From positions 1 through 45,825 of the forward strand of contig WQSB01000005.1 in assembly GCA_009788085.1 (NCBI GenBank): a stretch of 45,825 bases of DNA. Direction: 5' to 3'. Positions 1 to 45,825 of this stretch are shown in pieces. The position numbers and the translations under genes were made by a program. Under the pieces are notes generated by a model, which was not told the DNA's origin, made no database searches, and worked only from the letters and a program-made list of their open reading frames with translations. This DNA comes from Defluviitaleaceae bacterium. Its GTDB lineage: Bacteria; Bacillota; Clostridia; Lachnospirales; WQUN01. Positions within the stretch are counted from its first letter, which is position 1, and each line of letters starts with the position of its first letter.

Positions 1-1
1 G

Positions 2-952
2 AGCCGGGCTTTGCCCGGCGGAGCGGCGGGGCTTGGGGCGGAGGCCCATTTGAATGAAGCCCATTTGAATGAGGATTCCTTTGGGATTATCGGGATAGCC
101 TCTGTGGGGCCGATTTTGTCGGTTTTCCTGTACGGGATTGTTTTGCGGTTCATTCATGGCGGAATGCCCCCCGAAAGTGTTTATAACCCGGGCGCGCTGC
201 CCACGGACGTGGCCGTTGTGCTGGGCGCGAGCTTTACCGACACGCTTATCGCCCTGATGCCGCTTCTGATTGCGTTTGTGCCGTTCCAATTCCTTTTAAT
301 AAAGATGGCGAAAAAACCCTTCGTACGGATAATGGTAGGGATTATCCCCGTATTTGCGGGGCTTTTGATTTTTCTGTTTAGTATAGATTTTGGATTTGCC
401 TTTGCAGGACAGTATATCGGCGAGGTTTTTATGGACCCGGTGCGGCCCCAGTGGTTTCGTTGGCTGCTGCTGCTGGTGGGCTTTGTGCTTGGCGTGGCCA
501 TCACGCTGACCGAGCCCGCCGTTACCGTTCTTGGCGACCAGCTTGAGGAAATGATTTCAATAAAAAGCATGACCACCAGAATGACCCTAGCCGTGGGCAT
601 TGGGTTTTCAGCCATGCTTGCAATCGTAAAGATTATGTATGAGATAAATATTTTGTGGTTCATCGTGCCTCTTTACATTGTGGCTGTGGCCATGATGAAA
701 TTTACGCCAAAGCTTTTTGTGGGGCTGGCCTTTGACTCTGGCGGGGTTTCTGGCGGTGCGCTGTCCTCGGCGGTGCTGACTCCGCTGACCTTGGGCATCG
801 CTCAGGCCGTAGCCACCGCCGCAATCGTCGCCGGCCAAGAGGCACAGTCCATCTTAACAAACGGCTTTGGCATTCTGGCTTTCATTTCCGTAACGCCGCT
901 GATTGCGATTCAGGCCTTGGGTATTGTATACAGCAAACGGCATAAGTTCTAA
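2..952 (+). CDS. DUF1538-family membrane protein, C-terminal part (5' end cut by window edge)
   Basis: Hydrophobic multi-TM protein with DUF1538-like motifs (GVAITLTEPAVTVLGDQLEE, AFDSGGVSGGALSSAVLTPLTLGIA). Frame is open to the window edge. Confidence 0.75.
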   Translation, partial: SRALPGGAAGLGAEAHLNEAHLNEDSFGIIGIASVGPILSVFLYGIVLRFIHGGMPPESVYNPGALPTDVAVVLGASFTDTLIALMPLLIAFVPFQFLLIKMAKKPFVRIMVGIIPVFAGLLIFLFSIDFGFAFAGQYIGEVFMDPVRPQWFRWLLLLVGFVLGVAITLTEPAVTVLGDQLEEMISIKSMTTRMTLAVGIGFSAMLAIVKIMYEINILWFIVPLYIVAVAMMKFTPKLFVGLAFDSGGVSGGALSSAVLTPLTLGIAQAVATAAIVAGQEAQSILTNGFGILAFISVTPLIAIQALGIVYSKRHKF

Positions 953-963
953 ATGCGGGAGGT

Positions 964-1432
964 ATGCAAGTGCCAGCTTTAACCGAAGAACAAATTAATC
1001 GTGGCTTTGAATGGTATCCCATTAGCGATAATTTTTAAACTGAATTGAAAGAGTACAAGGGAGAAGAACGGGTGTGTATTGCTTGTACACAGCTTAACGG
1101 ACTCCCTTACTTCAACTACGGCTTAGTCCCAGCCTGTGAGAAAAAGCGTATCCTTAACGAGTGGATAGACTTTCTAAAAACCGATTAAGCGAATAGAGGA
1201 CTATTCCCCCTTGGCCGAATTAAACAACTTAGAAGCCCTAACTATTGCGTCCGGCACGCTCCAGCGCGTCGCCGTTAAGGACTTAGAATTCCTGCGAAAA
1301 ATGCCAAACCTGCGCGTTTTTGGAACAGGCGAAACGACCCTGCGAAAAAAGTATACCCCGGCTGAACTCGCTGAGCTACGGGAGGAGTTGCCAAACCTGC
1401 GCTGGTTTTCTGTGAACGGCAAATTGATTTAG
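964..1432 (+). pseudogene. Degraded small protein gene (LRR-like C-terminus): in-frame TAA at 1036-1038, then a frame change near 1175-1188
   Basis: RBS (gcgggaggt) and ATG at 964 read MQVPALTEEQINRGFEWYPISDNF*TELKEYKGEERVCIACTQLNGLPYFNYGLVPACEKKRILNEWIDFLKTD*. The next frame continues KRIEDYSPLAELNNLEALTIASGTLQRVAVKDLEFLRKMPNLRVF...NLRWFSVNGKLI. Confidence 0.5.
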
Positions 1433-1449
1433 CCAAGGAGACAAATGAA

Positions 1450-2592
1450 ATGGAAAAAAGCAATAAGACGTTTTATATTTGTGTGCTGATTCTTTCGGCA
1501 ATATTTTTGTTTGTGGGGAACCGCTTCGCCTCGGGGGAGCGGGCCGGGCCGGATGATGTGTTCACCCCGTCGTATTATACCGGGGTTGTGACGCGAGTTA
1601 TTGAGAGGGTGGAAGACCCACACGGCATAGGGGCTCTTTGGTTTGAAACCACATATTTGTTTTTTGAAGTGCGATTGACGGGCCGGGGACGGCGCGGAGA
1701 GATTATCGCTGCGGAGCAGCATATCACCATGGGCGACGAGCGTGAGATAAGCGTCGGAGACAGGATTTTGCTTATTTTCGACGATTTCAACCATCGGTAT
1801 ATTTTTACAAATCATGTGAGAATCAACGCCATAATGATTTTGAGCGTGGTATTTCTCGCGCTGGTGATTCTATTTGGGCGCAAGAAGGGCTTTAACGCTA
1901 TTGTCGCGCTGGGTTTTACTTGTCTGGCGGTGTTTTTGGTGTTTGTCCCGGCAATCCTTTCCGGCCGGAATATTTATATCACCACATTTATTGTGTGCTT
2001 ATACGCCATCGTGTCCACGCTGATGCTGGTAGTTGGGCCAAATAAAAAAGCACTGTCCGCCATGCTGGGATGCTTAGGCGGCGTGCTTTTGGCCGGAGCC
2101 TTGATGTTTGTAATGGATATTGTGCTGAATTTGACTGGAGTTGTTGACCATGAAACCCACTTGCTTTTAATACTGGAAAACCATATTGATTTGCGGGCCC
2201 TTATTTTTGCAGGAGTGATTATCGGTGCGGTGGGCGCGATTATGGATGTGGCCATGTCGATTTCTTCCTCCTTGTGGGAGGTTCATCAGGCCGGGGCCGA
2301 ATCCGATTTCGCAAGTCTTTTTAAATCAGGCATTAATATCGGCAAGGATATCCTCGGCACCATGCTTAACACGCTGATTCTGGCCTATATCGGAAGCTCG
2401 CTGTCGCTGATTCTGGTTATTTTCGCCAACGCAACTTCTATGGCTATGCTTTTTAACATGGAAATGATTATTGTGGAATTCCTTCGGGCGTTGGTGGGCA
2501 GCTTTGGCATGTTCCTAACAATCCCGCTTACCGCCGGGATTTGCGGCTGGCTCTATACCCGGGAGGGTTATGATGAGGAAATGGGCTTTTAG
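1450..2592 (+). CDS. YibE/F-family membrane protein
   Basis: N-terminal TM and OB-like region followed by multi-TM domain with YibE/F motifs (GAIMDVAMSISSSLWEV, GRDILGTMLNTLILAYIGSSL-like). Confidence 0.85.
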   Translation: MEKSNKTFYICVLILSAIFLFVGNRFASGERAGPDDVFTPSYYTGVVTRVIERVEDPHGIGALWFETTYLFFEVRLTGRGRRGEIIAAEQHITMGDEREISVGDRILLIFDDFNHRYIFTNHVRINAIMILSVVFLALVILFGRKKGFNAIVALGFTCLAVFLVFVPAILSGRNIYITTFIVCLYAIVSTLMLVVGPNKKALSAMLGCLGGVLLAGALMFVMDIVLNLTGVVDHETHLLLILENHIDLRALIFAGVIIGAVGAIMDVAMSISSSLWEVHQAGAESDFASLFKSGINIGKDILGTMLNTLILAYIGSSLSLILVIFANATSMAMLFNMEMIIVEFLRALVGSFGMFLTIPLTAGICGWLYTREGYDEEMGF

Positions 2593-2593
2593 A

Positions 2594-3868
2594 TTAAGAC
2601 CTCGCGCTTATTTCCGTAATCCCTCCCATGTAAGGCACTAGGGCCCCGGGGATTTTTACGCGGCCGTCGGCTTGCTGGAAGTTCTCCCAAATGGCTGCGA
2701 TGGTGCGGTTTACGCCCAGGCCGCTGCCGTTTAGGGTGTGGGTGAAAACAGGCTTGCCCCCTGAGTCTTTAAAGCGGATACCGGCGCGTCGGGCCTGAAA
2801 CGCCTCAAAGTTGGAGCAGCTTGAGACTTCTACATATTTATTATAGCTGGGCATCCAAACATTCAGGTCATAGGTCATGGCGTTGGCAAAGCCCAAATCC
2901 CCGGCGCATTGCTTGGTGACATTGTAAGGCAAGCCCAGCTTTTGCAAAATATCCTCCGCGTCGGCGGTGAGCCTTTCCAGCTCGTCATAGGAATTTTCCG
3001 GCCGGGCCAGCATAAATATCTCCACCTTGGGAAACTGATGCATACGTATGAGTCCCCGGGTGTCACGTCCGGCTGCGCCGGCTTCCTTTCGGAAGCTGGG
3101 CGTAAACGCGCAGAATTTAACGGGAAGCCGTGCCCCGTCGATGATTTCTTCCCGGTGAATGTTGGTAAGGGGCGTTTCCGCCGTGGGTATTAAAAAATAA
3201 TCCGTGTCGGAAAGGTGGAAAAGCTGGCCCTCCTTGTCGGGCAACTGGCCCACTCCCTCCATGCTGCGGCGGTGGGCTATTACCGGCGGGCTGATTTCCT
3301 CATATCCGTGGGCGGTGTGCCTGTCCAGCATGAAGCTGATTAATGCCCGCTCCATCCGTGCGCCAAGGCCGCGCAGCATTACAAACCGCGAACCGGTGAT
3401 TTTGGCGGCGGTTGCGGGGTCGAAAATGCCCAATGCTTCGCCTAAATCCCAATGGGGCTTTGGCTCGAAATCAAAAACGAGAGGCTCTCCCCAGCGGCGG
3501 ATTTCCACATTGTCCGCCTCGGAAAGCCCCTCCGGCACGGTGGCGTGTGGCGTATTGGGAATGCCCATAAGAAAGTCGTCAAGCTCTTCGTCTATGGCGC
3601 GGACCTCCGGCTCAAGAGCCTTTATCGTGTCGGAAAGCTCTTTCATTTCCGCCATCAGAGGCGCGGTATCCTTGCCCTCTTTTTTTAACGAGGGAATCTG
3701 CTTTGTAGCCGCGTTCTGTTTGGCCTTCATGTCCTCCGACTCACGGATAAGCTCGCGGCGGCGTTTGTCCAAAGTTTCGAACCGTTCCAATTGGAAGTCT
3801 TTCCCCCGCTTGGATAAAAGCCTCTTGGTTTCCTCAAAATTTTCACGCAGTGCCTTGATGTCAAACAC
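2594..3868 (-). CDS. serS: Serine--tRNA ligase
   Basis: Full-length SerRS: coiled-coil arm, class II motifs (TAETPLTNIHREEI, FRKEAGAAGRDTRGLIRMHQFPKVE, NGSGLGVNRTIAAIWEN). Likely GTG start at 3868 (VFDIKALREN) with RBS gaaggt. Confidence 0.97.
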   Translation of the reverse strand: MFDIKALRENFEETKRLLSKRGKDFQLERFETLDKRRRELIRESEDMKAKQNAATKQIPSLKKEGKDTAPLMAEMKELSDTIKALEPEVRAIDEELDDFLMGIPNTPHATVPEGLSEADNVEIRRWGEPLVFDFEPKPHWDLGEALGIFDPATAAKITGSRFVMLRGLGARMERALISFMLDRHTAHGYEEISPPVIAHRRSMEGVGQLPDKEGQLFHLSDTDYFLIPTAETPLTNIHREEIIDGARLPVKFCAFTPSFRKEAGAAGRDTRGLIRMHQFPKVEIFMLARPENSYDELERLTADAEDILQKLGLPYNVTKQCAGDLGFANAMTYDLNVWMPSYNKYVEVSSCSNFEAFQARRAGIRFKDSGGKPVFTHTLNGSGLGVNRTIAAIWENFQQADGRVKIPGALVPYMGGITEISARS

Positions 3869-3891
3869 GTAATTACCTTCTTTCAACAATC

Positions 3892-6465
3892 TTACAGCTT
3901 GAAATAAGCTACAAGCTGTTGGAGTAATTCTGCTTGCGAATTTAATTCCTGTGATGCCGCCGCCGTTTCCTCGGAAACAGCCGAATTGCTTTGTACTACT
4001 TGTGATATTTGTGAAAGCCCGGTACTTACTTGTGAGATTGCTTCCGCTTGCTCACTTGATGAAGCAGAAATACTGTTTATAATTTCTGATACTTCGGTGG
4101 CGTTTCTCACAATCATGTCTAATGATTCTGATGTAGCTTCCGCAATTTCTGACCCACTTTCAACACGGCTGTTTGAAGTTGCGATAAGCTCCGTGGTTTC
4201 GGTTGCGGATTCTTGACTACGCCCTGCAAGGCTGCGTACTTCTTCCGCAACCACGGCAAAGCCTTTACCGTGGTCACCTGCCCGCGCCGCTTCCACGGCG
4301 GCGTTAAGCGCGAGAAGATTTGTTTGGAACGCAATGTCTTGAATAGCTTTGATAATCTTGGAAATTTCGCCCGATGAATGCTTAATTTGTGACATTGCCA
4401 TTAGCATTTCCTTCATGGAAGTGTTGCCCTCTTTGGCGTTGGCTGTTGACTTATTGGAAATTTCGCTTGCTTCCTTTGCATTGTCGGCGTTTTGGCGGGT
4501 TTGTTGGTTTATAACGTCAATCGTGGCGTTAAGCTCTTCCACCGAGCTTGCCTGCTCCTGCGCGCCGTTTGCCAGTTCTTGCGCGCTGGTTGAAATTTGT
4601 TTCGCACCCGACAGCACTTGCTCGGATGCAACCGAAATTTCTGACATAGTTTTGTGGAGCGTTGTTGAAATATTGTTGAGTGAGCCTTTAATTGTACTGA
4701 AATTGCCAACATACTCGCGTGTGATTTTTTTGGTCAAATCTCCGCCGGAAATAGCCTCCAAACATTCTGCTATATCACGAATATAAGAAGCGATTTCCCC
4801 AATAGTCCCGACGAAGCTTGTCAGGATATGGTTGAATACGCCTTTGTAATTATTCACGTTTGAATCAAGACCCTTTGAGGTCATTCTCGTAGTAATAGTG
4901 GCTATATCAAAATTGCCCGCTTTCATTTCGTCCATTGCCACTTCTATAAGTTTAAGCGGCTTGTCAACGGCAATGGCTATGCTGTTAAGCCCTTCCATAA
5001 TCTCGCGCCAATTACCCCTGTATTCAGCTGCATCAATTTGAAATTGCAAGTCGCCTCTGTTGGCGGCGGCATCAATCATCGCACCAATTTCTGTGCTGAC
5101 CGAATTCAGGTTGTCGGTAAGGCTGTTTATTGTTTGCGGTATAACACTCCATTCGCCCGGCCAATCTTCAATCGTCAAACTTGACTTAAAGTCTCCGTCG
5201 CTTATGCTGTTAAGCACATCAGCCATGCTCATTATGTCCGTGGCGGTTTGCGAAAGTATTTTATTTACAAGACCAATTACTTCCTCAAACGAATTTTGGT
5301 ATTTAGCAGCGTTTATTGTATAGCGCATATTTCCAGTTACTAAATACTCCTGTTGTGCTTTGGTTAAATCCCCAACTATGTCTTTTATAACATCCACAAG
5401 ACCGCAAACATCATGGGTGAGTGTGCCGATTTCATCTTTGGGTAAGTTTGCCCTGTTTATATTAACATTGATATTTCCGCTTGACACATCTTTTACAGTT
5501 CTTGTCAGTATATTAAGGGGTTTTAATGACCTCGATATCAAGAAAAACATCAACCCGGCGGCGGCCAAAAGTCCTACAACTCCAAAAATAATCAAAGTAG
5601 TTTGCAATGCGGCAGTGGTTGCGTTTGTATGCTCGTTTGAAAACCCTGCAAAAAACATACCGATAACTGAGCCGTCCCAACCGTGAAGCGGGAAATAGTA
5701 CGCACTAAACGGCAATCCCTGTAAGGTTAATTCCGTTGTGTAGTGCTGGTTTCCATCTATAACCGCTTGCACAACTTCCGGTGGAGCTAAAACGCCTATA
5801 TCGCGCTGGCCGCTTTCGTTCAAAAGGGTAGTAGCCACGCGTTCATCACCTGCGAAAATAGTGATTTCCGCATTGAGTGCACCGGCAAAAGAATCAACAA
5901 ACGCATCGTTTGACATAACCATATTGGTTGATAAGGTTCCGATAATTACTCCTTCACTCCAAATAGGCGTTAAGTACGACAAAGACATTGGGATTGCACT
6001 CGTGGAAGAAAAGCTGGGTACACCCTCACCCGCAAAACCACGCATAAAAAGCGGCACGCCATATACATTATCACCATATTGTGCGGGAGCGTGGGAGCGA
6101 AGCATCACATCAAAATTTTGGTCAATTATTACAAATGTATCAATTCCTACATTAGCCTTAATCGAGTTTAGGTAAGCAAGGAGTGCCGTTCTATTCTCAG
6201 CACGGTTAATCCCGGCATTCCAATTTCGCAAATGCTCCAGTACAGAAGAATTTTCAGCAGTTGCCATACTTGCAATCCGATTGCGCTCTTGTATGCTTTC
6301 GATGTAAGAATTTGTCATTTGGACTGCTGTGTCAAGCCGTTGTTCTGTGATTTCATCTGCGAAGTTGTTTACGCTGACAGCAGCATAAATGATGATTACA
6401 GCCACCAGTAGGATTAAAACAGCGACACTCGGAATAATGATTTTGCTCTTTAAGCTGTTAAACAT
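3892..6465 (-). CDS. Methyl-accepting chemotaxis protein with extracytoplasmic Cache-like sensor and several HAMP-like repeats
   Basis: N-terminal TM, periplasmic sensor, second TM, HAMP, tandem HAMP-like segments, and conserved MCP hairpin ([44 protein letters not shown]). Confidence 0.95.
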
Positions 6466-6672
6466 AGTAAATCCTCCTTTAGTGTGTTTTGGCTTTTTAG
6501 AAAGTCATTCTCTCCACACTTCACATCAAGTTGCTATGATTTTATCATGGAATTTAATGATTTTCAAGCCAAAAATCGGCATGAGAGCATTTGTGAAAAC
6601 AATTAACGAGGCATACACCGGCACATAGGCTTGCATTGTAAGCGGAGCCGTTTGTGAGGCGGCTGAATGTTT

Positions 6673-6858
6673 TTACGCGGCGGCCCGCTTTGAACGAAGC
6701 AGCCGGAAAGCCACGGCAACACCGACGGAGGCTACTGCGGCCAATGCCCCGTACTTTGCCAAACGCTTGCGCGATGCGGCGTAAGCCGCTATGTCCGCAA
6801 ATTCCGCTTCTTCTAAAAACAAATCATTAATTTCCCCGATACAGGTAAATAAGCTCAT
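6673..6858 (-). CDS. 61-aa single-TM protein of unknown function, translationally coupled to the upstream sigma factor
   Basis: ATGA overlap with the sigma-factor stop. One C-terminal hydrophobic helix (LAKYGALAAVASVGVAVAFRLL). Confidence 0.7.
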   Translation of the reverse strand: MSLFTCIGEINDLFLEEAEFADIAAYAASRKRLAKYGALAAVASVGVAVAFRLLRSKRAAA

Positions 6859-7445
6859 ATTACAACCCCTTCCTTTTCCAAATGAACACGAAGTTTCTTT
6901 CGTGCCCTAAAAAGTATTGATTTGACCTTGCTTTCACTCATTTGAAAGCGGCCGCTAATTGTGCCGATGCTTTCACCGTGAAAATACCTCAGCACAAAGG
7001 CGACTCTCGCCGCTTTGTCAACTTTGCCTAAAAAAGAATTTATCGCCTCGGTAATGAGGTGTTTTTCGTACTCCTTTTCTGGCTGCCCGCTTAAAGAGGT
7101 CAGGCACTCTTCCAATTCGTCAAGAAGCAGGCCGGTTTCGCCGCCACCGCGTTTTACCGCGCCCTTGGCGTGCCACTTGTTGACGGAAATATTCCGGGCT
7201 ATCCTTGCCAGAAACGCGCCAAGCATAAGGGGACGGTTCGGCGGGATTACCTCCCAGGCCTTTAGTAAGGTGTCGCTGACGCATTCTTCCGCGTCTTCGT
7301 TGCTGTATAAAATATTCACCGATGTCCTAAAGAGTCGGTTGCCATACTTTCGCCGCGTTTCGTCAATGGCCGATTCCTGACGCTCAAAATACATATCAAG
7401 TATCATATTATCTTCCAGACTAACCACCTCCCTATTTTTCGCCAT
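6855..7445 (-). CDS. ECF-type RNA polymerase sigma factor
   Basis: Sigma-70 region 2 (NEDAEECVSDTLLKAWEVIPP) and region 4 (VAFVLRYFHGESIGTISGRFQMSESKVKSILFRARKKLR). Start uncertain (ATG 7445 or internal ATG 7406). Confidence 0.9.
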   Translation of the reverse strand: MAKNREVVSLEDNMILDMYFERQESAIDETRRKYGNRLFRTSVNILYSNEDAEECVSDTLLKAWEVIPPNRPLMLGAFLARIARNISVNKWHAKGAVKRGGGETGLLLDELEECLTSLSGQPEKEYEKHLITEAINSFLGKVDKAARVAFVLRYFHGESIGTISGRFQMSESKVKSILFRARKKLRVHLEKEGVVI

Positions 7446-7452
7446 TCATATA

Positions 7453-7510
7453 TATAGACAGAAAAAGTACAGGCACAGTTGCAACCAAGGCTTGTTTTTT
7501 TCTGTCTATA
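7453..7510. promoter_or_regulatory. Perfectly symmetric divergent promoter/operator (TGCAAC-N17-TGTCTA on each strand)
   Basis: TATAGACAGAAAAA (7453-7466) and TTTTTCTGTCTATA (7497-7510) are inverted arms around palindrome GTTGCAAC (7478-7485). Both halves give TGCAAC-N17-TGTCTATA. Confidence 0.7.
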
Positions 7511-7549
7511 AGAGTATAGCACGTAAAATTAACAAGGAGGGATTTTTTT

Positions 7550-8440
7550 ATGTACCGGGTAATATCTGACGGAGGCTGCGATTTTACTAAGGAAGAAGCG
7601 GAAAAGCTTAATATAGACATCGCGCCGTTTTATATCAGCTTTGACGGCGAAACACATTTAAAGGAGGGCGTAGACATAAGGAGGGAGGATTATTTCAACC
7701 GCCTTGTTTCCGACAAAGGGCTTTTTCCAAAAACGGCTCAGCCCAGCCCGCAGGATTATATTGACCTATACACACCACATCTTCAGGCAGGGAAGGATAT
7801 TCTTTCTCTGACTATATCCTCCAAGCTTAGCGGCTCTTTTAACAGTGCCGTGCTTGCCGCTGGTATCCTAAAAGAGGACTATCCCAACAGGGTAATTAAA
7901 ATAGTGGATTCGTTAAACGTAAGCATAGGCCAAGGGCTTATCCTTCGGGAGATAATTAGAATGCGCGACGCGGGATACAACCTGCAAAAAAATGTTCAGT
8001 TTGCGGAGAAGCTTCTTGCGACCACGCGAATCTACTTTACCTTGGAAAGCCTGGAATATCTCAAAAGAGGCGGGCGTATCGGCCCCACGACGGCATTTGT
8101 GGGCGGGATTTTGGGACTGTGCCCGATATTGCAGCTGGAAAACGGAGAGGTTTCCCAGCTGGACAATGTACGCGGCAGAAAAAACGCGCTAAAGCTGATT
8201 AACGAAGCCATGGTTGACGCGCTAAAAGACGAAACCCAAAATATAAGCCTAAGCATCGGCCATATACTCAGCGAAAATGACGCTGTTGCATTCAAGGAAG
8301 CAACCGAGGCTTCTTTGGGCATTATAATAGCCAACCCCATAACCGAGGTTGGCGCGGCCATCGGTTCACACGCGGGGCCGGGCGCACTGGCATTTGCATA
8401 TTGCAGAAAATACGAGACTTTACAGGAGGCACATCAATGA
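7550..8440 (+). CDS. DegV family (fatty-acid-binding) protein
   Basis: DegV fold motifs: ISDGGCDFTKEEAEKLNIDIAPFYISFDGE, ILSLTISSKLSGSFNSAVLA, GPGALAFAYCRK. RBS aaggaggg. Confidence 0.93.
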   Translation: MYRVISDGGCDFTKEEAEKLNIDIAPFYISFDGETHLKEGVDIRREDYFNRLVSDKGLFPKTAQPSPQDYIDLYTPHLQAGKDILSLTISSKLSGSFNSAVLAAGILKEDYPNRVIKIVDSLNVSIGQGLILREIIRMRDAGYNLQKNVQFAEKLLATTRIYFTLESLEYLKRGGRIGPTTAFVGGILGLCPILQLENGEVSQLDNVRGRKNALKLINEAMVDALKDETQNISLSIGHILSENDAVAFKEATEASLGIIIANPITEVGAAIGSHAGPGALAFAYCRKYETLQEAHQ

Positions 8441-9054
8441 ATACATGGTTTATAGCGGCGCAAATTTTGGGCCTAATCACAATTTGCTTCGAGTTTACAT
8501 CATATCAAATAAAGGATAAAACAAGGTATTTTCTTATCACCGGCATAGGTAGCCTGTTTTGGATGATGATGTTTGTTGCCATCGGGCTTGCGACGGGGAT
8601 GAGCACACAGTTTTCGCTGATTGTGGCCGCTACTTACAGTACCGTCCGCAACCTGGTGTTTTTCAGAATATTTTCCAAAAACACGCCGGAAAGCAAGGAG
8701 GCCGGGCTCAACTTTCTGCTGGTAATGATAGTAATAGCCATTGTTGCCGGCACGATTACCGTTGTCAACGCGCCAGTGCAGGTCAGATGGCTGCACGTTC
8801 TTGGCATGATTGCGGCGTTGGGTTTTGTTGTGGGGCAGTATTTGCCGGGCGTGCACTACGTCCGTGTTACGGTGGTAATCTACGCCGCCATTGTTTTGCT
8901 CACACAAACGCCCATAAATATCCTCTACGGCGATTTCCGCTGGAACATCATGGGCATTTTAATTGAATTGGCCAAAATTATATCCGTGGCCGTATTCTAT
9001 ATCCGGTTCGCGTCCGAGCCCAAAAAACCGCAGCTGCAATTTGCCAAGCCATAG
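8437..9054 (+). CDS. YgjV-family inner membrane protein
   Basis: Multi-TM with MNTWFIAAQILGLITICFEFTSYQIKDKTRYF pattern. RBS ggaggcac before ATG 8437. Confidence 0.75.
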   Translation: MNTWFIAAQILGLITICFEFTSYQIKDKTRYFLITGIGSLFWMMMFVAIGLATGMSTQFSLIVAATYSTVRNLVFFRIFSKNTPESKEAGLNFLLVMIVIAIVAGTITVVNAPVQVRWLHVLGMIAALGFVVGQYLPGVHYVRVTVVIYAAIVLLTQTPINILYGDFRWNIMGILIELAKIISVAVFYIRFASEPKKPQLQFAKP

Positions 9055-9183
9055 GGCAACTGGTAGTTGCTGCCGGTTCAATCTGCGGTTGCTTGCAGGC
9101 AGGGGATTGATATACTTCCTTTATATAGGAGGGGATATTATGGTTTTTGGCGAGAAGATTATGATTTTAAGAAAGCAGAAGGG

Positions 9184-9798
9184 CTATTTGCCGGAATTGC
9201 TCTTGCCGTGGTGAAACTTGCCGATTTTCCGGCGGATGCGCTGCAATGAATTGTCGATGGATTTGGGCTTTTTGTTTAAAAATTCGGCTATTTGGGCGTG
9301 GGTCTTGCCGTCCATGTGATGTGTCAAGACATCCCTTTCCAGCGGGGACAGGTTATGCCTTATAAAATCGTCGATGTCCCTCAGAGCTTCCCGGCCTAGG
9401 AATAGAGCCTCCGGGTCGTTGATTCTGCGGTCGGGAAGCTTATCTATATAAGTATCCGGGGCATCGGCATCATCTTGGGTGAATTCGTTATCCAAGGACA
9501 GCGACGTGTTAAGCGGCATATGCTTCTGTCGCGCAGCCGCCTTAATGGCCGTTTGAATCTGCCGCACTATGCATATTGACGCAAACGCCGCGAATGTGGC
9601 GTTTTTTTGTTCGTCAAAATCCAACACGGCCTTGTACAGGCCTATCATCCCCTCCTGGATTAAATCCTCCGGGTCGCCCGAGGTCAGATAATATGCCTTT
9701 GCCTTGACTTTCACCAGCGGCTTCAAACGGCGCAACAAAATATCCAATGCTGTCGTGTCCCCCGCGCGGGCGGCGTGAATTAATTGCTTGTCGGTCAT
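9184..9798 (-). CDS. sigH: RNA polymerase sigma-H factor
   Basis: SigH-like regions 2 and 4 (YYLTSGDPEDLIQEGMIGLYKAVLDFDEQKNATFAAFASICIVRQIQTAIKAAARQKHMPLNTSLSL). Syntenic with yacP/rlmB/mrnC/cysS. Start ATG 9798 overlaps the yacP stop. Confidence 0.95.
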   Translation of the reverse strand: MTDKQLIHAARAGDTTALDILLRRLKPLVKVKAKAYYLTSGDPEDLIQEGMIGLYKAVLDFDEQKNATFAAFASICIVRQIQTAIKAAARQKHMPLNTSLSLDNEFTQDDADAPDTYIDKLPDRRINDPEALFLGREALRDIDDFIRHNLSPLERDVLTHHMDGKTHAQIAEFLNKKPKSIDNSLQRIRRKIGKFHHGKSNSGK

Positions 9799-10319
9799 TT
9801 TTTGTATCTCATTTCGTCTAATTTCCGGGCGGTTTCCGGGTCCAACAGGCTTTCGATGGGGTTCCTTTTGATTGGGCGGTTTTGGATAAAGCGCGTGCGC
9901 ATTTCTTGGCGGGCAGCTTCTATTTCCGTCCACAAGTCCTCGGCGGAAACGCGGCTCGCGCCGCTGCCCAGAATGATTAGCTGCTCCAAAACGTCGGAGG
10001 TGGCCACGGTTATTTTGTCGCGGGACTGGGAGCGGGCCAGCTTATAGGCGGCTCGCTCTATGTAGTTGTCGGCGGTTTCCGCTTCCTTTGTGAATACAAC
10101 TTTTATGTTTCGGTAGTTCTCCACGCTGCCCTCGCCGCCCGCCACAAGATGCGCGTCGAATATCACAATAATGCGATACCGGCTTAAGGCGCGGAATTCG
10201 CACAAAGCGTCGCAAAGCTGCTTCCTCGCCGCGTCAAGGGATTCGGCGGCCATGGCCGAGAGGGAAGTATTGGCGTGAATCACATTGTAGCCGTCAACCA
10301 GCATGTAATGGGCGGGCAC
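9795..10319 (-). CDS. NYN-domain (YacP/Rae1-like) ribonuclease
   Basis: LVDGYNVIHA, VVFTKEAETADNYIER, ITVATSDVLEQLIILGSGASRVSA. Lies between rlmB and sigH. Confidence 0.92.
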   Translation of the reverse strand: MPAHYMLVDGYNVIHANTSLSAMAAESLDAARKQLCDALCEFRALSRYRIIVIFDAHLVAGGEGSVENYRNIKVVFTKEAETADNYIERAAYKLARSQSRDKITVATSDVLEQLIILGSGASRVSAEDLWTEIEAARQEMRTRFIQNRPIKRNPIESLLDPETARKLDEMRYKK

Positions 10320-10321
10320 GG

Positions 10322-11098
10322 CTATTGTGCCGCTTTCAAGCGTGTGCGCACGACTTCGTATACAAGGATGCCGCCTGCCACACTCACATTCAGGGAGGAA
10401 ATGCGCCCCAGCATGGGGATGCTTACGGAGAAATCTGCCTTTTCGGCAACAAGACGGCTGATACCCTCGCCCTCAGCACCCAGCACCAGCGCGACGGGGC
10501 CGCTCAGGTCGGTTTCATAGAGGCTTTTGCCCAAAGGGTCGGCGCAGGTTATCCACAGGCCGGCCTTTTTCAGCTCGTCCAATGTGCGGGAGATATTGCT
10601 TACCCTAGCCACAGCCATATGATTGATTGCTCCGGCGGATGTCTTGGCCACTGTGCCGGTGAGGCCCACGGCACGGCGTTTTGGAATAATAACACCGTGG
10701 ACGCCGCCCGCCTCGGCAGAGCGCAGAACCGCCCCCAAATTATGCGGGTCGGTCACGCCGTCGAGAATTATTATAAACGGCGGCTCGTTGCGCTGGCGGG
10801 CAATGTTTAAAATGTCGTCCACCGTCACGTAGGGCACCGCCGGGCACAGAGCTATTACCCCTTGATGATGCCCCGTTTCCGAAGCCGAATCCAGCTTAGC
10901 CCGGTCTACTTCCTGCACCACTAGGCGGCGTTCCCGCGCCTTGGCCGCAATTAGGCGCAACGTTCCCTCAATAGGCTTGTCTCCATCGCGGCGCAGTAAA
11001 ATCCGGTCGATGGGCTTGTCGTGGTTTAGGGCTTCCAAAACAGCCTTACGGCCTTCAAGGATTAGGGCCGTGTTTTCGGTTTCATGCTCCCGTTTCAT
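10322..11098 (-). CDS. rlmB: 23S rRNA (guanosine-2'-O-)-methyltransferase RlmB (SpoU family)
   Basis: LDGVTDPHNLGAVLRSAEAGGVHGVIIPKR, LVLGAEGEGISRLVAEKADFSVSIPMLGRISSLNVSVA. RBS aaaggagcg before ATG 11098. Confidence 0.95.
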   Translation of the reverse strand: MKREHETENTALILEGRKAVLEALNHDKPIDRILLRRDGDKPIEGTLRLIAAKARERRLVVQEVDRAKLDSASETGHHQGVIALCPAVPYVTVDDILNIARQRNEPPFIIILDGVTDPHNLGAVLRSAEAGGVHGVIIPKRRAVGLTGTVAKTSAGAINHMAVARVSNISRTLDELKKAGLWITCADPLGKSLYETDLSGPVALVLGAEGEGISRLVAEKADFSVSIPMLGRISSLNVSVAGGILVYEVVRTRLKAAQ

Positions 11099-11300
11099 TT
11101 TGATACGCTCCTTTGAAATGGGTTGCAGCTTCCGTATAGACTTCATCTATAGTCATATCGCGCCATAGTCCTCGCCGCCACTCAGTATAGTCGAAGGTAT
11201 CCCGCTTAATCATGCTTATAAACCGCTCTGCGTCTACTTCGCCAAGAACGTGTGTGAGTGCTTCCATTGCCTCATAACGCAATACACTATCTGTCCTCAT
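11082..11300 (-). CDS. 72-aa protein, putative antitoxin partner of the PIN protein
   Basis: ATGA overlap with PIN gene stop. Small soluble protein with FDYTEWRRGLWRDMTIDEVYTEA. Confidence 0.6.
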   Translation of the reverse strand: MRTDSVLRYEAMEALTHVLGEVDAERFISMIKRDTFDYTEWRRGLWRDMTIDEVYTEAATHFKGAYQNETGA

Positions 11301-11746
11301 AGTATACTCTCCATTTCTCCGACAAATTCAATCGGACTGATAATCCTGATTCCATCTATGACTTTGTTCAAAATCTTTTTATCAGTTGTGAGAAAATACT
11401 CACAATGCCTCTCTATAGCGCAAGCAATATGAAGGGCATCTGCATTTTTAATGCCATGCTTCATAAATTCTTTACCACGATTAAGAGTAGCCTCCGAGGG
11501 CGGGCAAAAATCACTTGCAAATCTTTTCCACAGTCCGATTGAATACCGATTTTCCTCATGAGGGTTTTTATCGTTTTCATAATCCAGCATAAATGACCAG
11601 CAAAGGTCATATAATCCCGTTCGGATGCTTGATTGGACATGAAGCTTTGCTTCTGTTTCCAATCGTATCCGTATCTTCCCTTGATTATCAAAGGGTCGGT
11701 TGTAACAGCAGTTGTCCAGATATATCTTTAGATTGCTTTTGTCCAT
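11297..11746 (-). CDS. PIN-domain protein, putative toxin
   Basis: IYLDNCCYNRPFD N-terminal acidic motif, GIKNADALHIACAIERHCEYFLTTDKKILNK central and C-terminal PIN motifs. Confidence 0.85.
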   Translation of the reverse strand: MDKSNLKIYLDNCCYNRPFDNQGKIRIRLETEAKLHVQSSIRTGLYDLCWSFMLDYENDKNPHEENRYSIGLWKRFASDFCPPSEATLNRGKEFMKHGIKNADALHIACAIERHCEYFLTTDKKILNKVIDGIRIISPIEFVGEMESIL

Positions 11747-11765
11747 GTTGTTATTTACCCCTCTT

Positions 11766-11957
11766 TCAATTGAGATTTACCCATAAATCAAAATTTATCC
11801 ACAATGCAGGGCGAACGCCAATCCCACTGTGATGTTCGGCATACACACTGTCTCCACTCAAATTCAGGGTGCCATCACGATTGATAAGGGCAATTGTGAA
11901 AGGAGAATCGCCGGGCGATCGAAGCCACCATCTAGTAGCACCATAATTGCCATGATA
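11766..11957 (-). pseudogene. C-terminal fragment of a DUF6273-like/C-type-lectin-like protein
   Basis: GMNYHGNYGATRWWLRSPGDSPFTIALINRDGTLNLSGDSVYAEHHSGIGVRPALWINFDLWVNLN ends with the typical WWLRSPG...GVRPALWI tail, but there is no N-terminal domain; it starts right after the mrnC stop. Confidence 0.65.
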
Positions 11958-11959
11958 AT

Positions 11960-12316
11960 TCATTCCTCGCCTACGCAAAGCGCGAAAATTTCGTTAAGGC
12001 GTGCGGTTTCGCCCGCTTGGTACAGCCATCCGAAGAGCGTCTCCAGCCCCGTGGCGTGGCGGTACTCCGAGACCCCAGCGTTTTTTGCACGGGACAAATT
12101 ATGCAAATTGCGCCCGCGTTTGATTATGTTTTGCTCTTCTTGTGAAAGGATTGGGAAAATCCTATGATACATAGCCGCCTGTCCGGCAGCGGAGACATAT
12201 GCTTTTGCACGCCGGTTCAACGCGCGAAAGGGGACGCCCTCCCCCAAAAGCTTCTCCCGCACCATCAGCTCAAAAACCGCGTCGCCCAAATAGGCCAGCT
12301 CCGCCGCGCCCGTCAC
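11960..12316 (-). CDS. mrnC: Mini-ribonuclease III
   Basis: ELAYLGDAVFELMVREKLL, NRRAKAYVSAAGQAAMYHRI, RGRNLHNLSRAKNAGVSEYRHATGLETLFGWLY. GTG start at 12316 overlaps Uma2 stop (GTGA). Confidence 0.93.
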   Translation of the reverse strand: MTGAAELAYLGDAVFELMVREKLLGEGVPFRALNRRAKAYVSAAGQAAMYHRIFPILSQEEQNIIKRGRNLHNLSRAKNAGVSEYRHATGLETLFGWLYQAGETARLNEIFALCVGEE

Positions 12317-12888
12317 TCTTCGAATACGGTGGAAAGGTCTATTTCGCAACCTTCCAGCACATGCACGGGAATTTTTTCGCTGTCGGCATAGTATCGCATA
12401 CCCAGGTTTTCCTGTTCGAAAATATAAACACCCACGGTTTTATCCGTAGGGTCAACAATCCAGTATTCCCGCACTCCAGCCTGCTTGTAAAGCGTAAACT
12501 TGGTTGTTTTGTCAAACTTCGACGTTGACGCAGACAGGATTTCAATCACAAGGTCAGGCGCGCCTTTTACAGATTTTCCATCTTCAATTTTATTGCGGTC
12601 GCACACAACCAGCAAATCCGGCTGTACCACGATATCATCACGGGTTTTGTGGTTTAAACGGACATCGCAGGGTGAGTAGAACACTCGGCATTTTTTGCCC
12701 TTCAAAAAACTCTTAAACTGAAAATACAATTCCCCTGAAACGGCTTGATGGGAAACGAAGGGCGCGGCCATCATTCGGGGCACACCGTTGATTAGCTCCC
12801 AGCGATTATCGTCCTCCCATGCGGCATACTCTGAATAGGTGTATCGTTTTGGTTCAAAATTTGCCTCTTGTTGTGCTAATGCTTCCAT
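12313..12888 (-). CDS. Uma2-family (DUF820) restriction-endonuclease-like protein
   Basis: YTYSEYAAWEDDNRWELINGVPRMMAAPFVSHQAVSGELYFQFKSFL...VQPDLLVVCDRNKI...GAPDLVIEILSASTSKFDKTTKFTLYKQAGVREYWIVDP, typical of Uma2. Confidence 0.93.
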   Translation of the reverse strand: MEALAQQEANFEPKRYTYSEYAAWEDDNRWELINGVPRMMAAPFVSHQAVSGELYFQFKSFLKGKKCRVFYSPCDVRLNHKTRDDIVVQPDLLVVCDRNKIEDGKSVKGAPDLVIEILSASTSKFDKTTKFTLYKQAGVREYWIVDPTDKTVGVYIFEQENLGMRYYADSEKIPVHVLEGCEIDLSTVFEE

Positions 12889-12903
12889 AGTGGCTCTCCT
12901 TTT

Positions 12904-14313
12904 CTACCCTCTGCGCCAACGCACACCGTCGGGAGTATCTTCTAATATTATGCCCATTTTCGTAAGCTCGTCGCGGATTCGGTCAGACTCGGCGAAGTTT
13001 TTGGACTTCCGGGCCGCTTGACGCGCTTCGATTAGGGCTTCAATTTCGGCATCTTCGCCGCCTGCGTTTTCCTCGCTTGCGGTTATTTGGAGGCCCAAAA
13101 TTTCGCAAAGATGCCCTATAGTATTTAACAGGCCATCATAAAAATTTTTTGTGTGCTTGGTTGTGTCCGCCATGTGGGTATTTGCGAATTTCACCAGCTC
13201 GAAAATGGCAGTAACTGCGTTGGCAGTATTAAAATCATCCTCCATGGCGGATTCAAAAGCGCGAATGGCGGAGGATTCCGCTTCCTTGAAAAGAGACATG
13301 TCTTCTGTGGTGTCGGGGCCTGTTTTATCCGCCGCATTGCGTAGATTCGCGCAACAGGTTTTTATTCGTTGCAAACCCTGTGCGGCGGCGACCATTACAG
13401 TGTCCGTAAATTCCATGGGCATCCGGTAATGACCGCTTAAAAGGTAAAAACGGATTATGTCATAGCTATATTTTTCGGCGACTTCCCGCAGGGTGAAAAA
13501 ATTTCCCCGGGACTTGGACATTTTTTTATGGTCGGTTGTGAGGCTGCCGCAATGCATCCAACATCTTGCGAAATTTTTGCCCGTGATGGCTTCGGTTTGG
13601 GCGATTTCGTTTTCATGATGGGGGAAGATTAAATCCGACCCGCCACCGTGAATGTCGATTTCATCCCCCAGATATTTCCTTGCCATAGCAGAGCATTCGA
13701 TGTGCCAGCCCGGGCGTCCGTTGCCCCAGGGACTTTCCCAGAAAGGCTCATCGGTTTTGGCCGGCTTCCATAATACAAAGTCCGTAGGATTCTTTTTCCC
13801 GGACTCAACCTCCACCCTTGCGCCAGCCTCCAAGTCGTCGATATTCTTGCGCGAAAGCTTGCCGTATCCCTCGAATTTGACCACATCGTAGTACACCGTC
13901 CCGGCGTTTTCATAGGCGAAGCCTTTTTCGATTAGCTGCTGAATTAAATCTATGATTTCCGGGATTTCCTCTGTGGCACGGGGATTTTTTGTGGCAGGGA
14001 GGCAATTTAATGCGTCCAAATCCTCCAATGTATGGGCGATGTACCGCTCCGCGATTTCCTCCGCAGTACAATTTTCATCCCATGCCTTTTGGATAATTTT
14101 ATCGTCAATGTCCGTAAAATTTTGCACATAGTTCACATCATAGCCCTTATGCGCCAAGTACCGCCGAATCGCATCAAATACAACGTAAAACCGCGCATTT
14201 CCTATATGAATGTCGTTGTACACCGTTTGTCCGCAGGTGTACATTTTTATTTGCGGCGGCGCGATTGGCGCAAGGGTTTCCTTTTGCCGCTTAAGGGTAT
14301 TATATATTTTCAT
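12904..14313 (-). CDS. cysS: Cysteine--tRNA ligase
   Basis: [73 protein letters not shown]. Confidence 0.97.
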
Positions 14314-14795
14314 GAGCTGCCTCCTATTAAGCATACCGCATGGGCGGCCATGCCCTCGCCGCGCCCGGTGAAGCCTAGTCCCTCTTCGGTGGTGGCTTTG
14401 ATATTCACCACCGACGGGGGAATTTCCAGCGCATTGGCGATATTTTCCACCATTTGGGCGCGATATGGCGCGAGCTTTGGAGCTTGGGCGATAATCGTAG
14501 CGTCGATATTTCCCACGCGCCAGCCGTTTTCCTTTAGCCGTACCGCCACTTTGCGCAAAAGTTCTATGCTGTACGCATTTTTATATAATACGTCGGTGTC
14601 GGGAAAGGATTGCCCGATGTCGCCGAGCCCGGCCGCGCCCAACAGCGCGTCCATTATGGCGTGGGTCAGCACATCCGCGTCGGAATGCCCGTCAAGCCCT
14701 TTTTCAAACGAAATCTCCACTCCACCAAGCACCAATTTCCGCCCGCTTGCCAAACGATGCACATCGTATCCATGCCCCACCCGAAAGTTCACCAT
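14310..14795 (-). CDS. ispF: 2-C-methyl-D-erythritol 2,4-cyclodiphosphate synthase
   Basis: [86 protein letters not shown]. Confidence 0.97.
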
Positions 14796-14834
14796 ATCAG
14801 CCCCTTTGCGGAATTATACATCAAGCTAAAATCC

Positions 14835-14864
14835 TTGACAAATCCTTAGAAAAAGACGTAGAAT
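14835..14864 (+). promoter_or_regulatory. Putative sigma-A promoter of the pyrophosphatase gene
   Basis: TTGACA (14835-14840)-N18-TAGAAT (14859-14864), upstream of ATG 14909. Confidence 0.55.
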
Positions 14865-14908
14865 GCCGTTTGTGAAAAATTTCTCAAATGAGAGGATTGT
14901 GAGAGGGA

Positions 14909-17134
14909 ATGAATTTTGACGTAGCATTTGCAATAGGCATAGCGGGCGCGCTGATTGCGTTATGCTTTGCGTTTTTCCAAGCCCGAAAGGTAATGAGCTT
15001 CAGCGAGGGCAACGACAGGATGCGCAAGCTGGCGGACGCCATCCGGCAGGGCGCGGGGGCGTACCTCAAGCGTCAGTTTAAAGTTGTGGCAGTTTTCTAT
15101 GTAATCGTGGTTATCGCGCTGGGAGTGCTGGCTGTTTTGGGCCACGCCTCGCCGTTTATTCCGTTTGCGTTTTTGTCGGGCGGGATATTTTCCCAGCTTT
15201 CGGCATACATCGGAATGCGTATTGCCACCCGGGCTAATGTGCGCACGGCCAACGCCGCGGGGGAAAGCCTGAATCAGGGCCTCAAGGTGGCTTTCGCATC
15301 GGGAACGGTTTTGAGCTTCACAGTGGTTGGCTTGTCCATTTTGGATGTAAGCGTTTGGTTCTTGCTTTTGCATTTTGTATTCGAACTGCCGCCATATCAA
15401 ATCGCCGAGAACATGGTAATGTTTGGCGTGGGTGTTGCGGTGTTCGCGCTGTTTGCCCGTGTGGGCGGCGGCATTTTCACTAAAGCCGCCGACGTCGGCG
15501 CGGACTTGGTTGGTAAGGTCGAAGCGGGAATTCCCGAGGACGACCCGCGCAACCCCGCAACCATTGCCGACAACGTAGGCGACAACGTAGGCGACGTAGC
15601 CGGCATGGGCGCGGATTTATATGAAAGCTATATCAAATCCATGCACGCGGGAATCGCGCTGGGATACGCGGCGTTCATAGGTAGCGGCACTGATATGGTT
15701 ATGGCGGCGATGTTTCTGCCCGTGGCTTTGGCCGTTGTGGGAATGCTGGCGTCGCTGTTTGGCACGTTTTTGATTCGCACCAAGGAAAAGGCTTCCCAAG
15801 CACAGCTTCTTACAACTCTTCGTACGGGAACATACGCCGCCGCCGCCGTGGCCGTTATCGCTTTCGCGCCGGTTACATGGTTCATAATGCGCGGCATGGG
15901 CAGTGACTCGCCACCGTGGTGGGGATTGTACATCTCGATTATCGCGGGTGTTGCGGCGGGTACGCTTATCGCTTATTTCACGGAATATTTTACCTCGACC
16001 CATTATAAGCCCACCAAAGACCTCGCCAAGGCTTCCGAAACGGGCTCGGCCACAATTATCATCGCGGGAATTTCCCTTGGCATGAAATCCACTGTCGCCC
16101 CGGTTATAATCGTTGTCGTGGCGATAGTTGTGAGTTTCCTTGCTTCCGGCGGAATTATGGACACCACCCATGCAGACTACGCAATCAACTTCTCATATGG
16201 CCTGTACGGAATCGGCTTGGCAGCGGTGGGAATGCTTTCCACGTTGGGAATCACCTTGGCTACCGACGCATACGGCCCCGTGGCCGATAACGCCGGGGGT
16301 ATAGCCGAGATGTCCCACATGCCTCCCGAAGTCCGCGAGCGCACAGACGCACTGGACGCGCTGGGCAACACAACGGCGGCCACAGGAAAAGGCTTCGCGG
16401 TAGGCTCCGCGGCGTTGACATCGCTGGCGTTGCTGGTTTCCTATATTAATATCGCAACCCGCTACGTAGCTTCCCACGGTGGATACCTGGACTACGCCCA
16501 ATACGTAGGAGACGGCGTGTATCGCTATGTACCCAACGAATTTTTCCCCGGTCTGAATTTATCCTTGAATAATCCGTCCGTTCTAATCGGCGTGTTCCTT
16601 GGCGCGATGCTGGTGTTTGTGTTCTCCGCCATGACAATGAGCGCGGTTCAGCGCGCCGCCCAAAGCATTGTAATGGAAGTGCGCCGTCAGTTCCGCGAAA
16701 TCAAGGGCATCATGGAAGAAGAAACCGACCCCGATTATGCCGCCTGTGTTGATTTATGTACCAAGGGCGCGCTCCGGGAAATGGTGCTGCCCACAGTTAT
16801 ATCCGTTACTCTGCCCATCATTACCGGATTGATATTTGGTGTTGAAGGCGTCGTAGGCTTTATCGCCGGCGCGACCGTTATCGGCTTCGTAGTTGCCGTT
16901 TTCATGAACAACGCCGGCGGCGCATGGGATAACGCCAAAAAATACATCGAGAGCGGCGAGCTGGGCAAGGATAAGGGCAAGGGCTCTGAAAACCACAAGG
17001 CCGCCGTCATCGGTGACACCGTCGGCGACCCCTTCAAGGACACCACCGGCCCCTCAATTAACACACTGTTCAAGCTGGTCTCCACCGTCTCGATTACTAT
17101 TGTAAGCATCATCGCAGCATATTCGATTTTCTAA
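14909..17134 (+). CDS. hppA: Membrane-bound ion-translocating pyrophosphatase (K+-dependent type)
   Basis: About 16 TM; signatures DNVGDNVGDVAGMGADLYESY and GNTTAATGKGFAVGSAALTSL (Ala where K+-independent enzymes have Lys); GDTVGDPFKDTTGPSIN. Confidence 0.95.
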   Translation: MNFDVAFAIGIAGALIALCFAFFQARKVMSFSEGNDRMRKLADAIRQGAGAYLKRQFKVVAVFYVIVVIALGVLAVLGHASPFIPFAFLSGGIFSQLSAYIGMRIATRANVRTANAAGESLNQGLKVAFASGTVLSFTVVGLSILDVSVWFLLLHFVFELPPYQIAENMVMFGVGVAVFALFARVGGGIFTKAADVGADLVGKVEAGIPEDDPRNPATIADNVGDNVGDVAGMGADLYESYIKSMHAGIALGYAAFIGSGTDMVMAAMFLPVALAVVGMLASLFGTFLIRTKEKASQAQLLTTLRTGTYAAAAVAVIAFAPVTWFIMRGMGSDSPPWWGLYISIIAGVAAGTLIAYFTEYFTSTHYKPTKDLAKASETGSATIIIAGISLGMKSTVAPVIIVVVAIVVSFLASGGIMDTTHADYAINFSYGLYGIGLAAVGMLSTLGITLATDAYGPVADNAGGIAEMSHMPPEVRERTDALDALGNTTAATGKGFAVGSAALTSLALLVSYINIATRYVASHGGYLDYAQYVGDGVYRYVPNEFFPGLNLSLNNPSVLIGVFLGAMLVFVFSAMTMSAVQRAAQSIVMEVRRQFREIKGIMEEETDPDYAACVDLCTKGALREMVLPTVISVTLPIITGLIFGVEGVVGFIAGATVIGFVVAVFMNNAGGAWDNAKKYIESGELGKDKGKGSENHKAAVIGDTVGDPFKDTTGPSINTLFKLVSTVSITIVSIIAAYSIF

Positions 17135-17148
17135 AACAAGAACATCCT

Positions 17149-18411
17149 TTAATTAATAACCAATGGCGCGTTGGAAGTTTCAACCGCCATTTTTATTCGT
17201 TTGGCGGCACTGTCGAAGTGGACACTTCTGGCTTCCACCAGCGAGGGCTCGTTGATTAGGAATTGCAGCCCGGTGAGCCCTAGGCGGATTTCGCTCATGG
17301 CGGCGTGGGCCTTGATGTGATAACCGAGGTCTGGCATGGTTGGCAAATTGATATTAAGCTTAGCGTTTCCTGTTTCCACACTCCAGATGTATTCGGAGTG
17401 GCGGGCGAATTTGGACATCATCATTGACAGCGGGCTGTTGTAGTTGGAAATCTTTAGGTTTGCGATGTCAAGCTCGCCGGCGTCCATGGGGCCGTTAAGG
17501 TTTTCTATTTTCGCGCCCGTGGCGGATATGTTGGAAATGTTAAAGCTTCCGCCGCTGGATTCGGCATGAATATTATTGGCGGAAAGGCCCGCAAGGCGGG
17601 TGCTTCCGTTGGCGTTTACGAAGCGCATTTCACTGGCGGCGAGGGAGGCGCAGTCCAAGCTGCTGTTCACACCGTCTACTTTTATTACACTAAATGCGCG
17701 TTCGGGCACAAAAGCGTCTATCGTAACCAAATGGAAATCGTCGGGCTCGTATTTGAGAAAATATTTGCCGCCCAGCTTTACCATTTCGATTGAACTGCCG
17801 GTTTTTTTGGCGCGGTAGACCAATCGGGCAGTGATTTTGTCTCCGTTATAGCCTTTTACGCGCACCTCGCCGTTTAAGCCGTTTAAGCTAAGCTCGTTGT
17901 ATCCACCGGTTTCCACGGCCATTTCAATGTTTTTTTCCACCACGCCACCCGAGGGTGCGAAGGGCTTAGAGGCCGGGCGGTGGGATTGGCCGTGGTCATA
18001 GGCGGCTGTGGGGCCGCCGGGGCCGTGGGGGTCTGAGGTAAACGCGCCGGAAACACGACTTGCCGCGCCGTCGATTTTGTCGGCCAAGGATTCCATGAAC
18101 CTCTGTGCCTTAGGAGCCATGTCCTTAGCGAAGCTTTCGAATTTGCGGCTTAAATCGTCAATACCCGAAGGTGAGCCGGAGCCCGGGTTATTGGTGGCGT
18201 ACCCATCATATCGGCCGGTCGATGCCGCAGGCGGAGGAGGCAGCGGTGCCGGTGGTGGCGTATAGGGGGCATGTGCGGGCGGCGGTGCGAAGGGGGGTGG
18301 CGAAGACGATGCCGTCCCGCCCCCCTCCACGGCTTGCAGTAATGATGCGGCTTCCGTAGCCGAAATTTGACCATTCTCCAGCATTTTAAGTATTCTCAAT
18401 TTTTCGTTCAT
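17149..18411 (-). CDS. DUF4097-family protein with N-terminal SHOCT-like helix and Pro-rich linker
   Basis: MNEKLRILKMLENGQISATEAASLLQAV, Pro-rich linker, then beta-helix-like adhesin repeats (NSSLDCASLAASEMRFVNANGSTRLAGLSANNIHAESSGGSFNISN). Confidence 0.75.
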   Translation of the reverse strand: MNEKLRILKMLENGQISATEAASLLQAVEGGGTASSSPPPFAPPPAHAPYTPPPAPLPPPPAASTGRYDGYATNNPGSGSPSGIDDLSRKFESFAKDMAPKAQRFMESLADKIDGAASRVSGAFTSDPHGPGGPTAAYDHGQSHRPASKPFAPSGGVVEKNIEMAVETGGYNELSLNGLNGEVRVKGYNGDKITARLVYRAKKTGSSIEMVKLGGKYFLKYEPDDFHLVTIDAFVPERAFSVIKVDGVNSSLDCASLAASEMRFVNANGSTRLAGLSANNIHAESSGGSFNISNISATGAKIENLNGPMDAGELDIANLKISNYNSPLSMMMSKFARHSEYIWSVETGNAKLNINLPTMPDLGYHIKAHAAMSEIRLGLTGLQFLINEPSLVEARSVHFDSAAKRIKMAVETSNAPLVIN

Positions 18412-18435
18412 GTAAGTCACTCCTAGCTTTTTTTA

Positions 18436-19443
18436 TTATATACGTAAATCACCATATCTTTTCTTTCTTCTAATATCATTGCCAAAAAATTTAAATATTT
18501 CATAGCAGCCCAAAAATCGTGAATAAATACGCTCCGAATAGTTGGCTTCCAAGGCCACTGTTGTAAGATTAGTAGAAATAATTGTAGATTTCCTCGAAAT
18601 CAACCGCTGATTGATGATGTCGAAAAGTGCAACAGACGTAATAACGGTTGAAATTTCTGTACCCAAATCATCTATTATCAGAAGGTCTGCATCGTCAACC
18701 GCCGCCAGCATTTCCTCCGGCTCGGTCAGGGACTCCCGGTTGAATCGGTAATCCTCAATGAACTTGCACAGGCGCGGGGCGGTCAGGTACAGCACGGTAA
18801 ATCCCCTGTCCAATAAATCCTTGGCGATACAGTGGCAGATGAAGGTTTTGCCCAGGCCTGTCTCGCCGTATAATAGAAGGTTTGTAAATTTTTTTCCAAA
18901 GTTTTGCACAAAGGAGTTTGCTACGCGGCTGATTTCCTCCATATTTTTGCGCGGAGAAAGACCCTCAGAGGGGTCTGTTTTCGTACTGAACAAGCGGATA
19001 TCAAAGGTGTCGAAGTTCTCGTCCCGAAGAACTGCATTCATATTGGATAGGTTATAGTATTCGTCGATGAGGCGTTGCTTTAAGCAAGCGCACATAGTGG
19101 CGGGGCTTGCCGGGGAAGTGTGAATATACCCCGTGTCCAAGCAGCTTTTGCAGCGATAACAAGGGGATAACACTTCGTCCAAGTCCTTTTTGGCAAGCAA
19201 CGCAAGACGCTCTTCTCTTAGGCGTACGGATTCCTTCCGGGCCATTAACATGGCTGCTTCGTCGCCGGTTAGGGCAAGCCTGGCGAGTTTTACACCCAAC
19301 GCGCCCAAGTTTTTGTCCAGCTCCGCCAGCCGGGGGAAGCTTTCATAGGCGTTAGTCTTTCGCTTTGCAAGCGCGGCTTCCGACTGGCCTCGGGCGGCTT
19401 CGTACTCACGCATTATATTATGGTAGATTTTTTTGTGTCTCAC
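18436..19443 (-). CDS. DnaC/DnaI-like helicase loader ATPase
   Basis: Cys-rich N-terminus (CYRCKSCLDTGY), Walker A LLLYGETGLGKTFICHCIAKDLL, Walker B ADLLIIDDLGTE. Confidence 0.9.
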   Translation of the reverse strand: MRHKKIYHNIMREYEAARGQSEAALAKRKTNAYESFPRLAELDKNLGALGVKLARLALTGDEAAMLMARKESVRLREERLALLAKKDLDEVLSPCYRCKSCLDTGYIHTSPASPATMCACLKQRLIDEYYNLSNMNAVLRDENFDTFDIRLFSTKTDPSEGLSPRKNMEEISRVANSFVQNFGKKFTNLLLYGETGLGKTFICHCIAKDLLDRGFTVLYLTAPRLCKFIEDYRFNRESLTEPEEMLAAVDDADLLIIDDLGTEISTVITSVALFDIINQRLISRKSTIISTNLTTVALEANYSERIYSRFLGCYEIFKFFGNDIRRKKRYGDLRI

Positions 19444-20492
19444 TCACTCACCCTGTATTTCTGCTCGCGGTAGGCGCGTTCTAATTTTTCATATAAAGCA
19501 TGGTCGTTTTCGCGCTGGTTAAAATTGATAAAGCGGTTCGCCTTTGTTTTTGACGGGCTTGTGCCAACGCCCGAAGGTGCGGCGGACGGCCGCGCGGCTG
19601 CGAATTCCCTATCGGCTTCCGCCGCACCCTCCAAAGTGGTGATACCTTTTTTAAACCAGCCGGCCAAAATTTTGTCTACATAAGCAAACTTGGGTTTGTT
19701 TATTTGCGCCACGGAGCGGTCACAGGCTTCTTGGATTAACTCAAGGGGCATGTTCCACTGATACAGCCATTTGTCCATATATTTCCTGTGGCCGGGGGTG
19801 GGATAACCTGTTGCTTGTCCCATGTGAAGCAAAATCGTGCGGTAGTCACGGTCGAAGCTTTGAACATAAGTCAGGGCCTTTTCAAGGTCGTCGATATTAT
19901 TGTCGGCCCAGTCAAGGGCGCATTTTTCGATGTAGCGCAGGTTTCGGTGTTCGTTGTCGGCGCAATAAGTCAGAAGGTATTCGATTACGTCAATGGGCAG
20001 GCGCAACCAGTCATGAAATCCGAAGATGGTATTCATATCATTGTATGACAACAGTTTACCCAAGGTTTTTTCGGCACGGCCAAAAAGCCGCTCTATGTCG
20101 CGGCTTTGGGTGCGGTACAATGCCAACTCCTGGGCGGTGTACTGCGGGCGAGCCTCGGTGGGAATGCGGATGATTTCAGTAGCGGTTTCTTTCGGGGCGG
20201 CGACGGGCTCAGGGGCTTTCACGGGCAAAAAGGTAATGCTCGCCCCGTTAATTTTGACCAAGCCCATGTCTTCCCAATGCTTCCAAGCATTTATTACGTC
20301 GCTTTCAGTAAGATGAAAGCGTTCGCCCATCTCCTGAAAAGAGGTTGATTTCCCATCCAGCAAGCGGCGCAGGCTCCATATGTAAATCAGCGGATAAACA
20401 GGAATACAGTCCGTCATGTAATGGTCCACAAACAGAGTTGGCAAATCCATGTGCGAACGTTCGTACCCTAAACTCATTTTGAAAGCGTTCAT
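19440..20492 (-). CDS. DnaD-domain replication initiation protein
   Basis: DnaD-like domains (IERLFGRAEKTLGKLLSYNDMNTIFGFHDWLRLPIDVIEYLLTYCADNEHRNLRYIEKCALDWADNNI). 4-bp overlap with the downstream DnaC-like gene. Confidence 0.9.
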   Translation of the reverse strand: MNAFKMSLGYERSHMDLPTLFVDHYMTDCIPVYPLIYIWSLRRLLDGKSTSFQEMGERFHLTESDVINAWKHWEDMGLVKINGASITFLPVKAPEPVAAPKETATEIIRIPTEARPQYTAQELALYRTQSRDIERLFGRAEKTLGKLLSYNDMNTIFGFHDWLRLPIDVIEYLLTYCADNEHRNLRYIEKCALDWADNNIDDLEKALTYVQSFDRDYRTILLHMGQATGYPTPGHRKYMDKWLYQWNMPLELIQEACDRSVAQINKPKFAYVDKILAGWFKKGITTLEGAAEADREFAAARPSAAPSGVGTSPSKTKANRFINFNQRENDHALYEKLERAYREQKYRVSE

Positions 20493-20567
20493 ATTTTCGC
20501 CTCTCGTTTCTGGACTCATTCTCGGATGGTCATTTTACCCCATTTTGGGTGAATTGGGTATCATTTC

Positions 20568-20840
20568 TTTTCCACAAAATATGTAGATTGTGGGGATAAC
20601 TCTGTGGATAACAGATGGTGCTTGTAATGTCAGTTTATATCGTACTGTGTGGCATTAGGTTAATTTGTCAAGTGTTTTTTATGCACATTTTTATGGTGAA
20701 AACTTTTCGAAGAGCCTAAAAAGCCCGCAATTGCTGGATTGTGTCAAATTATCCAGTGATTGCGGGCTTTTCTTAGAGTTGTTAAATTTTATTAAGCAAG
20801 TTGAAAGTTTTCCGTAAAGAATTGTGGATAATGTGGATAA
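20568..20840. promoter_or_regulatory. DnaA-box cluster (three perfect TTATCCACA 9-mers plus near matches)
   Basis: Perfect TGTGGATAA at 20603-20611, 20823-20831, 20832-20840. One-mismatch sites: TTTTCCACA 20568-20576, TGGGGATAA 20591-20599, TTATGCACA 20679-20687. Confidence 0.75.
20719..20772. terminator. Long hairpin, probable bidirectional terminator downstream of murC
   Basis: aaaagcccgcaattgctggat / atccagtgattgcgggctttt, paired throughout if two G-U wobbles are allowed; T/A runs at both ends. Confidence 0.7.
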
Positions 20841-22238
20841 CTACACGCGCAAGAGCTCCTCCCCCACCTTATACACGTCTCCGGCACCCATGGTTATCAA
20901 CAGGTCTCCGCTACATAGTGCGCTTCGAAGAAATTTTCCCGCTTCGTCAAAACTTTCTACACTTATCGCATCACCGCCGCGCTTACAAATCTCCTCCGCA
21001 AGCATCTTTGACGAGACGCTTGGGTCAAAAGACTCCCGGGCGGCAAAAATGGGCACAAGGATAATTTTGTCCGCGTCGTCGAAGGAATCCGCAAAATCAT
21101 CAAAGAGACTTTTCGTGCGGGTGTAGGTGTGAGACTGAAAAACACATACGATGCGCCCTAATGCGGAGGCCTTCGCGGCGGACAGACACGAACGTATTTC
21201 CGTGGGGTGATGAGCGTAGTCGTCCACAATTTCTATGCCGCGCCATGTTCCTTTAAACTCGTACCGTCGTTTGATTCCCATTATATCGGACAGGGCGGCG
21301 GCGGTTACTTCTGGGGAAATTCCCAGCGAACACGCCACTGCGAAAGAAGCTAAAGCGTTGAGCATATTATATTTTCCCGGCATGGGGAGGTCTACGCGGG
21401 CTAAAAATTTCTCACCATCCATCACATCAAAGGAGGGCCTGCCATTGGAATATGAAATATTTCGCGGCCAGAACCGGGCAGACTCCGCACCTTCGGAGGG
21501 CATTCCAAAGGTCACGATTTCACAATCCAGGCCTCTTATAATAGCTTCAAAATCCGGAATATTGCTTGCGATAATCAGCGTTCCGCCGGGGCGGACATTT
21601 GATGCAAACTTCCCGAAGGCGCGGGTTACATTGTCCAAGCTTCCGAAAAAATCCAGATGGTCAGCCTCTATATTTAAAATCATGCCCACCTGTGGATGCC
21701 AATGAGAAAAGCTATTGCTGTACTCGCAGGCCTCCAGCACGAAGCAGGGCGAGCTTCCGATGCGGTAATTCAAACCGCCGCGGTTCATATGGCCGCCAAT
21801 GGAAACCGTAGGGTCAAGCCCTGCCGCCATGGCAATTTCGGCCACCATGGACGTGGTTGTTGTTTTGCCATGGGTCCCTGCGACACAGACGGTGTTTTCA
21901 TAACCCGGCAAAATCAAACCCACAAAGGCGGCACGCTCCATTAAAGGAAGCTTTTTTTCGGCGGCGGCCCGGAACTCCGGATTAAACGGCTTAATAGCGG
22001 CGGTGTAGACCACCATGTCAATATCATCCGTGATATTTTCGGCGGCGGTGGGTATGGCCACCGAAATCCCCAGCCTCTGCAAGCGTTTTGTGATATCTGA
22101 CGAATTATCGTCCGAGCCGCTAATATTAAAACCCTCGCGGTGTAAAATTTCCGCGAAGCCGCTCATGCTAATGCCTCCGATTCCGATAAAATGCACAGAT
22201 TTTTTACCATTTAGGTTTATCTTCCCACGTTTTGACAT
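20841..22238 (-). CDS. murC: UDP-N-acetylmuramate--L-alanine ligase
   Basis: VHFIGIGGISMSGFAEIL, VCVAGTHGKTTTTSMVAEI, IVDDYAHHPTEIRSCLSAAK. Confidence 0.96.
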   Translation of the reverse strand: MSKRGKINLNGKKSVHFIGIGGISMSGFAEILHREGFNISGSDDNSSDITKRLQRLGISVAIPTAAENITDDIDMVVYTAAIKPFNPEFRAAAEKKLPLMERAAFVGLILPGYENTVCVAGTHGKTTTTSMVAEIAMAAGLDPTVSIGGHMNRGGLNYRIGSSPCFVLEACEYSNSFSHWHPQVGMILNIEADHLDFFGSLDNVTRAFGKFASNVRPGGTLIIASNIPDFEAIIRGLDCEIVTFGMPSEGAESARFWPRNISYSNGRPSFDVMDGEKFLARVDLPMPGKYNMLNALASFAVACSLGISPEVTAAALSDIMGIKRRYEFKGTWRGIEIVDDYAHHPTEIRSCLSAAKASALGRIVCVFQSHTYTRTKSLFDDFADSFDDADKIILVPIFAARESFDPSVSSKMLAEEICKRGGDAISVESFDEAGKFLRSALCSGDLLITMGAGDVYKVGEELLRV

Positions 22239-22325
22239 AATCTGCCTCCTGCTCTCTGTAAAAATCACTATATCTTACTTGCTTTGCGGGCAAGAAATTT
22301 ATCAAATTATCTGGCATTTTGTGTA

Positions 22326-22354
22326 TTGACTATGCAGATATTTGGTGAAATAAT
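22326..22354 (+). promoter_or_regulatory. Putative sigma-A promoter for glgCD
   Basis: TTGACT (22326-22331)-N17-AATAAT (22349-22354). Confidence 0.5.
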
Positions 22355-22389
22355 TGCATTGAAAAAATCTAAGGCTGGTGGTGAATAAC

Positions 22390-23679
22390 ATGCGTAAAAA
22401 AGAAATGATTGCCATGTTGTTAGCGGGGGGGCAAGGCAGCCGCTTGGGGGTTCTAACCTCAAACAAGGCCAAACCCGCGATTCCCTTCGGTGGAAAGTAT
22501 CGCGTTATCGACTTTCCGCTGTCCAATTGCATAAACTCAGGAGTGGACACTGTGGGGGTGCTGACCCAATACCAGCCTCTCACCCTTAATCAACACATCG
22601 GGATAGGAACCCCGTGGGATTTGGACAGGCGTGTCGGGGGGGTAATGATTCTTTCGCCTCACGTAAAACGGGAGAGCGGCGAATGGTTTCAGGGTACGGC
22701 CGACGCCATTTATCAGAATGTAGACTTCATCGACCAGTATAACCCTGACTACGTACTTATACTATCGGGCGACCACATTTACAAAATGGATTATTCCCGG
22801 ATGCTGGCCTTTCACAAAAAAAACAATTGCGACGTAAGTATAGCCGCTCTTACGGTAAGCTGGGAAGAGGCCAGCCGGTTTGGCCTGATGAACATAAAGG
22901 AAGACAGTCGCATCTATGAATTCGAAGAAAAACCCCCCGAGCCCAAAAGCAACCTGGCCAATATGGGAATCTATATTTTCCGGTGGGATGTGCTTCGGGA
23001 CGCGCTGGAGCGAGACAATAAAATCCACCCCGATTCGGACTTTGGCAAGCATGTTCTGCCGCTGCTGCTGGAGGAGGGCAAGCGCATGTACGCTTATCCC
23101 TTCAGCGGATACTGGCGCGATGTAGGCACAATCGACTCATATTGGATGGCCAATATGGATTTAATTCAAACCGTGCCCGATTTTAATTTATATGAAAACT
23201 TTGATAAAATCTATACCGACGCCGACCATCAGCCTCCCCTTTATACCGGGCCCAATGCCGAAATCACCGGAAGTATTATTTCCGAGGGCAGTGAGGTTCT
23301 GGGGCATGTCTACAACTCCGTGCTGGGGCCGGGGGTAATTGTGGAAGAGGGCGCGACGGTGAGTGACTCTATTATCATGGAAGAATGCTATATCGGCAAG
23401 GATACTACAATTGGACGCTGCATCATAGATACCGGCTGCACAATCGGTGACGGCGTAACCATCGGCGACGGCGAAAATATCAAAAATGTCCATAAGCCCC
23501 TTCTGTATGACACGGGAATTACCGTAATAGGCGAACACAGCACCATTCCCGACAATGTAAGCATCGGGAAAAATTGCGTAATTTTCGGCAAAACAGAGCC
23601 TCATGATTATCTTGGCGGCCGCCTGGAAAGCGGCCAAAGCATCGTAAAACCAATGAACGCGAATGGAGTGAGAGCATGA
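22390..23679 (+). CDS. glgC: Glucose-1-phosphate adenylyltransferase
   Basis: [58 protein letters not shown]-terminal left-handed beta-helix. Confidence 0.96.
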
Positions 23680-24794
23680 GAGCCGTAGGTATGATTTTAG
23701 CGGGCGGGAAAAACGAGCGCATGGGCGAGCTTACAAGAACCCGCGCCACATCGGCACTTCCCGTGGGCAGCTGCTACCGCGCCATTGACTTCCCCTTAAG
23801 CAACATGACCAATTCCGGAATCACCAAAATTGCGATTATAACCCAATACAATTCCCGCTCCTTACACGACCACCTCTCGTCCCCAAAATGGTGGGACCTC
23901 GGAAGCAAGCAGGGCGGCATGTTTGTGCTTTCGCCGTATCTCAGCGGTGACAATTCCCTGTGGTTTCGCGGCACGGCAGACTCGATTTATCAGAACCTGA
24001 CATTTCTGCGGCGCAGTAACGAGCCCTACGTGGTAATCTCCTCCGGAGACTGCGTCTACAAAATGGACTACAATGATATGATAGCCTATCATGAGTGTAA
24101 AAATGCCGACATTACTATTGCTTACCGCCAAGTTCCCGACAATGACGACATCCGACAATACGGCGTAATGGAACTGGATGCCGCCGAACGCCTGACCGAT
24201 TTAGAGGAAAAGCCCCTTGAGCCTCAATCCGATTTGGCTTCCATCGGCGTGTATGTAATCTCTCGGCCGCTGCTTATCGAATTAATCGAAACAATTGTAT
24301 CCGAGGGCCGCTATGACCTTGTGCGGGATTTATTCTCCCGCTACCGCAAGCGTCTGCGCATTTATGGCTACCGCTTCGACGGTTACTGGCGCAACCTGGG
24401 CAATATCCACGCCTATTTCGATTGCAATATGGATTTTCTGCGCCGGGATATGCGCAACTCCTTTATGATGCAATCCCCTTATATCAAAACCAAACCCAAG
24501 GATGAACCCCCCGCGAAATACAATAACATGGCACGGGTCACAAACTGTCTGGTGGGCAGCGGTGCGATTCTTAACGGCAGTGCCAACCGTTGCGTCATTT
24601 TCCGTCGCGTCTTCACCGGCGAGTTTTCTTCCATTAATAACGCCATCATAATGGAGGGCACTCACATTGGAAATAACTGCGTAGTCGAACACGCCATCAT
24701 CGATAAAGAAGTTAAGCTCCACGACGGCGCAAGGGTTATCGGCTCCCCCGAAAATCTTTACGTAATCACCAAGGGCATGGAGGTTAGGCCGTAA
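23676..24794 (+). CDS. glgD: Glucose-1-phosphate adenylyltransferase subunit GlgD
   Basis: GlgC paralogue downstream ([45 protein letters not shown]), 4-bp overlap with glgC. Confidence 0.95.
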
Positions 24795-24868
24795 AATTCA
24801 GCTGCCAAGAGTTTTGCCTTGTGAATATATCCATTTTCAACGAAATCGTCTATAACATGTCCACAATG

Positions 24869-27271
24869 CTAAACTTTCTCCCAGATACGGGCGGCAAGGA
24901 CTGTCATGTCGTCCTTGGGTGCTTTGCCGGAGCGGCGGACGGCCTCGGCCAGCAGGTGGTCGGCCAGGTCTTGGGGGTTGGCGTAGCGGCAGGTTTTAAG
25001 GGCGGGCAAAAGCCAGTCCTCTTCGGCGTCGGTTACGCCATCAGTTACCATCAGGATAATATCGCCGTGTTTTAGCTCGCGTTCGGTAATTTCCAAATCT
25101 ACATCGTTTAGCATTCCTATGGGAAGTGACGATGAACGTATGACGGAAACTTTTCCGTCGCGAAGCAAAAATGTTTCCGCCGCGCCAATTTTTATGAATT
25201 CCGCTTGGCCGGTGTACATATCTACGGAACATATATCTAATGTAGAAAAGGATTCCTCACTGCTTTTGAGAATCAGCACGGAGTTAATCATGCGCACTGC
25301 CAGCTCCTTGTCAAAGCCGCTTTCGATGAAATCTTCCAAAAGGCCGACGGTGGCCGCGCTTTCGCGGCGGGCGCGTTCGCCACTGCCCATCCCGTCGGAA
25401 AGGACTAGCAAGCACGAGCCGTTTCGCAGCTCCATCGCGGAATAACTGTCGCCGGAGCCCCGGGTGCTTTTCGCCTTGTGCGCCACGCCGCTGGTGATTT
25501 GCAGTTTTTGCTCCTCAATGAAACGGGTATGGCATACCGCGCCACGGATTTCGCAGGCCCCGCTTTCCACCCGCATTTTGCGCTTTAACACGGTGTTAAG
25601 CACGGGCAGGATTTCACTGGCACAGGCTTTTTTCCCGTGACAGGGGCTGTGATTGATGGACACGCGATATTTTCCGGTCTTGTCCTCCAAGACGATTACG
25701 CTACCCACTTCGATTTTCTGTTTGAGCAAGGCCATTATCATTTCTTCTTCGAGTCCCTCATGGAAACGCAGGGAAATGTCAATTTCGTCGGACAGACATT
25801 TTACGATGCCTGCCACGCCGTGTAATTGCTGGCTAATCAGCTCCCGGCTTTCGGCAATGCGATTATGCCAGCGCAGGTCGTTGCGGTATAGATTAAAGAT
25901 TGCGTTAAGCTCTTGCAGCAGCACTTCCGGGGATTTGCACTCCTTGCGAAAACCTTTGTCCAAATCATCTAAATTTGCCGCGCCCTTGTTGGCGCAAGCA
26001 TTCAGCATCGCGAAAATCTGTTGATGCGTATTGTATAAATCTTCTTCCCAGCACCATTCATGGCTGGGGCAGGTCGCACAGGCACGGTTGGAAAGGTCGT
26101 CGATAAGCAGCGCGATATCATGCTTATTAAGCCCGGTTTTGGGCTTCGATAAGCCGCTGAAAGTCTCGGCCAGTTTCATAAACGCGCCGGAAAAGCTGTC
26201 CAAACGGCGAGTAGTTTCTTCCTTTATTTTGTCCATGTAATCATCCGCGCTGTCCAGAACGGGATTGATTGCCGACGCCACATTAAAATAAAATGACTGC
26301 GGCGTAATCACAAAGGCCAGCCCCGCCGCAATCAGGGAATAGACCATGGAGAAGGCGAAATTTGAGCGCGACAGAATAAACAGCGCGGCCCCGCCGATGA
26401 TGCCGACTCCGGCAATAACTGCCGGACGCGCCCACTGTTTGGTAAAGCTTTTGGCAAAGCCGCCACCAAGGCCGGCCAACCCCAGAATTGCCGCCCAGCT
26501 TGCGTCCCAATAGCCTGCCAAATGCAAAAAGAAGCCCATAAGCATACCCGCCGCCGCGGCCATGGACGCGCCGCCCCGGTATGCCACAATACATAGGACA
26601 TATACACAGAAGAAAATCCGAAGGGGCATCGCCCCCACATAGATATCCGACGCACCGGCAATCACGCCAGACAATATAATAGTAATAGAAGCGATATCTT
26701 CGCCGGAAAGCAAATTTGCCCTCCGACGTCGCCCCGTGAGAATCACATGGGCCCGCTTGAGAACCAGCGTAAGCGTACCCACCACGATTGTCTCCAGAAT
26801 CGCCACGGTAAACAAAAACGGACTCATATCATAGGAAATGGCTACCGCCACACCGGAAATCAGCGTAATCGCCGCCGCCGCTGACGCAACGTAAGGCAGC
26901 CTCAACCAACCGCGCCGCTCCCCAGCCAGCTTTGTTCCGATGAAATAATAGGCGCACATCATACCCACTGCCAGCAAATACCGCACCGTAAGCAAATCGC
27001 CCATGCGCGTTGCCAGCCCCAGCGAAATCAGCACGGCGGTAAAATAGAAACCCTTAGCCGCCCCCATAAACGCCGCCAAAAACGGCAGTGCCAACGGATT
27101 TATAAACGTAAACACCATTGCTCGTCCAATAAAAAATCCAAATGCCCCAATAAGTACCGTCGTTAGCTCATTCTTGCCCGGCCGTGGCCGCGGCTTGTCC
27201 AGACCACGCTTGACGCGCTTCTCCGCTACGCCCCCGGCCACTCGCCCCGGCATTTTTACAGGAATGTCCAC
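24869..27271 (-). CDS. spoIIE: Stage II sporulation protein E (PP2C phosphatase)
   Basis: N-terminal multi-TM region, central domain, C-terminal PP2C SpoIIE domain (SGDSYSAMELRNGSCLLVLSDGMGSGERARRESAATVGLLEDFIESGFD...DIILMVTDGVTD). Likely GTG start. Confidence 0.95.
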   Translation of the reverse strand: MDIPVKMPGRVAGGVAEKRVKRGLDKPRPRPGKNELTTVLIGAFGFFIGRAMVFTFINPLALPFLAAFMGAAKGFYFTAVLISLGLATRMGDLLTVRYLLAVGMMCAYYFIGTKLAGERRGWLRLPYVASAAAAITLISGVAVAISYDMSPFLFTVAILETIVVGTLTLVLKRAHVILTGRRRRANLLSGEDIASITIILSGVIAGASDIYVGAMPLRIFFCVYVLCIVAYRGGASMAAAAGMLMGFFLHLAGYWDASWAAILGLAGLGGGFAKSFTKQWARPAVIAGVGIIGGAALFILSRSNFAFSMVYSLIAAGLAFVITPQSFYFNVASAINPVLDSADDYMDKIKEETTRRLDSFSGAFMKLAETFSGLSKPKTGLNKHDIALLIDDLSNRACATCPSHEWCWEEDLYNTHQQIFAMLNACANKGAANLDDLDKGFRKECKSPEVLLQELNAIFNLYRNDLRWHNRIAESRELISQQLHGVAGIVKCLSDEIDISLRFHEGLEEEMIMALLKQKIEVGSVIVLEDKTGKYRVSINHSPCHGKKACASEILPVLNTVLKRKMRVESGACEIRGAVCHTRFIEEQKLQITSGVAHKAKSTRGSGDSYSAMELRNGSCLLVLSDGMGSGERARRESAATVGLLEDFIESGFDKELAVRMINSVLILKSSEESFSTLDICSVDMYTGQAEFIKIGAAETFLLRDGKVSVIRSSSLPIGMLNDVDLEITERELKHGDIILMVTDGVTDAEEDWLLPALKTCRYANPQDLADHLLAEAVRRSGKAPKDDMTVLAARIWEKV

Positions 27272-27521
27272 AGCGGGCTCCCCTTCCGCGTATATGTTGC
27301 TGTATCATTCTATCCCCAACAGAAATGCAGCTTTTGTCAAAGTGTGGACGAGCCTTGGGAAAAATTGTGACGATATTCGCACAAATCGCGCAATGTGTAA
27401 CATGCATGTAACGCAAGCTACACACTGAGTGACAGAACATTTATTCCCTGTTTTTTTCACGCCTGTTATCCGATATAATGATATTAGCGAAGTATGCCTG
27501 TGGGGGTTAGGAGGAGTCACA

Positions 27522-27545
27522 ATGACCCTATCCGCACAAATATAA
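27522..27545 (+). CDS. Possible 7-residue leader peptide MTLSAQI upstream of the giant-protein operon
   Basis: ggaggag SD then atg acc cta tcc gca caa ata taa; TATAAT-like -10 at 27474-27479. Confidence 0.3.
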   Translation: MTLSAQI

Positions 27546-27596
27546 AGAATAACAACGTAAAAGACATATAAAAACCAATCCCGGGGGGATAAAAAA

Positions 27597-30500
27597 ATGA
27601 AAAAGATTAATCTGCAAGGGCTCAAGAAAAAGATAGCCCTGTACATGGCGTTAATAATGGTATTTGGTCTAATAGTGCCCTTTGCTATGCCGTCGCTGAC
27701 GGTTTTAGCGATTGACCCTGTTTGGGACAATGTAGGTGCGAGGGGCGGTGATTTGCAGGCTACCTTTCACGGAACATTATCGGCGGTGCCGGGGCAAGAT
27801 TTCCCACATCTGCATCGCGTAGCGGGGGGTAACCCTATAGTCGCTGAAGGCAGCGTAATGCTTAACTGGGCGGTTACTCCGGGAATTCCCGGCCAACAAG
27901 GCATGTATGTGCTGCGGTTTTTCGACTCCGCGGGAAGGCGGAACGAGCTTACAGTCAGGCATATACAAGGCTTGGTCGAGGGTGGCCCACCCACGGGCGG
28001 ACTGATGGTCAACTTTGACATATACATGCGCAGATATGTAACAGGTGGCGGTGTCCCCGTACCCACGGGATATCTCGGCCCCACATATTTTGCAGGCTAT
28101 ATAAACATTGGCGACCCAATGCGAGACCCAACTGAATCCGGACACTTTCACATCTATGTCCCGGTGCTTGACACATTTGAATCGGCTCGCGACTATTTCG
28201 GAAATGGTAGAAATCCGGATGAACCCAGCGGTCTTCTGCCCGGGCTTAACCGCATAAATGACCGTGTGCGTTTCGTTACGCCCGGCGCGTTATACAGTCC
28301 TTTGACATATCCGCACTTCACTTCGCACCATCCGAATTATCCCAACACCCCAAACAATCTGAGAGGCCCGCTGGAAGATCCCTATAGCCTAGACATGCTT
28401 ACCCCCAGCTTTAACATCGCACCCGGCGGTGGCTATTCCTTCAGTTACGGCGGCAGAACATTTCACTTTTTGTGGGTGCCGTCCACTGCTTCCAATGTGC
28501 CCTACCAATTCTATTTCTTCATTGAGGATATTTTAAGCCCCGGTTCAATATATGAGTTCCACTTAGAATATTACAGCGCTGCTCATGCTACCAGATATTT
28601 TACGGAAAATGTAGCCAATTACCGTGTTTCATCGCCTCCGGGCCATCCTACTCTTATAGTGCCGCCTGTTACAGGCAGGGGCGGAACCGTATATGTTTTC
28701 ACCGGTATTGACGCCGGTACGATTAACGCAATCCCCTTCGCGCAGAACTTAGTAGAGCGTCCCCCAGGCAGCGGATTGTGGGAACTGGTTGACCATACCA
28801 TAACAGCACGCCTGGCCGGTGAGTACGAAAGTGTCGCTCCCGCTCTGTTTAACCCTCCCGTCGGCGCGGAGTTTCCGGTTTACAACACGGCTAACCTAAA
28901 TATGACGATTAGGCCTCCTCAGATGCTCCCTTACCCGGACGATTCAACGCCGTTTGGCCCCGGCACCCCTAGCGTGGGGCTGGATATCCGCTTTAACCTG
29001 CCCACGTTGTTTGACGAGGAAACAGGGCAATTTGTCGAGCCTATACGCGGCCATTCCACCTTGAGGGATACCCTCCAAGTCCGCTTGATTGCGAATGTGG
29101 GTGACTCCGCAGGCGTCACCGAAAGTCCGGCCGAAATACCCACTACGGAAGACTTTATCGTAGAATTCCAGTTGGGTGATGTGGATAACTTCACCGAAAC
29201 GGATGACCCTCCCCCGGGAACAATCCTGGCAGAGGGCAATTATGACATTGAGCTTACCGACGTTTCTTTGCTTTCGCGGCGGGGTCAGACATACTTAAGC
29301 GAAGCCGACCGTGTGCGCGTCAGGGTAGACGGATTGCGCCCAAGCATGTCATACGATGAAGTATTCCTTTTCATGTGGACAGGTGCGGAGGATGTTGTTA
29401 CAGACTTCCTTGGTTGGCCAACGGCTCGTGTGGGTACGCATGAAAATCCGTTTTACACATTTTTGCGTTTTGTTTTTACAGAGCAGCTCGGACGGCCGTT
29501 TATCCGTTTAGAGCCCTTTAACTACAGCGTAGGCCGTGCACGTTCCGGCTGGTATCAAATGCACGGCACCCCGCCTGATGGCTTTGCACCGCAGTTGCTT
29601 CCAATCGGTGTGCAGCAGCACCTGTACTTCCCCCTTCCCAGAATGCTTGCAGGGGAAGACCGGGTTTTTTGGTTTACCAAGCATATCAACAACCCCATTG
29701 ACATGCCGTCGCCGGGATTCCGCTCTCAAAATGTTATCTGGACGCCGGACAGAACCCCGACAATAGGACTTCCCAATAATTTTCAAATCAACAATGTGCT
29801 GTCCCGGCCGGTGCAGGGTGATTTACACGCGGCACGACTGACCTTTAACGCATCCTGGGACATAGGCACAGTTGCGGACATTGTATACCTGCTTGCGGAA
29901 CCGCAGCCGCTTGGTTCTTCCCTGTATATCGAATACATGCTTGGGCTGTCCACCATGCCGGAATCCCAGCTTACAAACCCCTATCATGAAAGCTATATGC
30001 GTGTCGTTGTGGAAATCATGCAGGGCACCCAAACGCTAATAGAAATCCCCGCCACAACCCCCGGCGCGCCGCCCTTGGAATTCTACCTGCCGACAGTGCG
30101 TTACAGAGGCTATTTTTACGACAATGACAACCCGGATTTATTCGGGCGACCCGTTGTCCGTCACGGGGAATGGAGAGAGTCGGAATTGGGCTTCCGTATG
30201 GACCCAATCAGCGGCGAGTCGGTATTCTTTGCCTCCGTGGATATTAGAACGGACGCGCTGCGCCGGTATCGCCCCAACTGGCCGCCCTTCTTCCGGGATG
30301 ATTTTTGGTTCCCCGGACTGTACTATATGAATGTGCAGCTTAACAGATGGACCAGGACTGACCTCAACGACGATACATCCGCAACATTTGAGGCCAGCGA
30401 AGCCTGGAGCTTATTTGATTATATAGTTATAGAAGACACAACCGAGCTTGACCCCCCGCCCCCCTCACATCTTTCGGTAGTGGCCAGCACAGACCCGGAA

Positions 30501-33500
30501 GCTCCTCCCGAGCTTGTGGTTACCTTTGGTCTGCCCATGGGTGCGATAGGAACCTACCTTGGTACTTTGTACGAAATGGAAGTCCAGCTTTGGACGAACC
30601 TGTATATAGGCCAGTTTGAAGAGGCCATTATGAATACGTTTTTCAGCGGGGATGCCGGTAATACCCCGGGAATGCCCTTGAGCCCGCGATACCGTCCCTC
30701 CACTGCGGGCGGCGGCAGAGGGGCCACTATAGACGTGCCGTTTTCTACTCCGGGGCTTTTCACCTTTAATACCGCTCCCGGATATAACCGTTTTGAGCTT
30801 GACCTAAGTGCGTATCAGAATATACTGCGCGGCATAGGCGCGGACCGCGCCGCCGTTGTGCGTATTACAGACATCCCCCTTATATGGACGGGTGCCACAC
30901 GGGAGGCTACAACAGGCTCCGCGCTTACAATAAGCCGGGGTGAAACAGTAAACCACTTCCCTGCGGCAAACGACCCCGCGCCGCCGCCTACCCCGAACGG
31001 AACTGTCTTTATAGGCGATGAAGCTATCCGCGACTCATTTTATATAACCCGCGAACGGATAAACCAAGGCGGAGACCATATCGTAACCTTCTACTTAACC
31101 GGAGTGGAAGAGAACAGAGCTTATTTCTTATTTGCGGACTTGGCCATACAGCAGTTTATCCCGCTGCTGGATGATGTGGGTGAAGTTGTGCCGAATGAAT
31201 GGCTGGTTCGATATGAAAGCCCCGTGGTTTCCGACCTGACGGGTATTGTAACGGATACTACAGTGGGTACGCCGCAAATTCCCGGCCCGGGTGAGGTTCA
31301 TCCTCCCGCGCCGTCAAATCTGCATGTGTATGAGTTTGACCAAATGTCCGCGTCGGTACGCTGGGACCCCATGTTCCTCACTCCGGAGGAAGCGGACTAC
31401 AACGAATATTACGAACCCCGAGTTAGAATAGAGTGGGAAATAATCAGAATCCAAGACGGGCCTAGGCTTACCGACGCCCAAATGCGAGACCGCAACCCCA
31501 ACTTCTCGGAATTCCTCAGCTCTCTTGAAAACGTGCCCTTGCACTTGCGCAAGGGTTGGATAACAAGCGGCGGGGCTCTTACGGTTTTGCCGGCTGGCGA
31601 AACTATATATGAGCCAAACGACGGTATCTTCTATGGCTACAGGCCCAATATCGTAGAGCTGTCCGACATGACTCTTATGCCCAACACCCTGTACTTCTTC
31701 TATGTAAGAACCGTGCGCATCGAAAGAGTGTGGGATTTCCAGCTTGGTGACTATGTGGAAATCCGCACAACCTCTACCTGGGTTGAGGAATCGGTTACGA
31801 CTACTCCCGTTCAGCCTCCGATAAATCTCAGGCAGGAGGACGGCTCGGTACGTTACGGCTTCGACGGCACTACCATGGCCTTTGTAAGCTGGGAGCATGA
31901 ACACATGGTTCTTATTCGCGAGGCCATGCGGATAGACCCCACACGGTTTGTATTTCAGTATCAAATCAGATACGGTGAGGGTGAATGGGGCGAAATCTTT
32001 GACGTGCCGGCACGGCTGATGATTAATGACGCCAACCTGGACCCGTTTAATATTAACCGTATACGCTACATGGTTACGGGGCTGACCCACAGCTCGGTTT
32101 ATCAAATGCGTGTCAGGCTGGTGGACCAAACCTCCGAGGATCCGTCCCGCTGGTCACATTCTGTTTGGTCTAATGTCATAACAATTCTTACCGAGCATGA
32201 CCCGGATGATGATTACGGCGAGGACGATTGGCTTGAATTCCTACGCCGCCAGCTGGAAGAGCTTTTGCGCCGGCCTTTCTGGTTTGCGCAGAACACCCCA
32301 ACCAGCACAATCATGGTGTATCGTCCCGCTGAAATGTTTGCCGGTCTCCTACTTGGCACACCGGGCACGGCCATTCCGCTTCACAATACCGATGTTAATG
32401 ATATTACATTCTATTTGCCCGCATCTATAATCGAAGACGCCAACGCGGCACGAAGGGGCTTTTCCACAAGATACAGCGACTTGGATATTCTGCTCGCGCC
32501 CTTCTTTATAAACCGCGACCATAATCAAGCAATTATGGATATGGTAAGGCTGCTGGATGCCCGTGGTTCTGATATCAGCGATTACTTTGTACGCCTCGAC
32601 ATCAACCGTGTGCCCATGACGGAAATCCACGGCGTACCGGGTATCGGGCGTCAAACGGATATCCAAATGACACTTGTGGCAACCAACAGAAATATCCGCA
32701 ATCTGCGCAGCTGGGATTTGCATGTGCTTGACCGGGCCGCGCGTATAGTTGACGATGTTGCGGACGACCCCGTTATGCGCCAAAACATGAGAAATCTTTT
32801 GCAGGCCGGAACCTCAAACGAGGACATGGTTGCTTTCGTAGACGATGTGGTTGACAGAACCTCCAACCGGATAACACAAATGGTGGGAGGTTATATGACC
32901 ACCCGTCAAAACGGCATTTTAACTACCACGGAAATTCCCGTTACGGACTTTGACGCGCCCATGCATGTGCTGCCGAATAGCGCTGATGCTAATATGTCCG
33001 TAAACGGCTTTATGCTGCGCGTTGGGCAATGGGTAGCCCAGCCTCTGTTGGATACCCTCGACGGGCCCGCCATTACCTCCCGCACACCGGGAACCTTTGC
33101 TTTCACGGGACGTGTGGTGGATATCCCTGGGATTTCCGACGTGGCTCAGGGTGGGGAAATTACCTCTATAGTAGCCCGATTCGGCTTGGAGAATTATTTC
33201 GGACTCAGCATAGATTTGCAGCAAAACGCCAACCGCCACATGGTTGTCGGCTCGATTGCCCGCATGGCCAACGCACCCCTTGGGGCAGACCCCATGACCT
33301 GGGCCGCCGCAAATCTTAATGTGCAAATGTCCAGCCGCAATGCCACAGCTCTTATACCGCGCCAAGAGGCCATTGCAATGGTCATGGCCTTGTACGAATT
33401 GAGAACCAATACCCGCGTTGACGGAATTATGATTCGCAACTTCCAGAATACCGCCGGTATGACCCTTGACCCGCGATATGCACAGGCAGTGCGCGCCGCT

Positions 33501-33608
33501 TTTGAGGTCGGCCTTGTTTCCGACAGCGAAATAGACCCGGCCGGCCCGATTACCATCGGCGAATTCTTGGATATGGTAGCTGCTTTTAACAATCTTTTGC
33601 CACTTTAA
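27597..33608 (+). CDS. Giant secreted multidomain (FN3-like) surface protein, lysine-depleted
   Basis: Signal peptide MKKINLQGLKKKIALYMALIMVFGLIVPFAMPSLTVLA; FN3-like beta domains (e.g. PAPSNLHVYEFDQMSASVRWDPM, VYQMRVRLVDQTSEDPSRWSHSVWSNVITI); degenerate SLH-like C-terminus. Confidence 0.8.
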   Translation: MKKINLQGLKKKIALYMALIMVFGLIVPFAMPSLTVLAIDPVWDNVGARGGDLQATFHGTLSAVPGQDFPHLHRVAGGNPIVAEGSVMLNWAVTPGIPGQQGMYVLRFFDSAGRRNELTVRHIQGLVEGGPPTGGLMVNFDIYMRRYVTGGGVPVPTGYLGPTYFAGYINIGDPMRDPTESGHFHIYVPVLDTFESARDYFGNGRNPDEPSGLLPGLNRINDRVRFVTPGALYSPLTYPHFTSHHPNYPNTPNNLRGPLEDPYSLDMLTPSFNIAPGGGYSFSYGGRTFHFLWVPSTASNVPYQFYFFIEDILSPGSIYEFHLEYYSAAHATRYFTENVANYRVSSPPGHPTLIVPPVTGRGGTVYVFTGIDAGTINAIPFAQNLVERPPGSGLWELVDHTITARLAGEYESVAPALFNPPVGAEFPVYNTANLNMTIRPPQMLPYPDDSTPFGPGTPSVGLDIRFNLPTLFDEETGQFVEPIRGHSTLRDTLQVRLIANVGDSAGVTESPAEIPTTEDFIVEFQLGDVDNFTETDDPPPGTILAEGNYDIELTDVSLLSRRGQTYLSEADRVRVRVDGLRPSMSYDEVFLFMWTGAEDVVTDFLGWPTARVGTHENPFYTFLRFVFTEQLGRPFIRLEPFNYSVGRARSGWYQMHGTPPDGFAPQLLPIGVQQHLYFPLPRMLAGEDRVFWFTKHINNPIDMPSPGFRSQNVIWTPDRTPTIGLPNNFQINNVLSRPVQGDLHAARLTFNASWDIGTVADIVYLLAEPQPLGSSLYIEYMLGLSTMPESQLTNPYHESYMRVVVEIMQGTQTLIEIPATTPGAPPLEFYLPTVRYRGYFYDNDNPDLFGRPVVRHGEWRESELGFRMDPISGESVFFASVDIRTDALRRYRPNWPPFFRDDFWFPGLYYMNVQLNRWTRTDLNDDTSATFEASEAWSLFDYIVIEDTTELDPPPPSHLSVVASTDPEAPPELVVTFGLPMGAIGTYLGTLYEMEVQLWTNLYIGQFEEAIMNTFFSGDAGNTPGMPLSPRYRPSTAGGGRGATIDVPFSTPGLFTFNTAPGYNRFELDLSAYQNILRGIGADRAAVVRITDIPLIWTGATREATTGSALTISRGETVNHFPAANDPAPPPTPNGTVFIGDEAIRDSFYITRERINQGGDHIVTFYLTGVEENRAYFLFADLAIQQFIPLLDDVGEVVPNEWLVRYESPVVSDLTGIVTDTTVGTPQIPGPGEVHPPAPSNLHVYEFDQMSASVRWDPMFLTPEEADYNEYYEPRVRIEWEIIRIQDGPRLTDAQMRDRNPNFSEFLSSLENVPLHLRKGWITSGGALTVLPAGETIYEPNDGIFYGYRPNIVELSDMTLMPNTLYFFYVRTVRIERVWDFQLGDYVEIRTTSTWVEESVTTTPVQPPINLRQEDGSVRYGFDGTTMAFVSWEHEHMVLIREAMRIDPTRFVFQYQIRYGEGEWGEIFDVPARLMINDANLDPFNINRIRYMVTGLTHSSVYQMRVRLVDQTSEDPSRWSHSVWSNVITILTEHDPDDDYGEDDWLEFLRRQLEELLRRPFWFAQNTPTSTIMVYRPAEMFAGLLLGTPGTAIPLHNTDVNDITFYLPASIIEDANAARRGFSTRYSDLDILLAPFFINRDHNQAIMDMVRLLDARGSDISDYFVRLDINRVPMTEIHGVPGIGRQTDIQMTLVATNRNIRNLRSWDLHVLDRAARIVDDVADDPVMRQNMRNLLQAGTSNEDMVAFVDDVVDRTSNRITQMVGGYMTTRQNGILTTTEIPVTDFDAPMHVLPNSADANMSVNGFMLRVGQWVAQPLLDTLDGPAITSRTPGTFAFTGRVVDIPGISDVAQGGEITSIVARFGLENYFGLSIDLQQNANRHMVVGSIARMANAPLGADPMTWAAANLNVQMSSRNATALIPRQEAIAMVMALYELRTNTRVDGIMIRNFQNTAGMTLDPRYAQAVRAAFEVGLVSDSEIDPAGPITIGEFLDMVAAFNNLLPL

Positions 33609-33623
33609 GAAAGGAGCCTCCTT

Positions 33624-36600
33624 ATGAAACAAGCGAAAAAAATAATCGCGTTTTGGCTTTCTATAATAATGCTGATGGGAATGATGCCGGCTGTGGTGTT
33701 TGCCGCGGAGGATGACCCGCCCAATGCCCTTCCGCCACGAAACGAGCGGCCGTGGGGGCAGCGTCCCGTGTCCGACCCTACATTGATGTTTGGCGGCTCA
33801 TCGGGGCCGGTTCAATCGCGCACGTATAACTTTTCAATAAGCTGGTCACGTCCGCCACTGTCCACTGTGACTGTGCCCGATGGCGGCCTTTCCTACGCAG
33901 AGATGAACCTCGTCGCAGGGGATTCTTATGGCTCTTGGACATTATTCCCCACCCGGTATGATGTCCGTTTCCGCAACGCAACCATAGGCGAAGCTCCCGG
34001 TGCTTCGATACCTGTGAGGCAGATTCCCACCAATGACCAACAGCGCCGCCCTCAGATGTGGGACTTGAGGGAATCCACAGGCAATATGTCTCTTAACCTG
34101 CGGCATAGCAGCTTGTATGAAATTAATATAGAACCTATCAGGCACAACCCAATGCTTACTATTTTGCCGCCGCCTGCCGTTCCCCCCGGCAACCGCCACA
34201 TCGGGACTGAACGCGCACCCGTAGACAACTCCCCCGGTGGAGGGCCTCCCGGCCGCGATATGATTTTCCTTACAGACATTGCCCTAACTGGCGAAGGCAG
34301 CGGGAACACCATTACAATCACATGGGAAGACCCAGCTTGGGGCGGCGTAAGCGTCTTCCCGTACTGGTTTATTTCCTATGCACGTTATGAAGCCGGTCAG
34401 CAGATTATGGGGCAGAACGGCCGTACCTTTCCCGTATCCTCAGACGCGGGCCCAAATGAAATCCAACGAAACCCCGACGGCACCTTAACCTTTACAATTA
34501 TAGATCCGGCTCTTCGCCCCATAGGCACTTATGCCGTAAGCGTAGAGCCTATGCTGGGCCCCAACCCGGCCAACGCCGCTCACCGTATACGCACAAGGCC
34601 GGAGCCGGGACAGCCTGCCCCGCCCCCGCAAAGGGAATTTACACATGACGGCAGGCTGTTTAACCTGGCGTTCAGTCCTCCGGCTTTAGTTGAATACAGA
34701 ACCGAAGTTATGATGGTGCCCGCGCTTAACATAGACCAAGTGGGCGCGGACTTTATCCGGCTGTGGTGGTCGCATTTGGGCGGCCTAATCGGCGGACATC
34801 CGCCCCCGCCATTTTATGTAAGGCATGTTGTTGTGGAAGAATGGCCCCCCGGCCCGCCGGAAGGGCCTCCTCCCTCCACCGAAGATGTCAGCATTAGAAT
34901 CGGCGAGCTTGCCACAATAGGCGGCCCCGGTTTCCTAACGGGCATTAACGAATGGTTTATCGGCCCGGGTATTCCCCGTATGCGAAGGGGCTTTGCCCTT
35001 GCGCTACACCTTTCTAACGGTCAGGTTTTGCGTACCAATATAGTCGTATATGACCCGCTCTTGGTGGAATTTAGCCCTTACAGGCCGGAAATTGTAGAAA
35101 TTACCCATGAGGGCGACGGTGTGCTTTCCTTGGAATGGCTGGCATTTGCCCGCTATCCCGCCGTCCCCGAGGAAAACGAGCTTGCCGACCCGGAGTTTGG
35201 CGGACGCTTTGTTGACACTGCGCTGGAATATGAGATTTTTATTTCGGATTGCTGGGAAACCCTTACGCTCCTGACAACGCCGCTGATAGTCCGTGACCCC
35301 GTGCGGCTGTTGACCTCCAGACGGCTAAACCCCGTCCAGCCTGAGCCGGCAACTCCCCAGCATGACCCAACTTGGCGGCTGTATCCATTTGACTATATCA
35401 GGTATTTTCAGACTATTACCCAATACGGGATTGAAAGCTTGCCGATACAGGGCAACCGCGTGTACTTTGTGCGTATGCGCGCCAGACGTGTACCCGGCGA
35501 CCAAACCTCCAGCTGGGCGTACGGCAGCGTTTATGTGCCGCCCCTTGAAGGCCTTCAAATCAGGCCCGAAATGATTTCCGCGCCGCCGGTAGAGGTTGTC
35601 CACGCGAATATAACCGACACATCCATCCCCTTGAGATGGGATATCCGTTACTTGGAAATCATGCAACCCAACCCTCAAGCGGATTGGGCTCCCAACCGTG
35701 ATGTATGGCATACGGTAGTGGGTGTTGACCGCAGCACTCCCCCAAGATTAATTTTTGGGCGTTCCGCCGCGCATATTAACCATGTAGTGGGTGATAGCGC
35801 GGTAGCCCCCGGCATGGACCCGCGTCATGGGTTTTTAAACGATATAATCAATTATCCCCCGGGCGTCTCGACGAACCTGCGAAGCAGGCTTTTGGGATTG
35901 GGCCCGGCCCCGCTTAATGTGAATATGAATGTCCCCAGAAGCGTTGGTGATTTCCTCACCGAGGTGCGCCAGGAGGGTGGACCCCTTAGGGATTTCCTGG
36001 TGCTACAGCACGGGTATTCGCCCTTAAGCTTTATTGCGTCCCCACCGGCCTTGCGCATTCAGGATATGACGGGCTACAGCTATATGGTTCATGTTGTCCC
36101 CTTTGCCGATTTGATGATGACCCCTCTAAGGACGGCAGACGACACCCCCTTTGAGGCTTATCGCTATCTTATTATCAATAACCCGACCCTGTGGCACTCC
36201 ATCGGCTCGCCCGAGCCTGTTAATGGTGTGATTAATCACACGGTAGAGGGGCTTGAGCCAAATGTTCCTTATGTAATTTTCATACGGCCCTATGTCACCA
36301 TAGGCGGGAATGTAATTGCCGCTTGGTATCCGACCTTTGTAATCGGAACTACCGTGGAAGACGCCTATCGTCCCATCCCAGACCCTACAACACCCGTGCT
36401 GATTGAGGTGCCTCGGTACACCACCCGCAACAGAGTGGCCGTTCGTTGGCGCGTGCAGGCGGACATGGTTTATGAAATAAGAATTTCCCATCTATTTACG
36501 GATTTCCGCCCCACCGGCTTCCATCCCGGCGGCACTGTAATCCCCATAACATGGGAGCATATTCAGGCCGCGCGGGACGGGGAAACCGTGGAGCTGGAAG

Positions 36601-38525
36601 ACCCCCGGGCCTTGCTGGATATTCAATACGTAAACGAAGTGCCGTATTTCCATTTAAGGATTTCCGAACGCTTCCCCTTTACGGTCTATTATCTCTGGGC
36701 GTATGCCTTTGGGGTAGATGATAGCGGTACTATTGCTACCGACCCCTCAGAGCCCTCTAACCTGGTGGATATCCGAACACTGGATATCGAGCCGCCGCTG
36801 CCGCCAAGAAGCCTGGCTCGTGCCCCGCAGAACCTGTTAAATATGTACAATAGATACAATGAAGCGGAATACCGCTCCGATGAGCCCCATGCCCTTAACA
36901 TTTCCTTCATGCGCATTTTTGCGGATTTAATGGATGATATGGGGCAGTCTACCCCCCGCGCCGAGGACGGCACGGCAACAGGCGGCACAGCCAGGCCGCT
37001 TAACCTGCCCAATGTTCCGGACACGGAGGCTTATGCCGCGCTGCATATCATACGCTTCGAGGAGCTTATCGCAAATCGCAGATACTATGTGCGCGCCCGC
37101 ACTATTTTGACGGTGCGGCGTTCCGAGGAGGATGTCTACAGCTACGAGGTTCAAATTGCGGACAACGAGGATTTTCTTGATGCCATAACCTTTGTTATAC
37201 CAACATTGCCGGCTATGGACCCCATAAATACCCGCAGGGCGTATTCTATATGGGTGAGCATTGAAGTGGACACAGGTCCAGACGACGGTGAATACGACGC
37301 CGTGCACAGGCCCGACCAGTTCCCCCTGCCGGAGCGCGACTTTGAGATTACCTACGACCCGGCAACCCAGACCCTTCAATGGCGTTTCCGTACAAATCAA
37401 ACCGGCGCGGACGGCAGACCCGACCAAAATGTTGACCAGCGTTTTATTTCCCGGCTGGTAAGCGAGCGGACTTTTGTTTACACCATGGATTTATCGCAAT
37501 ATCATATCAACCGGGCTGCACCCATTTCCAACAGGAATGTTATTATTCCGCTTTCAATTATACGGGCGTTTAACGAGCGCGGTATTACCCTGGAAATAAA
37601 TGCAGGTGACTTAGTTTACAGGATTCCGCCGGGGGCCTTTGATACCTCGGAAACACGAAGCTTGCAACCGGGCATCGGCAGCTACTTCCATATCACAATG
37701 AACACAAACCCGTCGGGAATGCCCGCGCTGGCAGCCAATACCAGCCATGCCATTCCGCCGCAGCGGTTTGGTGTTCAGGCGCAGACGCCACAGCGTACCG
37801 TTAATCTCACAACCTTTGCCCACCCGGTGGATATAATCCTTCCCATGGATAACCACATTACGCCAATCGGCGGTACGGCGGCTCTGTTCCAAAGCGGCGC
37901 GGGTGTTCAGGGCTGGCAGGACATGAACGGCAGCTTCTCCTTCGCGGAAAATAACCTGCGCGCCCAAGTCAGCCGGCCGGGAACCTTCTCCGGCGTAAAC
38001 CGTCACGCCCCGCCCACCGTTGACCCCGGCGCGGGTGGCACAGGGCAGGGAAATGTTGCCGCCGCACCCACAAATCCGGCCCTTGCCCGTGTGACTTCAC
38101 GCCTTACCATCACAGACCTGCATGTATTCGACGCTCATCAGACCGTCACCACAGGCATGTTTAACAATATCATTCACGCCGTATCCCACCGCAACACCAC
38201 CGCTACAATGGGCGGAAATCTTACCTCCGCACAGATTCAGGCTTTGCAGCGCAGTAATCTTCTCGCGCCCGGTAATCTCAATCGCGAAACCGCCATTGAT
38301 ATCCTCGTGCGCTTGTATGGCCTCCAGACCAATCAGCGGCTCACCCCCATGACTCCCGAGGCCTCCATTCCCGGAATCACCGCGGCCTCGCCGGAGTTTA
38401 GGCGCAATATCCGCATCGCCGCCGATATCGGATTCATTTCCGGCTCGCTTAACCCCCAAGGCAACCTCACCATGGGCGATTTAATGCATATGCTGGATAT
38501 CTTAATGACAGACGCAGGCTGGTAA
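33624..38525 (+). CDS. Second giant secreted FN3-like surface protein, lysine-free after the signal peptide
   Basis: Signal peptide MKQAKKIIAFWLSIIMLMGMMPAVVFA; FN3-like repeats; C-terminal module homologous to the upstream protein; RBS aaaggag, 15-bp intergenic gap. Confidence 0.8.
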   Translation: MKQAKKIIAFWLSIIMLMGMMPAVVFAAEDDPPNALPPRNERPWGQRPVSDPTLMFGGSSGPVQSRTYNFSISWSRPPLSTVTVPDGGLSYAEMNLVAGDSYGSWTLFPTRYDVRFRNATIGEAPGASIPVRQIPTNDQQRRPQMWDLRESTGNMSLNLRHSSLYEINIEPIRHNPMLTILPPPAVPPGNRHIGTERAPVDNSPGGGPPGRDMIFLTDIALTGEGSGNTITITWEDPAWGGVSVFPYWFISYARYEAGQQIMGQNGRTFPVSSDAGPNEIQRNPDGTLTFTIIDPALRPIGTYAVSVEPMLGPNPANAAHRIRTRPEPGQPAPPPQREFTHDGRLFNLAFSPPALVEYRTEVMMVPALNIDQVGADFIRLWWSHLGGLIGGHPPPPFYVRHVVVEEWPPGPPEGPPPSTEDVSIRIGELATIGGPGFLTGINEWFIGPGIPRMRRGFALALHLSNGQVLRTNIVVYDPLLVEFSPYRPEIVEITHEGDGVLSLEWLAFARYPAVPEENELADPEFGGRFVDTALEYEIFISDCWETLTLLTTPLIVRDPVRLLTSRRLNPVQPEPATPQHDPTWRLYPFDYIRYFQTITQYGIESLPIQGNRVYFVRMRARRVPGDQTSSWAYGSVYVPPLEGLQIRPEMISAPPVEVVHANITDTSIPLRWDIRYLEIMQPNPQADWAPNRDVWHTVVGVDRSTPPRLIFGRSAAHINHVVGDSAVAPGMDPRHGFLNDIINYPPGVSTNLRSRLLGLGPAPLNVNMNVPRSVGDFLTEVRQEGGPLRDFLVLQHGYSPLSFIASPPALRIQDMTGYSYMVHVVPFADLMMTPLRTADDTPFEAYRYLIINNPTLWHSIGSPEPVNGVINHTVEGLEPNVPYVIFIRPYVTIGGNVIAAWYPTFVIGTTVEDAYRPIPDPTTPVLIEVPRYTTRNRVAVRWRVQADMVYEIRISHLFTDFRPTGFHPGGTVIPITWEHIQAARDGETVELEDPRALLDIQYVNEVPYFHLRISERFPFTVYYLWAYAFGVDDSGTIATDPSEPSNLVDIRTLDIEPPLPPRSLARAPQNLLNMYNRYNEAEYRSDEPHALNISFMRIFADLMDDMGQSTPRAEDGTATGGTARPLNLPNVPDTEAYAALHIIRFEELIANRRYYVRARTILTVRRSEEDVYSYEVQIADNEDFLDAITFVIPTLPAMDPINTRRAYSIWVSIEVDTGPDDGEYDAVHRPDQFPLPERDFEITYDPATQTLQWRFRTNQTGADGRPDQNVDQRFISRLVSERTFVYTMDLSQYHINRAAPISNRNVIIPLSIIRAFNERGITLEINAGDLVYRIPPGAFDTSETRSLQPGIGSYFHITMNTNPSGMPALAANTSHAIPPQRFGVQAQTPQRTVNLTTFAHPVDIILPMDNHITPIGGTAALFQSGAGVQGWQDMNGSFSFAENNLRAQVSRPGTFSGVNRHAPPTVDPGAGGTGQGNVAAAPTNPALARVTSRLTITDLHVFDAHQTVTTGMFNNIIHAVSHRNTTATMGGNLTSAQIQALQRSNLLAPGNLNRETAIDILVRLYGLQTNQRLTPMTPEASIPGITAASPEFRRNIRIAADIGFISGSLNPQGNLTMGDLMHMLDILMTDAGW

Positions 38526-38701
38526 GAACAGAAAAACAAAGACTGTGCCGGCTACAGCGTCACTTCAACATCCCAGATGTACTTGTAACCCAAATGTAAT
38601 ATTTGACCGTAAAAATCCTTGGCTTATTGGATATCCATGAATTATAATAACCACAGTCAAGGAAATTACTTGGCAAATCTGGCGGGCAAGAGCTAAGGAA
38701 A

Positions 38702-38732
38702 AAAAGGCGCGGAACTTGTCACCGCGCCTTTT
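38702..38732 (+). terminator. Rho-independent terminator of the giant-protein operon
   Basis: aaaaggcgcgg-aacttgtca-ccgcgcctttt hairpin with T-run. Confidence 0.8.
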
Positions 38733-38896
38733 ACCCAAGCCATTATAGCAATTATATTAACAAGAAAAAGGAGGGCGCAACAAATCGTCTATCATTTTTG
38801 CAAGGTCGGGTACAAGCTTCGTGAGCTTGGTATACCCTAACATGCTGAGCCTGCTGAGGTGGAAATGCTATTGCCCTGCGAACCTATCTCCCTTGC

Positions 38897-38924
38897 TTTA
38901 CAAAGCCTTTGTCCATGATATAAT
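38897..38924 (+). promoter_or_regulatory. Sigma-A promoter of the mrp operon
   Basis: TTTACA (38897-38902)-N16-TATAAT (38919-38924), 50 bp upstream of mrpE ATG. Confidence 0.65.
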
Positions 38925-38973
38925 ACAATAAAATGAGGAAGTCCCTTTATGAGTCTGTAGGGGTTGGATAGGA

Positions 38974-39513
38974 ATGGGAAAGCACACTATTTTTGTAATT
39001 GTGACATTGACGTTGGTCTGGTGCGTTCTGATGGAGGGCGTCTCTTGGCAGATAGTGGCCACAGGCATGTTCATGGGTATGCTTAGTATGCATCTGATGG
39101 GGAAATTTTTTAACTTCGAAGAGGTTAAAAATGTTGATTTTTACAAGCTTCTGACGTATCCGCTGTGGCTTATAGGGCGCATTTACCTGGATGCGTTTTT
39201 TTTGCTTAGGCTTATTTTTTCCGACGCAAAATGGGGCGTCGTTGAAACGAATCTGGAGCTAAAAAGCGAATTTTTAAAGATACTGCTGGCGGACTCTATT
39301 ACGTTGACGCCGGGTTCGGTTTTCCTTGAGCGCAGAAAAAAGAACATTTATTTATTATGCATCGGAAAACGCGATAAGCAGGGATATCCCGCATCGGTTG
39401 AGGGCCTGCGCGCGATTGAGAAACAGCTGATTAAATCCGAAATTTTGCCGGAGCCGGAAATTCCGCTGGCGGGACCCCAACATGACTGTCCAACAGCCAT
39501 GGAAGGAGAATAG
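38974..39513 (+). CDS. mrpE: Na+/H+ antiporter subunit E
   Basis: MnhE-like: two N-terminal TM, then LLADSITLTPGSVFLERRKKNIYLLCIG. Confidence 0.88.
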   Translation: MGKHTIFVIVTLTLVWCVLMEGVSWQIVATGMFMGMLSMHLMGKFFNFEEVKNVDFYKLLTYPLWLIGRIYLDAFFLLRLIFSDAKWGVVETNLELKSEFLKILLADSITLTPGSVFLERRKKNIYLLCIGKRDKQGYPASVEGLRAIEKQLIKSEILPEPEIPLAGPQHDCPTAMEGE

Positions 39514-39516
39514 CTC

Positions 39517-39789
39517 ATGTACATTGTGCTTGCGATAATGCTGGGGCTGCTTGTGCCCTATGGGATACGTGTGGCGATTGGCCCAAGCGTGTGGGACAGG
39601 CTTTTGGGGATGAATTTGATTGCGTGTAAAATAATAATAATTATTATTATTTTCGCGTCGGTGAGTGAAATGACTTTTTTGATGGATTTTGCCATTTTAT
39701 ACGCCGTGTCAGGGTTTATCGGGACTATTTTTATCGCGCTTTTTCTTAGCGAGCGGGACAGGCGCAAGGGCCAGGAGGACAAGGAATAG
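39517..39789 (+). CDS. mrpF: Na+/H+ antiporter subunit F
   Basis: MrpF-like: RVAIGPSVWDRLLGMNLIACKIIIIIIIFA, FLMDFAILYAVSGFIGTIFIALF. Confidence 0.88.
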   Translation: MYIVLAIMLGLLVPYGIRVAIGPSVWDRLLGMNLIACKIIIIIIIFASVSEMTFLMDFAILYAVSGFIGTIFIALFLSERDRRKGQEDKE

Positions 39790-40112
39790 TGAGCGTTCAG
39801 GAGATTGTCAGCTTTATTATTATGGGAATCGGCATAGCGTTTATGCTTGTTGGTATAATTGGCATGTTCCAGCCGAAAAAGGATTTTTATTATAGATTGC
39901 TTGTGGCCTGTAAAATTGATACCATCGGGCTTTTGACCATTGGAATCGGCTTGGCTATCCGGCATGGTTTCAGCTTTTTTACCGGAAAAATTATACTTAT
40001 TATTATTATCATAATGGTGCTTAACCCGCTGGTTGCGCATATAATTGCCCAGGCGGCTTATCGAAGCGGCTATGTTTCCATTTGCAAGGATGGCGATAGC
40101 TTTGACCACTGA
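39789..40112 (+). CDS. mrpG: Na+/H+ antiporter subunit G
   Basis: MnhG-like small 3-TM protein (GIAFMLVGIIGMFQPKKDFYYRLLVACKIDTIGLLTIGIGLAIRHG) in mrpF-G-B order. Confidence 0.82.
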   Translation: MSVQEIVSFIIMGIGIAFMLVGIIGMFQPKKDFYYRLLVACKIDTIGLLTIGIGLAIRHGFSFFTGKIILIIIIIMVLNPLVAHIIAQAAYRSGYVSICKDGDSFDH

Positions 40113-41097
40113 AATTTTACTGGTATTTTGGGTTGTCAACGCGATTTGGATTGTCTTTGCAAAAAAGACATACCGGGTCATGATTTTTTTTGGCGTTTTT
40201 TCCCTGATTACCTCGGTGATATATTTGTTTTTGGGCGCGCCGGATGTGGCTATGGCCGAAGCGGGTATTTCCGCCTTTGCCACGATATTTTTTATCGTGT
40301 GCATCGAGAAGTATTACAGCCGTGGTAGCGGCTTAAAAGCAGAAATGGCGTCCGCTGCTAAGCCAAGAAATTATTTTAAACTGGTTGCCGCCTTTGCGTT
40401 TGTGGCGATGCTTTGCGGGCTGTTTATTTTTTTCGTACCCACAACCACGGAATACGCCTATACCGAGCTTCGTGATTTGTATTTGTTCCAGTTCATGAGG
40501 GATGTGGGCGGGCGAAATGCCGTCACAGCAATTTATTTGGGATATCGCGTGTATGACACGCTTTTTGAGGCGTTGCTGCTGGTAACGGCTGTTGTGGCCG
40601 TGATTCACCTGTCTTGGTTTGACCGTACAATAGTCGCCGACGGGCGGCACAGCGAAGTCGAACGCTCGCGTATGACCAAGTTTGCCATGCGTATCGTTTG
40701 CCCGATTATTTTGCTTTTTGGTATGTATCTTGTTATGAACGGACATATCTCCGCTGGGGGAGGCTTTCTCGGGGGCTTGGCTTTTGCGCTGTTTTTGGTG
40801 TGCCGGTTTATGGTGCTTGGGGTTTACGATTTACCCATCGAAAAAGCCATGAAGCTTGAAGAGCTTGTGTTTATCAATATTATTATCCTACCGATTTTCG
40901 CCATTTTCACAGGGTTTATTTATTTCTACGGCTATGCTACAGAAATGTTTCAAAATATTTATCTTATTGCTATGAATTTTCTTGTAGGATTAAAGGTTGC
41001 CTTTGGATTTTTCGTGCTGTTTTACAGATACATTGCCATCGAACGCTTACCTGATAAAGAAGAAGTAGTCGAGGCTTTTGACGACGGGGAGGATTGA
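40090..41097 (+). CDS. mrpB: DUF4040 (MrpA C-terminal type) fused to MnhB domain
   Basis: N-terminal half VFSLITSVIYLFLGAPDVAMAEAGISAFATIFFIV (DUF4040); C-terminal half LFGMYLVMNGHISAGGGFLGGLAFALFLVCRFM (MnhB). Probable ATG 40090. Confidence 0.85.
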   Translation: MAIALTTEILLVFWVVNAIWIVFAKKTYRVMIFFGVFSLITSVIYLFLGAPDVAMAEAGISAFATIFFIVCIEKYYSRGSGLKAEMASAAKPRNYFKLVAAFAFVAMLCGLFIFFVPTTTEYAYTELRDLYLFQFMRDVGGRNAVTAIYLGYRVYDTLFEALLLVTAVVAVIHLSWFDRTIVADGRHSEVERSRMTKFAMRIVCPIILLFGMYLVMNGHISAGGGFLGGLAFALFLVCRFMVLGVYDLPIEKAMKLEELVFINIIILPIFAIFTGFIYFYGYATEMFQNIYLIAMNFLVGLKVAFGFFVLFYRYIAIERLPDKEEVVEAFDDGED

Positions 41098-41486
41098 GTA
41101 TGACTGTGGGTGACATTCACGTTCTTGAGATTTTTCCGATACTTGTGTTTTTTATCAGTTTTTTTGGCCTGATTATCAGCCGGAATATCGTCAAGGCGAT
41201 TGTGCTTATTATGCTGATGCAAACATCCGTTATTTTGTTTTGGCTGGGACTTGGGGCGCGGCTTGGGAATATCCCGCCTATTTTTCAGGATGCCACAGAA
41301 GTCTACGACCCCAATACCATTGCCGACCCGCTTCCACAGGCCTTGATGCTTACGGCAATTATTATCGGGATTGCCGTCACGGCAATTAATATTACGCTGC
41401 TTAACGCGCTTTTTAGAAAATACCAGACCGTCGATTGGCAACCCATGCAGGATTTGGCCACCGTTGACGAACGACCGGAGAGCTGA
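41094..41486 (+). CDS. mrpC: Na+/H+ antiporter subunit C (NuoK-like)
   Basis: NuoK/MnhC-like 3-TM: NIVKAIVLIMLMQTSVILFWLG, DPLPQALMLTAIIIGIAVTAINITLLNALF. Confidence 0.92.
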   Translation: MSMTVGDIHVLEIFPILVFFISFFGLIISRNIVKAIVLIMLMQTSVILFWLGLGARLGNIPPIFQDATEVYDPNTIADPLPQALMLTAIIIGIAVTAINITLLNALFRKYQTVDWQPMQDLATVDERPES

Positions 41487-41488
41487 AC

Positions 41489-43099
41489 ATGCCACCTCAG
41501 ATGCTTACTTTTTTTGTAATTGTGCCGGTGCTTATAGCCGTGTTTTTATATGTGTTTTTTACGCTTAAAATTGCTCGGGTTATTGCCATCGCGGTTCAGG
41601 CCGCGTTTATGGTTCCGGCGGCGTGGCTGCTTTTTGCCACGCAGGAATCCGAAATTGCCGTCACCGTCGGCGACTATGAAGGGTTTTTGGGTATCATTTT
41701 GCGTGCGGATTTGCTGGCCGCCGTTTTTGTATGCCTGACGGTTTTTATCTTCCTTGTAGTGGGAATTTATACCGTGCAAACACCCTACGACCGCACGAAG
41801 CGACTGTACCTTTTCCTGATTTTTTTGCTGGAGGGCGCGTTGATTGGCCTTTTCCTGACTCGGGACTTTTTTAATATTTTTGTGCTGGTGGAGGTAAGCA
41901 CAGTTGTTGTTACAATTTTGCTTATGTACGACCGGGAGCGGCGGAATTTGTTTGCCGGTATGACCTTTTTGATGGTGAATATCATTGTGATGCAGTTGTA
42001 TCTCTTTGGACTGGGGTATATCTACATGCTTACTGGCGTCATGGACATGGAGGCCGCCTCCGCAGTGCTTTACACCATGGATGACCGTTCGCTGGCGTTA
42101 CCCTACGCACTTATTATGACCAGTATCGCGTCCAAGTGCTCTCTTTTGCCCATGCTTACTTGGCTGCCCAAGGTAAATTCCCTGACAGGCTCGCGATTTA
42201 CTATTGCCGCGATTATGTCGGGGTTGCATATTAAAGCCGGGGTTTATCTTTTTATCCGCTTCCAGGATGTTTTTGGGGGGATGGGTACGGATTTCTTTCT
42301 TGTAATCGGAATAATCACCGCCGTGGCAGGGGTTATTATGGCCCTTTCCCAGACGGATGTCCGGCTGCTGCTGGCTTATTCTACAATTGCTCAAGTTGGG
42401 CTGATTATAACCGGACTCAGCTTGGGTGATGGGTATTCCAGGGTGGGGTCGCTGTTTCATATTGTAAACCATTCGCTGTTTAAGGTGGCGTTGTTCCTTT
42501 GCGCCAGCCAGATTACCTACCTTTATCATACGAAGGATATCCGCAAAATCCGCGGGGCTTTGCGCCAGACGCCCCTTATTGCCGCCGCAAATATAATGGC
42601 TATCCTTGGAATCATCGGCGCACCGTTGTTTAACGGAAGCATTTCGAAGTATTTTTTAATGAGCGGCGCAACTGGCGCAACAGAGTGGATTATTATTCTA
42701 ATTAACTTGGGGACTATTTTGGCGTTTGTTAAATACGCGGCGATTTTCTTCGGCAAGCCCCTCGGCAAGGTTCGTACCGAAGGCGGCGACGAACCGGATT
42801 TCAACAGACGCGCAGTTGTGCTGGGTTTGGGAATTATCTGCCTCGCGCTGGGAATCGGCGGCGCGCAGGCCATGGACTTTTTATTCGATGCCCCCGTCAG
42901 CTTGAGTTTTTGGAGCTACCTCGAAAAGGTTGGGATTTTCGCCGCCAGCGTGGCAATTGGCATTTTGATTTACAGGTACGCCATATCCAAGCGGGAGTTT
43001 CTGCCCAAGCTTAACGGCCTCAGCCTCAGCTTCCAGCAGATTTGCGTTTCCATCGGGGCTTTCTTTGCAGTGCTGGTGATTTATATCGGAGTGTTTTAA
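41489..43099 (+). CDS. mrpD: Na+/H+ antiporter subunit D (NuoN/MrpD-like proton-conducting transporter)
   Basis: SKCSLLPMLTWLPKVNSLTGSRFTIAAIMSGLHIKAGVYLFIRF, DVRLLLAYSTIAQVGLIITGLSL, LFHIVNHSLFKVALFL. Confidence 0.93.
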   Translation: MPPQMLTFFVIVPVLIAVFLYVFFTLKIARVIAIAVQAAFMVPAAWLLFATQESEIAVTVGDYEGFLGIILRADLLAAVFVCLTVFIFLVVGIYTVQTPYDRTKRLYLFLIFLLEGALIGLFLTRDFFNIFVLVEVSTVVVTILLMYDRERRNLFAGMTFLMVNIIVMQLYLFGLGYIYMLTGVMDMEAASAVLYTMDDRSLALPYALIMTSIASKCSLLPMLTWLPKVNSLTGSRFTIAAIMSGLHIKAGVYLFIRFQDVFGGMGTDFFLVIGIITAVAGVIMALSQTDVRLLLAYSTIAQVGLIITGLSLGDGYSRVGSLFHIVNHSLFKVALFLCASQITYLYHTKDIRKIRGALRQTPLIAAANIMAILGIIGAPLFNGSISKYFLMSGATGATEWIIILINLGTILAFVKYAAIFFGKPLGKVRTEGGDEPDFNRRAVVLGLGIICLALGIGGAQAMDFLFDAPVSLSFWSYLEKVGIFAASVAIGILIYRYAISKREFLPKLNGLSLSFQQICVSIGAFFAVLVIYIGVF

Positions 43100-43243
43100 A
43101 TGATTAGAGCCGCCAATTTATCCGATTTCCTCGCATCGCTGAAATCAATGTCCTTGCGCGTCCGCATAGCACAAAATTTACAATATGTACATATTTTATT
43201 CAATTGTATCGTGTATACTGTAGTCGTAAAAGGAGGAATTTTT

Positions 43244-44398
43244 ATGCGGAAAATATGGTTGTTTTTGATAGCGATATGCCTTGGCGGTGTGACCTTGGGG
43301 CTGGGGCTGGGTGCGGGATATGCGTTTATGCGGCATTTTACGCCGGAGCCGGAGGTTGTTACTATTGAGGTGGACAGGACCGCCAGCGTTACGACGGTTC
43401 ATGTGAACCCGCTTGCGATTCCCATTGACCCGAATGAGCCCAGCTTCGTTGACGTTATCCCTCTGGTGAAGGATTCCGTTGTGAGCATTAACGTGACGGC
43501 GGCAATGGGCCGAGGCTTCGGGCGGGGGGAAGCTCCCGGCGCGGGCTCGGGTTTCATTTTCGCCGAGGACGGGGACTATGTGTTCATCGCAACAAATAAT
43601 CACGTAATTGAAAATGCCACGTCGGTTACGATTTCCTTGGACGATAACGAAAATGTCCCGGCCGTGCCCATCGGCTGGCACAGGGATTCCGACTTGGCGG
43701 TTCTGGCGGTGTCAAAAGCGGCATTGGAAGCCAAGGGTGTTCCGTTTACTGTTGCAGTCTTTGGAGATTCGGATATAATGCGTATGGGCGACCCCGTCGT
43801 AGCCATCGGAAACGCCATGGGAGAAGGCCAAACCGTTACGCGGGGTATAATATCCGCGCTTAATCTCAATATCAATATTGACGACCCACACACGCGCTAT
43901 CGTCTGAACCTGGACGTTATGCAAACCGACGCCGCAGTAAACCGCGGCAACAGCGGCGGCCCGCTGGTAAACCGGCACGGTGAGGTTATCGGCATTGTTA
44001 CGGCCAAGCTTTTGGGCGCGGACATCGAGGGCATGGGGTATGCTTTACCCATCAATAACGTAGTCCCCGTTTTGCTGGAGCTGAAGGAAAACGGCTCGGC
44101 ACGCCAGCCCTTTATTGGCATCAGGCATGAGGAAATGAGCGAGGCCCGCGCCGCCTCCTTTAACCTGCCAGCCCCGGGAATTTTAATCCGTGCAGTTTTT
44201 CCGGACAGTCCCGCCGAAGCCGCCGGTTTACAAGTGAACGATTTAATCGTATCTTTTGGGGGTATCCGAATCGCCGGTTTCGACGATTTTGTCGCGGCAT
44301 TGGCTCTCAGCCGTCCGGGTAACGAAGTCGTTTTCGGGGTATACCGGGGACGGGAACGCTTGGACATCACGGTTACACTTGGCAGCATAATAAGATAA
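43244..44398 (+). CDS. HtrA/DegP-like serine protease with PDZ domain
   Basis: N-terminal TM; catalytic triad motifs ATNNHVIENA, HRDSDLAVLAV, NRGNSGGPLVN; C-terminal PDZ. RBS aaaggagg before ATG 43244. Confidence 0.95.
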   Translation: MRKIWLFLIAICLGGVTLGLGLGAGYAFMRHFTPEPEVVTIEVDRTASVTTVHVNPLAIPIDPNEPSFVDVIPLVKDSVVSINVTAAMGRGFGRGEAPGAGSGFIFAEDGDYVFIATNNHVIENATSVTISLDDNENVPAVPIGWHRDSDLAVLAVSKAALEAKGVPFTVAVFGDSDIMRMGDPVVAIGNAMGEGQTVTRGIISALNLNINIDDPHTRYRLNLDVMQTDAAVNRGNSGGPLVNRHGEVIGIVTAKLLGADIEGMGYALPINNVVPVLLELKENGSARQPFIGIRHEEMSEARAASFNLPAPGILIRAVFPDSPAEAAGLQVNDLIVSFGGIRIAGFDDFVAALALSRPGNEVVFGVYRGRERLDITVTLGSIIR

Positions 44399-44420
44399 CA
44401 AACAGGAGGGAATTATTAAC

Positions 44421-45665
44421 ATGAGCATTATCCGTGATTTATCCTTGGCCGAGGCCGGGATAAAAAAAATCGAATGGGTAAAAGAGTACATGCCCGTTCT
44501 GAGGCAAATTGAGGAGCAATTCAAGAGGGACAAGCCCTTTGCCGGAATGCGCATAGCCGTGTGTGTTCATTTGGAGGCCAAGACGGCGTACTTGTCCCAG
44601 GTTTTAGCGGCTGGCGGCGCGGAAGTAGCCACAACAGGCTCGAATACTCTGTCCACCAAGGACGATATCTGCGCGGGGCTGGCGTCCCAAGGATACAAGG
44701 TCTACGCATGGCACAACGCCACCGAGGAAGAATACTGGGAGCATCTGCGCAAAACTTTGGAATTTAAGCCCCATATCGTAATCGACGATGGCGGCGATTT
44801 TATGACTTTGCTTCACGGCGACTATGCCGAATACGGAGAAAATCTCCTGGGAGGCTGCGAGGAAACCACTACGGGCATTAATCGCCTGAAAGCCCGGGTT
44901 CGCGACGGCTCATTAAAATTTCCTATGATGGCCGTAAACGACGCCGACTCCAAGCACCTTTTTGACAATGTCCACGGCACGGGGCAATCCGTATGGGACA
45001 GCATTATGTACACAACCAATGTGATGCTCACCGGCCGAGACGTGGTTGTAGCCGGATACGGCTTCTGCGGCAAGGGCGTGGCCATGCGGGCCAAGGGCCT
45101 TGGTGCGCGGGTAATCGTTACGGAAATTAACCCGTGGCGTGCCATGGAGGCAGTAATGGACGGCTTCCGCGTCATGAAAATGGATGACGCAGCCCGTATT
45201 GGCGAATTCTTTGTGACAGTAACCGGCTGCAAAGACGTAATCACCGCACGCCACTACGAAGTCATGCGCCACAACGCTTTCCTTGCAAACGCCGGTCACT
45301 TCGACGTGGAATTCTCCAAACCCGACCTGGCCGCCATGTCCACAAAAATTGAGGAACGCCGCCCCTTTATCGAAGGGTATCATCTAAAAGACGGCCGAAT
45401 CCTAAACGTCCTTGCCGATGGCAAGCTCGTAAACATAGTAGCTGGCAACGGCCACCCCGCCGACATCATGGACATGAGCTTTGCGCTACAGGCCATGGGC
45501 GCGTTGCACATCGCCAAAAACGGCAAAAACATGAAGCCGGATTTATACTCCATCCCCCTAGAAATTGACCGCGAAATAGCTTTGATGAAGTCCAAATCCA
45601 TGGGCCTCGGCCTTGATGTCCTCACCCCGGAGCAAGACGCTTATATCAACGGCTACGAGCACTAA
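44421..45665 (+). CDS. ahcY: Adenosylhomocysteinase
   Basis: LAEAGIKKIEWVKEYMPVLRQIEEQF, VHLEAKTAYLSQVLAAGGAEVATTGSNTLSTKDD, VVVAGYGFCGKGVAMRAKGLGARVIVTEINPWRAMEA. Confidence 0.96.
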   Translation: MSIIRDLSLAEAGIKKIEWVKEYMPVLRQIEEQFKRDKPFAGMRIAVCVHLEAKTAYLSQVLAAGGAEVATTGSNTLSTKDDICAGLASQGYKVYAWHNATEEEYWEHLRKTLEFKPHIVIDDGGDFMTLLHGDYAEYGENLLGGCEETTTGINRLKARVRDGSLKFPMMAVNDADSKHLFDNVHGTGQSVWDSIMYTTNVMLTGRDVVVAGYGFCGKGVAMRAKGLGARVIVTEINPWRAMEAVMDGFRVMKMDDAARIGEFFVTVTGCKDVITARHYEVMRHNAFLANAGHFDVEFSKPDLAAMSTKIEERRPFIEGYHLKDGRILNVLADGKLVNIVAGNGHPADIMDMSFALQAMGALHIAKNGKNMKPDLYSIPLEIDREIALMKSKSMGLGLDVLTPEQDAYINGYEH

Positions 45666-45749
45666 GGGGTGAGCGAGGGTTGTCTCGCGAACGGAAAAAC
45701 CCCGTGATTGCTCAGTTTGCTCACGGTCGTGCCGGCCTGGGGCGACAAA

Positions 45750-45803
45750 GAAAGGCGGGAATTCGCTTGCAGATTTAATCATCTGCGCGAATTCTCGCCT
45801 TTC
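45750..45803 (+). terminator. Long hairpin downstream of ahcY, probable terminator
   Basis: gaaaggcgggaattcgc(tt)gcagat / atctgcgcgaattctcgcctttc stem with one G-U wobble and a 2-nt bulge. Confidence 0.65.
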
Positions 45804-45825
45804 TAGTTGCCGCCATGCGCCGCAC

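Follow-up and report, generated by a model that had tools for sequence, protein, structure and literature searches.

Why do two adjacent genes for giant secreted proteins encode almost no lysine, and is this a trait of the pair or of the place where its products work? We followed up this question on a window of 45,825 nucleotides (the whole stretch of DNA analysed, contig WQSB01000005.1) from a Defluviitaleaceae bacterium (assembly GCA_009788085.1), which is a spore-forming clostridium close to the termite-gut 'Defluviitaleaceae'.

Two giant secreted proteins at one locus

A sequence-only reading of this DNA had reported two lysines and no cysteine after the signal peptide of the first giant, and no lysine and one cysteine in the second. 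Our residue counts agree. In the 2003-aa protein, lysines at positions 2, 3, 10, 11 and 12 belong to the signal peptide and only those at 695 and 1319 lie beyond it, with no cysteine at all, while in the 1633-aa protein lysine is confined to positions 2, 5 and 6 and the lone cysteine is residue 543. Arginine amounts to 134 residues (6.7%) and 123 residues (7.5%), respectively. Both N-termini show a basic n-region, a hydrophobic stretch and an Ala-x-Ala-like site, i.e. a signal peptide as judged from sequence and a heuristic. At the cytosolic frequency of 6.3%, about 124 and 101 lysines would be expected, and the deficits correspond to a Poisson log10 P of about -50 and -44.

Could such a deficit stem from a bias in codons or GC, or have come about by chance, given that both proteins are large and repetitive? 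Lysine codons are A-rich and the window has about 51% GC (53-55% for the giants), which would favour such a bias. However, asparagine is normal (5.1%) although its AAY codons also start with AA, and thus the shortage of lysine in the giants is not a codon effect. The housekeeping neighbours SerS (6.0% lysine) and CysS (6.5%) are ordinary, as had been claimed.

Sequence profiles revealed little about the nature of the pair: the sole match of Pfam and NCBIfam on both giants was fn3, below the curated cut-off, the Pfam SLH profile matched neither protein, and the profile of the C-terminal region, run against PDB sequences, matched nothing significantly. The last 165 aa of the first giant were modelled by AF2 with a pLDDT of 91, and in a structure search with this domain the top 13 PDB matches were all SLH structures, the best being 3pyw (E 1.6e-4), with 6bt4 and SpaA-SLH among the other leading ones. 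The predicted anchor shares its fold with Bacillus anthracis Sap (3pyw, 6bt4) and SpaA-SLH, but it is only 11-16% identical to these domains and lies outside the Pfam SLH profile. The model of the last 841 aa gave FN3 matches in the PDB. The first giant is thus predicted to be wall-anchored via an SLH fold, and for this giant at least the models point to FN3 domains. The C-terminal domain of the second giant is homologous to that of the first (E 1e-5, 29% over 87 aa), and by this homology it would be SLH-anchored as well. The two are best seen as paired, putative S-layer-type or wall-matrix proteins. The earlier suggestion of a surface coat is therefore a fair one, as both giants are secreted and the larger bears the predicted wall anchor.

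Two further observations concern the locus itself. A part of the window that spans the end of the second giant gene is identical over 2120 bp to the end of another contig (C7). This duplication, internal in the present contig (C5) and terminal in C7, is probably an assembly overlap or a strain variant with its breakpoint within the second giant gene; a paralogue was ruled out by the 100% identity over 2120 bp and the location at a contig end. A promoter scan around the giant pair gave matches no more frequent than in shuffled sequence.

Table 1. Coordinates of the features discussed in the text, in positions of the window
Feature	Position	Strand	Remarks
Methyl-accepting chemotaxis protein (MCP)	3892..6465	-	Lysine contrast between Cache outer part and cytosolic part
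2003-aa secreted giant	27597..33608	+	Signal peptide aa 1 to ~38; long region with predicted FN3-type domains, then predicted C-terminal SLH-fold anchor; 2 Lys in mature part; from ORF and residue counts
SLH-like wall-anchoring domain (predicted)	33111..33608	+	Last 165 aa of first giant; three helical repeats
1633-aa secreted giant	33624..38525	+	Signal peptide aa 1 to ~27; 0 mature Lys
Exact match to end of contig C7	37903-40022
Mrp-type multisubunit monovalent cation/H+ antiporter operon	38974..43099	+	Directly downstream of giant pair
MrpE	38974-39513	+	NCBIfam subunit E match, MNHE Pfam match
Probable MrpF	39517-39789	+	Size and gene order only
Partly palindromic repeat	39628-39653		Inside probable MrpF gene
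Probable MrpG	39789-40112	+	Size and gene order only
Partly palindromic repeat	39987-40009		Inside probable MrpG gene
MrpA-tail/B	40045-41097	+	NCBIfam subunit B match
Probable MrpC	41094-41486	+	Size and gene order only
MrpD	41489-43099	+	NCBIfam subunit D match
HtrA/DegP-type exported serine protease	43100..44398	+	Mature part 5 K, 21 R in 356 aa

Lysine on the two sides of the membrane

Is the lack of lysine peculiar to this pair? In a sample of 746 kb (26% of the genome), with signal peptides called heuristically, 392 cytosolic ORFs contained 6.32% lysine, whereas the mature parts of 55 signal-peptide ORFs had a median of 0.55%, with arginine at 6.26% (pooled); overall, mature exported protein in the sample holds about 0.3-1% lysine versus 6.3% in the cytosol. 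Among predicted exported proteins of at least 250 aa, 32 of 41 stay below 1%, and several of the nine lysine-richer exceptions look like false positives of the heuristic. The 44 predicted exported proteins with less than 1.2% lysine average 0.32%, a mean that describes the depleted set only, as this subset was picked on its lysine content. A solute-binding lipoprotein, amidases, phosphatases, a cohesin/dockerin protein and both penicillin-binding proteins (PBPs) are on the depleted list, SpoIIIAH and HtrA contain about 1-1.5%, and sizeable ORFs of other SLH proteins, found by the Pfam SLH profile, contain 0-1.5%, mostly below 1%. Flagellin and FliD, which are exported without Sec, are depleted too, and the C-terminal FliD ORF has no lysine in 653 residues. 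Contrary to the earlier proposal, the lack of lysine is thus not confined to the pair: nearly all sampled extracytoplasmic protein is lysine-poor, including low-copy enzymes and a sensor domain. The finding named beforehand as one that would speak against the proposal, an equal lysine poverty of all secreted proteins, is essentially what we obtained. The accompanying statement that the effect is not one of genome-wide composition is borne out by the cytosolic ORFs.

Cysteine is also near absent from exported protein (0.22%). Asn-Gly pairs, sought as a sign of alkaline damage, showed no avoidance, and the signal thus concerns lysine and not general base lability. As a separate observation, the cohesin/dockerin protein (positions 14764-17253 of another sampled stretch of this genome), which also carries InlB-type repeats, contains 2 lysines in about 800 aa and constitutes a cellulosome-like component in this lineage.

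The change in lysine content can be followed within a single protein. In the MCP, the outer part (Cache domain, 251 residues) has 1 lysine and 10 arginines, and the cytosolic part (548 residues) 27 lysines and 16 arginines. Together with the normal cytosolic proteins of the same genome, this within-protein contrast leads us to reject GC or codon bias, and we see next to no chance that composition or accident explains the deficit. For the signal peptidase LepB, copies were gathered by a profile search plus alignment. The catalytic lysine of box D is kept in 24 of 24 copies from lysine-poor genomes (defined below), while the other lysines number 0.83 on average versus 8.5 in lysine-normal relatives, and arginine makes up 8.6% versus 6.1%. 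Only three outer lysines remain in the PBP2-like protein, of which STFK and KTG account for two, while PBP1 keeps six, among which are those of SQLK, KTG and the transglycosylase motif QQFIKN. The lysines remaining outside in LepB and the PBPs are thus mostly catalytic. A loop statistic over multi-TM proteins, which used a crude topology heuristic and included spurious ORFs, gave no clear contrast (K/(K+R) of 0.44 inside vs 0.47 outside). As this ORF set and its topology calls are poor, we base the boundary on the MCP, LepB, the PBPs and the secreted proteins; in these, the boundary of lysine depletion is the membrane.

Recurrence among relatives and association with host habitat

Is the depletion shared by related bacteria? 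Orthologues of the giant protein were found in 47 of 61 relatives, and their lysine content is bimodal; metagenome-assembled genomes (MAGs) such as these are incomplete. We recovered 44 named genomes with an orthologue; presence/absence tests were run over 45. All 20 orthologues from higher-termite hindgut MAGs, assigned by the sample codes of PMC7024585 (hosts Labiotermes, Embiratermes, Neocapritermes, Termes, Cornitermes and Microcerotermes), contain 0-1.01% lysine. The 22 others, from lower termites (documented as hosts for two codes, Gx485 and Nm470), mammals and undocumented hosts, contain 2.61-11.22%. Two Pmx449 bins of undocumented host have 0.05 and 0.19%, a depletion that predicts an alkaline-gut host. 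The lysine content of the orthologues is independent of GC, with lysine-free loci at a GC of 0.34-0.60 and lysine-rich ones at 0.57, again at odds with a GC bias. Of the aligned lysine positions, 27% have become arginine, and Q, A, E, T and D share the remainder.

The lysine-poor MAGs come mostly from the P1 compartment and three from P3 samples. A previous study reported that 79% of its Defluviitaleaceae MAGs stem from P1, which it termed highly alkaline (PMC7024585); the P1 of soil feeders has been described likewise (PMC10018900), and for the P1 of Termitidae a pH above 9 was given (PMC10992782).

RpoB, a cytosolic control, contains 5.0-7.3% lysine in all genomes checked. An RpoB tree (a quick search, with some long branches) requires no fewer than five changes of the trait, each forced by well-supported branches, and the host matches the trait in five of five independent pairs (p = 0.0625, the best attainable). 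The lysine-free state thus appears to have arisen about five times in termite-gut bacteria. This independent recurrence supports the strong selection against lysine that had been postulated from the sequence alone. In LepB from 90 genomes drawn class-wide, none fell below 2.6% lysine, and the lysine-poor state is thus rare. The nearest named relatives of the present genome on the RpoB tree are P1 bins from Labiotermes, Embiratermes and Neocapritermes. The Pmx449 bins cluster with higher-termite P1 bins.

Mrp antiporters are a classical route of pH homeostasis in alkaliphiles, and an Mrp operon follows the giant pair (Table 1). MrpE is present in 18 of 23 lysine-poor versus 0 of 22 lysine-normal genomes (p = 2.4e-8, a value that ignores phylogeny), and about 4.6 of five independent pairs agree with the trait. 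Na+/H+ antiport in general has been treated in an alkaline context (PMC8153356). Self-comparison of the window also revealed the 23-26-bp repeats of Table 1 within this operon.

The same genomes bear on a metabolic explanation, in which frequent lysine auxotrophs strip the residue from exports because exported protein is lost and unrecyclable. LysA (TIGR01048) was not found in 13 of 23 lysine-poor genomes, the present one included, versus 3 of 22 lysine-normal ones (p = 0.0045, uncorrected); judging from this gene, many alkaline-gut members may be lysine auxotrophs and metabolism may contribute to the depletion. However, depletion is almost as strong in the 10 lysine-poor genomes that have LysA as in those that lack it (0.35% vs 0.17%, p = 0.16), LepB, the PBPs, SpoIIIAH and the outer MCP domain are depleted although they are low-copy and not shed, and cytosolic proteins such as RpoB hold 5-7% lysine. 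As the main cause, lysine economy therefore seems to us very unlikely.

Alkaline pH as the probable cause, and competing explanations

We consider it likely that the giants are S-layer-type proteins whose loss of lysine is part of a wider exclusion of the residue from the outer compartment, selected by the strongly alkaline gut (P1) of higher termites. At a pH of about 10-12 the lysine side chain (pKa ~10.5) would become an uncharged, nucleophilic amine and could no longer hold its salt bridges, while arginine (pKa ~13.8) would stay charged. Selection at a pH of about 10 or more would then purge extracytoplasmic lysine, with arginine as a partial substitute. Lysines in catalysis (box D of LepB, SxxK and KTG of the PBPs) would be spared, as a neutral amine is useful there; an unprotonated general-base lysine would suit survival at high pH. 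In the cytosol, where Mrp and other cation/H+ antiporters would keep the pH closer to neutrality, the ordinary lysine content could be retained. In a simple charge model, a shift from pH 7 to 11 costs lysine-poor orthologues 3% of their positive charge versus 33% for lysine-normal ones. We infer that pH is the selective agent, acting through loss of charge rather than amine reactivity. Against this reading stands that the HK97 capsids of prophages in lysine-poor genomes contain 3.4-7% lysine, so that not all lumen-exposed proteins are depleted. Virions may spend too little time in the lumen, or the constraint may concern the cell envelope and not everything in the lumen. The lack of Asn-Gly avoidance, the flat loop statistic, the three lysine-poor MAGs from P3 and the more frequent absence of LysA also count against the pH reading.

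If the liability of lysine were instead its nucleophilicity, quinones, humics and sugars in guts full of humus and wood would covalently attack free amines, the more so at high pH, and exported protein would be built to avoid such chemistry, as the sequence-only reading had supposed. The host association and the membrane boundary are equally expected here, and cysteine, the other strong nucleophile, is scarce outside too. This last argument is weakened by the lysine-normal orthologues, which are cysteine-poor as well; anaerobes avoid cysteine in exported protein anyway. Moreover, the normal lysine content of the capsids speaks against a lumen agent that hits every exposed amine, the co-occurrence with MrpE indicates pH itself, and the retained catalytic lysines are the most nucleophilic ones. 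Based on the hindgut origin (mostly P1) of the lysine-poor relatives, the Mrp antiporter, the kept arginine and the kept catalytic-base lysines, alkaline pH fits better than amine chemistry, which we regard as unlikely. Of the earlier proposal the selection thus stands, and alkaline pH is the better-supported agent. A bolder version, which strikes us as doubtful, would be a 'nineteen-amino-acid' outer compartment, reached several times independently in termite hindguts and with lysine only in catalysis, that is driven by an amine-directed hazard of the alkaline, polyphenol-rich lumen and not by charge alone.

Escape from a lysine-specific protease, be it the host's, a neighbour's or the cell's own, also part of the earlier reading, would explain why arginine is kept and lysine lost, as expected for a Lys-C-type enzyme, and the MAGs do come from a digestive tract. 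Yet the gingipain family C25, the only lysine-specific family searched, was found in just 1 of 45 genomes and lends the idea no support, lysines that are buried or in tightly folded domains would not be selected against, and the capsids keep theirs. We hold this escape to be highly improbable. The single C25 match lies in a lysine-poor genome (contig C100, 1522-1914).

How does the depletion compare with known systems? Lower lysine and higher arginine are established for single alkaliphile enzymes, such as the M-protease of Bacillus sp. KSM-K16 (PMC8153356) and the octaheme nitrite reductases of Thioalkalivibrio (PMC5433712), and the reason stated is that high pH strips lysine of its positive charge (PMC8153356, PMC5433712). 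The present proteins share this shift relative to lysine-normal homologues (0-1% vs 2.6-11% lysine in the orthologues). However, the shift in those enzymes is partial and concerns single proteins, whereas here it is near-complete, extends to nearly every extracytoplasmic protein in the sample, leaves catalytic lysines in place and evolved repeatedly within one order. SlpA of the alkaliphilic Bacillus pseudofirmus OF4, an SLH protein needed at high pH, is reported to have few lysines, few arginines and a low pI (PMC5938343). Like SlpA and other OF4 SLH proteins, the present giants are predicted SLH-anchored surface proteins with few lysines; unlike SlpA, they are arginine-rich (6.7-7.5%), contain predicted FN3 domains (in the first at least) and come from unrelated Clostridia. 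Long selected lysine-free stretches are also shared with the lysine deserts of pupylating Actinobacteria and the ubiquitin system, for which avoidance of lysine tagging for degradation was proposed (PMC10665810, PMC10169902). Unlike the pupylation-linked deserts, which concern cytosolic proteins open to lysine tagging, the depletion here is restricted to outward-facing protein (cytosolic 6.3%, exported 0.3-1%, RpoB normal, contrast within the MCP).

The open-access full texts searched yielded no description of an exoproteome that lacks lysine throughout, and no precedent for a canonical amino acid being purged almost completely, and repeatedly, from a whole compartment of the cell. Such bacteria offer a natural experiment on what lysine is indispensable for, namely catalysis, as well as exoenzymes that are adapted to alkali and poor in amines. 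From sequence alone, lysine content could mark bacteria that inhabit alkaline compartments of the gut, and membrane topology might be readable from composition. The finding also bears on the entry of symbionts into the alkaline hindgut of higher termites.

The prophage of the present genome (contig C9, 1-20000) shows a graded picture, with 1.9-3.3% lysine in probable tail-end ORFs, 4.7% in the capsid and 8-13% in small early-type ORFs, a hint that its distal tail proteins are partly adapted.
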